A stretch of 64,000 bases of DNA from Ectocarpus siliculosus (taxonomy: Eukaryota > Sar > Phaeophyceae > Ectocarpales > Ectocarpaceae): assembly GCA_000310025.1 (NCBI GenBank), contig FN649758.1, forward strand, positions 4,155,534 to 4,219,533. The letters are read 5' to 3'. A model generated the notes under the pieces. The model made no database searches and was not told the origin of the DNA. It saw nothing but the letters and a program-made list of their open reading frames with translations. Positions 1 to 64,000 of the stretch are shown here, piece by piece (position 1 is the stretch's first letter; each line of letters begins with the position of its first letter). A program made the translations under genes and the position numbers.

Positions 1-1589
1 CTGACCATGCTCTTCCTCTCGTCCTAGGTGTGGTACGCCGTACAGCGTATTCGCGCGGCGAGCGCGGACGAGCGCACACGTTTAAGGGCACGCAGATGCA
101 TAATAACCCCACTACAGAACACGGTGCCCCAACCTTCATATATATCGGAGTAGTGTGGTCTGGTGTTTCATAGGATTTATGATGGCGTTTGGGGAGGGGG
201 GGTAGTCACTTCGTACCCTCCCTCCCGAAAATGTCATCCCAAATATGAACTTGGGTACATTAATGCCGAAGTAAACAAGATCTTGCACCATTGGTCCTAC
301 ACTACTGTAGGCTATACATAATCTTACCACTCAGGGGACACACATCTTGGGAGATATGTGTACAGCAAGTCAGAGACCGAGCAGAGGCATCACGCAGCAT
401 ATCACACGGCGTTCCACCTCGCACGAGCACGGTAGACCAAGGTTTCTCCCCTGCGTGGGCGATGCGCTGTAGGCCGTCTGTTGCTGCGGTTCATACGACA
501 CGAAGGACATACTGTACATTGTACAAAAAAGAATACAGCACCCGTGGGTGGAGCGTTGTCGTCGCTGACAAAGTTGGTCGACAGGGATCGGCGGAAATCC
601 AAACCAGCGGCACGCTCAAAATGGAAATAGGCTGTTTCCAGAGGGCTACGTCTTTTTTCCTCATGTTGTCGCCTCTCGCGATATTTCTGAACGTCCCGTA
701 GCCTCCCGGTCTCCATGAACCACTACACAAGACAGTGGGAGATTGTTTGTCATAGATGTATGCCCCTTCAGCGTGTGGGGAGGGATAACCGGAAAACCAA
801 ACTAAAGATTGCGAGGAACGGCCAAATACTTGAAGTGGATAAGTCATTGCTGTTGCGTCGGGTAGAGGGAACGCGATCATGGCTAAATATAATAACTGCG
901 GGGGCACGACGAAAGCGCTGTCCAGCAACGAACGGTAGCTGGGTCATATGTCGAACACAGGCGGCCCTTGCCGACTTGCATTCTCCGCCATCCAGCGCTT
1001 CACGGTCTGTAACATCCAGCATGCACTCATCTGTGGGGGGTGGTTTGGTTGTTTCTGTCGGGGGTTTTGGTGGCGAGGAGTCTCGAAAATATCAAATCGG
1101 TGACAGAGCAAAAACCTGGTTACAAGCCGTGTCTCAGAGGTGTATCAGCCTGTTTTCAACCGCAGTGGGCCCTCTCACCAACTTGTCATCCTCCCAGTGC
1201 CTCAGTCTCTAACAACCACCCCACAAGAGGCACTCTATGCACGGCTACCGCGGCATGGCGTTGCTAGGCGGCACTCGTCGTTGAGGCTGAACATGACAAA
1301 TAAACTAACGAATGTATTTTGGTGCCAATAGAGGTTGGTTTATTTTTTGAAACCGATGATCCTAACGGCGATAATGGCAGTGTAGAAATTGTTCCAAATT
1401 ACTCATGTTGTTGAAGCGTTTCTGTTCAACTGGTCAGGTGACCGCACCCGAGCAATTTTGTGCCCATTGGATTTTACCATCGCGCCGCCTTCTCGCTCAG
1501 GAAAGACCTACACAACTCGATCCGGGGTCACACTTAAAACATCCATGTCTTCGGCGAAAGCCCGGAAGTTTGGGCAGGGTTAGCAGCCA
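1..1589. other. No recognised gene
   Basis: Both strands hold only short open frames without recognisable domains, repeats or splice-linked exons. I see nothing I can name here. Confidence 0.5.
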
Positions 1590-1735
1590 ATTTCGCTCTT
1601 TAACACGTCAGTTGGACGATCGGAGGTGTAGTGTCAGGCCGGGATTTGAGCCCACGACCGTAGCCTCGCACGGGTTAGAGCGAAGAGGGTTTTCATAACA
1701 CGTCAGTGGCGCAACTGCTGCACCATACATAGATA
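1590..1735 (-). repeat. tRNA-like SINE fragment
   Basis: Read on the minus strand, a B-box-like block (GGGCTCAAATCCC, plus-strand 1641-1653) follows an A-box-like block (GGTGCAGCAGTTGCG, plus-strand 1709-1725). This resembles the internal RNA polymerase III promoter of tRNA-derived SINEs. The spacing is wider than in a normal tRNA and no cloverleaf was confirmed, so a SINE head is more likely than a tRNA gene. Confidence 0.4.
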
Positions 1736-1779
1736 AACGTATTCTGCACTCAATAGCGACCGCGCATCCACCAAATCAA

Positions 1780-3224
1780 GCAAGCGGCAACTGGGTCTGA
1801 GCCTGAACCTGAGCCTCAGAAGTCTGCAGTACTCGCGAAACTCGTTTTGCAACGAACATCCCCGGGCCTTTCTTCGTCGCAAGAAGGATCCCTCACGTTG
1901 CATCTGCCTCCTCCTCTCTTCTCAGGGTATATCCCGGTAAGGCGCCACTGGAAAGCAGTTGAGCACGATGTTTCCATGGCGGCGGTTACTGCGGAACAAC
2001 GGTCGAGCATGGAGCACATGCAAGACCGTACTCTACGCGGGTTGCAGGTCGCCGTTGTTTCCGGCTTCGTGAAGGACTGTCGGGGCGTACATCAATCTTG
2101 CCTTGCCCTGTATAACGCATGTCGGGAGGGCGTGCCAGTTGAGCTCATGCGTGTCAGCCAATTGGTGCCGCAGACACGCCTGACGATGTTTCTCCCGCAG
2201 GGCGCTGAAGCCCCACCAACGAGAGCGCTGCAACCTCGCAGGGTACTCAGGTTGGAGTGGAGTTTCCGTGGCGGATTTGCTGAAAATTGATCGCGTACCA
2301 AGGGTTTCGACTTTTGTCGTCGGGTATTTGCAGGCCCGCTAGGTTGTGACGGATACTTGAGGGAGGTGCGATGGCCAGAACGCACGAAAGAGATAAGTCT
2401 GCTCCTCTTCGACAAGCCGGTTCAAGGGATAGCGTGGCCGGTGGGGCTGGAGTGTCTGTCATTCTGCGACCTCCGTCTGGACTGGGAGTCACCAAGCCGG
2501 GAAAAAGACTGGCTCAATCATCCGCTTGATGGGGCAGTTTTTCCTTCCGGCCTGCGAGAGATGTTCCTCGACGACACATTTAACCAGCCCATTTAAGACG
2601 TGGTCTGGCCGCCGGGGCTTGAGAGGCTGTCCTTGCCTGGCTACGATCATCCAATTGACAACGTGAGGTGGCCGCCGGCTCTAAAATCCTTGTAATTTAC
2701 GCTCCCACTGAAGATTTTATACGGGGAAGCCCCTACTTACTTTCGACGCCCTCATCTTCAGCCGAAGTCGCTTCAACTCCTGCTTCACTACTTTGCCAGC
2801 GAGCCTTGAGACTCTTTGGCTTGGTGACGCGTTCAGGCAGTCCCTTGTAGGCGTCAGTTGGCCTAGCGGGCTTGTGACGTTGGGGCTCGGCGTGGAGTTT
2901 AAGGGGGAGAGCGGTCTATCGTGGCCCTTGATTCTTCGTAACTTGTATCTTGCATAAAAAATGTACGATTGGGTAGAGCGCCCGCCCTCCGGTTGCACGG
3001 TTTCTATGATGCCCGCCCTCGATACGGACGAAGATGAGGATGACTATGGCATGCCCGGCAAGCTCGATGGTATCACGGACTACAAAGATGTAACGTGTTT
3101 GTCTAACACGAGCATGTTGAATGTGGTGAAGGCGGCGGAATTTGGTGCCGACGAGTCAACAACGAACGTAGACGCGAAACGTTTTGGTAGGAAGGCCTGT
3201 CAGTTCGACCAGGGCGTTTCGTGA
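1780..3224 (+). pseudogene. FNIP/LRR-like repeat protein, decayed copy 1
   Basis: This is the first of three related plus-strand copies (others at 8380-9930 and 53390-55098). A start codon at 1976 opens a leucine-rich N-terminal region that reads to 2290. The frame then changes to WP-type FNIP repeats from about 2340 (VRWPERTKEIS, then FNQPI). A TAA at 2594-2596 interrupts the repeat, after which WPPGLERLSLPGYDHPI continues in frame. More repeat blocks and an acidic tail (DTDEDEDD) run to 3224. FNIP-type repeats are known from Dictyostelium and giant-virus proteins as likely interaction surfaces; no enzyme motif is visible. Stops and frame changes make a pseudogene the best call, although undetected introns could explain some of the frame changes. 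Confidence 0.6.
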
Positions 3225-3318
3225 CTGTGCGGTATGTTCCGATGTGGGTCCGGTCCTGTAGCTTACTGGTCCGTTGTTTAAGGGCGAGAGAAGGACAACA
3301 CCCACGCCGATTTTTGTA

Positions 3319-4016
3319 CGTCATTCAAGGGCGCACAAAAAAAGTCCTCCTGCACACCTACCCGACTCCCCCCCCCCCCCGAGGGGGACGATTTTTTTTT
3401 TTTTTCGTGGTACATTTTTTGTAGAGGCTTTGTTAGCTTTCTCCCTCTCCATTGGTTATGCTTTCGTGTACTGGTGTTTACGGCACGCAGAAATGCACAA
3501 GGACCTTGTTACCACGTAGTTGTTGGATAGGTTTGATATAATTAATGGTGTGTACATTCGGCGCCGGAAGATTTCTACTTCGTATAAATAGCTGTGATGG
3601 CAACTTGGTGATGGGCCACAGGTTAGCCATCTGCTCGCTCTCGGCAAACGCGGTTTAGCCAAGCCGTCTTGTCGAAGGGAGTCGTTGACCGGTATCCCCT
3701 CCCAAAGGAGACTATGCTCATTGTGACCACTCCTCCCAGGCTCTCTCTCTCTCCTCTTCTACGGACGGTACCGTTGCTGCGGTGCACGCAAGCTCAGCTC
3801 GCCCACAGGGGCTACGTGGGTTGCCGCTACCCCCGTGCATGAAATGTTCCCCCTTTATATATAGGATTTAGTATGGGCGTGTTTATATAGGATATTGTAT
3901 GCGTCGGGGAGGGGGGGGATGGGCCTTCGTACCCCCTCAACCCCCCGGAGAGGTCTCAAAAAACGTTTTATCGGGTAGGTGTTGGAAATTTGTTTTTTGT
4001 GCGCCCTTGCGTCATT
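3319..4016. mobile_element. Small TIR transposon, hAT-like ends, 7-bp TSD
   Basis: The element spans 3326-4009 (684 bp). It begins CAAGGGCGCAC and ends with the exact reverse complement; the inverted similarity continues into a CACCTACCCG block about 30 bp inward. It is flanked by the direct repeat CGTCATT (3319-3325 and 4010-4016). The CARNG-type terminus resembles hAT elements, but their usual target duplication is 8 bp, so the superfamily is uncertain. There is no transposase. The left 300 bp are the inverted counterpart of 13430-13726 in the second copy. Confidence 0.8.
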
Positions 4017-4640
4017 TGGTGTGGATACAACTTCGGCTACGGCTTAGGAGTGGACGAGCGCACCGCCGGGCAGCATGAGACTTCGCAACAGCACGAAGAG
4101 TCGTCAGCGGAGAAGGGGGACTCGGTTGAGGACGAGAGCTCCTCGTCGTCGTCGTCGGAGGAGGAGGAGGAGGAGGGGGAGGGGGAGGGGGAGGGGGGGG
4201 TGGAGGGGAGGGGGGAGGAGCAGCAGGGGGAGGGGAGGGTGGGGGTGAGGGGGGACGCGGAGGGGGGGCGAAGGCGCTCGGGGCGAAAGCGCTAGAAGAA
4301 ACGGCGGTTAAGTCTTGTTAAGGGAGGTGGAGGGGCCTGGGGGATTGAATAGTAAGTACTTGAACGCGGTAGTTGCAATTGTGGACGGGTGTTGCACGTG
4401 GTGAATGTGATGCTACTGCCGTAGGCTCATCGGCGGCCCCCCTCGGTATGTTGCCGCATTGAGTATGCTTGGATTCCACGGCTTGGTTCTGGCGTGTCGT
4501 GTGCTATTTTGCATTGTTCGCCCGGGGTCAAATGTCGCGGACTTGTCGCAGAAGCGCTGAGAAGTTCGAAGTTACTTCTAGCTTGAGGGGGTGTCCCCAA
4601 GCACTGTACTCCCAAAACTTGAAAACCAACTAGAAGTTAG
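4017..4640 (+). mobile_element. 3' fragment of a larger related element, with acidic/basic C-terminal coding tail
   Basis: The 5' half reads as the end of a protein: a Ser/Glu-rich low-complexity tract, then a basic end (GGRRRSGRKR) and a stop near 4295. From about 4240 to 4640 it is a direct repeat of 13010-13425, which lies inside the gap-containing element. It is therefore probably the transposase C-terminus plus 3' untranslated part of the autonomous relative. (GAG)n slippage at 4140-4260 makes the exact reading frame unreliable. Confidence 0.55.
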
Positions 4641-6965
4641 AAGCCCCATAGGTGCGGTTGGTCGCAGCTTTTTTTTTCTCTCTTCGCGGTCACCGTTTTG
4701 TTATTCTTAGATGTCGAACCCCACCAACCTCTTTTGATTTTCGTTGAATGTCGGAATCGTGCTGTTGTGTGTCTATGCTGTGTTGGTTCACACCCACTTG
4801 TGGTCGGCAGAATGTTTTCAGTTCTCGCGCTTAAGAAGCACTCGATCGAGCGCAGCCGGTGTCCGATCCGTATTCTGAAAGTGAATTTCAGACTCGAGCT
4901 TGGTGCCGTTCAGCAGGAACTTTGACGGGCGTCGAAAACGGAGGTTGAGGTTCCTTGTGAGGAGCTGCAGCTGCTAGCAACTTACGGGCGCGTCTCTTAA
5001 CGTTTTTAACGAAAGTAAATGGTCTTTCCTAGTGTAGGAGAAGGACTGAATGCTTTTGAGCGCCACGTCGATTGGAGAGTTCTGTCTTTTTCTCTGGTTC
5101 CTTAAGAAACAGTGGGTGGTTCGTGTGTGGGATGTCTTTCGTGCTCCCTCGAGAAGGACCAAAAAACTTTGGAGCGGTCGCTTGGCAATTTTTATGAATT
5201 GTTCCCGTTTACAGCTACATCGGAACCGTTCTTTTCGTCGAATATGAGGTTTCCAGAAAGCCACACGCATGCACTCACATGTGCACATAGGAAAGGATGA
5301 TTGATGCCTTTCAGTATTGAACGCTGATCGACTGGTTTTCACATGATATCGTGTTATACAATTGCTCAAGTACACACACCATCGTGGAGTGCCATCGCGT
5401 CTGCACAAGAAAGATCTGCCGCATGGTCCTACCAGTACCACACTGTCGTGCAATTCCGGCGGATGCCTTCGAGTCTCCTACCTCGAGCACTCCACACGCC
5501 AAAATTCTACATGTAGGTACATGAAGACACCACCCAGGTCAACCACAGATACTATCGCGGGTAGCCGCTTAATCATTGAAGAGTTGCGAGATGCGAGAGG
5601 CCTGAGCGATTACCTGTGTCGAACATTTTCACTCCATCGAGGTTCGACATCATGGTTGGCCGAGAAGATTTTGGCCATCTCATTCCGTCCCCCTTGACCA
5701 TCACTCCATTCCTCCACACACCCATCTTCTCGAACCCCCACTCCATCTTCCGCAATCATACTCGAGTGTGCTGTCGTCATCGGCCTCCAAAGCGTCGCAA
5801 GCAAGCTCACATGAAAGATGTAGCTCAGTCAAAGCGTAATTGCACATCCACACGGACGAACGGTGTGGTGCACAGAACTCCGTCCAAGCGTCGATCCTCG
5901 TGCAAAGTTCAGTAATTGAAGGTCTCCTCTCCTGTCGCCATCTCCTGTCGCCATCCACGTGTGTTTGTACACAGCTGCAAATAATAAGTACATGTGATGG
6001 GTGACACGTGGCTCGGCACACCACCTGTCGCCGTTCAAATGCTCCGACTGGGTCTCTCGCGAAAGCGCACCCTTGGCGCGGAATGTCGAACTACCTCGGG
6101 GCTTATGCGTTGTTCATCCGTTGCTCCATCCGGTCCGAAGATCACGGTTCCAACGGTGGCATAATCAAGTACCAGACATGTTTTTTTGCTAATCCCGACA
6201 CTGTATTGTTGGCGTTGAAATTTTCGGAGTTCAGCTCCCCACTTGTACTCAACGTGTACAGCAGTAGAGTCAGGGAGTCATACGAGATAGCGTAGCGGCG
6301 AGGTCTTGCCCTTCGCCTCCCAACCACATCAGAACATGCTTTAGTTCGCCCAGCGCCTCCCAACGAGATGAGGAACATCTGTAGTTCGCCCGAAGTGCAG
6401 GGTTTCCAAGAATTAAAGGATTTCTGAAATCACGAAAAACACCACTCCGTAGATTTTTTTTCACCCACATTTCTATTGCGTCGTAGTCTTTTCGCCACGT
6501 TTCGCGATTGGGACATTCCAATTTGGGCCCCCATTTTGAGGAAAGCTCGTTGGAAAATGGGGGAACAATGAAAGACGGTGGGGCGGATTTTGCTCGCGTC
6601 CGTCAATCAGCTGTCTCCATTTAACTTGGTGCCTACGTGGCGTCTTGTCTATTTTCGAGTGATTTCGGCATTCACACTTTCTTCGGGGCACCGAATTCGA
6701 GCCAACCAACATCCGCGCTTCAGCCGGGAGCCGATGAGCTGCAACTGGTTAAATTCACATGCCAACAGCAGGATAGGGCCAGCACAGAACACTCTGGTGT
6801 ACGAAGGTTCGCAACCTCAATCCACACTGAATGTCGACAACGAGCACGCCAGAGCACCAAGACCTCAGAAACAGCGAGGAGGGAGGAGGGTATCACACAC
6901 ACATGCCCACATCCATATGTCGACCTACTTATAGTACCCACACCCAGGGATCCGTGCGTGTCTCT

Positions 6966-7637
6966 TCATCGCCTGCATGCCCATCCTCTTGCCAGACCAC
7001 TGAAGTAACGTGATGCTTTGACGTCTCTGCATCTGATTTTTTCTTCGCGCTCTTGACTCCATCTGCAGCAAGCATGATCAGTTACCAGAGAAGTTTGTGC
7101 GGAAACACACTCGTTCGTGCGATCAAAGAAATACTCGCATAAGTTCTCAGCAGCAAATCTGCGCAGTGGTTTCGGTGCCGCAGTGACAATACCTCTGCTC
7201 TGTCTGGTGTTTCCTTCGTTGAGAGATGCGCAACATTTTGAAAGCGTACGGCCATCACATGTGTGTACGTAACTGACGGATTTAACACATGCATCTGTTC
7301 GCGGGCTAAGCCCGCGAACTGTTATCTCTAACCCATCGTTCCTGGTAGTGCATGAAACATTAGCCATGATTTCGGGTGCACCCAAGTTCGATGAGGGACA
7401 GCAAAGGGTGCGTCCTTCTCGCGAAAAAAAACAAGGCAAACACCGCACCACAATGGCGGAGAAATGCTCCTCTGTGGCCTTCCTCCTGTGTGACACCGGC
7501 GGGTGAGTCCAAATATACGATACGGCAGCATTAATAAGCAGTGAAGCCCGCCGTCCGTGCGCCCACAGCCACGCGGCCCGTACATCGCTCGCGTCTTGTG
7601 GGCAACCAATCACCGCGTGCTCATTGTGCGCTCTCAC
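6966..7637 (-). CDS. Long unassigned open frame, 223 codons
   Basis: An uninterrupted minus-strand frame with scattered cysteines and no recognisable motif, signal peptide or repeat. By base composition one frame of this length is expected by chance in a window of this size, and neither neighbour suggests a function. I list it only as the longest open frame in an otherwise empty stretch. Confidence 0.12.
   Translation of the reverse strand: MRAHNEHAVIGCPQDASDVRAAWLWAHGRRASLLINAAVSYIWTHPPVSHRRKATEEHFSAIVVRCLPCFFSREGRTLCCPSSNLGAPEIMANVSCTTRNDGLEITVRGLSPRTDACVKSVSYVHTCDGRTLSKCCASLNEGNTRQSRGIVTAAPKPLRRFAAENLCEYFFDRTNECVSAQTSLVTDHACCRWSQEREEKIRCRDVKASRYFSGLARGWACRR
7297..7319. repeat. Perfect 11-bp-arm hairpin
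   Basis: Arms GTTCGCGGGCT and AGCCCGCGAAC are separated by one base. The GC-rich palindrome is far stronger than its surroundings. No coding or terminator context was found. Confidence 0.6.
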
Positions 7638-8212
7638 CCACAGTCAGACGACAACTTGGGCGGAACAACAGACAGGACAAGGAGCCCGTTACGGTCTTCC
7701 ACATTTCGTTGCGCGCAGTTTGAATGGTAATACATTCATGGAGACACGCAGCCTCATTCAGAACCGTCCTTCGAAGACAACAATGAAACGGGGTGGCATC
7801 TTCTAAACGGAAGGCGATGCGGTGCTGTTGTGCCGGGATTTCTTTCGCACAATCTTTTCCAGTACCATGGCCACCACAGCCCATCACCGTCACGCATGCA
7901 GCAACATCCGAGTACCTTATAGTCCGTATTCAAGTGTGGGAAACTGCCCATCAGTTTCGATCCTGTCGGTGCCAAGTGACTGCTCCCGAGCGAACAAGTG
8001 TCCCATTTGTTCCTCATGGTTCCATCACCTCTCGCACGATTTACCTACGATGCGGTATCGGCTTTACTTTGAGGAAACGCGATTGATTGCGACATATGCA
8101 CATTTCTCCTGTCCACGGCAAAAGCCTTGCGTTTGTCCGAGGTTATCCTACTTCGCCCTTCAACTCGTCAGTCGAACACTAAGTCGCACAACCCTTGTCA
8201 AAAATTACTTTC

Positions 8213-8300
8213 ATGCCGGGATTCGAGCGCCCGACCTCAAGCACCCAAGGGCTCCGGGAAACCGTTCACCACACGTGTGTTGCGAAACTTCTCCAGCGTA
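8213..8300 (-). repeat. tRNA-like SINE fragment
   Basis: On the minus strand, GGTGAACGGTTT (plus 8259-8272, A-box-like) precedes GGGCGCTCGAATCCCGG (plus 8216-8232, B-box/T-arm-like) at close to tRNA spacing. The TTCGA-type core in the T-loop position is the strongest of the tRNA-like signals in the window. It lies just upstream of FNIP copy 2. Confidence 0.45.
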
Positions 8301-8379
8301 ATACATGTACATACGCGGACACGACGCTCACGGAAAGCATGTACTGCTGGCGTGACCAAATCTAGCAAGAAGTCGCAGT

Positions 8380-9930
8380 AGTGGCAGCAGCAGCCCGGGC
8401 CTGAGCCTGAGCCGGAGCCCGGCAGGATTTAGATTTTTTTCCGGAAATGCTTTGTTGGACAAGAACCCTCACATAAAAAGTGTCCCCTCCCCTCTCTTCC
8501 CAGGGTAGATTCTGGTGAGGCGCCAGTGGAAAGCAGCTCCCCACGACATTTCCCATGGCCGCGGTTGCTGTGGAAGAATGGTCGAGCGAGGAGCCCATGC
8601 AAGACCGTGCTCTACGCGGATTACAGCTCGCCGTTGTTTCCGGGCTCGTGAAGGACTGTCGGGGCGTGCAAGAAACTTGCCTTGCCCTGTGCAATGCATA
8701 CCGGGAAGGCGTCCCGTTGGAGCGCATGTATCTGCGAAGCGTTTCCGACACTCCTGGCAATGATCGTCCCACATGCGGTTGAAGCGCAGCAGGAGGCCGA
8801 AATTCCACCGACGAGAGTGCTGCAACCTCGCCGGGTACTTAGGCTGGAATGCAGTTTTCTTGACGAAGATATTCAAAGTGAAATGTGGCAAGAGGGTTGC
8901 CGCTGGCCTCGTGAGGGCGTTGAAAGTGGGCCAGCTGTTAGTGGCGTGATCGACGTCGAATTGAGGCAAGTGCGATGGCCCGAAGGCACCAAAGAGATTT
9001 CTCTACTCCTGTTCCAGACGACTGTTGAAGGGTTCACGTGGCCGGCGGGGCTGGAGCGCCTGTCATTCTGCGCCCTCCCGTTTCACCTGACTACTTGTCG
9101 CTGGTCTAGAGACTCATTCGATTCTTCGCTCGATGGGGCGAATTTTTCCGGTCTTCGAGAGATATTCCTCGGCGAAGCCTTCGACCAGCTTGACAAGGTT
9201 GTCTGGGCGCAAAGGCTCGAGAGACTGTCCCTGCCTGGCTACGATCAGCCAATTGACAACGTGACGTGGCCGCCGGCTCTTAAATCGTTGGAAAAACGTA
9301 TCTCCGGAGCACATTCATCTACGCCAAAATCCGAACACGCGTTGGGAGGAACTTGACTTCCGGCGGAGTTGCTTCAGCTGCCGTTTCACTACCCTGCCAG
9401 CGAGCCTTGAATGCTTTTGGAGTTAATGAGTTCGGTATGATCCTTGAAGGCGTTCAGTGGCCAAGCGGGCTTGTCACCTTGGGGCTCGGTTTCCATTTTT
9501 CGGGGTGGCACGGTATGATCGGAGTTTTCCAAGGGAGGGGTACTTCATGGCCTTCGGGCCTCCCGAACGTTCGAAACCTGTAATTCGTAGCCGGCACCGA
9601 CTGGGTAGGGCGCCCCCCCTCCGGCTGCAAGGTTACTATCGCGGGGTTGTAGGACACGAAGAGGCTGCCGTTTGGGCTCGGTTTGGCGACGACCCGTTCG
9701 ATGACGACGAGATTCTCCGGTCAGCCGATGTGACTCTGCAGCATGTCGCGGTCTTTTCTAACCCGGGTATGTTGAACGTGGTATTGGCATGGAACACTTG
9801 TGGTGCCAACAAGCCAGCAACGTTTTTTGTCTCGAAATGCTTCGGTAGGGCCTATTCAGTTGAGTTCAGTTCTGCCAGGGCGTTTGGTGATTGTTTGGGC
9901 AGGTCCTGCTTGTCATGGGTAAAACGTTGA
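8380..9930 (+). pseudogene. FNIP/LRR-like repeat protein, decayed copy 2
   Basis: The best-preserved plus-strand copy. ATG at 8555 sits in CCCATGGCC, the same context as copy 3. The N-terminal 75 codons are leucine-rich; a +1 frame change around 8690-8780 leads into a frame open to 9356. That frame holds WP repeats such as VRWPEGTKEISLLLF and WPAGLERLSF, then SLPGYDQPIDNVTWP. Further repeat and tail segments follow in other frames to 9930 (GDDPFDDDE, MLNVVLAWN). The tail matches copies 1 and 3, so the ancestral gene was one intact reading frame. Upstream, 8398-8430 carries GAGCCN hexamers shared with the other copies. Confidence 0.6.
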
Positions 9931-11074
9931 GGGAAAGTTTAAGCAAACACCTGGTTCCGTCGAAGATTTTCTTTCTCTCTGCGTGTTTGCCGTTTGGGTA
10001 TCGGCCGTCGGGTTCTACCAACCGCTATCTTTGCTTGAGAGTTGAAACCGCAACGGGTTGAGCTACCGCACTCTGTGCGGTTTGTTGAGTAGTTTCAATT
10101 CTAAACAATTCGTTCTCTAGGTTTTGGAGCGTGGCATGGTGTTTGGAAAGCTCCAACGAATACCAAAGGACGCATTTCCTTGCGACCGTTAGTTTTTGCC
10201 TGTTATGTGGTTGGTCTGAATGGTTGACTGCTGTTGTCTAACCACAGAATCCTCTGAGTAAAATATGGCGATCTTCCTTCGTGAGTGAAATTGCGCCGAA
10301 AAAGGGGATGTGCATTCAACACCCCCTGTGTTTTCGCTGTCAGCAACACGATAGCATTTGCTAGCAGCAGTACCCCAGCTACATCAAAAGTAGCACGTTA
10401 TTACATGTTGATACAAGGACCCGTAAAATGGACAACTGTCCGGCTACAGTAGGCCGCTGGGTTTGTTGCCTGACTGTACGTACCCGTTGGAGAAAAAACA
10501 ATTTTTCGTACCTAACCCTAACCTTAGTATTTGCCTTCAATAATTCGGCTGGGACGGAGATCGAGAGATGGTTCAATTTTGTGGTGTTCTGTTTTTGAGC
10601 CGAGCAAATGCTCATCCGTCACAGCTCAGCACCACCATGTCAGCAAACTATGCCCTAGCTGCTGCCGTAACATCGAAATAGCTTTGTTTCTCTCTTTCGG
10701 GGCAGACTTTCGGCGAACCTTGCTGTGCACTTCTTTGTAGTAGGCCGCTCGAATCGAGGGGAGGTTAAGCACTGTGTGTGAAGCATGGCCCATCCCTCGT
10801 CGTGGCTGCATGCGTTAAGACTACCGTGTTGATTATTCGCTGGAAGGCGTCGGTACTGCAGAGCAAGCGCGCATGTGTAGCTTCGGAGTAGACACATGTT
10901 GACGATGTTGGACCGTTGCGGTCAACAAGGCCTGTAGAGGACAGCAGCCGGAGAATAAAGAGAGTGTGCTGGAGCAATTGGCCGAACATGCAGAGTGTGT
11001 GGGCGGACGGGGCCGGTGTGCGTTCTCGGCGCTTGCTTCAGCCTCGAAACCATAGAACCACACAAACCCAATGA
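9931..11074. other. No recognised gene; one structured stretch
   Basis: Nothing recognisable as coding. Around 10036-10105 an outer inverted repeat (TTGAAAC/GTTTCAA) encloses the hairpin ACCGCAC-TCT-GTGCGGT. A short CCTAACCCTAA run near 10512 is telomere-like. Similarity to the 55.99-kb duplicate starts at the right edge. Confidence 0.4.
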
Positions 11075-11237
11075 CGTCGATCAATCGCCCGTGTTCATAA
11101 CACGGGGCTGACATGCTGAGAGACGGCGATAATTGCTGGCAGGGATTGCCGCAACACCGTACTCTCGAGAGCATGCCACATGTCGTAGGCATTTAATGTA
11201 CGCTATCAAGCATACGTGGTCACTCGCATAGACGTAC
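11075..11237. repeat. Segmental duplication, copy A, left part
   Basis: This segment matches 55990-56155 (shared ACACGGGGCTG, ACTCTCGAGAGC and TACGTGGTCAC). In the 56-kb copy it runs directly into sequence matching 20967 onward, so everything between 11246 and 20958 is an insertion in copy A. Confidence 0.8.
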
Positions 11238-11245
11238 GAGTATAG
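11238..11245. repeat. Target site duplication, left (GAGTATAG)
   Basis: An exact 8-bp copy of 20959-20966, immediately outside the 9.7-kb insertion. Confidence 0.75.
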
Positions 11246-11265
11246 GGGTGATGTACATTATCCTT

Positions 11266-11345
11266 ATTCGTGCCCATGGGTACCCATGGGCATTGTACCC
11301 ATGGGTGCCCATGGGTACCCATGGGGCGTGGGTACCTATGGGTAA
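11266..11345. repeat. CCATGGGTACCC palindromic array, left end
   Basis: Overlapping NcoI-type (CCATGG) and KpnI-type (GGTACC) palindromes repeat about every 10 bp. The block adjoins the left terminal inverted repeat and mirrors the array at 20885-20937. Confidence 0.8.
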
Positions 11346-12183
11346 CGACGGTGGAAATTGCAAAACTCCCTCTGTTAGATGTATGCGTACGTACTCACGG
11401 TTGTGGACACTTTGGGTTCGGCACCCGGCATTTTCATACTCTCGGCAGTCACTCTCTTTCTCGGGGGCACAGAGCGGGTAACAACGCGATGCAACACTGC
11501 GCATGGCTGGTACTCGTAAGCCATTCACCTGCGGCGCCTGCCCTTACCGTTCAACCTCGCGTAAACTGGATGCATACCTGCGCTATGCTTACCGCCCATG
11601 ACAAAGAAAGGCGATGATTCATCACGTTGCAATATATTTGAAGGCATATCTGACGGAGGAAATGTGTATATACGAAGTGTAAAGATCCCAGAGCACGTAC
11701 TTCAAGCGGAAGGTCATCAGCTACCAAGGACAGGTAGCCGGAAACGCTACTCTAGTCAGATGGCATAATGGTCGGGGTCGCGTCCCCCCCAGCGAAGGGG
11801 TATCGGGGGCGCGTGAGGGTTAGCGCGCGTGAGTTGCCGCCCCGGTCGCAGTTTAGAGCCTTGGTGAACGTACCAACAGCGAATAACTCGACTCTCCGCT
11901 TTTGTTCATGTCCACAACTTGTACATCATGCTGATTCCATTGCTGCTGCCGCCCCAAGCGTCACCGCAGAGTCCAACGACAGCACCGTTGGCCTTTTAGA
12001 CTTCGCGGCGGGCACGGTGATACGCTGCGCAGCAGTTCAACTAGGCTGAGCGTGTGCACCCAACGTTGGTAATAACGTAGATCATGTGTGTGTTTGTTTG
12101 GGGTTGTGTCGCAGTGTACGGCGAATGGAATAAGTGTGGTGTGTTCTTTGGATGAAACGAGCGAACAATAAGGTTATGCTCGT
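11346..12183. other. No recognised gene
   Basis: Only short frames are open, the longest a 93-codon plus-strand frame at 11768-12049 without motifs. Confidence 0.45.
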
Positions 12184-13733
12184 CAAGGGCGCACAAAAAC
12201 AAATTTCCAACACCTACCCGACAAAACGTTTTTTGAGGCCTCTCCGGGGGGGGGAGGNNNNNNNNNNNNNNNNNNNNNNNNNNNNNNNNNNNNNNNNNNN
12301 NNNNNNNNNNNNNNNNNNNNNNNNNNNNNNNNNNNNNNNNNNNNNNNNNNNNNNNNNNNNNNNNNNNNNNNNNNNNNNNNNNNNNNNNNNNNNNNNNNNN
12401 NNNNNNNNNNNNNNNNNNNNNNNNNNNNNNNNNNNNNNNNNNNNNNNNNNNNNNNNNNNNNNNNNNNNNNNNNNNNNNNNNNNNNNNNNNNNNNNNNNNN
12501 NNNNNNNNNNNNNNNNNNNNNNNNNNNNNNNNNNNNNNNNNNNNNNNNNNNNNNNNNNNNNNNNNNNNNNNNNNNNNNNNNNNNNNNNNNNNNNNNNNNN
12601 NNNNNNNNNNNNNNNNNNNNNNNNNNNNNNNNNNNNNNNNNNNNNNNNNNNNNNNNNNNNNNNNNNNNNNNNNNNNNNNNNNNNNNNNNNNNNNNNNNNN
12701 NNNNNNNNNNNNNNNNNNNNNNNNNNNNNNNNNNNNNNNNNNNNNNNNNNNNNNNNNNNNNNNNNNNNNNNNNNNNNNNNNNNNNNNNNNNNNNNNNNNN
12801 NNNNNNNNNNNNNNNNNNNNNNNNNNNNNNNNNNNNNNNNNNNNNNNNNNNNNNNNNNNNNNNNNNNNNNNNNNNNNNNNNNNNNNNNNNNNNNNNNNNN
12901 NNNNNNNNNNNNNNNNNNNNNNNNNNNNNNNNNNNNNNNNNNNNNNNNNNNNNNNNNNNNNNNNNNNNNNNNNNNNNNNNNNNNNNNNNNNNNNNNNNNN
13001 NNNNNNTAGTGGAATTGAGGGGGGATACGCGGAGGGGGGGCGAAGGCGCTCAGTGCGAAAGCGCTTGAAGAAACGGCGGTTTAGTCTTGTTGAGGGAGGT
13101 GGAGGGGCCTGGGGGAGTGAATAAGTACTTGAACGCACGGTAGTTGCAATTGTGGACGGGTGTTGCACGTGGTGAAGGTGATGCTACTGCCGTAGGCTCA
13201 TCGGCAGCCCCTCCTCGGTATGTTGCCGCATTGAGTATGCTTGGATTCCACGGCTTGGTTCTGGCGTGTCGTGTGCTATTTTGCATTATTCGCCCGAGGC
13301 CAAATTAAATGTCGCGGACTTGTCGCAGAAGCATTGAGAAGTTCGAAGTTACTTCTAGCTTGAGGGGGTGTCCCCAAGCACTGTACTCCCAAAACTTGAA
13401 AACCAACTAGAAGTTAGTAGCCCATCCAACCTGTAGCCCATCACCAAGTTGCCATCACAGCTATTTATACGAAGTAGCAATCTTCCGGCGCCGAATGTAC
13501 ACACCATTAATTATGTTAAACCTATCCAACAACTACGTGGTAACAAGGTCCTTGTGCACTTCTGCCTGCCGTAAACACCAGCACACGAAAGCATTACCAA
13601 TGGAGAGGGAGAAAGCTAACAAAGCCTCTACAAAAAATGTACCACGAAAAAAAAACTTTTTTCGTCCCCTCCGGGGGGGGGGGGGGGCGGGTAGGTGTGC
13701 AAGAAGACTTTTTTTGTGCGCCCTTGTGCTCGT
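12177..13733. mobile_element. Second TIR element of the CAAGGGCGCAC family, gap inside
   Basis: The element spans 12184-13726 with CAAGGGCGCAC at the left and its reverse complement at the right. It is flanked by the 7-bp direct repeat TGCTCGT (12177-12183 and 13727-13733). It lies in the opposite orientation to the 3326-4009 copy. Behind the gap, 13010-13425 repeats 4240-4640. A basic tail like that of the 4-kb fragment (RRRSVRKR) is readable on the plus strand just after the gap. The gap probably hides the body of the coding region. Confidence 0.8.
12258..13006. other. Assembly gap (749 N)
   Basis: Unresolved bases between a G-run and G-rich sequence. Any frame reported across it is an artefact. 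Confidence 1.
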
Positions 13734-14829
13734 GGTAGAAAATATTTATGCGTGAGGGGCCTTGTCAACGGAGGGATCTATGCGCCACATCTTCCCAAAG
13801 ATTGCTTTTGTTGTCCTGGGCACTCTTGTCGCCGTCCTCGTGCAAGAAGAGGCGGGAGTCCGCTGGCACAACCTCTCACGGAGGTTGGCAGCCACGAACA
13901 GTGTACATGGAATGACGTGTCGCAGCACCTCGTGCGTGAAGCTGTGGGTCAAGTTTTCCTCTTGACCGGCTACAAGGAAGGCTGAACCACATGCTTTGGT
14001 ACTTACAACGGACATCGAACGCTAAATTACTTGAAATACGTGATATTCGTTGCCGTACGCAGGAGCGGCCGACAAGGATTGGATATTTCTTGTCCACACA
14101 CCGGTGTTAACCCCCTCCTGTGTAGCCTTGGATGGTTGTAGTTGTACGGAAAAACGATTCTGAAAGTCTACACTTTATTACTCTGCGTACAATGAAAAGT
14201 GTCGTGTACGTCTCACGACGAAAATGGGAGTACTGTCGCCATACCAAGTTGGACGCCACCAATAGAAACCTGGGAAGGTCGTGCAAAAATGGTCATGTAC
14301 GTACGCGGTTGTCGTCACCTTGAAGCCTCTCACCGAAAACACACCCGCGGACGCTCTTGCCGATACACGGTATACGAGAACATGGCAACAGGTAACGACC
14401 ACTGTAAATGAAGCAGGCAGCCGCAAGGATGTTACTTGCATTGTGGGAGAGAATAACCTTGGAGGACCCGCTGATGGTAGTAAGTCGTTCCATACTTCGA
14501 TTGAAAACACTAAACAACTGCGAGAGAGAAAAACCATGAGGACCCGATGATGGTAATAAGTCGTTCCATACTTCGATTGAAAACGCCAAACAACTGCGAG
14601 AAACAAACGTGGCGCAACACGAACGACTGAAGTCCCACAAAGAAAACCAGGGAATACCCCGCGTCGGAACATGCACGGGGCGCCATTCGTAAACCTCTTC
14701 ACCCCACCGTGCCAGAGCGAGCTCGAGTGCCCTGGTCTACAAAACCACGATCATTCATCACGAAGTATGGAGCTGGCCACCACCAGGCATTTCCCCGCAT
14801 AGTACTGCGCGCTTCAAGTGTTTATCCTT
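13734..14829. other. No recognised gene; one tandem duplication
   Basis: Apart from the 76-bp duplication at 14462-14606 there is nothing I recognise. Confidence 0.45.
14462..14606. repeat. Tandem duplication, period about 76 bp
   Basis: Two copies beginning GAGGACCCG and sharing AAGTCGTTCCATACTTCG and AACAACTGCGAGA, with a few substitutions. Confidence 0.8.
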
Positions 14830-16163
14830 TCAACGAGTCAAAGATGCATCTCTAAACTGAACCCTCTTCAGCGACCTTGGCCACATGCAACCACACGTAA
14901 AACCGTCACCTGTAGACATCCCGTCAAACCTCAGTTCGACTATAGCTCTCGGCCAACGTACGCCTGACAGTGGTTGTTGGAAGCGTTTGCCAAACGACAA
15001 CTCCTTCAGGGTAGGAGCCCAACATGACTCGAGAGTGATTGAATGATCCCCCGAAGGCAAGCGACTCCAATCCAGGCGGCCACTGCAAGGTGTAAACCTT
15101 CGTGTTGAACTTACCCCCAAGCACCAACGTCTTTAGGCTCGTAGGCCATGTGGTGTCGCTTACACGCCACCCGCAGCCTGACCCAAACTCGAAAGCTTCT
15201 AGCGTGGACGGCCACTTAGCGCGTTCTACGGAAACCATGTCGTCGAAATCATCCGGGAACACAACTATATGCAAGTTCCTGGGCCAATGAACGGCATCAA
15301 CCTTCTGGTTGAATTTGAAGGCGAACGATAACTCCAACAGCCCCTCAGGCAACTGCATGCCTTGTATTGGGCTGTTGAAACTCCCCCCCAACCGTAGGAC
15401 CTTGAGCGTGGCAGGGAGTACCACAGGAGGCCTCAGCCCCCCGTTCCACGCACCCCCCAAGGTGAGATACTGCAGCGAACCAGGCCAGATAACGTCTAGC
15501 AGGTTCTGCTGGAACGCATCACCGGCCGTCAGAGCGATCAATGCATCCGGCCAATGATAGCCGGTCAACGGTTGGTCAAAGCACGTACCAAACGCCAAAC
15601 GTTGCAAGCTACTGGGCCAGTGGACTGCGGCGATTGGCTGGTTGAAGCATCCTCCTAGACGAATGTCCTCGATGGAATCTACGAAAGTCACACCTTCGAT
15701 GGACCTGTTGAATGTGCTTTCTAGCGAAAGTTGCTTCAAATTAGGAGGCGTACTGATACTTTCGAGTGGCTAGTTGAAGCGGCTCTCGCAGCCGGATCCG
15801 AACGACATCACCTCAACGGTGGCCGGCCACACCACTCCGTCCATGGGCGAATTGAATAAATCCTTGGCCCGAAATATACGCAAGTGACTCGGCGGCAACA
15901 TGGACCTGTGATTGCCCGCTAGCGGACCATAAGTCCGCGGAAAGCGACAGCATCCTTGCGCCTTGCATGTTGTCGTGAAACTTGTTAAAAGAAGGGGCGG
16001 ACGTACATGCCGACCAAGTAATCGCAACCGCAGTCGATGGCTTCAGCTTGGTTAGCCACTCTACCAATTCTCTATCGTATGTCGGCCCCTGGTAAGTTTC
16101 GTCGCCTAGGGTACTCCTGAGGAGAGGATCCAGCATCCCTCTGTGGGTTACTGTGGCACACAT
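14830..16163 (-). pseudogene. FNIP-repeat protein with about 14 WP-type repeats
   Basis: The minus strand reads through a long run of roughly 24-residue repeats of the form WPxxLxxLxFGxxFNxPI, for example WPSSLQRLAFGTCFDQPL and LPATLKVLRLGGSFNSPI. The main frame (16027 to 14924) has one in-frame TAG at 15770-15772, exactly where FNQPL is expected, consistent with a CAG-to-TAG change. Near 15030 a one-base shift moves the repeats into another frame that ends at 14830 (LKELSFGKRFQQPLSGVRWP). The N-terminal part (16163 to about 15900) is in a third frame. It diverges strongly from the three plus-strand copies. The repeats probably form a solenoid for protein binding; the damage argues for a recently lost gene. 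Confidence 0.7.
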
Positions 16164-16188
16164 CGCTGCTATGTTGCATATCTGACAG

Positions 16189-19100
16189 GGCGGGCTTCAA
16201 CTCCTACGCTGAACTGCACTCCAACACGGCCGCCGCGGACGTCGTCGGCGGCCGGGAGTTGCGCCTCCTGGGTTCGGAGCTCCTGCAGTGCTGGGAGATA
16301 TACGCCGTGCTTAAGGCCGCAAATGATGTCGGTAAGAAAGTTGCGTTGTCCCCTTACTGCAACATGCTGTATTCTGTTGTGACAACACAGCAGACCTCTC
16401 CCCGCATTGGAATACATTTTCCATCGACGGCGAACAAAAATTAGTACCCAATCCCCAATCCGACCGCGTACAGGTTAACAGTAACTTCTCGTAGGAAGGA
16501 TAAGGGAGCGCCGAGCAGGGGACATGCGTGCGAGCCTTTTAATTGGCAGTAGTCAATCGTTTGTTTCTTCTTGTCTTTCCTCTGTCATGACGCAAGGGGT
16601 GGGACACCTACCGGGGGTGGGAGATGTTCGACAAGCCTTAGCGGTTACACGAACGACCGCGCGTCCTCGACAGCACGGAGGGTTATTCACACAGAACCGA
16701 CAACCGATGGCGAGTCGCCTTCAGCTATCGTGCTGGCAGCTGACTCAAGTTCTTCGTCTTGCTTGCCGTTACTCAAACTTTCTCCGTTTTGATTGCGTGC
16801 AAGGTCCACACAACAAGTGGTACGCATTGCCGGGCCAGGCACTCAAGCCAAGGGATCCCAAGGCTGTCGATGTGTTTGATGAGAGAGGTGAGCAGTCAGG
16901 ATGCAATCATTGGGCGGGGCTACGTCGTGTCGAGGAGGAGCTCAACGACAGGTACTGGAGAGACTCCCCGTGGGTAGATCACGCTTGTGATCAGTGCCGG
17001 AAGTACACTCCCATAGAGGGACAGGACTTCTGGACGCAGGCGGCCGCGATAGACGGCAATACGTCCACGCGATACTTCAAGGTCTGCAAGTGTTTTTTTT
17101 CGGCGGAGAATGCCTTACTCTTGGCTCGTTTTATTCTGGTGTCGCAAAACAGTCTTATACTTCGTCGCCGCTATCCATACCTTCCGCTCGTGGCGGTTTG
17201 GGTTCGTCCGCTCCAAACACTGCCAAGAACGTTGCACAGCGGCGGGTAGATGATATAATTCTTAAATGATGCGTATTGCCGGGACTTTGTTAGGCGCATT
17301 TCGATGTTCTCGCCGTTAGTTGGCGCTGCCGTGTGTTTTGCATGGACCTGCCTTTCGAGGCGCCGTGGATAGGGGCGCTAAGTGTCACTTGAACGTCCCC
17401 GTACACACACTCCTTTGTTGTCGCACGGGCACAAATGCGCGTTCTGGGTCGCACAACCGCCCTGCGGAAACAATCGCGAGGACAACAGGCTAACGTGCAC
17501 AGCACACCAGGCACAGGAGGACGAGTTCAACAGAAGGAACCGGGAGGTTACGTGGACTGCTGCACAGCGAGCGCGCTTCTTGGACCAGGAGGTGTCGTAG
17601 AATCAACGCATGCTACGCCCACACCCCTTTTGGACCAAACAGCAATTTACGACGAAGCGTTTTTGATGTGGGGTTTCTGCATAAACATCCATCGCGGCGG
17701 TGGCATACCCTGTGATTGGTTACCGACATGATATCGTCTTTACATCACCAGAGGGTTCGGGAGGGCTTCTCAACTACCTCTCAAGTATGTGTTTCGTCGT
17801 GAGTCAAAAGATGAGTTCTTAAAGGGGAGGCTCTGGACTTCTTCGAAGGTACAGGGCTGCTTGGGGTCCTCCTCCTTCATCTGGCCCGTTTTTCAGAACC
17901 CCAATAACTGTTACTCCTTTCCCCTTGAGTTCTTTATTTTTGGTAGTTTTTTTTTGGAAAACCGCTCCGATAGAGGGGTGCCTTTTGCTTCAGCAAGAAC
18001 AAATGTTAGAGGTACTCCCGTACGTGATGTGTGCACGTTCCACTCTAAAAACTCTCGCACAAGCGCCGTGGCTTTTGCATCGACTGCCCCTCTGCTTCAT
18101 GGGCGAGAAATATCCACCTCTACGTATTTCCTTCAACAGTGCAAGCTATTTTACCCTACACTCTACTCCTAACCCCACCACAGCTACAGGACAATAGGCG
18201 CGTTCCGGTCGGGATGAACCCTCCGACATGGGTTCTCAGGCGAGGACGGAACGCGCCCGGCAGACAACGAGAACATTTTTTGTCACACCGCATGGAATTG
18301 AGACAGAAGGTCCACAGTTGAGGGTGTACATCACCATGTACTCCAAGAATACACTGTAGGAGGGCCTGCGATTGAAGCCCACCTGACACCGCAGGCTTCG
18401 GGTTTAACCTATTTTGAACGTGGCGGTATCGAATGTATCATAACGAATCTGGCGCGCATGGGAGCAGCCGGATTTAAGCCGCATTGATCGGCACCATCAC
18501 AAACCCCTAGCTCCCTTGTCACTGCGTGCGTGTGTGTGCCGACAAAATAGCCTGAGGACATGAGGATGCTCCGTGCAATCCTAGGAAGGAAGAGCAGCTG
18601 GGGGAGCCTTTCCGCGAGCTGGTCTTGCGGGATCATCTGCGGGATAGTGCCCCTCTTGGAGGCGGAAGGATGTGCCGATGTGGACGCGGCCCTGAAACAT
18701 AATTTTCCCGATGAGGATCGACGCCCGACCATCCTCTTCTACGACAAGGCCTGCGTTCTGGACCGCTACCTGAGCGGCCGAGGGGATCTGTCCTGGGTTG
18801 GAACGATGCTGATCGTCGACCGGTACTTGACACATGGGTCTGTGGTTCCAAAGCACCCAGGGCAATTCAACGGGAGACTACGTAAACCTCGGCCTAAAGT
18901 AGGGCGTGCTCCCTGTGAGTAAGTTACTCACAGCAGCAGGTTGGGCGTTCTAAGTTGTAGTTTGCGGGGCGTTGGGGGTGGCGTGTACAGTGTGTCCAAA
19001 CTCCAACTTGGAATGAAGTGCCGTCGTCGAACACATACCCCTGCCGTACCCAATATCCGTGTTGTGCGCATATCATTACTGTGGACGCCGGCAGGTTCCA

Positions 19101-19564
19101 TTATCGGGGCCATACGGAGCTTGCGTTGTCTATCCTCAACAACCCAAACGACTACAACAACCTTTTTCTGTGGAACTTGCAGCAAGACCCGAGTTCTACT
19201 GGAACTCCTCCATCGCCGAGTCCAACAACGGGTGGCTAAGCGGTGCGTCAGATACACCCTGCGTCGAACCAATAGCAGTTTCTGGTTAACACCGTCATTA
19301 CAGCCCCCCGTTGATGTCTTCTCCTCGCTGTCTCACTCGTAATCCGTGTTGTTTCATCCATTAAGGCTAAGTACCTCCAACTACGTTAACTACCCTCACT
19401 TGTTCTGAAACGCATGCCTCTCTTGTTGACCAGGGTTTCGACATGTCCTCATGCGCATGCCAAAGGTGCTGAACCGTTTCGTCTTGGACAACAATATCTG
19501 CTTCAAGAACGAGCTCCTGCTCACCAAAAAGCTGTTGTCCCAGCACCCGACCTTTGACCGTTAG
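16189..19564 (+). pseudogene. KDZ/CxC6-type transposase-like gene, decayed
   Basis: Exons at 16189-16331, 16804 to about 17090, about 18568-18822, 19095 to about 19289 and about 19434-19564. The first junction (GTAAG donor, GCAAG acceptor) and the 18822/19095 junction keep phase and produce the reading VDRFHYRGHTE. Order of signals: a CxxC block (HACDQCRKY) followed by AAIDGNTST, like the CxC6 zinc module; then TILFYDKACVLDRYL; then VDRFHYRGH and NPNDY; then FYWNSSIAESNNGWL; then FRHVLMRMPKVLNRF. I recall this order from fungal and algal KDZ transposase relatives. A one-base frame change near 19190 is needed to reach the NSSIAE block, so the copy looks inactive. The 17.1-18.5 kb stretch contains nothing I can place. 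Confidence 0.5.
16629..16720 (+). repeat. SINE-like tRNA-derived piece (shared with 48.3 kb)
   Basis: It shares TTAGCGGTTA, CGTCCTCGA and ACCGATGGC with 48301-48395 in the same order and spacing. The A-box-like to B-box-like distance is about 57 bp. It lies in the first visible intron of the KDZ-like gene. Confidence 0.5.
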
Positions 19565-20004
19565 TGAAGCACGTACAACACATACTTCCGGAACGGCAGG
19601 TTGAAGACGTCGGGAACCGCACAGCTCCCGCTGCCATCTTTTTCGTCCTCCTACGGTGTGTCGAGAGCGGGCCAACATTCCTACCGATCCGAGTTCCCTG
19701 GTGCTCTCTACCTAGCAGAGTGGAATTCCACCCGCACAGATATCCTGGGGTGATGGGCTGAAGGATGCACTTGGTTTGGTTACGCACCATTTGCGCTGCC
19801 TATGGGGCTGCTTTACGTACATTCGAGCCAATGGGAAGATAGTAAACACGCATTCGTGCGTGCCCGTTCAGGTGACAAAAGGGTTTCAAACCATACCCGA
19901 GGCTTTCCCGCCCCGCGGCCCTCTTCATTGCGTCGTAGTTTTCCGTTTATTTCTGTCTCGGTGCAGATGTTTGATACATTCGCGCCATAACCAAGTGAAA
20001 TTAC
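19565..20004. other. No recognised gene
   Basis: Downstream flank of the transposase-like gene; only short frames. Confidence 0.4.
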
Positions 20005-20375
20005 CCCGTGGGTACCCACGGGCAATGCCCATGGGTTCCCACAGGGAATGCCCGTGGGTACCCACGGGTTCCCACGGGCAATGCCTATGGGTGCCCGTGG
20101 GTTCCCACGGGCAATGCCTATGGGTGCCCATGGGTACCCATGGATTCCCACGAGCAATGCCTATGAGTGCCCATGGGTACCCATGGGTAGTGCCCGTGGT
20201 TACCCATGGTGACCCATGGCCACACACACACATGGTGACCAATGGGCACCCAAACTGATGCCTAACGCTAGCCCATGGTCGTCACCGTGGGTAGCCACAG
20301 GCACTCGTGGTGTTAACCGTGGGTAGGGATCCATTGGTATCGGTGATGTAGCACCCTACGGGTGCCGACGGGTAA
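20005..20375. repeat. CCATGGGTACCC / CCCGTGGG palindromic array
   Basis: About 370 bp of imperfect tandem units built from CCATGGGTACCC and CCCACGGGCAATGCC, drifting to CCGTGG-type units on the right. Open frames across it, rich in Gly, His, Trp and Pro, are a by-product. Confidence 0.85.
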
Positions 20376-20884
20376 TCATGATGATCACCACGGGACCTAT
20401 TCGTCCCGACTAAGGAAAGACGAAACGTCTTGGAGCTTTGAAAACAAAAAAATCCACCGTACCGTTTAAATCTGCAACAAGTAAGTATGATGAAGAGACC
20501 TGCCCAAGGCCTCGGCGTGCGCGTGCACTGTACGAAACACGGGAGATGCGACAACGCCCTCAGCGTCGCGGCGTGGATCTTGGGTGAGCCTAGCGCCGTG
20601 GATCTGGGCGAGGGCACAATGACGCGCTTTCCTCCACGCCCACACCAAGCCAGTTCAGTTGTAAAGTTGTCATTCGGCTTTAGATACCTTCCTCTCTTTC
20701 GTTACATTCTTGCGCCGAGCTGGAATAATGCTGGACTCACTAACTGCTGTGCTGTGAGCCGGCCACGGAACCTTGGGTGTACCAGCTCGCTGTAGCCGCG
20801 CCTTCGTCGACCCCGCCTAATCGATGTTATAGAGTACATTACGCTTAATCTAGGTACCCGTTGTGATCCCCGTGGTGGTCAAAG
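20376..20884. other. No recognised gene
   Basis: Short frames only, between the two right-hand arrays of the large element. Confidence 0.4.
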
Positions 20885-20937
20885 CCATTATGGTCCCCCG
20901 TGGACCGTGGGTGCCCGTGGGTACCCATGGACACGAA
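20885..20937. repeat. Right subterminal palindromic array
   Basis: A short array of CCGTGG and CCATGG palindromes ending in the right terminal inverted repeat; the mirror image of 11266-11300. Confidence 0.75.
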
Positions 20938-20958
20938 TAACGATAGTGTATATGACTG

Positions 20959-20966
20959 GAGTATAG
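20959..20966. repeat. Target site duplication, right (GAGTATAG)
   Basis: Exact copy of 11238-11245. Immediately outside it, GTACAACATGCAG matches the empty-site paralogue at about 56165. Confidence 0.75.
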
Positions 20967-21634
20967 GTACAACATGCAGAATGAGCTTGATGAAGTAGTT
21001 TGCGATACATTGGTCCAACCGTTCTTTCTCTTTCTACCCACCGCGCCATATCTTTACAAGTGACTGTTAGCCGTTCGTTCTGCGGACTGCGGAGACGCAT
21101 GACCCATTGGCGCTTGGCGTACGGTACTACTCATGCGTTCCTCTATTGCCCAAAATATGACATCGACAATGAGGACAAGACGATTTCGGCTACTTCGCAT
21201 CTGTGCCGCCCATACTGCAGGAAATATCCCTCTTCTCGGTTCCTTCGCCGAGAATGTACAAATTTCACCCACTCCAGACTGAAACTTGCTTGGGCAACCA
21301 CGTCACTGAACCATTTTTTGTGCAGTGGTGGGAAGACATGCGCATGAGGCACCTAAAACAAGCTGGAACCTATTGACGGTGTCGTATCACTACCTGTTTG
21401 TGGGCAGCAAAAGGCACCATATCGCTACGCACATTACACATTTGGGACCACCTCCGAATCTCCCCCCCTTGTGCTGCCCTGAAACGTTCTACTCTTAAGC
21501 ATAGGGGAATGAATGAAAATACCAAGCCGGCGCCCGACGTTCGAACTGTGGGGAAAACTCAATACAAGACCCTCAGGACCCTTGTTCAACCACCCTTCAT
21601 CCTGATGCTCGCTCATCACTAGCCGATTGGCGTC

Positions 21635-21685
21635 CTACACTACTGGGCAGTTGTCGTCGTCGCCGTTGTGCACGTCCGGACAGTA
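21635..21685 (-). CDS. Pmp-like gene, terminal exon 8
   Basis: 16 codons and TAG. The duplicate at 56821-56871 encodes the same peptide apart from one D/N change and also ends in a stop, which supports this as the true C-terminus. Confidence 0.65.
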   Translation of the reverse strand, partial: YCPDVHNGDDDNCPVV

Positions 21686-24600
21686 CTGGATTGAAGAAGG
21701 TGGGTTCCAAACGAACGCGGGGTCAATGCGGGACGGATCGAAGGTTTTTAGTTCGTTCCTTGCTCCCCCCTGGCGAGATGTGCATCATTATTGTTTTGTT
21801 TTTGAATTGGTGACGACCTGTCAAAACCTATTGGGGCTGCAATTCCCGGACGACTGTTCTGAACTAGACAGGTTTCGGCCACTCATAGTCGGACTATGAT
21901 ATCTTGCACGTACCAGCGAGAGACGCCGACTACAGGAGAGGTGGAGACGATTGTGTGTTCTTCCGGGCGAAGGGTAATCAACCGCGTTTGTATTGCCATG
22001 TGCGAATATCACATTGCCCACACCATCAAGACAACTGGTACCACCTCCACTTCCTCCGCGCTGTTCGTGTTCGTGGTGCTTCGCCTGTAACTCCCAAGGG
22101 AAACGGGCACGCAAGGGTGTCAACATTAACAGTCACGCTCTCACCTCGGCGCGGTTGTCTTCGAACACGGTGTCATCGGGGAACGTGGTAACCGACCCGG
22201 GACCATCGGCGTCGTTGGTGTAAATTGCTCCACCCCAGTGGGCCCAGTTATCTCTGAAAGTTGTAGATCCCATCAACCTAGGAAATCACATGCCGCAGAG
22301 AGCACGAAGCAACGAAGGTAAAAAGGTTAGTTGAACATTGGGCAATTTGAGACCGAGATGAACTCACTCACAAGAGACAGACGTACGAACAACCGACGTT
22401 GGGTGCAACCGAACCTACACGGTCGCAAAAACTACGACAGGGGGCAAGTTCGGTATGAAAGCAACGTGAAAGTCATGAGCGTGCATTTTAGAACAACGAG
22501 ACAGCGAAGACCGGATCTTCATGTGAGCATGCCGCACGACACCCTACGGTAGGTAACATGACACAGATACCACTCCCGCTTGGATCGATTTTCACAGCTC
22601 AATTACTGCACGAGGGTTAGGGTCCGATAGCCGAATGATGTCGTTTCAGAACGAATGATTCCACCGCCGATACTTTCTGCCCCACCACTCTTTCTGGTGA
22701 AGGGTAATCGCGCTTAAAGAATCGGTTCAGGGGCGTGATATGCTGTGTCAACTACGGTATGTAGTTTGGCCGCCTGTGAATATTCGTCAAACCACAAGTT
22801 CGAATGGAATGTACGAAAATAGGGTCTTTCCGTGGGTCAGACCTACCTCACCAGGAGATCAGGTCAGCATTGATTCGTACCAGACTAGGTTAGTTCAGGC
22901 AGCAAACAATATCGCTTGCCCCACCAATGGAATCCTCGCGATCTGCGCGGTTGACCCGCGGGTAAGTTCTGTCAAGGCAGCTGCATAGTCACTGCAGTTG
23001 CTGTGCAGCTTTTTCTTCAGCTGTAGCGACAAAGTAGCTGGCATGTGATGCGGGGTCAGGTAGGCAAATACACAGAGTACTTTTAGTTTCCACAGACGCC
23101 CAAGATAACCGTTACAGACTTGGCAACGCCTTCACAATACCGTATCAAACCCCTGCAGTAGAAAATAGTCGTTTTTGTACCGCAAGCACTCCAGCGATTT
23201 CCCTGCCCTACCAATACTTATGTGGAACGGGATTTGTGACAGTTGATACAAAACTGACCAGTGATACACGCACGTGTGCAAAGATTGCGAAAATGTAATA
23301 GGGTTGAGGCGCCTCTCGGATTGGTAGCTAGGCTAGCGTCGGAGGCAGTGGATGATGTGACCGACATGTTTCGTTCAAGCCATCGCCTGGGCTCTGGCTA
23401 AATGTCACATACCAAGACGACGACCACCGTTGCAGGCTGAACTGCCAAGCTCTGCACGTCAGTGAACCAAACCATCGGCATTGTGGTAGGCCTATTTGGT
23501 CATCACGTAGATCTGAAGCGTAGCTATCACGAGGGCCGTTCGAAGACGTCGCCGGTGAGGTTTAGGTCATGAAGGATTCGAAACGTCGCGGCCAGAGCAC
23601 GCAATAAGCGCTCGGGATAAACGTTGGTCGTTAACCCACCTGACCCGCAGCATTCGACCTGTCTGTCGCCTTGGTACGACACCCAACACGACTACGCATG
23701 GTGTCGCTGTTACTCACGTCACCACCCCTCCTTTTGTGTTGAAAATAGCTCCACCGAAGCCGCCGTCGCCGGACGCGCTGGCCCAGTTATGCTCAAAGAG
23801 ACTACCGGCGTTGATGTTGACGACGCCACCATTGTTCGTCAGACCGCCCCCTGTCGGCTGGTGTCGTCGGCCATGGCATGGGGTCAACAAGCAGCACGAC
23901 ACACCGCAAGGTGTTGTATGACATGATGGCCGGACAGGTGGACCACATGCCACGTTACCTCGGGTCGCGACTGGCGTCAAAACAAAATTCCTTGGAATCG
24001 TTATGGCCCACCAGTGGGACAAAAGCCATGGCGCAAAAGGGTTAAATATTGATATCAAAACAAAGTATCTTGCCCGAGGAACTGCACGTCAGTGCCCGGC
24101 GTGAAAGATTCCCTACCAGGCAACTCGTCAGTAACATTTGTCCGACCGTGTATGTTTTGAATTTCGAACACAACTCACCAAGTAACATTCGCCACAACTT
24201 ATTCATTTCTACCAAGCCCATCCACTGGGTTGAGTCTGGTCAGTTTCTCATTCCACCCCGAAGGTCCATAGGGCCTACATGAAAGGACAACATACGTACC
24301 GGCAGCCGCTACAGCAAGATGTTTGAGCGGATGCCTTACACCTCTTTTCAGTTTGACACATCAAAAGATGCTACAAGTTGAAAACACATATGAGGATTCC
24401 ACGTAAATATCTCGAAATACCACAAGGAACCTGTGTAGAGGCTCAATAAATCACGCTGTTTCGATGTCATTCGATCCGACAGCGAGCTAGTAGACTCCTT
24501 ACCTCGCCAGCAAAATTCTCCGAGAAAGTGGCCATGCCGTTGAAGGTCATGGTGCCAATCGATGTCTGGTGGATCCCGCCGCCGGCCTGCATAAGACGAC

Positions 24601-27600
24601 AACGAGAATACAGCAATCGTCGCCGTGACTAACATTCGATCGTGCCGTGTGCTTTGTGCGGCATGCACTACACAAAGGCCAGGAAGATACTTCGCTGGAG
24701 CAAGAAGAGGACAATTGCTTGCGGCCTGCACGTTGTTCATTGAAAAGCTCCGTAAGCAACACCAAGAACGACAACTTACCGCGGCGTGGTTGAGAGAGAA
24801 AAGACTTGCGCCTTCCACAATGATTTCTCCGCGGTTGTATATCGCTCCACCAAGACCCGCGAAGTTCGCCTGTACCACGGCCACCGCCGATTGATAACGT
24901 CAGAGGTCATGGGTGGGTCGGGATGGCCTCCAGTTAAGAATCAGAGATTGAAGACATGCCAGAAACTGACCGCTTCACAGAGGTTCTCGGAAACCCACCT
25001 GGCGTTTCAAGTCTCAGGGGGTTGGTGTAGAAGTTCTTTTCAAGTGAGGATTTGTGTGATGCTGCTGTCGTTAGGCACTGCCGTTGTGAGCCATGATATC
25101 ATGAGAGAGACTCACCCGAGATGTAATAGTCGCACTTTACAAGTGTGGCGCTGCTTGCACCCAAGCTTCTTGATATTTCGATTTTGACCAGACACTTGAC
25201 TCGAGCGCGCGTTGCATCTACGCTAACTCTCCAATACCCCGTACTTCGGTGCGCATGCACACGAAGCGCTGTTTGTCCCACCTCTGAAAGGGAACCGATC
25301 AGATTCATTAATGCAGATCGGCAGGTCTACATATATATGTAGAACACGATACATAGGCGAAGATCACATCATACCAGGCGAACACCACCTTCTCATAAAA
25401 CTCGCGCAAACTCACGTCGGCTTGGTTGTCCTTCATTGTGAGCTTGCTCTTGAACAAGATGGTGCCCGAGCCCGTGTTGGAGATTGCCCCGCCATTCCCG
25501 CGCTGGTTGGAACTTTCGGTGTGGGCTACGTTCCTTTCGAAAGTGGCGTCTCCGTCGAACGTTAGCGTCCCCTGCAGTACAGAAAGGAACGTAGGCGCAG
25601 ATGCACGGATGATGGGTTGGACATTTACTGGGTGTTTGGGGTAAATTGGCACAATCCCTCTCACACGCGTGTTTGTTATCCACTCATTGTCACTGCCTAG
25701 CTGTTTGTGAGCGCGTGCTCGCTTCTCATCGCTCCACGTATGTATGTATCCGGTTGTTTAACAATATTGCCGCTGTGTCTGCTACTCGCTGAACACGTTG
25801 GTCTCCATCCGCCACAACAGTTGAGCTCTGATGGATCGAGCCAAACGCACGGCGACGAAAAGATGCAGGACAATCTGCAAACCCACCGCAAGCTTCTCTG
25901 TACACCTCGCGATAAACTTGTCAATCAACACAGCAAATCCGATCCGTCCGTTAGGAAGGACACATCAGCTGTGCACAAGCCCTGGCGGAACGCGCACAGA
26001 AAGACCTTCACCCAAGGAACCGTGAGGGTAGCGCCCTAGGCTATGGGATGTTCGAAGTAAGCATGAAAACGACGACCACCTTCCGCCAAGGGCGACGGTG
26101 TATTGTACTTGGCAGGTCAAAGCGTATTCATAAGGCAGGCCAGAACGATGCGAGCTTGACATGCACTGCCGGGAAAAATCATCGAACAATTATCAACAAA
26201 CAAGTCCAGTCTTTTTCACAAGCGGCCAGGCTAGAAGTTACGTACATTGTACAGTCGTCCCCGCTTCAAAAACGCTCGTCTTATGTCAACTCCCCGCTTT
26301 AAATACGACAGTTTTCTCAAAAGCAGGGTGCCCCGCGGATATACATAATACCAGGGGGTATCAATTACACTGCACGGAACCCCCACAATGTTGCTGCAGG
26401 AACCTGTAGCTGCACAGAGCTGCACACCAAGCGGTCTGCTGCTGCTGCTGCTGCCGCTGTTGCGCGAGATTATGGAGAGATATATATTTTTTTGTTTGTG
26501 GTCCATCGGTGGTTCGCACCCATGTTTCGCTTCGCTTGGATTTTTTGTGATTATTTTCTGGCGTAGACCCCTTGGCAGGAACGATGGGTTGTTTCAGATT
26601 TTATGTTTGTCTTCGTCGGTGTTTTCGTCTCCAGCGATATTTCCTAGTTTCCGTCTCCGTCTGTGTTTCGGGCGTAGGTGCTCCTGTTTGGTAAATGCCT
26701 GTGACCAGAATAAGTTGCATCTTACCAGTTGCAACAGCCCGCCATTGGGCTGATGATCTGTTGTGGCGAGCGTTTCAACATGTGAGGGCAACACGTCGAA
26801 AAATGAAACCGAACAGACACAGCGACATCAACATCGCAAAAAAGCAGCAGCACACGGCTGTAAAAAACGTCGACCTGGAACACTACCTACCTTCGAGACC
26901 AAGGGTTGCTACTGTCAAGAGTGTCTAACAAAGATCAGCAGACAGCGGTCGTGACGTTTTCACCACTGCCGCGGTGTGGAAGTCAAATTTTTCAGCATTT
27001 TGTTTTCGTGGTGGTATTGCTGCTGTAACGGCGCGTCTTTTGATGCATGTTTCGCCTCCATCGACCCCGGGGATGGCGAGTTATCGTCCCCGGAACCTTA
27101 AAGACGACTCCCCGCGTTAAAGACACTCTGAAAAAAAAAAACATGAGCGTCTTTAAAGCGGGGTCGACTGTAGTATGAACGTAGTGTCGCCCCATCCCTG
27201 ACCAACTTCATCATTTGCACGGTCGTCATTTCCAGTGTGAAGTTGAAGAGCGTTCGTCTCAACAAATAGAAGACGAAGGAACCAGCGTCAAATTACTTGC
27301 ATGCTGTTTCCCCAGCGGGGAACAAACGAGAAGATTGGAACAGATGGGACAGGTGGTGCATATACATAGGCCCTACCTTGTTGTGGATTGCACCGCCCTT
27401 CTTGACGATGTAGGTCAGGCCGCGTTCACTCCTCGTGCACCCGTCCCCGCAGGATATCCGCCCGAACTGCTTCACTGCAACAGAGTTGTTGCTGAACTCC
27501 GACGTGCCCATGAAGGTAGTGGTCGCCCCCTCGGCCACATAAAGGACACCTCCGTTCTTGACCTTAGGGTTAGGGTTAGGGTTACTTGCCGCTTCAGTGC

Positions 27601-30600
27601 CCGTTCCAAAGCAGATATCAATTATCTAGGAGTTCACTGGTTAGGTTGGGCTCTCATTGACCGCCCATGGGCTTCCCATGGGTTGCCCATGGGCCGCCCA
27701 TGGGCTGCCCACGGGCTACCCATGGGGACGCTCATGGGCAACCCACATGGGCTGCCCATGGATGACCCATGGGAGTCCCATCGGTCGTTTGGGAAATCTT
27801 GGAAAGTGTGGGAGACCCCAGAATAGGATGGGGTGCAACAGAAGAAAAATATGAAAAGAGCGGTGTGTGTACGCGCACCACCCTGGAAACAAACCGAGCA
27901 TTCATTGCACACATCGAGCACTTCCTCACTCCGGCGCATCAATCCCAACCACCACAATGGTTTGCACCAGTAGGCGTCTACCGCCTATTTCCACTATGTA
28001 TGAGCTGTGGGTAAATGCTCTGATGTCCAACTGCCGTGTCGGTTAAGCGGCATGTGCTACGAATAATGTCATCCAGCCAGCGCGACATGTGTGCGCCCGT
28101 CGTTCTCTCCCAAGGCTTGTTTTGGAGTTTACACAGTTTACTGGAGACCAGCGCATACTGGCATGATACGTATGGGTGTGTGTGCTACGAGCAGGTGTAC
28201 ATGAGGTGCATGCAATGGCATTTCAGGGCGGCTGGTGCTTGTAGTTACTACTATTGGGTGGGTGAGATGCCGAAAATATCACTATTGAGCGACCCGTCCG
28301 ATGTGTGCCATTCACTACAGTATATCGGGTTGAGATGTTGAGATTTTGGCAAGACGTTTAGATGCCGCTTTATCGGACGCATAGTTGCCACTATATCGGG
28401 CCACACCAACTGCCGTTTTCGCTTTCGAATAAACAACAAGTGAGTGCGCCCCCCCCGTCATCTGTTGCAGAGTGGATGTGCACGAAACGGTAAGTGTGAG
28501 GTAGATTTGCAGGCTTTACCCCCTCCTCCTATTGCGCGGCGAGTTCGAAGGCAATAACTTTGGAAACTTTCCCAAAATTTGGAACTACCATTCCAAGGTT
28601 TTGGGGCCTTGGTGACTTGCAATTTTTCCGAAACATTTCCAAAGTTTTCGATGACTTCCAAAATTTTGGAGTTTTGGAATTTGGAAATTTGGAAAAAACA
28701 GCCATGACAAAAACGGCCCTTATAGACTTGTACCCAGCCCGCAAAGAAAATGTCGCAAGAATAATTGTCAGCCATTGGTCGATGTTTGTGGTACTTAGAT
28801 ATGAGTCCGATCTGTGCATCCTCTATGGGGGATACGCGTATGGGAAGTATGGGTGTGATGGGTATGTATGGGGTTGAGATCCAAATGCGGGGCCTCCGGG
28901 TAAGCACACGGCGGTGTGCTCCCGGCACTTGCCTGAGGGGCTCGCGTGTCGGATACCAGCTTGCCTGAGGGGCTTGCGTGACGGATATGTAATATGTAAT
29001 ACATGGTCCTTTTTCTTCTGCTTTTGCTGGGATAACATAGTGCCCAGCCTCTAACACCACAGACCGCTGAGGGCGGCAGTGCACACTAACACGATATATC
29101 GTTTTTTTTTTTTTAACACACACTCCGCCACTTGCTCTCCCCAGCGGCCCTCGACATCACGTGTAGCACCTGGAGTAGTGCGGCAACGTGATGAGGTGGA
29201 TCTCATGGAGGGCGGATTCAGAAGTAGACGTGTAGCGAAGGAACACATGCTTGGATCGTATCACGTTGCTGTAGTTTCGCCGTCTGAAGCGGCAGCAGCA
29301 GCAGCGGCGTCCCCGGTCGCCGCGTTGGCGTCGGGTGTCCAGACGGCCGCAGGGGCGGCGGCGGCGGCACCGGTGACGGAGGTATGTGACGAAGAGTTGG
29401 AGGAAGCGGTTGGTGCGACAACCACGCCATTGCCAGTCCTGGAGGAGCTTGAAGGCCAATGTGCTGGGGGGAACGTGAGCAACAGCAGCAACAGCAGCAT
29501 CAGTAGCAGCAGCTGCAGCAGCAAGGACAGCGGCGGCGATGGGAGCGAGGACGAGGGGTTGGATGGAATCTGGAATGGAGCCCCGACGCACCCTTTCGAC
29601 CAGGGAAGGCTGAGGGGGACGTGAGCAGCAGTAGTAGCAGCAGCAACTGTAGCAGCAGCGGCGAGGACAGCGGCGATGGCGGGGAGCGGGGACCAGGGGA
29701 TGGATGAAACCCGGAGTGGAGCCCCGACGCACCCCTTCGACCCCGGTAGGACATCTTCGCGTGGCGCGAGGAGAAGGGGGGTGGTACCAGGGGTGGCGTA
29801 CCCCTTCGATAGGGGCAGGAACGGGAGTGACAGCTCCGGCGGCGGCAACGCCGGCAGCCGCAGCAGCGAGGACAACACACTTAGAAAGATCCCGTCCACC
29901 TGGCCTGCTGGTTTCAGTTTTCAGCAACAACAGGCGCAGGGCAGAGTGTCGCCACCTGGGTGTTGCTTGCGATTTCTTCAGTTTGCCAGCTCATTTTCAC
30001 GGTTGCGACTCCCATCTTTGACCACCACCTGCCCAAAGGTAGACGAGCTCAACAATCATAGGGCGGCAGCCGCGCTGACGGCCAGCATCATATAGATGGC
30101 CAATCCGAAAGAATTAGCGTGTCGGGGGCCCTGTTGCTCTACTGCTGCGTGGTGCCGTGGATTGATGTTGATGCGTCCGACCAAAAACGCAACATCTCGC
30201 CGCATTTTTTCCAACGGCATTTTGGTGAGGTGGCACACGTCTCACACACTTTATTGAGCAGCACCCAAGCACCCAATACCCACGAAGCAGCACGGCGCCG
30301 GGAGATGGTATCATATGGACAGCTGAACCGAAGGAATCAGCGCGTTGGAGGTCTTGGTGCTGCTGCTGTACTCGTTCTACTGTTTCCGTTTTTGCTATGT
30401 GTGATTGAAAAAAGTCCCCCGGCACCAACAGCAGCAGTTGAAGACGAGAGCACCACGCAATGTCTAGTTTTGCGCCAAGAACCGACTGAACGCCGTTTCT
30501 GCCGCTTGTCCATCTCCACAACAGACCTGGACGTGAGTTTGGCAGGTCTTTCTAGCGTTCTGAGTGATGTTACAGCGCCCGCGGTGCGCTTGTCCGATGC

Positions 30601-33600
30601 TTCTGTCAAAAACACGGATTCGTGAAAGTAGCAAGCCCCCAAACCCGGCTCCTTTTCACGCTTTCGGGGAAACACGCCTCCATATGTGTGCAAGAAAACA
30701 CGTTTTTTTTTTTTTTCGTGTTTTATTGGTCGATAAGAACGACCCTTAGCATCGACCGCGCTAACCGGCTGACCAATGAAAAGGGTGTGTGTGTTTGTGT
30801 GCAAACAATTGCTAGTGCTGCTGTTACTGGCAATACCTATGGTACAAGCCACACTCATGCACAGTCAGGTTCACACACATTGTACGGTGCGTCAAGTTTA
30901 ATGCTCGCTGTGTTCAACAACATATTGCAGTCCCTAGAGAAGCAAGCGTGGAAGGAGCATGACGAAGAGGCACACTTACTTCTCACGGCTTCGAACCTGC
31001 GCCTACATGTAGTCTAATGTTCTTTTCTGCTGTACATCACCAACGATCTGTGTGTACGTGCACGAGATACCCCGGTCGTGGGACGCGTGGACGTGCAGAG
31101 CCTGACTAACGTTGTCAAGCCCGATTGTTTGGTACATGTACATAGAGAATGGAACGACAGGCCACCAGCAGAAATTATGTAGTCTATATACTTATGTAGC
31201 AGAGAGCTTACGACGCGCTCGTATTGATTTGTCCACTGCGCTTTCAGTGTTTTTTTGGCAATTCATTTGTGTAAACATACATAATCCAACAAATACGAAT
31301 TTCGGCGCGTGGAAATCTAAAAAAATGGTGTTGGGAAGATTGGGACAACAATATTTTAGGGTGCACTTTTGCCCACGCTTTGTTCAACAGATGACAGTGC
31401 ACAGTGGTGTACTGCATGGCTTTGCCACGCTTGTTCAACAAATGGCAGTGAGTGGTACAGCACCAAGCTTCAGAAAGATCACAATCTGCAGTATATTTGG
31501 CCGTGCCTAAACATTCTGCTAGCTGTCATCTCGTGCATCCGCACCTGCATACTCCCGACGCAGTAGCGGCTACGGTTTAACCGTAACATGTTTAACAGCA
31601 AGTCCGGGTTTATCAGTGAGAGGTGAGCTGGCTTGAACTGGCTTGGCAGGGTCTCCCACACTTTCTACACTTTTCCCAAACGGCCCATGGGTGACCCATG
31701 GGTGCCCCATGGGCGGCCCATCGGGCGTTTGTTGCCCATGGGTGACCCATGGGTGCCTCATGGGTGCCCCATGGGCATGCCCATGGGCGACCCATATGGG
31801 CTGTCCATGGGGATGCCCATGGACAGCCCATGACGCGCGGCCCATCGTAATGGTGGGCTACCCACCATGGGCAGGGTTGCATGGGCAACCCATAGTGGGC
31901 AGCTCATGGGCAGCCCACCATGGGCATGGGCAGCCCACGGGCAGCCACCATGGGCATGGGCAGTCCACGGGCAGCCCACGATGGGCGGATGAAGCCAGCC
32001 TATCGTGGGCAGCTCATGGGCAGCCCACCATGGGCTGTCCATCGTGGGCAGCTCATGAGCAGCCCACCATGGGTGGTTTGTGGCCAGCCTATCATGGGCA
32101 GATCATGGGTAGCCCACCATGGGCAGAGAATTGTTGGCAGCTCATGGGCAGGGCAGGAAATGGTGGGGAATGGGCCGCCTTTGTTGGGCAGCCTTTGATG
32201 TGGCCATCGTGGGCAGCTGATGGGCACAGCCCATCCATCATAGGCTATCGACATACTCCCTCTAATGGAGACATAAGATCGGTTAGGACATTTCTCGCTA
32301 TGATGCGGAAACAAGAAGTCAGGAGTTCGATCAACACCTAATATTTGTTTTTCCAAAAAGTATTTCTTCCATTCGATTTTGCCTCTCGTAGCGTCTCATT
32401 CTTGCCACCCTCACACGTTTTCCTTCCGGTCAACACCAAATACAAAATACGAACAAGTGAGAGGGACGCTCTACCGATAGCTGAAATACTCAACATTACA
32501 AAAAAAAAATAAAAACAGAAGAAGCAACTTTTGGGGCCGTACAAGATGGGCCGCACGAGATAAACATCGACACTCACTCGGTTCCTTACTGACAATGTTC
32601 GCTTGAGATTACTGCGGGAGCAAATTTCAGCAGGGAGGGGATGAATCATGTTTGGGGTGCTCGGCAGAGTATACTGTCTACGGGGCCTCCGGGGGGTACG
32701 CGGATGAAATGTGTTGATGGGCATGCTGCATGGCGATGGTGTTGCCTACCGCATGTCTCTCACTCTCTAATCAACAAAGGTCTTGAGTCAACCTTCTTTC
32801 TCTTTCGGCCTCTGACGGGCTACCGCACCCAAACACAATATATTGTACGGCCTGGTGTTGGTAGTGGGTATTGGCGTCTGAGCTGTATGTGCCGGGCCAA
32901 TGGGGCGGCGAATACGATATACAGTAGCGGCTACGGATTTAAGAGAGAGGAATTGGCGTGTACCAATAACAATCGATTTAAGAGAAATTTCCTTTTGCAG
33001 CTGGGATTTTTCTCTTAAATCGAACAATGTGGAAACCACGTGGACACACACACCCACACAGCTGCAGACACCATGCCCTGCGTGGCGGGCAGTCGCTGCA
33101 CGGCTGTCCCCGATCACACGCCAGGCCCGCCGGCGTTCACAAACCACCAATGTAGAGGAGTCTGCAGGCAGTACCTCCATGGCACCTGTGGTGTGGTGGA
33201 CCCTCAGGGCACCTCCGAGATGCATCGCATCTGCCACAACTGCCTTTCCTCCCGTGAGCGCATGACTTCAGGCTGTAGAGGACAACGTGGAGGTAGCCGA
33301 AGCGATCGTTACAGAGATGGTAGAGGACCTCTGTGATGAGAATTTGGTGGGCATGGATCTTTCCTCTGACGACGAGGACGACGACCTGGTTGAGCTACGC
33401 CAATCGGGACAGTCGGCGGCGGCAGCGGCCCCGGCTCCGCCGCCGTACGCGAATGTAGCAAATCATTTTGGTGAACTTGAGGATACTGCCGAGAAGTGCC
33501 GCATGTCCGAAGTGTCTTTTCACCTCCGCAAGGCTAAGCTAGCGTGGATGAGTGCCTACGGTTCGAGGGAAACCAAGCAGACGTGCATGAGCGACTTCCT

Positions 33601-36600
33601 TTGACGGTTGCAGAGCAGATCGTGTTCAGGCTGACAGGTCGCCAGGGTAGCGTTGGTTTCTTGGGTTTGTGTTATTTGTACGGCGAGTGATGTTTTGATA
33701 TTGTGAAGCTGTTTTTTGTTCGTTGACTCGTGTTTTTGTCGGGGGTTCAAATCGATGGGATGAGAGGTATGAGGGTGTTACATATGTTGAGGGTACGGTG
33801 GGAGGAAGGTGCAGTGTGTAAACGGGTGCGTCGTTCTTGAGTGCTGGTGCATTCGTCGCCTCGTGTTGTCCTTCTAGAAGAGGTGCAACTATGAAACCCA
33901 GCTATAAAACAACTCAACCAAAACCTTTTACGTGTCCACGTGCAAAAATGTGCATCGCATCACACGACGATGATTTATTTTTCCGAACGCAGATCCACCA
34001 AAAGCGTACAACGTACAGCAGTGCTTGGGTCCACGTGCTTGCCAACCAAGAGAATGAGCGGTGTTTGGAGGTAGCCCGACGTGGTAACGCTAGCTGCGCA
34101 AGTGACATGCATGATACGCTCTCTTTATGACCTATTTTGGCATTCGAGTGTAGTCAGTGCGCGAGAGCCCCTGTTTCACGACCTTCAGTTTTGTCTACGA
34201 TATAAGAGAGAATTCTCTTAAAGTGAGATTCTGTTTAAGAAAATTCTCTCTTATATCGTAGCCAACACGATATAACAGAAAGCCGGATTTAAGAGAGTGA
34301 AATTGGCTTGTACCGACCCTCTCTTAAACCGTAGCCGCTACTGTATATAGCTAAGCTGGGACGTGGCCAACGGGGACGGGACAGCACGGCAGCGGGTAGT
34401 GTATAGCTGGGACGGTGGCCATCGGGGACCGGGACAGCAGGGGGTGTATTGCTGGGACAGCGCTTCAGGGCTGGGACAGCAGGGTACGGGATATTTTTCA
34501 AGTGTAGACTATGGCGGAGAGAAGCGGCGGAATAGGAAGAGATTCGCAAAGGGAGGAGACTACAGCAGTTGTGCGCATCAAGATGGAGGAGAGGTCGCGC
34601 AATGCAGCAGAGAAGCTACGAGCTGCCGAGTCGGAGGTGGAGAGGCTGGTGAAGGTGCTCAGAGCTGCGGAGGCTGCCGAGTATGAGAAGGAGAGACTTA
34701 GGCGGCAGCAACAACAACAGCAGCGATGGAGTGCTCAATGGCAGCAGCAGCCATCGCAGGTACAACAGTGTTCTCGTGGTGGTTTTGTCCCTCAGCAGAA
34801 CCAACACTGCGTTTTCACTCAGAGCCACCAGGCGCGGCAGCACCAGCAGTTGGCGCGGTAGCAACAGCAGCTGCCGCCAACCGGAGTTGGTGGGATATAT
34901 GACTGCGGGAGCAACGCCGTGTATTTCCAGCAGGAATCACCCCCTCCGCCTGGTACGGTATACCATTGCACTCGGTGCGGCAGGAACGGCCACCACGGAG
35001 AAGAATGCGCCGCACCCCGCAGGTTCGAGGGTACGTGTGGCGCCTGTGGTCAGTACGGCCATATGCGGCGGAACTGCGCCGTGCATCTTCATGACAGCAG
35101 CGGCGAGGATGACGGCCGTATCGTCCGCGGTGGCTGCTGGATGGGCGTCAATGGCGGCGGCAGCTGCATGGACATCGGTGGAAGCTCGGTCGTACAGCAG
35201 CAGGTAGTGGTAGAGAGCGAGTACCGCTCTGATTTTGTCGACCTGGTTCACGTTGGCGGCGAGGTGATGGCAGAGAGCGAGTACCGCTCTGATTTCGTCG
35301 ACGTGGTTCACGCTGGCGGCGCTGTGGACGGTGGTGATGACGGATGGTTTGGATGGAATGATTCTGTGGACATGCTTCACGCTGGTGGCAGTGTCTGCGA
35401 TGATGTTTTCCCCGCTGCTGGGGCGGGAGAAATGGCCGGAGCGCCTGCGTTGGCGACTGGAGTGGCGGCATCGGCAGCAGCTCCAGCGGCGACGGCGGCG
35501 ATCTCCGGCGGCAGTGTTTTCCCCGCGGCGGCGGCGGGGGGAACGGCCGGGGTCCCCGCGGTGGCGGCAGGAGCGGCGGCATCGGCAGCAGCTCCGGCGG
35601 CGATGGCGGCGACCTCTGGCGGCAGTGTTCCCCCCGCGACGGCGGCAGGGGGGATGACCCGAGTCCCCGCGGTGGCAGCACGAGCGGCGGCATCGGCGGC
35701 AGCTCCAGCGGCGACGGCGGCGACCTCTGGCGGCAGTGTTTTCCCCGCGGCGGCGGCAGGGGGGGTGGCCGGAGTCCCCGCGGTGGCGGCAGGAGCGGCG
35801 GCATCGGCAGCAGCTCCAGAGGCGACGGCGGCGACCTACAGCGGCGGTAGTGTTTCCCTCGCATCGACGGCGGCGGGGGGAATTGCCGGGGTCCCTGCAG
35901 TGGCGGCAGGAGCGGCGGCATCGGCAGCAGCTCCAGAGGCGACGGTGGCGACCTACGGCGGCGGTAGTGTTACCTTCGCAGCGACGGCGGAGGAAGCGCC
36001 CGGAGGGCTCGCGGCGACAGCTGGAGTAGCGGCATCGGCGGCGGTTCCAGCGGCGACGGCGGCGGTGCCCGGCGACACTGTTATCTCCGCGACGGTGGCG
36101 GGGAGAACAACCGGAGCGCCCGCGATGGTGGTTGGAGCGTTGGTATCGACGGCGGTTCCAGCGGCGACGGCGGCGGCACCCGACGGTGTTGTTTCTCCCG
36201 CTGCGGCGGCGGGGAGAATGGCTCGAGAGCCCGCGCGGGTGGCTACAGTGGCGGCATCGGCGGCTGGAGTGGCGACATCGGTGACGGCACGACCCGCGAC
36301 CGCGGCGACGGCACCGGCCGCTACGATGGCAACCGTCGGTAACGTTTCCCCCACCATATCGGTTGGGGGGGCGGCCAGCAACGGAGAAGCGGTGGTCAAC
36401 GGCATCGACGACGGTAGCGATGATGGCGGTTGGTGCGCAGGTGAGGTTGATGGCTGCTGGGGTGACAGCGTCTGTGGCGAGAGGGGGGCGTCCACGCACC
36501 CTTTCGATCCCGGCACCGTGTGTTCGGGGGTGCGCGGCACCAACTATCCCGGGGTGGACGACCTGGTCGATGGCTCCAGCAGCAGTAGCGGCAGCAGCAT

Positions 36601-39600
36601 CGGCAGCAGTAGCAACGACGAGGCAGAGGGGATGGATGTGGCCTGGTTTGGGGCACTGCTGCGCCCCTTTGACCCGAGGAAGCTGTGCCGGCTGAAGGCT
36701 GGGAGAGTGGGGCTGGTGATGGGGATGGACACCCCGTTCGACCGTGGAAAGATGTCGCGGGGGCAACGGCCGGGGAGCCCGTGTTCGCGACCGGAACAAC
36801 GACAGGAGGATCATGAAGCGGGGAAGGGAGTTCGGAGGACCGGGCGAGTCCAACAATGACGGCAAGCAGCGCGACTTCTGCTGGGGTCTTAAACTCGCCA
36901 AGGCACGTGATGTTTGTTTGCGTATTATTGTCACTTTTCTGAAATTTGTTTTGTGCAGGATGCTGTTCTTGTGTTTTGATCTTCAGATACAATTCTGCAT
37001 TTTTCCTATCGTTGGCACATTTGCAGGTTTGGATTTGTTTTGGTTTTGTTTTGTAGAGATGCCCACCCGCGTTTTACCTTGCAGGAACACTAATTTCCAC
37101 GGCCAAATGGCAGGGAATCTCCATGGTAGATTATTGTTTTTCTGGGAGGCAAATGGAATGTTGCGGCCGGGGGGCTGTTGTTTGCGAGGAAAATATCTCA
37201 AATGGCGGTGGTAGTATAGTTTCTGCGTACGGTTTGTTCCACTTTGGTTTTTCCTTCTTTGTTGGGATAACATTCTCTATGATAGTTACCGCTATGTTTT
37301 TCTGATGGTACTGGATATATGTAAGTAGGCGTTGGCTTGGCGTGCGACGTGCTGGGTAAAGACGTTGGGGGGCACGCACCGTTTCTCTGTCCCTCCGATG
37401 TACCGTACCCGACGAGTCAATCCTTGCGGAGTAGCAATTTTCCTTCTCAAGTAGGCCTGTACGGCAGACTGGTATGTGCTGGACGTGTGACGCCTTTTCT
37501 TTGATATATTTTGTTTTCTTGTTTCGGTTTGGAGTTGATGAAGTTGGATGCAGACTTGGCATGCTGGATTTTGCGGAATCACGCCTGATTGTTGCACTGC
37601 TGTCGGAAATCATGGGGGGGGGAATGTGATACCATGCTGTCCGCTGCAGCACAACAAGCAGTGTTTCTGACATCGGGTGGTAGTTCATGTTGAGATTTTC
37701 CGTGTTTTCCCTGGGGATTTTATATGGAATTGATGTTGGCTAATGGGATTTGGGTAGTTCATGTTTGGATCGTTTTCCGCGTTTTACCTGCGGAGGTGAC
37801 ATGGAATTGAATATTGAATGGGATTTTCGTTGCGTTTATATGAGATGTCCCAGCAGGGGGGATGCGAGATTATTGATTGTCTGTTTTGGATTTGTTGGTT
37901 TCTTCATGTTTGTTTTGGACTTGTTTGTTTGGTTTCTTCGTGTTTGGGATGGATGGATGTTACAGCAGGGGGGCTGCTGGTGGACTGGTATATTTGTCAA
38001 GGTATTGGGTATTGGAGGAAGGATTTGGCATGTTCTCGTAAGTCATGGTTGAAGCGTTTGTGCTTCCGAAGGTTATTTGAGCTGGTCAATGAGTTGAAAC
38101 ATGAATGTTTATCTGAGGAATTTGTTTTGAGTAAGTCAGGACGTTGGACACATTTTCCCGGAGTTACCCGTCCCCGTTCTGACGTGATTCTGATGTAATG
38201 TGTATCTTTGCTGGGTATTTTTCCAAGGGTATTTGTTTGTGTTTTGACTTCTTGAGAATTTGGTAAAGCATTTTTCTCAAGAGGGTGAATTGTTTATTGA
38301 CAGACCTTTTAGGAGATAGTTATTTGATATCATCAGAAGATTTGAAAGATTTCGTAGAGCATGTTTTATTGGGAGATCGACAGATTTCGTAGAACATTGT
38401 TTTATTGGGAAATTGTTTGAAATGGAATGAATGGTGGATGATTTCCGTTTGGATGCGTAGTTTGATTTATCGCCGTTTTACCTGGCAATGATAGTCGTGG
38501 CGGGGATTTCGTAGATCGTATCTCATACCGAGCAGGGGGGCTGTTTGGGGTGCTCGGCAGAGTATACTGTCTACGGGGCCTCCGGGGGGTACGCGGATGA
38601 AATGTGTTGATGGGCATGCTGCATGGCGATGGTGTTGCCTACCGCATGTCTCTCACTCTGTAATCAACAAAGGTCTTGAGTCAACCTTCTTTCTCTTTCG
38701 GCCTCTGACGGGCTACCGCACCCAAACAAATCATGGCCATCCACGTTTCTTTTTTTTCCTGAAGCATCGCCTATATCCTACCCGTGCATAATGCAAAACC
38801 GAATTCTGAAGGAAAGGAACATCTTGCCGTAACCCCAACCCTGACCTTAACCCTAAACTCCAAACCGTTGATATATATTCCAAATATCCCACCCGATCTC
38901 ACATTTCCGATCAGAGGGGGTAGACGGTTGCCCACGGGCAGCCTGCCAATGCAGACCATCACAAGCGGCCAACCCGCGGTCAGCATGTCGGCGACGACAA
39001 TTTGGTCGCCCATGGGCCGCCCATACCAGGCAGAAATGCTGTGAAATGACGGCAGCCCACAGTTGGGAGCCCAGGTTGTGAGCATATTGAGCGGCCCATT
39101 CATTCTGGGCGATTCTCATAGATAGTGGGTAGCCGATGCATGGAAATATTTAAAGCGTTGGGGGCCGAGTACGACCTGCCAGGGTTATGGGGGAAGTAGG
39201 AAGTTTGACACAGAAGGACGCAATTGTTAGTGAACGGAAGACGCTGGCCCACGTACGGCAGAAGGGGGATCGCCCTTCTACAAACCATCGATCCAAACCG
39301 AACTGATCGACCTAACCAAGATGCTGTTGTCCTCCAAAATCGTCGATCTCCCGACCGAAACCCATCGTCCTTAACCCATTGAAACCTCGGAAAGTCTTTG
39401 CCCTGTATCCACGAAATTTCAATATTGTATCTCACATCAATGGATAATGGGACTACACGTATGTATGTAGGTTTGATTGGGAACATTGTGGTCAATACTA
39501 CCGTGCAGGAATGAATATGTCCCCCACCACCCAATTGCTTAAACTGCCTATCCATGTCAAACCCTTCTTCCAGAGTATATACGCGAAGAAAGCACGGCTA

Positions 39601-42600
39601 CTTCTGAGAGAGGATGAAATCCCCAACGCGTTTGTTCACATCATCAGTCGAAATCATCGGTAGTTGCCGTTTAGCCACGTGTATCAAGAAGTATCCATCA
39701 GTCCCACTGCTGTGAATTCCCAAGTTAACAATTCATGCACTGTCAAAATATGAGCTCTCTCTGCAAGTAAAACGCGAAAGATGCGTATGGCGTGCACAAG
39801 TGGGACAGCATGACTGAAAACAACATACATACAACCAATGCCCAACGTCAGCCTACTCCCATCACCCGTGGACGGGGCACTACAAAATCCAAAACATGAA
39901 ACATTCAAACCAACACTTCGGAATGCATGCCAAGACCTTCCTCTTCAGAATACTATCCGTCGGTCAGTGGAAATCGTCACGGTACTCGCGGCAAGGGTCA
40001 AGACAAGTAGGAAAACAACAGATTCACTACTGACTGTCAATTCCCAGGGCATACAAATACATGCATTGGCAAGCCATGAGCTCCGCAGGTTAGACGTGAG
40101 AGTTCCAGATACGACAACAATAGATGGAAGAAGAACCAAAAAAGACGACACAAGGATTCTGATCTCAGCCTCGTGCCGTCACGCCGATAATCGGCAATTC
40201 ACAATGCTGTTTACTCCACCGGTGGAGTAACCTCTGATTTGCTCCACCAGGCAGATCTCCGTCCACAGAGCTCCAATCGAACTCAAACCATTTGTATCGG
40301 GTAGCTATGGACTACAGCTCGCAGAAATCTGCAATGCTATTTGGAAGCTAAATCCGACCGGTTCCTGCAGAGATATGCTGGAAAAGGGAAGCTCTACAGC
40401 ATGTCAGGAAGCAGCAATCGTCTCCAATCTCCGTCCAAACGGCTCCCATTGACCTCAAACCTTTTTCTTCGTGTCCGCACGGTCCATACAATTCTTCCCG
40501 AACTATGGGACACTCCCATCTACTATGTTCCCGCAGAGACATTGCAACAGAGGGGGTTCCGCAGCATAGAGGGGGGGGGGGTACTCAAAGTCGTGCATGC
40601 CGTAGACCATTGACGTCGCATCCCTACAAAGCCGGGACGGAGCACGCCGGGTTCGCACTAGACCAGGCTCTCACATCCCCAAGCGCGAAGCACCGTGAGG
40701 TATTCGGCGAGTCGCATGAAGGGTGAGCTGCATCCTGCTAAGGGTGTTGGGCATCTTGTGCTTACTTCCTTGCGTGCGGATGACAGCTGCGTATAACCTA
40801 ATTTATTTTTTGGTGCTTTCACTTCCAGCGACAGTTATAAGCACTGCCTCGAGGATGCTTGACGATTTTCACACAACATGGTGCGATCATCCCCCTTGCG
40901 CGGAGTGAGGCTTCTCAACCCCGCACAACATGATCTACTTGACCACCATTCATGGTTACCGCAAAATAAAACCAGAGGTAAAAAAAAACCGGCAACCTGG
41001 TTGCCGAGCTCAAGAAGTGACTTGGCTTGTTTTGCAACGTCGTTGCCAAGTGACGAAAACCCAATCCCGGCAAACACCGGGGGGCGGCTTGTTTTACAAC
41101 GTCGGTGTGTGCCGAAAACCCAATCGCCCGATGACAAACACCAGCGGGGGGGCGGCTTGGTTTACAACGTCATTGCCAAGCGACGAAAACCCAACCCCGA
41201 TGCAAACACCGGGGGGGGGGCATCTAGGGGGGGGGTGCATGTCAATTGTCCCGGTATATCTCCCGCCACATAGCTGAATCACGCCTTCCTCTGCCCGCAC
41301 CGTGTTGGCACGGCTCACAGCTATCATTCAAGCCATCGCACACCCCGATCGGACCAGTTGGTGCAGAGAAACGCCCACACATGGGGGCTCAATCGCTTAA
41401 CGGTCCGGTGCAGCAGATCTCTCCACAAGGCCAAACTTTATCTACAGGGCGCTGTTTGTCTTACGAAGGCTTTCATTGCGTTGGCACGGCTAACAGCTAT
41501 TCCATACAAGCCATCGGGCACCCCCATCGGGCCGATGGATGCAGAGAAACGCCCGCCCACGGGGGCTCAGTGGCTCAAGGGCCTGCTGCTCCACCAGGCC
41601 AAACTCTATCTACAGGGCGCTGATTGTCTTACGAAGCCCTACGGCAGGATAGCACTCCCTGGATACGGTTGAAATTTCCCAAACGGGCACCCCCCCGGGC
41701 TAACGTCCCCATAACGGGCACCCCCCCCCCATAACGCCACCCCCTGGTGGCTTGGGCACTATGCTTTGCGTACGGACGCCTCTTGGCGCCGTGTTAGGCC
41801 ATTCCTTACGGTGTTTTTTTTTTAGATCTTTTTTCCCCCCGAAGGGACGGGGATCTACAAAAACGATGACCCCCTTCTTATGGTGCTGGTCGATCTTTTT
41901 TCTCTTCCGAGTCATCGACAGAAAAAAAGACACCCTGCAACGGCCGTTGTCATATACTTCTACATAACCCTTCCACCGCTTTGGTTTTTCGGCGATATAT
42001 CCGCACAGAGTGAAGCAGCAGCAACTGTAAAGCTATCCCTCGCGACCTGTGGGTATGGTCCATCTTGTGTGGCGGCTGATAGAGACCACGGGGCGATAGG
42101 AGGCACGGAAACTGAGGTGGCGAGAGTCAACAGCACGCTGATTAAAAGCCCACCGCTCCAGCCAACTCCAGCAACCAGTTTTTTTTTCTCTTTGCCTGTG
42201 TCGCAACTTTGGTTTACCGGTACTCCCTCGCCACCCACTAAAGCAACAGCGATGACAAAGGTATGCGCCACAAGCTGTGTGAACGATCCGTCTTGTGTGG
42301 TGGCTGATACAGACCAGGAGGCTTTAGGGCGCCCAGAGATTGGGAGCGCGAGAGTAGCGGACAAGCGGGAAAAATGTTTTGCTTCTGTGCCCGTGTCGCA
42401 ACTTTGGTTTAGCGGTACTTCCTCGCCACCCACCCAACCAACAGCGATGAGAAAGGTATGCGTCACGAGCTGTGGGTATGGTTCGTCTTGTGTGATGGCT
42501 AATACAGACCAGGAGGCGGTAGGGCGCTCAGAAGTTGGGTTCGCAAAGTTGACAGTACACGAAAAATGACCCACCGCTGCTGCGTCCAGGCTCTCTCGGC

Positions 42601-45600
42601 TTGTTTGCCATTTGTTTGCCGCACACATCGGGTCGTCGACGTGGTCCAGCCGAATGAAAAAACAACGGCTACCGCCGGTGCTACCGACCCTGTACCAGCC
42701 ACATGGCGCACCTCGTGTGACCACCATTAGGGTTTGCGGGGATCAACCGTGGAGAGATTCAAGTTTGTAGGTAGGAGTCATGCGGTTGTGGCCAAAGAAA
42801 CCCGACTTATCCAAAACTGCCCCAGAAAAAGACAGGATGGGCTGTCCAAAACGGGTTGTCATTTTTTGTTGGCCTTTTTTCCCTGTAAAAATACACCGTA
42901 AGACGGGGTTCTGTGGCCAGTTGTCTTTTTTTGAGAAGGAAAAAAGAAAAAGACAGCTCCAAAAAGAACCGCAAGAAATGGCCTTAGGACGGCGCAGTGT
43001 TCTAGAGAATGGTGTAGTTTCGCTGTATTTCCTGGACAGGTACACTGTATTCCTTGATCAGATAAACTGTATTTATTGATCAGACACGCTAAACACTGTA
43101 TTCCCTGAGCAGATGAACTGTATTACGTCGTCAGATACACCGTATTCACTCTCGCTCGTTTATCCGTATTACGTCATTAATTACACTTTATCCCCTGGTC
43201 AGGATCACTGGATTGCCTTATCCGTTCACCGTATTCCTTGTACTTTTCACTATCTATATTCCCCGAGCAGATTCAATGTATTCCCTCGTCAGATACACGA
43301 TACACCGTACTTCCTGGTCAAGATCACTACTTTCCTTCTTCAGATACATCGCATTCCCTCGTTCGTTTAACTGTGTTTCTTCATCAGATTCACTGTATTC
43401 CCTCATCAAATGTGCTGTGCTCCGTGGGATGCAGTGAATCTGACGAGGGCATACAGGGTATCTGACAAGGGAATACAGGGTATCGGCTTCGAAGACAGTA
43501 GGTCTGATCAGGGAATGCAGTGCACCTGACGAGGGAATACAGCATATCTGATCAGAAAATGCAGTGAATCGGACAAGAAGGTACAGTGAATCTGACGAGG
43601 GAATGGCTCAAAACCATGTATCTGCTCCACCGACCTTCGAGCCATGAGTCCCCGTGGGGGGGCGTTTCTCACCACCCACTAGTCCAATCGGGGTGTGCGA
43701 TGGCTTGAATGATACCTGTGAGCCGTGACGACACAGTGCAAGCCATAGTAGGACACACACCACCCTTTACTTAGAGTTTGGCCTGGTGGAGCAGTTAAGC
43801 TTGTGTGCCCCACCGGCCGTTGAGTCACTGAGCCCCCGCGGGTGGGCGTTTCTCCACTGGCCTTGGGGTGCATGATGGCTTGAATGATAGCTGTGAGCCG
43901 TGCCAACACAGTGCGGGCAGAGGTAGGCGTGGTTCTGCTATGCGGCGGGGGATACACCGGTACAAATGACAATTACCTCCCCCCTTAGATTCTCCCCCCC
44001 CGTGTTTGCCATCGGGGTTGGGCTTTCGTCGCTTGGCGGCGATGTTGTAAAACAAGCCAAGTCACTTCGTGAGCTCGACAACCAGGTAAGTTACCGTTAT
44101 TATTTTTTGCCTCTTTTTTTGCTGTAACACGTTGTGTTGAATTGATCAAACACCCTCGAGGCAGCTACAAAGAGCTTACAACTGTCTCTGGAAGTGAAAG
44201 CACCAAAAAATAAATTAGGTTATACGCAGCTGTCATCCGTACGCAAGGAAGTAAGCATAAGATGCCCAACACCCTTAGCAGGATGCAGCTCACCCTTCAT
44301 GCGACTCGCCGAATACCTCACGGCGCTTTGCGCTTGGTGATGTGAGAGCCTGGTCCGGTGAGAACCCGGCGTGCTCCGTCTCGGCTTTGTAGGGATGCGA
44401 GTTCAATGGTCTAACGACTACGGCATGCACGACTATGAGTACACCCTCCCCCCCTATATACTGCGGAACCCCTATGCTGACCATATCTCTACGGGAACAT
44501 ATTAGAGGGGAGCGTCCAATAGATTGGAAGAACGGAATGGACCGTGCGGCCACGACGAACGAGGCCAATGAACGCTGTGTGGACGAAGGTTCGGGCGATT
44601 ACTGCTTCCGGGCATGCTGCGTAGCCCCCACCTTTCAGCATATCTCTGCAGCCACCGGTCGGATTTAACTTCCAAATGGTATTGCAGAAAGCTGCAGTCC
44701 GTAGCTGCACGATGCAGTTGGTTTGAGGTCGACTAGAGCTCTGTGAGTTGAGATCTGCCTGGTGGAGCAAAAATCGAGGTTACTCCACCGGTGGAGCAAA
44801 TACAGCAATGCCAAAATACTGCAAATATTTATCAGGGAAACATTTCGCTCCTTTCTCTCTTGGTGTGTTTCGAGAAGCACATGGACGAATCACACCCCGT
44901 TTGTTTATTGCAGCAGATTTGCCGGGATTACCGGAAAATTCGCGTTCTTTCGATCTTGACAAAAATTGATGTACGGTGAGATACTGACCAGAAATAGGGT
45001 TTGTTTACAAATGAATATCAGATCGCGGCTTTATGTGCCAGCCTGTCCGTGCGTAACTTTGGCTACAAAGTATCTGTGGCAATGGACCGTGGTGGGGCTT
45101 ACACAGCGGATGTACAGTAATAGTACATTAGTAGAAAATCGTTTCGGGCACACATCACCCCGTTTGCCCCAGAATTATGAATTTTTCACAAGAAGCTGAA
45201 GAAGAGAGATGTTCGATCGGAATATCTGGCACATTTTTGGGAGAGATGTTCGCCCATCACTTTTGTTCGCACGCTCAATGTAAATGGTACAGCTGTTGCA
45301 CAGCAGTCCCCAACGCACGATGGTGTAGGAAGTTCTGATGATGTACCATTTCGTACACAATAAGTACATAAGAGGCACAGTACAGTAGTACTGTAGACAC
45401 TGCTGTGTTGCCTGGTTTGCTATGCGTACATAGATTGTTCCGAGTTCTGAGTTCTGTGATAACTTCAAGTTCCCAACAAATACCCCGATAGACGTTTTCA
45501 CCTCTTCGCTTTACCCTCCACACCTTATCAGTTATTGAATGTGTCGTAAGTACCAAGTACCAGACCAGAGCCTACCTGATCAATGACGCCGTGGAACGTG

Positions 45601-45869
45601 ACGTCAGGCTCGACCGTCAGCTCCCCGAGAACCTTCAGGGAGAAGTTCCCGAACTCCACTGCAGGAACTGTCGCCCTGAGGACCATGGCGTTGCGAACAC
45701 GGAAGCGGGTGTACTCATCGCAGGCGAAGGTGCTGGTGTCGATAGTAAGGCCGGTGACCTGGGTATCGTCGACGTCCGCAAGGTTAGCACACGTGGTGAC
45801 GGTGTACTCGACCGCCGCAGCTGGCGCTGCCAGGAGACTGGTGATTACCGCGAGAGAGGCAGGTTTCAT
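21635..45869 (-). CDS. Secreted Pmp-like beta-helix protein, 8 exons
   Basis: Minus-strand exons 45576-45869, 27377-27562, 25416-25571, 24780-24869, 24503-24586, 23718-23857, 22145-22277 and 21635-21685 join with consistent phases (1134 bp, 378 codons with stop). The protein starts with an alanine-rich signal peptide (MKPASLAVITSLLAAPAAA). It then has repeats carrying GGA[I/L] or GGGI plus FxxN motifs (GGAISN, GGAIYN, GGGIHQ, FERN, FSEN, FEHN, FEDN), the signature of chlamydial polymorphic membrane proteins and related right-handed beta-helices. It ends with a short cysteine-containing exon (YCPDVHNGDDDNCPVV). A cell-surface or wall location is likely. Intron 1 is 18,013 bp and full of transposons. 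The start is the only methionine followed by a signal peptide. That exon 1 belongs to the same transcript is inferred from phase and family resemblance. Confidence 0.7.
22145..22277 (-). CDS. Pmp-like gene, exon 7
   Basis: One base completing the split codon, then 44 codons. FRDNWAHWGGAIYTND and FEDNRAE; acceptor CCTAG, donor GTGAGA. Confidence 0.75.
23718..23857 (-). CDS. Pmp-like gene, exon 6
   Basis: 46 codons plus 2 bases. GGGLTNNGG, FEHNWA and GGAIFNTKGG; acceptor CACCAG is conserved in the duplicate at 58909, donor GTGAGT. Confidence 0.75.
24503..24586 (-). CDS. Pmp-like gene, exon 5
   Basis: 28 codons, phase 0. AGGGIHQTSIGTMTFNG then FSENFAGE; acceptor ATGCAG, donor GTAAGG. Confidence 0.75.
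24780..24869 (-). CDS. Pmp-like gene, exon 4
   Basis: 30 codons, phase 0. ANFAGLGGAIYNRGEI then FSLNHAA; acceptor TACAG, donor GTAAGT. Confidence 0.75.
25416..25571 (-). CDS. Pmp-like gene, exon 3
   Basis: 52 codons, phase 0. GTLTFDGDATFERN, then GGAISNTGSG and MKDNQAD; acceptor ACTGCAG, donor GTGAGT. Confidence 0.8.
26252..27170. mobile_element. Non-autonomous pogo/Tc1-like element in intron 2
   Basis: Terminal inverted repeats start CAGTCGTCCCCGCTT and CAGTCGACCCCGCTT and are flanked by TA (26250-26251 and 27171-27172). Subterminal copies of CCCCGC-TTTAA blocks recur at both ends. It is 919 bp and has no transposase. It contains a (CTG)n run at about 26440. Confidence 0.8.
27377..27562 (-). 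CDS. Pmp-like gene, exon 2
   Basis: 62 codons, phase 0 at both ends. Begins VKNGGVLYVAEGA and ends GGAIHNK before a GTAGGG donor. Its acceptor lies in telomere-like CCCTAA repeats. Confidence 0.75.
27563..27587. repeat. Interstitial telomere-like repeat
   Basis: Three tandem TTAGGG units on the plus strand, ending exactly at the acceptor of exon 2 of the minus-strand Pmp-like gene. Confidence 0.85.
27655..27830. repeat. CCATGG palindromic array with conserved tail
   Basis: Units such as GCCCATGGGCTGCCCATGGG repeat to about 27785. They are followed by a tail (TTTGGGAAA and GTGTGGGAGACC) that recurs inverted beside the array at 31650-31680. Confidence 0.8.
27831..28559. other. No recognised gene (intron 1)
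   Basis: Short frames only; nothing I recognise. Confidence 0.4.
28560..28705. repeat. TTCCAAA/TTTGGAA palindromic low-complexity array
   Basis: Dense alternation of TTTCCAAA and TTTTGGAA units on both strands over about 145 bp, giving many overlapping short inverted repeats. Confidence 0.7.
28928..28988. repeat. Short tandem repeat, two units
   Basis: Two roughly 35-bp units sharing CTTGCCTGAGGGGCT followed by GCGTG and CGGATA. Confidence 0.65.
29079..30095 (+). pseudogene. Remnant related to the C-terminal part of the Gag-like protein
   Basis: Two plus-strand frames in the same phase (to 29624 and from 29676) are split by a TGA at 29622-29624. They contain APTHPFDQG, APTHPFDPG and AYPFDRG. 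The intact Gag-like protein at 34.5-36.9 kb has the same kind of motif (STHPFDPG, LRPFDPR, DTPFDRG). Ser-rich (AGC)n tracts precede each. A tandem duplication with frame change (29470-29615 and 29618-29760) is visible. No zinc knuckle and no flanking LTR were found, so this is a decayed piece of a related element. Confidence 0.5.
30096..31560. other. No recognised gene (intron 1)
   Basis: Short frames and an isolated T-run at about 30702; nothing I can identify. Confidence 0.4.
31561..31580. repeat. Solitary pogo-like terminal repeat
   Basis: CAGTAGCGGCTACGGTTTAA matches the ends of the element at 32922-34343, without a partner nearby. Confidence 0.6.
31650..32245. repeat. Long CCATGG / GGGCAGCCCA palindromic array
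   Basis: After a conserved flank (GTCTCCCACACTTTC), about 550 bp alternate CCCATGGGTGACC and GGGCAGCCCACCATGG units. The long plus-strand frame at 31643-32341 is a consequence of the repeat. Confidence 0.85.
32246..32643. other. No recognised gene (intron 1)
   Basis: Sequence between the array and the LTR element; nothing seen. Confidence 0.4.
32649..32835 (+). repeat. 5' LTR
   Basis: 187 bp, TG...CA ends. No obvious tRNA-complementary primer site was recognised just downstream. Confidence 0.92.
32922..34343. mobile_element. Pogo-like element nested in the LTR retrotransposon
   Basis: Inverted ends CAGTAGCGGCTACGG followed by TTTAAGAGAG, flanked by TA (32920-32921 and 34344-34345); 1422 bp. 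Coding remnants lie inside at 33071-33603. A 20-bp perfect hairpin (arms 34195-34214 and 34242-34261) uses the same TTTAAGAGA-type vocabulary near the right end. Confidence 0.82.
33071..33603 (+). pseudogene. Internally deleted pogo-like transposase remnant
   Basis: The first part is cysteine/histidine-rich (CRGVCRQYLHGTC and HRICHNC), suggesting a small zinc-binding domain. The second part, in another frame, is acidic (SSDDEDDDLVEL) and ends at a TGA at 33602-33604. Between them a GTGAGC donor-like site lies 18 bp from a TTCAG acceptor-like site, too close for an intron. The DDE catalytic core is missing. The pieces fit the start and end of a transposase whose middle was deleted. Confidence 0.45.
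34511..36859 (+). CDS. Gag-like protein with two CCHC zinc knuckles, internal TAG
   Basis: Sole long gene of the LTR element, 783 codons including stop. Residues 1-75 form a charged, probable coiled-coil region followed by a Gln-rich tract. Codon 117 is TAG (34859-34861), and the same frame continues for another 665 codons. Two perfect CX2CX4HX4C knuckles follow at about 34967-35085 (CTRCGRNGHHGEEC and CGACGQYGHMRRNC), as in nucleocapsid domains. Next come two EYRSDFVD repeats, about nine alanine-rich repeats of roughly 38 residues (AGVPAVAAGAAASAAAP type), and a tail with STHPFDPG, LRPFDPR and DTPFDRG. The likely role is RNA packaging in particles. The TAG sits in a CAG-rich stretch, so a CAG-to-TAG change is simplest; programmed readthrough is possible. 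Confidence 0.8.
36860..38541. other. Non-coding 3' part of the LTR element
   Basis: No open frame with retroelement enzyme motifs. Several GCAGGGGGG-like purine runs occur (about 37852, 37971, 38532); the last, at 38531-38540, is in the polypurine-tract position. Confidence 0.6.
38542..38728 (+). repeat. 3' LTR
   Basis: 187 bp, nearly identical to the 5' LTR (one difference seen, CTCTCT versus CTCTGT). Confidence 0.92.
38734..40202. other. No recognised gene (intron 1)
   Basis: Contains telomere-like CCTTAACCCTAA around 38850 and a degenerate GCCCATGGGC stretch at about 38930-39110. No coding signal was recognised. Confidence 0.4.
41025..41220. repeat. Tandem repeat, three units of about 62 bp
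   Basis: Each unit has GGCTTG(T/G)TTTACAACGTC, CGAAAACCCAA and CAAACACCGG. The right arm of the foldback element has a single unit, so the left arm expanded after the arms separated. Confidence 0.75.
41295..41635. repeat. Tandem repeat, two units of about 170 bp
   Basis: Both units contain GTTGGCACGGCT, AGAGAAACGCCC, GGGGGCTCA and TATCTACAGGGCGCTG. Confidence 0.75.
41880..42730. other. Threefold repeat open on both strands
   Basis: Three diverged units of about 195-230 bp. The minus strand is open for 255 codons (42727 to 41960) with recurring ASWSVSATTQDG and NQSCDTG. The plus strand is open for 229 codons (41880 to 42569) with recurring VSQLWFSGT and SCVMANTDQEA. Which strand, if either, is translated cannot be decided from the sequence. 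No known domain was recognised. Confidence 0.45.
43020..43630. repeat. Minisatellite with orientation switch
   Basis: Roughly 25-30-bp units with core TGTATTCCCT and TCAGATACAC run to about 43430. After that the same unit appears reverse-complemented (AATCTGACGAGGGAATACAG) to about 43610. Confidence 0.8.
44813..45575. other. No recognised gene (5' end of intron 1)
   Basis: Between the foldback element and exon 1; short frames only. Confidence 0.4.
45576..45869 (-). CDS. Pmp-like gene, exon 1 (signal peptide)
   Basis: 98 codons, ending in phase 0 at GATCAG before a GTAGGC donor. Holds the signal peptide and a domain with two cysteines (TTCANL, TFACDEY) before FTVEP-like beta-strand sequence. 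Confidence 0.75.
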
Positions 45870-47880
45870 TTTTCTATGTTTGTGCCCAGAGAGAAGGAAA
45901 CGGTTTCTGTGGGTTGTTATTGTGAGGCAGCGGGGGTGTGGGAAAATATTCGATGCACGTGGATGCACCCGGGGGGACGCACAATAAGCCACGCACCCAC
46001 ACTTGCCAGTCCCGCCCAACAGATCTGCACCAGAACCGTTTACCACTCAAGAGCGACCTAGCCCTGCTTCAAGCACCACCAACCTGTAGCACGTACTCAC
46101 GCAGTAACAACCTACAGCAGTGGCATCCACCCACGCAATACCATTCCAAGAATTCTCCGATCATCACCAACCTAGCGCCAATGCCGGCACGCCAACCTAG
46201 ACCTTAGCCACTCAACCTACTAGCACCTTTCGGGTGCGTTTGGAATAGGGTCAGGGTTTGAGTTTGATATTTTAGCCGGTTTCATGCCCCTGCCGTGGCA
46301 GAAAATCTCAGGTACCAGCTTGCTTGATATATAACGAAACAACTTTGGCGGCCGGGTTCAACGCTTGAACTTTTGTCCTTTTTTTTTCCTGCGTAGGACA
46401 TTTTCTGCCGGTGGAAGGGTGTGGGTGCATGGCGTACATGCGTCCCCATGGTGTTAGAAGGTGAGCTGGATTTCGGCAGCGTGTTCTCGTGTTCCAATGT
46501 GCCCACTGTCGTTGATGATTGACGACTGGCAGCAGAAATATCCGGCGACACAGACAGAGCGACAGCCTCGTACAAAAGAAACAAAAGACATCGGGTGACT
46601 GCATACAGCAACCACGCAAGTATTCTGTACCTCCACACGCACTCTTGCTGGCACGCTGGGATTCATCTGCGATTGGAACCGTTGTGCTGCCGAAGGCTGC
46701 ACCTGCGGTCTGGAACGTGAGCAGATCTGGGTGCAGACATTTCACAGTGGGTTAGACCATTAATCCACTTGCCGCCAGAGAACCTCTCATTTGCGGGCCT
46801 GCCGAGAGGGCACACGTGAAAAAAGCTTCAAGACACATAGGCCTAGACATACTGGCCATTTTCTCCCGGTTGATTTGACATTAATTACGTCTATCGGGGA
46901 GCGCAGTGTAACAGAGTGGTTGTTGCTGGGTTCTTTTGACTCCCAGCTGTGCCTTCCTCTCGTACCCTGGAACGTTGTTCTTCGTTTGTATGTTCACCCG
47001 CCTTTGTCTTCGGCTTGCACAAGTATTCAACCACGCCCTCATCAGGCCGCGGCCGGACGATGCAGTGCCGCCACCGCCGCAAGAACCTCTACATTGTCAC
47101 CCCCTTACCCTCTGTTGACTATGCCACGCCGCCGCTGCGTCTGCCGCCGTTCCTGCTGATCTCGGCAACACTGTACTCGCTCAGAGCGAACGTGTGGGCG
47201 ATAGGGCTACGGCCGCTTTGTATAAGGGAGGACACGCAACTGCCCTGGCGCCGGGGAATGCTCTAGGGGGGTGAGAGGGGAGGGAATATCGTGGGTTGGC
47301 GGCACCACAACCTGGGGATGGGGTTACAGGCGTGGGCTGCTGGAGGAGCTCCGGCAGAATCTGTTTGGGAGGCTTGCCCCCGGTCGTGTTCTACAGTCGC
47401 GTCAGGTGTGCTATTAGTTTCCTGTCTTCAATTCACAGATAGATGTGTTTTCCCACGTGCTGTACCCACCGTTGGGGTCGATCCAGGTCACCCTTCATCC
47501 CGGCGACACCGTGCGACTCTCGAAGATAACAACATTGCGAAGAGTTTGGGTCACTGGATCGAAGATATCCTCTTCCAGAACACTTCCTCCTGAGAGAATA
47601 GTGGCAGTGTCCTGTTGTATCCTGCCAAGCGTGGGGGGCATTCTGCCCGCTTCTCCTCCCCGTCACCCCCCCTTTTCGCTTGGTAGCCCGTTTCGCCCCC
47701 TATACCTTCTTCTCCTTGTGCCTTGGAAGGCTAGAGTGTGTTGTTGGTTGTTTCGGTCATCCTTGGCATTAGCCCCTTCGTATTGACCATTGCTGTTGGA
47801 TATACTCAAAATATCCGTGTCGTTGCGAAATTTCTGAAATGTCAAAATAGGAGCGAAAGGTCTGCTGATTGGGTGGTGCG
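45870..47880. other. 5' flank of the Pmp-like gene; no recognised gene
   Basis: The first few hundred bases upstream of 45869 should hold the minus-strand promoter, but no TATA or initiator element is convincing. Several overlapping 100-145-codon frames around 46.3-47.3 kb occur on both strands without motifs. Confidence 0.4.
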
Positions 47881-47940
47881 GTCAGTTCCAGACCTGGGTG
47901 TGCAAGGTCAAGCCTGCCCCCCCAACTGAGCCACCTCTTG
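47881..47940 (-). repeat. tRNA-like SINE fragment
   Basis: The minus strand has a near-perfect A box (GTGGCTCAGTTGGG, plus 47920-47934) and, about 40 bp later, GGTCTGGAACTGACC, a weak T-arm-like block. The degenerate B box argues against a functional tRNA. Confidence 0.4.
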
Positions 47941-48300
47941 TCTACAAGCCCTATCTATTTGCCTATTGTAGGCTAACCAATATGGCATACAAACAAATAT
48001 ACCGCGAATGGGCCACGAAAAGGAGGTTTTAATATATATCTCTAGGGAAAGCGACGCCTGTCAGCGCTATCATAGCTCCAGGTTGCCCGGTGCCACTTTT
48101 TCCCGGTGGACGAGATACTCCTTCCGTGGTTTTCGCGCTTTGCGACCAAACCCAGATAGAAGCTGCGCAACTTCGCTGTAAAACCTGCGGTATCCCGCGA
48201 TTCTCGCTTCCATTGCCCTCTTCACTCCTTCCGTCCACGTAGGGGGGAGGGAGAGACGTGTTCGGCGCGCGCGGGGGGGGGGGCGAACTCTTATGTTTTG

Positions 48301-48395
48301 CATGCTTTAGCGGTTAGTCCATTGACCGCTCGTCCTCGAGAGGACGGCGCATTGTTCCCACAGGATCGATCACCGATGGCCAATCGTTCCTTCAT
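48301..48395 (+). repeat. SINE-like tRNA-derived piece (shared with 16.6 kb)
   Basis: A-box-like TTAGCGGTTAGTCC (48307-48320) and B-box-like GGATCGATCACC (48363-48374). Aligns with 16629-16720. It lies just beyond the 3' end of the minus-strand LINE. Confidence 0.5.
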
Positions 48396-48429
48396 ACTTT
48401 GCCAAAGGTGGCTCAAAAACGTCTTCCCT

Positions 48430-50256
48430 AGCCTATCTATCCTACCTTTCTCACTCCCCGTCTTTTCAACCCACTTCCATGCCCCAGTGCAGCTAACGTC
48501 TTCTCCTGGCTATCCCATGCCTCAGACATCTCCCTGTTTTTTTCTTCTACTTTTCCCAGCTCGGTCATGTACACTTCCCTCTCTTTCTTGTACAGCCGAC
48601 GTTCCGCGACTACATGAACACGGTCTTCGCACTCGGAGCCGTGATCACATTTACTTCAACTTTCTTCATTGTGTATCTTCCGAAGTCTTCGGCTACGTTC
48701 TCGAAGGCCAATGTCCCCGGTCCTGCATTTGACCTTCAGCTTCGCCCCTGCATTCATTGGCCCATGTAGGTACTCCTTGAACCCATTCCTTCTTTCAACA
48801 TTCCGTTCACTTCCATGCCCTCCTTGTCGTTGGTTTCTTGTCTTAGATTATGTTCTTCTCTCTCGGCAAAAAAAAACAGAAGTCTTCTCCTTGAACCCTT
48901 TTAAACCCTCCGTATCGAGCGTATCGCCTTCGTCAATTTCGAACCCCTTCCATACGTCACCTACAACCTTGACCTACTCCGTCGGTTGTCTACCCCTCTT
49001 CTTGTTTGCCCACTCCGCCTCCCAAGCTATTCTCGGTAACCTCTCCTTTCCCATACCGCACATGCGATACTTCCTTGCATCTCTTCCCGATCGTAGGGAT
49101 CGGATCCCCAATTCGGCCCTGACGGCCGCATTACTTGTGCGCTTGGAGCATCCTAGGATGATTTTCGCGGCTTTCATCTGCGCCGCCTCGAGTTCTTTCA
49201 CTACCTTCTTATTTCCTCCCCATACTTCCCCGGTGTCCTCTAGCGGCGGTACGATTTCGCTCTTCAAAACCGTCAATTTGATGCGTGTATCGAGGTGCCG
49301 GTTTGCGAGTATTGTGTGCAGCTTCTCTGCTCGTGCTTCGCCCTTTTCCGCTACGTTGAACATGTGTGCATTCCACGAGCAGTCTTTTGCGATCTCTACG
49401 CCGAGGTATGTGTACTGATCCACGACTGCAAGCTCCTCCACCCCCCACTTCCATCTATGTTCTATTGGTTCCTCCCTGTCCTCGGTGCATACCATGACGG
49501 CACTCTTCTTAACGTTGGCAGAAAACCTCTATTTACCAGCAAAATCCTTCACCGCGTCAATATGCAGTTGCAGTGCCTCTGGGGTGTCAGACATCCCAAC
49601 AAATTCATCCGCAAACAGCATTCCCGACATCTTGCTTTGCCCTACCTTTACTCCCTTCACGACTGCTTTACGACTTCCAACAGATCGTTGAGAAACACCT
49701 GGAACAAAGTTGGGGACAAAGTGCAACCTTGTGGGACCCCCTGTTCAATGTTGAATAATTTAGACAGTTCTCCGTCTAGTATTGCCACGCTTTTCGTGCA
49801 CTCTGTCTTCTTCTTCAGCATTATCCACAGCTTCCCCTCCCTCTTTTTACCTTGCATGATTCTCCCTAACGTGAATTCGTGGTCTACGCGCCCCTTCTTC
49901 TTTCGGAAACATGCCTGGCCCTCACTTATCATACGTTACTTCTCCAATACTCCCACTAACCTATCTTTCAGCAGCTTACAGAACACTTTTCCTATTGTGT
50001 TCAACAGTGTGATCCGCCTGTAGTTTCCTGGGTCAGTATTGTCTCCACTATTAGACAAGTTCACAACCACGCCTTCCCTCCATCTACTTGGCGCATATTC
50101 GTTATTCCTCACCCGTGTTTGGCGAGGGAGGGCAGGGCAAATAACACGATTTAAAAGCTGTTTTAAACATTGTGCACACAGATTCCACCGTAACCACCTA
50201 TGGGAACAATGTTCCGAAATCAACGGTCTTCGGGCTACAGCCACAAAGCTCCTCAA
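48430..50256 (-). mobile_element. Decayed non-LTR retrotransposon (LINE) reverse transcriptase
   Basis: Minus-strand frames in sequence: 50256-49936 (WREGVVVNLSNSGDNTDPGNY, RRITLLNTIGKVF), 49932-49657 (QACFRKKKGRVDHEF, then FNIEQGVPQGCTLSPTLF), 49726-49529 (SGMLFADEFVGMSD) and 49495-48974 (YTYLGVEIAKDCSWNAH, ending in a Cys-poor C-terminus). These match the order of reverse-transcriptase blocks in LINE ORF2 proteins. The block that normally carries the first catalytic aspartate is absent between 49.85 and 49.78 kb, and the usual FADD reads FADE. No endonuclease domain was found upstream. Several frame changes make the copy inactive. Confidence 0.82.
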
Positions 50257-50559
50257 TAGCCGTGCGTCATGTGTCGCTTGAGTGAACGTTTGTTTGGAAA
50301 CGGTCGTGTCATGCAGTTTCTTGCTGTAAACCTCCTGCTCCGTGCTGCCCTGCTATGGGCCTATGGTACTGCGGCGGTTTTGGACTCCATACAAGGCCGG
50401 CGAGCTACGCTGCCGTCGGCGGCTCCACCTTCTCCCGCAATGGTTGAAGACGTATTTCATGGAAGTGAAATTGTCGCTTGAGGCGGGATGTTGCTTGTTG
50501 TTTGCTTTTTTTTCGCATTTGGCTTTCCTTGTATTTCTGGGCGCATGAAGATATGACCG

Positions 50560-50765
50560 TGCCCGTGGCTACAGCGTGGTGGTCCCTGAATATGGCGGTG
50601 ATGAGGCTGCCAATTTTGATCGCCTTACATTGGGCAGCCGCCATACTCAACGTGTAGAACAACTTGAATACTAAGTTCAGCCAATTTTACCCGCCTTCTA
50701 TACTGGGTGACCGCCTTGTTAAGACAGCCATATTCGGGGACCCCCGCCGTAGTCGATTTTTTCCC
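50560..50765. repeat. GGCGGTCACC-type dispersed repeat
   Basis: Shares GGGCAGCCGCCAT and GTGACCGCCTT with 59231-59390. Probably ends of the same small mobile repeat; boundaries not resolved. Confidence 0.45.
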
Positions 50766-51555
50766 TCCGGTTGAAACGAACCAATTGTAGCGAGGGCCTG
50801 GACTGAGTCTCCAGGGAATAATCAATGTTCCAAACTTCACTGTGCGGCTGTTTCGCCTTTGGCATACACAATCTTGAAGTAAACCTCGCGTTTACGGCTT
50901 GTTATGTGTTGGGCGAGAAAACTCGTAAAGAACATGATTTGCCAGGCCGCAAACGGCAAGTTTGGGACTTGCAGGTGCTGCATATAGTGTGTAAAGCTCA
51001 CAGGTTGTGGATTGTCTCATGCCGGAGGCGAACATAAATAGCATATAGATTTGGCCGCCCTTCTTCTTCAATGCGGATGGTGTCTCCCGCTCGACAATTC
51101 CTCACTAAGGTCCACAACCAGCTGGCGTGCACGCCAATGCGCGCCATTCGATAAGTACCTCATGTACACAAGCCAAAAACAACCGCGGACTTGCTTGTAT
51201 AGCGACTTACATACGAAACTACGTACCTGGCGGTGAGAGTTAGGCGGTTGAGAAAATAGGGATTTGATAATATCTATATTGGAAAAGACAACCCGTTCGT
51301 TCAATACTCCAGTAAAAGGGTTGTTGAACATCTTTACAATGAGTGAAGAATGGAACCTGCTGTTTTACCCTACACGCTGCAGAGGACCAGTTTGCGTCTT
51401 ACCGGTATGGTGAAACAAAAGAGAACGGCGAACGGACAAAGACTACAACTAGGAGTGGGCGTTGCGCTAGACAACTGCCCATCCACCACCCTACACGCCT
51501 ACTCTTCAGCCATGACCGTCTTCCTTTAGTCTCGCCTCTTGGAGTGTTGAGTCTG

Positions 51556-51608
51556 AACTTGTTGATATTGTTGTTATTGTTATTGTTGTTGTTGTTGTTG
51601 TTGCTGTC
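51556..51608. repeat. (TTG)n microsatellite
   Basis: TTGTTA and TTG units over about 50 bp. Confidence 0.9.
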
Positions 51609-52494
51609 ATGACAAAGCCCTCTTCAAGTTTGAATATTCTCGTTCAACCAGCTCCGAACATGATTGGGGATTCGTTTCAGGCACCGGTGCCGCCGCCAAC
51701 TTGCTCGCTTTCTCGCTGTCTCCCGCCTATCGTCTACCATAACCCCGCTGGTCTCAATAACCGGCTACATCAATAAACGCACTCGCCAACGATTGGTGTA
51801 GCTGGACGCTCCTTTCCTGCGCTGGAGGTTTCACCACCACATTGTCAAACGCAGATTACCGGCATGAACAGCACAAGTGACGCTCTTATCCTGTTGTCCC
51901 CGGATCGTTGTGGGTTTATTAGTTACTCGGTGGCCGCTGGCGGGGTGGACGTAGCCACCGGTGTCCTCTGATGCCGCTGATCCGGCAGTTGCCTCACCAA
52001 ATGAGGTGCAGTCAATGGTTGAATGGCATTGAGTGGGGGTCGGGTGAATACGACCGTCTGTATCCGTGCCACTCAGCAGTAGTTGAACAGTTCTTCGAGG
52101 TCGAAACTTTGAGGCCAGTTGCGTTGTCAAACACAGACACACACGGAAGAGAGCAAAGAGGTTTGAGCCAGATGACCTTCCTCACAACAAACAAGCGCCG
52201 CAGGACTGGAGAGGAGCTGCCAAAACGTAGAGGGAATATCGGCGACCAGAGCGGCGATAATAAATGCAGGGAAGACGATGAAAGCAATCCAAAACGAACG
52301 CGCGTCCAAAGTAGTTGCAGTCATGGAAAACATGTCCAGTTTTGTTCTGTTATGGCTACTGCATCTGTCGTTGTTGCAGAGACTAGCGTAGACTCCCCCG
52401 TGACGCTTGGTCACAGGTTCCCAGATTGTGGCCTTCAGAAGCCTTTCGTGTTTTCAACCGCACTGAGACTGACGTCTTGCCATTGGTCAGCCGG

Positions 52495-53097
52495 TTAGCG
52501 CGGCCGGCGTAAACAAGAAAGACACACACACGCACACAGGCTGGTTCCGGTAATCCTGAAAGCAGACGCGCGTGCTACATGCCAATCGCAGTCGAGGATT
52601 CTTCCCCATTTACCGCTGGTACCGGCAGGTAAAAAGGGCTCTACAAGATGAATTTGGCAAGCCCCCAAGGAACACGCACAGGAGATAAAGAGGAGGATCT
52701 CTGCACCAAATCTCTCCTCGTAGATGTCACCATCGTCAACCCATCTGTAGGTAGAGACATCGAAAAATCGATTCAAACAGCAGGGCCCACCCTCGAAGAT
52801 GGAACAAGAAGAAGGGCAAACCACACTGCAGGAACTTCCAGCACGTCTTGATCTACCCTCCGTACTCCATCTTTTCAAGGCATGGTGGCCTTGGGAAAGA
52901 CACAAATCGGCTGATTCGTAGCCCTGGCCCACCAAGAATTCTGCAAGGGAAATCTTGACGATGAGTCTGCCTTTCTCGCCCAAAGGCCTCTTAAACAAAT
53001 AGGATGCGGAGGAGGTTACCTTTCGAGCTACAGTAGCCCCCTTTCTGTCAGTACGAACTCGCGACGTGTTCAAACGCAAGGATTTCTGATTGATCAC
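52495..53097 (-). CDS. Unassigned open frame, 200 codons
   Basis: Uninterrupted minus-strand frame with a cysteine-rich middle and end but no recognisable domain or signal peptide. A frame of this length can occur by chance here. It is listed because nothing else occupies this stretch. Confidence 0.15.
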   Translation of the reverse strand: MINQKSLRLNTSRVRTDRKGATVARKVTSSASYLFKRPLGEKGRLIVKISLAEFLVGQGYESADLCLSQGHHALKRWSTEGRSRRAGSSCSVVCPSSCSIFEGGPCCLNRFFDVSTYRWVDDGDIYEERFGAEILLFISCACSLGACQIHLVEPFLPAGTSGKWGRILDCDWHVARASAFRITGTSLCACVCLSCLRRPR

Positions 53098-53389
53098 ATT
53101 CCACCGAAGCCAATAGGGATTTCAGCAGTGCGGACAAGGACGATTAAGGTGGCAATGAGGGGAATTCAGCAGATAGCGACGAAGGAGGAGGAAAGAGAAC
53201 GGGAGGACAACGGAAAGACCTAAACTGCAATGGAGGTGGGAAGAATGGAGCGGAGGAGAGGAAGAGCTTCGAGCCAGATGACCTTTCTCACAACAATCGA
53301 CGCAAGGCTAGAGAATAACTGCCACTAAATAGCTGTAACAATGACTGTAAGAATCACGGTGGTGACGGCAAGGAAGATGATGCTGAAAT

Positions 53390-55098
53390 TGCTCGAGAAT
53401 AACACATGTAGACACGCAGACACGACGTTCACGAACAGCACGTACAGCTGGCGTAACCAATTCAAGCAAGAAGTCGCAGTAGTAAGAGCACCAGCCGGAG
53501 CCGGAGCCAGAGCCAGAGCCCGGCAGGGTATGGGAGTACTCCGGAAGTATTTTGTTGGACAATCGCCGTTCATGGAATCTCACGTTATATCTGTCCCCTG
53601 CCGTCTCTCCCAGGGTACATTCTGATGACGCGCCAGCAGAAAAAAATTCCCCACGATAGTTCCCATGGCCGCAGTTGACGTGGAAGAATGGTCGAGTGAG
53701 GAGCGATTTTTTCAGGCTTCGTGAAGGAGTGCAAGGCCCTTGCCTTGGCCAGTGCAACGCATGCCGGAAAGGCGTCCCGGTGGAGCGCATGTATACCTGC
53801 TAAGCGGTTCCGCAGACACTCCTGGCGATGGTCGTCCCACATGCGGTTGAAGCACAGCAAGAGACCGAAATGTCGTCAACGAGAGTGCCGCAACCTCGCC
53901 GGGTGCTCAGGTTGGCATTCAGTTTCTTCGACGAAGATTCTCAAAGTGAAATGTGTTATGAGGCCTACGAGTCTTACTACCCGCCTGATGAGGGCATTGA
54001 AAGTCGGCCAGCTGTTAGTAGCATGGATGGCGTCGAATTGAGGCAAGTACGATGGCCCGAAGTCACCAAAGATATTTCTCTACTCCTGTTCCAGAAGGGT
54101 GGCGTGGCCGGCGGGGCTGGAGGGCCTGTCATTCTGCGACCTCCCATTTCACCTGACTACGTGTCGCTGGACTCGAGGCTCTGTCAAATACTCGCTCGAT
54201 GCGACCAATTCCTTCCGGTCTTCGGGAGATATCCCTCGGCCAGGCCTTCGACCAGCCGATTGACAAGGTTTTCTGGCCGCAAGGGTTCGAGAGACTGTAC
54301 CTGCCTGGCTACGATCAGCCAGTTGACAACGTGAGGTGGCCCACGGCTCTAAATCCTTGGAATTTGTAACTCCGGCGCACATCCATCTACGCAAAAAACC
54401 AAACACGCTTTCGGGGAGGTTGGCATCGCCGGAGTCTCTTCTGCTGCCCCTTCACCTTACCAGCGAGCCTTGGAAGCTTTTGGATTGGTGATGAGTTCGG
54501 TATGTCCCTCGAAGGCGTTCAGTGACCAAGCGGGCGTGTCACCTTGGGACTCGGTTTAAAGTTTTCGGGGTGGCAAGGTATAATCGGAGGTGTGGGGCAC
54601 TTTGTGGCTTTCGGAGCTTCCGAATGTTCGCAACCTGTACTTGGTAGGCGGCACCGATTGGGCAGGGCGCCCGCCCTCCGGCTGCAACGTTACTATCGTG
54701 CAATAGTAGGACACGGAGAGGCTGCCGTTTGGGCTCGGTGTTGAAGATCATGGGTCTGGCATGGATGAATTGGGCCATGGCGTTGTTTATAGCTATCCGT
54801 CCTTTCATGACGATTAGGAGGACTGCGACGATCTGTTCGACTACGACGAGATTCTCCGGTTCGCCGATGTGACTCTGTAGCATGCCGCGGCCTGTTCTAC
54901 GACGAACATGTTGAACGTAGTACTGACGTGGAATGTATGTGGTGCCAGCAAGTCAACAACGTGTCTCGAAACGTTTCGGTATTGCCTGTCTAAAGCTATT
55001 TCTTTTTGTGGGCCGCGGAGGTTTCGCGGAGTAAACAGAGGACAGGAGAAAGAACAGACGCTACGTGAGAGGCGTCCCCAGAAGTGTACCTTGTAACG
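53390..55098 (+). pseudogene. FNIP/LRR-like repeat protein, decayed copy 3
   Basis: Homologous to copies 1 and 2, including upstream sequence with GAGCCN hexamers (53495-53525) and the CCCATGGCC start context (ATG 53665). The early region is shortened relative to copy 2 (part of the leucine-rich N-terminus is deleted near 53705). A frame from 53828 to 54334 reads VRWPEVTKDISLLLF, then shifts. FDQPIDKVFWPQGFERLYL and GYDQPVDNVRWP lie in another frame, and the tail (MLNVVLTWNVCGASKS) ends at 55098. Multiple frame changes make it a clear pseudogene. Confidence 0.6.
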
Positions 55099-55989
55099 GA
55101 CGGAGTCCTTCATTGGCGACAGGCCAGCACTTGAAGTGCCATTGTTCCACACCACCACCACAAACAAGACCACATGACAGATCCATCAGTGCTGGCAGAG
55201 GCACCAGGCCCAAGTGGTACCAGCTCGATATTGTGTTGTGTTATTAAATCGGAGAGGTCAACAATGGTCTTCGACCGCGACCACTGCCACTTTACGGGGC
55301 GCACGCCCCCGATGTGTCCCATTATCTTCTTGGTTGGCGCTGGACGCGGCAACCGATTGAAAGTCATGGCACATGTCAAGGCCACAGCCACAGAAGCGGA
55401 CGCATTAACACCCCAACAGTCATACATTGATTGGAGAAGCGAGATCAATGTCTCCGAAATTCATTGAGCGAGGGGGGCGGAAAGTCTCATCGCCCAACAA
55501 CCTGAGCTTCCTCTTTTCCGCAATACTTCGACAGTATAGGACAAGTGACATACGTTTCTCCGAAATTCATTGAGCGAGGGCGCCGGGAAGACCCACCGAC
55601 CAACCTTTTTCTATAATATTATGCGTAGGAGGAAGAACAGGCTTCATTTTCAGAACTTAGGACAAGGCGAGAGATTTTTTTCTGTCTGAAATAGTTCCAG
55701 ACGATCAGTAGAAGAGCATCAGCAAGACGAAGGCGATTTGGTAAAGACGAGGAAATGCATGTTCCCATATTTGTTGTGTCTGCTGCTGATCGCGGACGGC
55801 GGTGAACTTCGACGAGGGGGCTTGGCTCGCGATATGCCATATCGAGGCATACTCAAGATATGACGGAACGTGCGCCGTAGGCCGACATCGGTATGTTGAT
55901 TTCTGCTAAGCTGACCATGAGATTCGAATCTTCCAGACAGAGCAACGAGGACTACAAGACGACGAACCAGTCAAGACGAGAGAAACTAG
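55099..55989. other. No recognised gene; spaced duplication
   Basis: CTCCGAAATTCATTGAGCGA occurs at about 55452 and again at about 55558 with related flanks. Nothing else was recognised. Confidence 0.45.
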
Positions 55990-58900
55990 CGTGCATCGAT
56001 CAATGGCCGTGTTCCGAACACGGGGCTGGCATGTTGAGCGAAAGCGTTATTTGCTGGCAACGATTGGTGCAACACCATACTCTCGAGAGCTTGCCACATT
56101 TGGTAGGCATTTGAAGTACTCTATCAAGCGTACGTGGTCACTTGCATGGACGTACTACAATGGATGTACCACATGCAGAATCAACTTGACGAAGCAGTTT
56201 GTAATACGCCGGCCAAATAGACCTCTCTCATTCTAGTCACCGCGCGATGTCTTTACTTGTGACTGTTTGCCTTTCCTGCTGCGGACTGCTGAGACGCATG
56301 ACACATTGGCGCTTGGTGTACGTTACTACACGTGCATTCCTCTAGTAAATATGACATCAATGGTGAGGACAAGACCGCTTCGTCTACTCCGTATCTGTGC
56401 CGCCCATACCGCAGGAAATACCCCCTTTTGTCTTATCCTTCGCCGAGAATGTACAAGCCTCACCCACTCCAGAACTATCTTGTGCGAGACTGCGTCACTG
56501 ATTCATATCTCTTGAAGTTGTGGGAAGACATGCACATACGGCACCTCACAAGCTGGAATAGGTTGACGGTGTCGTCTCACTACCCGATTGTGGGCAACAA
56601 TAGGCACCACGTCGCTACCCGTACATCAGACATCTTGTACCCCTCCGAATCTCGTCCCTCACGTGCTGCTGTGAAACGTCCTTTTCCAAGCACGAGATCG
56701 ACGTGCGAACGGTGGGGAAAACTCTTAACATCACAAGACCCGCAGACACAACAACGCATCTACAAAGTTGCTCAACCACCCTTCATCCTGATGCTTCCCC
56801 ACCACTGGCCGGTTGGCGTCTTACACTACTGGGCAGTTGTCGTTGTCACCGTTGTGCACGTCCGGGCAGTACTGGATTGAAAGTGGGTTCCAAACGAACG
56901 CGGGGTCGATGCGGGACGGATCGAAGGTTGTTAGTTCGTGCCTTGCTCTTCCCTGGCGATATGTGTTTAATCATTGTTGTTTTGATTTAAAATTGGTGAC
57001 GAACTGACACAACCTTTTGGGGCTGCAGCTCCCGAACTAGGCCCCGGCTTGTGAGCGGGCGCCATCAAAACTAGACAGGTTTCGACCACTCATAGTCTGA
57101 ATATGAGATATTTCACGTATGAGAGAAAGATAGTCCTCCTTTCGTCAGGTATCGTGTGTTCCTCCGGCGAAGGGGAATCAATCACAGTTTATTACCATGT
57201 GCGACAATCACATTACCCACACCATCAAGATAACTGGTACCATCTGCGTCCACTTCCTCGCGCTGTTCGTGGGTCCGTGCCGTGTGTAGCACCCTAGTGA
57301 AACGGGCACACAAGGGTGCTAACATTAACATTCACGTTTTCACCTTGGCAGTGTTGTCTTCGAACACGGTGTCATCGGGGAACGTGATAGCGGACGCGGG
57401 ACCGTCGTATTCGTAATCGCCGTCGGAGGTATAAATTGCTCCACCCCAGTAGGCCCAGTTCTCTCTGAAAGTTGTCGAACCCATCAACCTAGAATATCAC
57501 ATTCCGCAGAGAGCACGAAGCAACGAAGGGATCACGGTTAGCCATGAACATTGAAAAATGTGAGACCGGGATGAACTCATTTACAAGAGACAGACGGAAC
57601 AACCGACGTTGGGTGGAACCGACACGTTCGAAGAAGTTCGACACGGGCAAGGTCGGCATGATAGCAACGTGAGGGTCATGAGGGTGCGTTAGGAAACGAG
57701 ACAGCGAAGACTGGATGTCCACGGGAGAATGCCACACGACACACTCCGATAGGTAACATGCCGTAAGATATCACACCCCTTTGGACCGCTGTTCACAGCT
57801 CGATTACTCCACAAGGAAGAGGGTCCCATAGCCAAACGATGCGTTCTTGGAACTCCCGACGGCATGATTCCATCGAAGACATAATCTGCACTACCACTCT
57901 TTCTGGTGAGGGGTATTCGAGCATCAAAAAGCGGTTCAGGGGGCGCGATGTGTTATGTCACCTACGTCAAGTAGCTAACCTTAACCCGTAAACATTCGCC
58001 AAACCCTAAGTTCTAAGATACGAAAACAGGGCCTTCTCGTGGGTCAGACCTGCCTCACCAGGAGATCATGCCAGCACCTATCTTTACCAGGTTAGATTAG
58101 GTTATTAAAAAGTTCATGCAACTAACAAATACGCTTTGCCCCACCAATAGAACCCCCGCGACCTGCGAGGTTGACCCGCGGGTAAGTTCCCTGCCCCGCC
58201 TACATCTAAGCGGAACGGGATTCGCGACAGTTGATAAGTTGATAAAAACACGACCTTGTGAATCAAGCGCGTGTTCAATGATGGCGACACTAATTGTTTT
58301 GAGGCGCCTCTCGTGGATGGTTGCTAGACTAGTGTCGGAGGCAGTGGATGCTCTGACCGACATGTATGTTTCGTTCTAGCCGTCGTCCGGGCTCTGGCTA
58401 AATGTCACACACGAACACAACGGACACCGTTGCAGGCTGAATTTTCAAGTTCTGCACGTCAGTGAACCAAACATCGACATTATGTAGGTAGGCCGGACCC
58501 TATCCCAGAGGTGTCTGTCTATGGCGAGTAGAGTGACACACTGGTCACCTAGATCTGAAGCGTAGATAATTCGACAATGATTGGCCATTCAACGACGTCG
58601 CCGGTGAGATGAGGTCACGAAGGGTTCGAAACGTCGCTGGCCAGCATTAACAACAAGCGCAAGTGGAAAAAGGTTGGTCCGTAACCGACCTGATCCGCGG
58701 CAATTTTGACCCGTTTGTCCCCTTGGAAAAACGCCCAACACGACTACGCATGGCGCCACTGTCACTCACGTCACTACCCCTCCGTTTGTGTTGTAAATTG
58801 CTCCACCAAGGCCGCCGTCGCCGGACCCTGTGTCGAAGTTGAGCTCGAAGTGGCTACCGGCGTTGATGTTGATGACGTCACCATTGTTCATCAGAACGCC

Positions 58901-59224
58901 CCCTCGCAGCTGGTGCCGTTAGCCATGGCATGGGTCAATAAATAGCAGGACACACCGTACGATATATGATGATAAGATGACCGCAGGGTTGGACCGCATG
59001 CAACGTTACCTTGGGTCGCGACTGACGTCAAAACATGGCGCTTGGAATCGTTGGTGCCCCAGTGTGGGACTTAAACCATCACTCTAAACAATATATATAT
59101 CAAAACGACGTCTCTTGACAGAGGAACTGCACATGAGTGTCGGGCGTGAGAGATGCCCTACCCAGCAAGTCGTCAGAAACATTTGTCCGGTCGGGTAAGT
59201 GTTGAATTGCGAACGCAACTCACC
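55990..59224. repeat. Segmental duplication, copy B (empty site)
   Basis: Matches 11075-11237 and then, without interruption, 20967-24179. At 56150 it keeps the site that carries the 9.7-kb transposon in copy A. Similarity stops at 59224, where an unrelated GGCGGT-rich repeat begins. Confidence 0.85.
56821..58909 (-). pseudogene. 3' fragment of a second Pmp-like gene (three exons)
   Basis: Exons 58770-58909, 57344-57488 and 56821-56871 correspond to exons 6-8 of the gene at 21.6-45.9 kb, with the same phases and splice sites. All are open. The middle exon has a 12-bp in-frame insertion (GDYEYDGP instead of DADGP) and the last ends YCPDVHNGDNDNCPVV plus TAA. No exons for the signal peptide or first five segments were found upstream of 59.2 kb. 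It is therefore probably a truncated duplicate, although its frames stayed intact through considerable divergence. Confidence 0.65.
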
Positions 59225-59230
59225 TATGCA

Positions 59231-59390
59231 GTGGGGGGCCCGGTATAAGGCGGTGGTGTGCGCAGTGGATATAACTGCCCATATCGGGCAGCCGCAATAT
59301 TCGTGAATAAGGCTGCAAACCGCCATATGCAGGGTTGGAGATTGTCTCATTGGGGCGGTGACCGCCTTACGTATTCAGGGCAAAATACAG
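59231..59390. repeat. GGCGGT-rich dispersed repeat at the duplication break
   Basis: Begins near CAGTGGGGGGCCC and contains AAGGCGGTGG on the left and GGTGACCGCCTTACG on the right. Related to 50560-50765. Confidence 0.45.
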
Positions 59391-60151
59391 GTTTACAACG
59401 TAGTGGGTATCACCTAACGGCGCGTTGTTGAGTAGAAGAGGATAGTCGCGCGCACCATATTTCACACACATATGTCATTGAGCCTGATGACTTGCAATAT
59501 AATGAGAACGTAGCATTATGAGCCTCGTTACTTCACAGCACGGGGGAGCAACAGCAGCATCTACAGCGGCGTCGCGAACAGCCCAAGTACGGCACATCGC
59601 ATCATCGAGCTCCGGAGAACCAGCTGGCCATCATTCTTCTATCCGGGGTAAATCTAAGACTTCTTTCGAGTTCGACAACTTCTCCATCGGCGTCATCGTA
59701 TCGTCCACTGCACGCCCTACACGCTCCGCTCTACACGCTACCCACCGCATCCAAGAGTCGCCGGTCGCCACGGACGACATCATCATCCCCGCAGTTTTTT
59801 CCGCGGAAGACATCCACCATCGTCTACCCGTCCATCGGGGGACTACATTGCTCCGCAATTTTTTCTGCGGATTTCTGGACGAAGGAGGGGAACAGGGACG
59901 ATGGGTAGGGATGATTTCTTAAAAACGACGCAATTCCATTGGTCCAAAGCAGGTCCTTCCGGACTGATTCTTAAAAACGACTTAAAAACGACAGCTCGTG
60001 ATTGGCGGGTTAGGGTAGCACGAGGTGGTTGACCCGCGCTTTTTGTGCCGACTGCACTGCTGTACTGCAGCAATGCTACCGCAAGCTCACCTACGCGCCA
60101 CGCGAACCCACGCGCATACCACCCACCCCCGTGGGAGCAGCACCCACCGCC
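59391..60151. other. No recognised gene
   Basis: A 134-codon plus-strand frame (59518-59922) is Ser/Ala-rich without motifs. Two CTTAAAAACGAC repeats occur near 59920-59990. Confidence 0.4.
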
Positions 60152-61591
60152 ATGGGCCGCAACGAAGGGTCGAGGCCCGGAACCGGGTCCAAAAGACCCG
60201 GCGCGAGGACACAATCAGAAAAGACAGCAGCTGCAAGAGACATCGCACAGCAGGCGCGAGGCATGCAGTCGTGGCTGTCAGGAGGGTCGACCTCGAAGCG
60301 CCCACGAGTAGGTGGTGCTCAGGGTGGGGAGGGAAACAATGTGAGTTCAAATGAAGGTCAGGGCGTCGGGGAGAGCAGCACAGATGCCAGAAACGCTGCT
60401 GGTGGATCGCCCAACTGCAGCAGCAGCGGACCGGGTCATGAAGGAGCGCCACGACCCGCAGCACCACCTCAACAACAACCGCGAGGGTCGAGTAAAGGGA
60501 AGGGAAAGCTCGCCATGCTTCTTCGCAAGGGGGAGCAGCAGCCCCACCACCACCGCCGCCGCAACAAGGAGCTGGAGGGGTAGCAACAGCAGCAGAGCTG
60601 GCAGCAGCAGCAGACGCAGTCGTGGCGGCGACAGCAGTGGGCGCGAGTGCGTCAACACCAGCAGCACCAGTTACCGGCGTACGTCAAGGCCGTGGAAGCC
60701 GCCAACCTGTGCGAGCGGGTGGGCGCGGGGAGGGGACTGGAGGAGCTGGAGTGCGCGGAGAACAGCAACCGAGAGGAGGAGCGGTTGGAGGTCACGGCGC
60801 CGGAGGAGGTGGCGGGGCAGGACCCCCCGAGGTGGAGGGGGGGGCAAGTGGTGCCGATGACAGCGACCGGGTGTCGCCTGCGCAGCTCGCTTTCATCGAC
60901 CAACTGAAGAAGACGATCGACAAGAACATCGTCCACCATGCCGGCGGTGTGAAAGCACCAAAGGGAGGTCCAGGCGTGTTCCCGTTCGACAGTCTCTTCA
61001 TCACTCCCAAGTGTGCTGCGATGCAGAAAATCACAGGTATGTACAGACAGTAGGCGTCGTAACAGGGATGGATTATGTTTTTGGTACTGCCATACTGCCA
61101 CGTACCGGCAGAGCCCACAACATGCCGTCCTCCACAAATATTTGTGTTCTGCCACGCCCTTGTAAAAAAATTATTGAAAATAATCTTGCAGCGTTGTTCC
61201 TCAGTGCTAATTCTTACGCTGTTTCAAACGCCGTTTGGTCTGGCTCTCACCATTTTGATAGGTGCAGGACAACCGAAGGTTGATCCGTACTATCTCAAGA
61301 CCGTGATCGATTGCATGCAAAGAAACCAACAATCATCAACAAATATGAAAACAGCCAGCTTGGGGTTCAGTTTCTCCTCGTTTTTCTTTTCTTCTTGTGT
61401 TTGTGGATCACCGTCACCCGCACCAACCCCCCGCCGCGTGCCCATCCGCTGGGCAATAACGTCCTACACGGCAAGGTATCAGCTTGTTGAATAGTTCTCT
61501 GCGGCCCCCCCCGCGCGCCTGATGGCTTGAACCCCAAGGGACCGCGCCGGGTGTTCATGGAGCATGACGTGGCGTACATGATCGGCTTCCG
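60152..61591 (+). CDS. Unrecognised multi-exon protein, low-complexity N-terminus
   Basis: ATG at 60152 has a good context (GCCATGG). The first frame is basic and Gly/Ser-rich (GSKRPGARTQ, then MQSWLSGGSTSKRPRV). Around 60496-60540 the coding signal moves one frame, into APPPPPPQQ and VATAAELAAAADAVV. It then becomes ordered sequence (SPAQLAFIDQLKKTIDKNI, VFPFDSLFITP) to a GTATGT donor at 61036. The exon from 61262 joins in phase (ITGAGQPKVDPYYLKTVID). A further short exon reads GLNPKGPRRVFMEHDVAYM to a GTGAGC donor at 61591. Resemblance of the PRRV block to zinc-binding regions of some transposase-like proteins is only a hunch. No downstream exon was placed. Confidence 0.4.
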
Positions 61592-62230
61592 GTGAGCAAT
61601 GCACAGATAGATGCCCCCCCCGTGCGCATCACACGTGCTCCGTTTTCTTGGCATCCATACGTGTGTAGTTGCATGTTTATGATAAACTTGGCAATCAAAC
61701 TGCCCGAGTTGATCCATCAGTAATTGAATACGCAATGACTGCGTGTGAGACGAAAACATTTCTGGGTGGGGGGATGAGGGCCGAACGAACATACCATTAT
61801 TTGCAAGGTGCTAACTTTATGGAACCGAAGGACGTGACACGGGAAGGGGGTAAGAGGCAAGGGGGGGAGGGATGGCAGACAAACAACACGCAGGGAACAG
61901 ACTGATGCCAAGTCAAGCACCGCAAAACAAGTCGTTGGTACGTCTGTGGGTGGTACACCAGTCCTTCAAAGATGGTGCAAAGGATATGACTTCTTGTTAT
62001 GTCACACTACGTGGTGCATGTGTAGAACGACGTCGTGTCTATTTATCTGCATAAGAGTTTTCTGCCCCAAGGCCTCGTAGCTCAGTTTTGCGTACACCCT
62101 CTAGTTGTGGCATGCCCTGCGGGACAAACCGCTATTAACAAGAAGCAGTTCAACAAGAAGTGCCGAGCGCATGTAGCTCAACTCTACGCCGGCCTCATCC
62201 TGTAAATATTTGTTGTCGCATTCCCTACAG
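61592..62230. other. No clear exon; decayed copy of the next exon's start
   Basis: At 62104-62165 the sequence GGACAAACCGCTATTAACAA imitates the acceptor region and first codons of the helicase exon at 62231 (GGACAAACCGCTACAAGC), with a matching CCCT-C upstream. It is interrupted by stops. Confidence 0.4.
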
Positions 62231-62960
62231 GACAAACCGCTACAAGCAGATTAAGAACTTCGAGAAGCGCATCCTGGTGGCCACCGACCTCTTCGGCCGC
62301 GGCATCGACATCGAGAGCGTGAACATCGTGGTGAACTACGACTTCCCCGACGGCGACGACGGCTCGGACCAGTACCTCCACCGTGTGGGCCGCGCAGGAC
62401 GGTGAGAATAGAACCGGCTTCTTTTTTGTTTTCAGCAGGGAGTCTGGATCGGACCTTGTCTGTGAGAGTAAGCCGCAATGGACGGCCGGGAGTGGCATAT
62501 ATTAAATAATGAAATCAGTAGCACAGGGCCAGCGTGGTCCTAGTTGTAGTACGCGTTTTTCGAACGGCACCAATGGTGTGTGTAGGTGTGGCATCAGTTT
62601 TTCTTCAAGCCGATGTTGACTGCCGCAAGGCCGTGACACATGCGTCTTTTTTTTTTCTCCTCATTTATCGAAGTGTGTATACTGCCAACAGCTTGCAGTA
62701 CCGATCAGGCCGATGTTTGTCGCTGTATCTTTTGCGCTCAACAATTCGTTGTTCTATCTGTATCACGCAAACACTCGCTCTCTCTGTGTGTCTCCCTCTT
62801 TCCGTTCGACAGATTCGGCACCAAGGGCCTGTCTATTTCGTTCGTATCGACGGAGTCTGACGCCAAGAAGCTGGAGGAAGTGCAGTCCCGCTTCGAGGTG
62901 GACATCCCCGAGCTGCCGGACACGATCGAGACAAGCACGTACATGCAAGCAGCAACTTAA
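62231..62960 (+). pseudogene. UAP56: UAP56/Sub2-type DEAD-box helicase, C-terminal exons only
   Basis: Exon 62231-62401 reads [20 protein letters not shown], then [16 protein letters not shown] and [10 protein letters not shown] (motifs V and VI). Intron 62402-62812 has GTGAG and GACAG ends. Exon 62813-62960 reads [13 protein letters not shown], then [18 protein letters not shown] and a TAA. This is the end of the mRNA-export/splicing helicase UAP56 (DDX39/Sub2), closest in wording to plant forms (ATDL, VGRAGR). The family has about 430 residues; Walker A, DECD and SAT motifs are absent from the preceding 1.3 kb. The splice and reading phases here are intact. Most likely a partial duplicate; a real gene with a very long upstream intron cannot be excluded. 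Confidence 0.7.
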
Positions 62961-64000
62961 AATTTTACAACATGATCATAAAATGTTTTTAGAAAAACTG
63001 GGTTAAGAACCGCGTGCAGGGAAGGATGGGCCACAAAGAACGGCGACACATAGAAACGGTGCCGGTTCGGTCGAAACGGCAGATGGTGGGGGTGGGTAGC
63101 GGCCTTGTAGTGGTTTTCGATTGCTCTGTTGTCGGAGGGAGTGCTTCTAGACGAATGATGCTGTACCGGTGTAGTGTCTGTGGCCGCAGCAGTATGTACC
63201 AGCAACCACCGAGCACGAGCAAAAGCCCATCGCTCAATGAAAAGTCTCTAGTTGAACATGGAGTAAGAACCAGAGAGACCGGGAGAGGGGGGAGAGGGGG
63301 GAGATGGGAATGCCTCTTGAACTCCTGAAACGATAGGCGTGGGCTTGTACTGCTGACGAGGACGGGGCGGCCTGGCATTCTTGTGTTGCAGAGGTTTTTC
63401 CGTTCTTCTTTGTAGTTGCCAGCTGTTTTTTGTCATGTTTTCCAGAAGGCGACACGGTTGGGTTAGTCTCTCCGAGCAGAAGGCAGACGGTGGTCTCGAA
63501 ATCTCTGGCCGAGCGTGCAGAAATGACGGGAAGGTCGCTGCTTCTGTATCGTGTTCAAGTATCTCGTCTGGTATCGTGTATTGTAGCAAGTAGTGGCGTG
63601 CTCCATCTTTGTCGAGTTGTGGCTGCTGACAACAGCAACGCCAGAGGGATAAAAAAGCAATATTATAGTGTATGCGGAGATCGCCAATCGAAAAGGGCAC
63701 ACAAGGCGGAGGCTTTGCGTCTCTACACGGTTATTATTATGCGTTCTCAGCCGCAGAACTGCTTACGGTGGGGGGGGCGGTTTGTCCCTGTTTAGCGCCA
63801 TGCCCTGTTTAGTGACCACAAAACCACGTCGCACCGCCGCACCCCCGGTAGTATAACAGCAATATAACTGGTAGTTCGGTTTAGCGAACTGCCTTTTATA
63901 GCGGCAACATCTCGTCGTGACACTGCTGTAGGTGGGGGCCGCTACACTTGGCCCCCCACTACTTACTTGCTGCTGCTGTATTTCGTATTTTCAACGTCTC
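62961..64000. other. No recognised gene
   Basis: Downstream flank of the helicase exons. Short frames on both strands, nothing recognisable. Confidence 0.4.

What the first reader, a model, noticed from the sequence alone, without database searches (positions are those of the whole stretch)
11238..20966. 9.7-kb transposon with 8-bp TSD carrying a KDZ-like transposase and an FNIP-repeat gene
GAGTATAG flanks both ends, about 40-bp imperfect inverted ends share TTATTCGTG and CCATGGGTACCC, and the paralogous locus at 56.15 kb is uninterrupted. The inside holds a gene with CxC6/KDZ-type blocks and a FNIP solenoid gene on the other strand. KDZ elements are known from fungi and fish and can carry cargo; a stramenopile version with FNIP cargo and palindromic subterminal arrays would be new to me.
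Basis: partly seen in the sequence, partly recalled or inferred. Interest (0 to 1): 0.9.

Follow-up and report, generated by a model that had tools for sequence, protein, structure and literature searches.

The report
Brown-alga jumping gene carrying LRR gene
This is one broken copy of a DNA transposon family, present in dozens of copies in what looks like a brown-alga genome, that carries a cut-and-paste enzyme of a little-studied type together with a binding-protein gene of a kind otherwise known from giant viruses and virophages; the transposon type was already reported from a brown alga, while I found no report of its partnership with that gene.

Summary
The element spans 11246-20958 between two GAGTATAG copies; the paralogous site near 56.16 kb is empty. 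In the same genome, 14 of 20 copies with both ends read (this one included) have perfect, mutually different 8-bp duplications: a true DNA transposon family. The + strand gene is a multi-exon CxC6-class transposase: zinc exons joined from a sister copy hit Pfam CxC6 at E=1e-4, below cut-off; a 41%-identical paralogous family hits above it (E=7.8e-9). The KDZ catalytic domain never reached threshold. The - strand gene is a FNIP/FGxxFN LRR gene. Both genes are broken here; other copies carry both modules, and one FNIP-only locus (C145) keeps an uninterrupted 519-aa FNIP frame. KDZ transposons in Ectocarpus were published in 2025 (PMC12477816), so the superfamily is not new there. What looks new: this FNIP is a subtype with its own N-terminal domain, found at only 9 loci by one single-query search, 8 of them in this or a sister transposon repeat. 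FNIP seems a recurrent accessory gene of this lineage, dispensable in cis, since copies with damaged FNIP still transposed.

The parts
11238..11245 (.). left target-site duplication GAGTATAG
   Evidence: TSD test
20959..20966 (.). right target-site duplication GAGTATAG
11246..20958 (+). transposon; transposase-bearing orientation taken as +
11246..11292 (+). left terminal inverted repeat, begins GGGTGATGTACATTATC
   Evidence: I5; same or nearly same start in most fetched copies
20912..20958 (+). right terminal inverted repeat, ends CGATAGTGTATATGACTG
   Evidence: I5; end pattern at 34 places in the genome, 0 for the reversed control
11273..11350 (.). left subterminal CCATGG-centred palindrome array
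20005..20330 (.). right subterminal palindrome array (CCATGG / CCCRYGGG units)
   Evidence: D1, I1-I10; 19 CCRYGG sites in the 500-bp bin at 20000
12184..13726 (.). insert not seen in the copies compared; contains assembly gap 12258-13006; its own ends look inverted (GGGCGCACAAAAA...)
14830..16157 (-). FNIP/FGxxFN LRR gene remnant: lacks reference codons 1-72, in-frame stop at reference codon 202, deletions
16190..16330 (+). possible transposase exon A (open in 5 of 6 aligned copies, donor-like end; no 5' neighbour exon found)
16695..17081 (+). transposase exon B (C-x2-C ... DGNTSTRYFK block)
   Evidence: conserved in four gene families
17424..17591 (+). truncated transposase exon D (CxC6 end); exon C and the start of D are missing here relative to other copies
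18616..18822 (+). transposase exon F: SCGIIxG...E...FYDKAC...VDR (exon probably starts further upstream)
19095..19242 (+). transposase exon G: FHYRGHTE...SIAESNNGWLSG in other copies; 4 bases short here, so out of frame
19434..19564 (+). transposase exon H and stop codon (GFRHVLMRMPKVLNRFVLDNN...)
55996..57399 (+). paralogous locus without the element (empty site at 56156-56165)

Best explanation
A cut-and-paste DNA transposon of the CxC6 class (KDZ-like), defective in this copy. Shown: it inserted at this site making an 8-bp duplication; the family is repeated in the genome; its gene encodes a zinc-cluster protein followed by conserved D/E-containing blocks (YDxxC ... VDRFH ... WNxxxAExxN); a FNIP-LRR gene is part of the element. 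Inferred: the protein is a DDE-type transposase; its zinc part recognises the CCATGG-centred subterminal palindromes, whose core is kept while the flanking letters differ in a sister family; this copy moved in trans or broke after insertion. The FNIP gene is a recurrent, probably long-term accessory gene of this transposon lineage: its subtype, with its own N-terminal domain, was found nearly only in these elements. It is not needed in cis for transposition, because copies with a truncated, stop-bearing or interrupted FNIP carry perfect, distinct TSDs. Its likely product is an LRR solenoid like CroV588/539, i.e. a protein-binding protein; the partner is unknown.
For: TSDs and ends; empty site; copies. 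Both modules: 27 of 40 FNIP loci at 67% identity or more have transposase exon F/G within 16 kb; three of the other 13 also carry transposase sequence on the fetched DNA (C489:309689, C33:476709, C30:1064609). Zinc cluster: PF18721 E=1e-4, 22.9 bits in joined exons of copy C33b; 36.1 bits, E=7.8e-9 in family C296 (L068), 41% identical and with the blocks in the same order; 4 of 11 genome matches to PF18721 reach its cut-off. D254, D279 and E323 with H, C and N neighbours are invariant in four families (few, pre-selected sequences). FNIP; CroV588 6nyr E=2.2e-96, top fold match. FNIP subtype: N-terminal domain at 9 loci, 49 of 49 candidates scored. Sister family: FNIP loci C131 and C151 end with the same 18-mer as CxC6 transposase loci C200 and C86; C298 is 94% identical to C151 over 2 kb. 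Dispensable FNIP.
Against: The KDZ catalytic domain was not found above threshold by any search, and the joined pieces of three other paralogues gave no CxC6 match (L015 and L016, L067). No copy that I read has both genes intact, so no autonomous element was seen. Selection is weak: pooled pN/pS 0.74 for transposase exons (0.96 and 0.86 in shifted frames); FNIP 0.77 among nine damaged copies (shifted 0.85, 0.86) and 0.54 between C145 and C376 on only 30 differences (shifted 0.96, 1.84). FNIP identity between the window family and the sister family is about 40%, while the transposases are 82-88% identical in exons F and H and about 64% in G, which points to swapping or separate capture of related FNIP genes rather than simple co-descent. 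The sister family's FNIP and transposase were linked only by a shared right end, not seen in one element. One search used one query, and the half N-terminal domain of the transposase-bearing copies did not ring in it, so more distant copies could be missed. The direct test on 11 other FNIP proteins (none below E 0.05) is weak: 9 of the 11 frames start at the edge of the fetched piece. The transposase core is a manual exon join without transcripts. 6 of 20 copies lack a TSD.
Confidence: 0.8

Rival explanations
1. The FNIP gene is an incidental host fragment captured by the transposon (Pack-type capture), with no lasting link; several captures happened because FNIP genes are so numerous in brown algae.
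For: FNIP matches are abundant in this genome (137 matches, only 150 of 1539 candidates scored) and in brown algae (121 proteins in Saccharina, PMC4421812 passage; 104 sequences from a brown alga, PMC9525666 passage). Amplified copies carry a shared damaged FNIP. FNIP is only about 40% identical between sister families. The authors of PMC12477816 describe giant elements without transposase, likened to Pack-MULEs.
Against: The captured genes are one subtype with an N-terminal domain seen at only 9 loci, 8 of them in these repeats; random capture should sample the common host subtypes. One uninterrupted 519-aa frame persists in an element-derived locus (C145).
Confidence: 0.37
2. The CxC6 protein is not the transposase but an accessory zinc protein; a true KDZ (or other) transposase elsewhere moves these elements, in line with doubts raised for CxC5/CxC6 inserts in Pleurotus (PMC7641404).
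For: PMC7641404 (passages): CxC5/CxC6 genes are repetitive in Pleurotus but not next to its KDZ transposases, which carry CxC2. No KDZ domain over threshold here.
Against: The gene is inside TSD-flanked elements together with the ends; its downstream exons hold conserved acid residues, and one core aligns weakly with the KDZ profile around its YDxxC block (E=0.14).
Confidence: 0.2
3. A hAT-, P- or Merlin-like element, which also make 8-bp duplications (recalled).
For: TSD length alone fits.
Against: No such domain in the nine translated frames or the joined proteins; CxC6 instead.
Confidence: 0.03
4. The FNIP piece is from an endogenous giant virus or virophage into which the transposon inserted, or which donated the gene.
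For: FNIP genes occur in giant viruses and virophages (PMC10945749, PMC3671162, PMC2373305 passages).
Against: It lies inside the TIRs of many TSD-flanked copies; no relative in 3 scans of viral contigs (transposase A1, N-terminal domain A3, whole FNIP), though these scans rest on a few short peptide patterns.
Confidence: 0.08

Closest known systems
KDZ giant DNA transposons of Ectocarpus (PMC12477816, Genome Biol 2025)
   Same: Brown-alga setting (inferred here), elements around or over 10 kb, additional genes, frequently pseudogenised transposase, nested insertions fixed in several copies
   Different: FNIP is not mentioned in its main text; whether this family is one of its 8 KDZ families could not be checked (supplement not available)
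Dileera / Zisupton / Kyakuja with TET/JBP cargo in fungi (PMC12730594)
   Same: 8-bp TSD for Zisupton-1_PGr (a Dileera lineage); accessory gene acquired repeatedly by related transposons
   Different: Cargo is a dioxygenase, not an LRR protein; the Kyakuja families described make 7-bp TSDs with CA..TG ends and no TIR
CxC5/CxC6 repeat inserts of Pleurotus ostreatus (PMC7641404)
   Same: Multicopy genes with a CxC6 cluster in mobile DNA
   Different: The words target site duplication and terminal inverted do not occur in its text; its authors suggested help from a Copia element rather than a CxC5/CxC6 transposase
Mavirus/EMALE virophage FNIP gene (MV20; PMC10945749, PMC3671162)
   Same: A mobile element of a stramenopile carrying a FNIP/FGxxFN gene that differs strongly between otherwise similar elements
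   Different: A virophage, an unrelated kind of element
CroV588 / CroV539 FGxxFN LRR proteins (6nyr, 7zal; PMC9525666)
   Same: Repeat type and predicted solenoid
   Different: The transposon FNIP has its own ~130-aa N-terminal domain, modelled with low confidence

Membership tests
KDZ (Kyakuja-Dileera-Zisupton) | KDZ transposase domain PF18758 over its cut-off | tested here: inconclusive
   No match in the genome (which by its own note does not show absence) or in joined proteins; E=0.14, 12.3 bits versus 26.6 in one paralogous core
KDZ (Kyakuja-Dileera-Zisupton) | Cysteine cluster of the CxC series associated with KDZ transposases | tested here: met
   CxC6: E=1e-4 but below cut-off for this family; over cut-off in the 41%-identical family L068 and at 4 of 11 genome matches
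KDZ (Kyakuja-Dileera-Zisupton) | 7-8 bp TSD (8 bp in Dileera-type Zisupton-1_PGr, 7 bp in Kyakuja; PMC12730594) | tested here: met
   14 of 20 copies with perfect 8-bp TSD
KDZ (Kyakuja-Dileera-Zisupton) | 5'-CA..TG-3' termini as in Kyakuja | tested here: not met
   Ends are GGGTGATG...GACTG or ...GATTG in most copies; only the right end is TG
KDZ (Kyakuja-Dileera-Zisupton) | RNase H-like DDE fold | not testable with these tools
CxC6-class transposon genes | CxC6 cluster plus downstream YDxxC / DRFH / AExxN blocks in fixed order | tested here: met
   Alignment A1 of four families from this genome, 37-41% identity to the first
FNIP / FGxxFN LRR family | PF05725 repeats over cut-off | tested here: met
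   E=2.7e-25 in the window copy, 4.8e-33 in C145
FNIP / FGxxFN LRR family | LRR solenoid fold like CroV588 | tested here: met
   Model of the C145 protein, mean pLDDT 67 (first ~100 residues below 50, repeat part mostly 60-92 per block of ten); top Foldseek match 6nyr E=3e-13, query TM 0.50

The most novel reading that the evidence does not exclude
CxC6-class transposons of brown algae are their own transposon lineage (the CxC6 protein is the transposase, not a helper of KDZ), and they carry a dedicated, fast-changing FNIP-LRR gene with a private N-terminal domain, kept for long times and exchanged between sister elements much as virophages differ in theirs; the protein would act outside transposition, for example by binding a host silencing factor or a giant-virus protein.
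Probability: 0.3. Interest if true: 0.78.

Novelty: new variant of a known kind. Interest (0 to 1): 0.56.

Why it matters
CxC5/CxC6 proteins are high-copy in at least one mushroom (PMC7641404) without a clear role; TSD-flanked elements in which the CxC6 gene sits between its own ends make 'the CxC6 protein is a transposase' directly testable. A FNIP subtype confined to a eukaryotic transposon lineage would be a parallel to the FNIP genes of virophages and giant viruses in the same branch of life, and offers one possible source for some of the many FNIP genes of brown algae, so far linked to viruses.

Tried and rejected
hAT/P/Merlin assignment: no domain support. Looking for a viral relative of the transposase or of the FNIP: three scans of viral contigs, none. 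Using selection to prove function: pN/pS near neutral, not conclusive. Full boundaries of FNIP-only loci: C145 and C376 continue past the FNIP into another same-orientation element start about 1.35 kb upstream of the gene; not resolved. C172 FNIP (41% identical) has CCATGG palindromes nearby but no recognisable end; left as suggestive. Left ends of the sister family were not found; assembly gaps lie there. Ten further single ends fetched were not paired and not used. A first count of transposase loci (37 loci) had left out four loci at 78-87% identity that I took for sister families and one 31-aa match; one search counts them.

Papers: PMC12477816 passages and section 5 in full; PMC12730594 outline and two sections; PMC10945749, PMC2373305, PMC4421812, PMC9525666, PMC7641404, PMC8226300 and PMC3671162 passages only; the rest seen as search listings. 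'I found no report' rests (main texts of an open-licence library, no supplements).

Recalled, from no call: that hAT, P and Merlin make 8-bp duplications; general knowledge of KDZ and CxC motifs that helped me to place exon borders.
Full report
What is there. The element runs from 11246 to 20958 between two copies of GAGTATAG. Its ends are imperfect inverted repeats (87% over 45 nt). A paralogous stretch at 55996-57399 aligns to both flanks and lacks the element. The left-end query found 110 matches and the right-end query 56 in the window's own genome of 189 Mb (lower bounds, array repeats included). I fetched both expected ends of 22 copies; 2 were dropped because an end was not found in the piece (C68, C25); 14 of the other 20, the window copy among them, have identical 8-bp flanks, all different between copies, and 6 do not. 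So this is a transposon family with an 8-bp TSD and many separate insertions.

The host. The genome has a very large EsV-1-7 family (150 of 880 candidates scored, 150 matches; 0 in 14 control genomes) and many FNIP matches (137, with 150 of 1539 candidates scored). PMC12477816 says that EsV-1-7 domains have proliferated in brown algae; PMC9525666 notes FGxxFN repeats with WP endings from a brown alga, as seen here. I therefore take the host as a brown alga; the record is unnamed.

The transposase. Nine single frames of the window gave no Pfam match except FNIP at a meaningful level. Six other copies align to the window's coding part at about 91-97%, and splice-like borders give exons B, C, D, F, G and H. 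Joined exons B-C-D of copy C33b match CxC6 (PF18721) at E=1e-4, 22.9 bits, under the cut-off of 27.5. More distant gene families in the same genome (about 38-57% identity) show the same blocks in the same order; the joined gene of C296 (L068) scores 36.1 bits, E=7.8e-9, whereas the joined pieces of L015, L016 and L067 gave no CxC6 match. In a four-family alignment the acids D254, D279 and E323 and neighbouring H, C and N residues are invariant. The KDZ domain model stayed silent or weak. I call the gene a CxC6-class, KDZ-like transposase: the zinc cluster is tested, the catalytic role is inferred. The window copy lacks exon C and part of D (about 700 bp) and is 4 bases short in exon G; each of the six other copies also shows at least one stop, frame-breaking change or exon loss (for five; C489 by its deletion).

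The FNIP gene. PF05725 repeats are clear and the closest solved structures are CroV588 and CroV539. In locus C145 (L057) the frame is 519 aa from its first ATG without a stop; C376, 98% identical, is interrupted by a one-base gap. All nine copies linked to transposase sequence that I could align over the gene's 5' part start at reference nucleotide 217, i.e. without the first 72 codons, joined to the transposase module at window 16157. A TAG at reference codon 347 is shared by 6 of the 8 of them screened for stops (C68, C489, C33b, C233, C24b, C60); the window copy has a different stop at codon 202 and C33c one at 471. Copies C489, C24b and C60 also hold a 2.2-kb insert in FNIP; in C489 it has a 669-aa frame that reads like a tyrosine recombinase (by eye, not run against Pfam). 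Each of these three, and C233 and the window copy, has its own perfect TSD. Hence FNIP is not needed in cis. Selection tests are near neutral.

A transposon-linked FNIP subtype. A stretch of ~130 aa before the repeats of the full-length protein is not FNIP repeat. With the C172 version as query this domain was found at 9 loci (49 of 49 candidates scored). A direct look at 11 other FNIP proteins found none below E 0.05 (best 0.058), but 9 of the 11 frames are cut at the edge of the fetched piece, so the claim rests, which used a single query and did not ring the half domain of the transposase-bearing copies. Of the 9 loci, C145, C376 and C16 belong to the window family by their left part; C131 and C151 end in ...CGATGATGTACATGACTG after a palindrome array; C386 has the same end 3.8 kb away and is 97% identical to C151 over 4.5 kb; C259 (96% over 2.4 kb) and C298 (94% over 2.0 kb) are copies of the same repeat; C172 has CCATGG palindromes nearby and no recognised end. 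The same 18-mer end and array type lie about 1.6-1.75 kb after CxC6 transposase exon H in C200 and C86. The pattern's reversed control gave 0 against 34 matches. So two sister transposon families carry this FNIP subtype, the second linked to its transposase only through the shared right end. FNIP proteins of the two families differ by about 60%; transposases are 82-88% identical in exons F and H and 64% in exon G of C5. This suggests exchange or fast change of FNIP, like the FNIP gene that distinguishes virophages EV1 and EV2 (PMC10945749 passage).

Linkage count. Of 40 FNIP loci at 67% identity or more, 27 have transposase exon F/G (76% identity or more) within 16 kb and 13 do not; of 42 such transposase loci, four of them taken for sister-family loci, 13 have no FNIP within 16 kb (from the tables, which are lower bounds; several loci lie near contig ends). 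Three of the 13 FNIP loci without exon F/G nearby still carry transposase sequence on the fetched DNA.

How it most likely works. The element is moved by a CxC6-class transposase that staggers the target by 8 bp. CCATGG-centred palindromes near both ends are the likely binding sites: they lie at both ends of the window element (19 CCRYGG sites in one 500-bp bin), with a kept core and changed flanks in the sister family; similar arrays also occur elsewhere in the window. The FNIP protein is most likely a protein-binding accessory factor acting outside the transposition reaction. This window copy is inactive by itself.

What is known and what is not. KDZ transposons with additional genes are published for Ectocarpus (PMC12477816, section 5 read). 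I found no mention of FNIP in its main text nor a report of FNIP cargo in the listings; supplements were not readable. CxC5/CxC6 genes have been described as repetitive in Pleurotus, with a mode of movement left open (PMC7641404). The finding is a new variant of a known kind; the boldest reading, a CxC6 transposon lineage with a dedicated FNIP gene, remains open.

Noticed in passing
window 27690-27830 and 31690-32200: Two more arrays of GCCCATGGGC-type palindromes (8 and 14 CCRYGG sites in the bins at 27500 and 31500), possibly ends of another related element; no end motif within 4 mismatches was found there.
   Followed up: partly
window ~27560: Short internal run of telomere-like TTAGGG repeats.
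   Followed up: no
window 12184-13726: Insert with inverted-looking ends (GGGCGCACAAAAA / TTTTTGTGCGCCC) around an assembly gap, probably a nested DNA element.
   Followed up: no
window 14462-14531 and 14538-14607: 70-nt tandem duplication, 91% identical (D6).
   Followed up: no
L002:3063-5267 (C489), same site in C24b and C60: 2.2-kb insert in the FNIP gene; in C489 it has a 669-aa frame resembling a tyrosine recombinase (by eye), and three copies with different TSDs share the insert site.
   Followed up: partly
L011 (C200:9500-15200): Two different CxC6-type transposase genes, about 45% and 83% identical to the window family's in exon F, lie next to each other.
   Followed up: no
window 11077-11237 with 20967-22200, against 55996-57399: The insertion site lies in a duplicated stretch, 84% and 76% identical on the two sides; how far the duplication goes beyond was not tested.
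   Followed up: partly
L057:5178 (C145) and L059:5336 (C376, reverse): A second element start (GGGTGATGTAAATTATCC) in the same orientation follows the FNIP gene about 1.35 kb upstream of it in both loci.
   Followed up: partly
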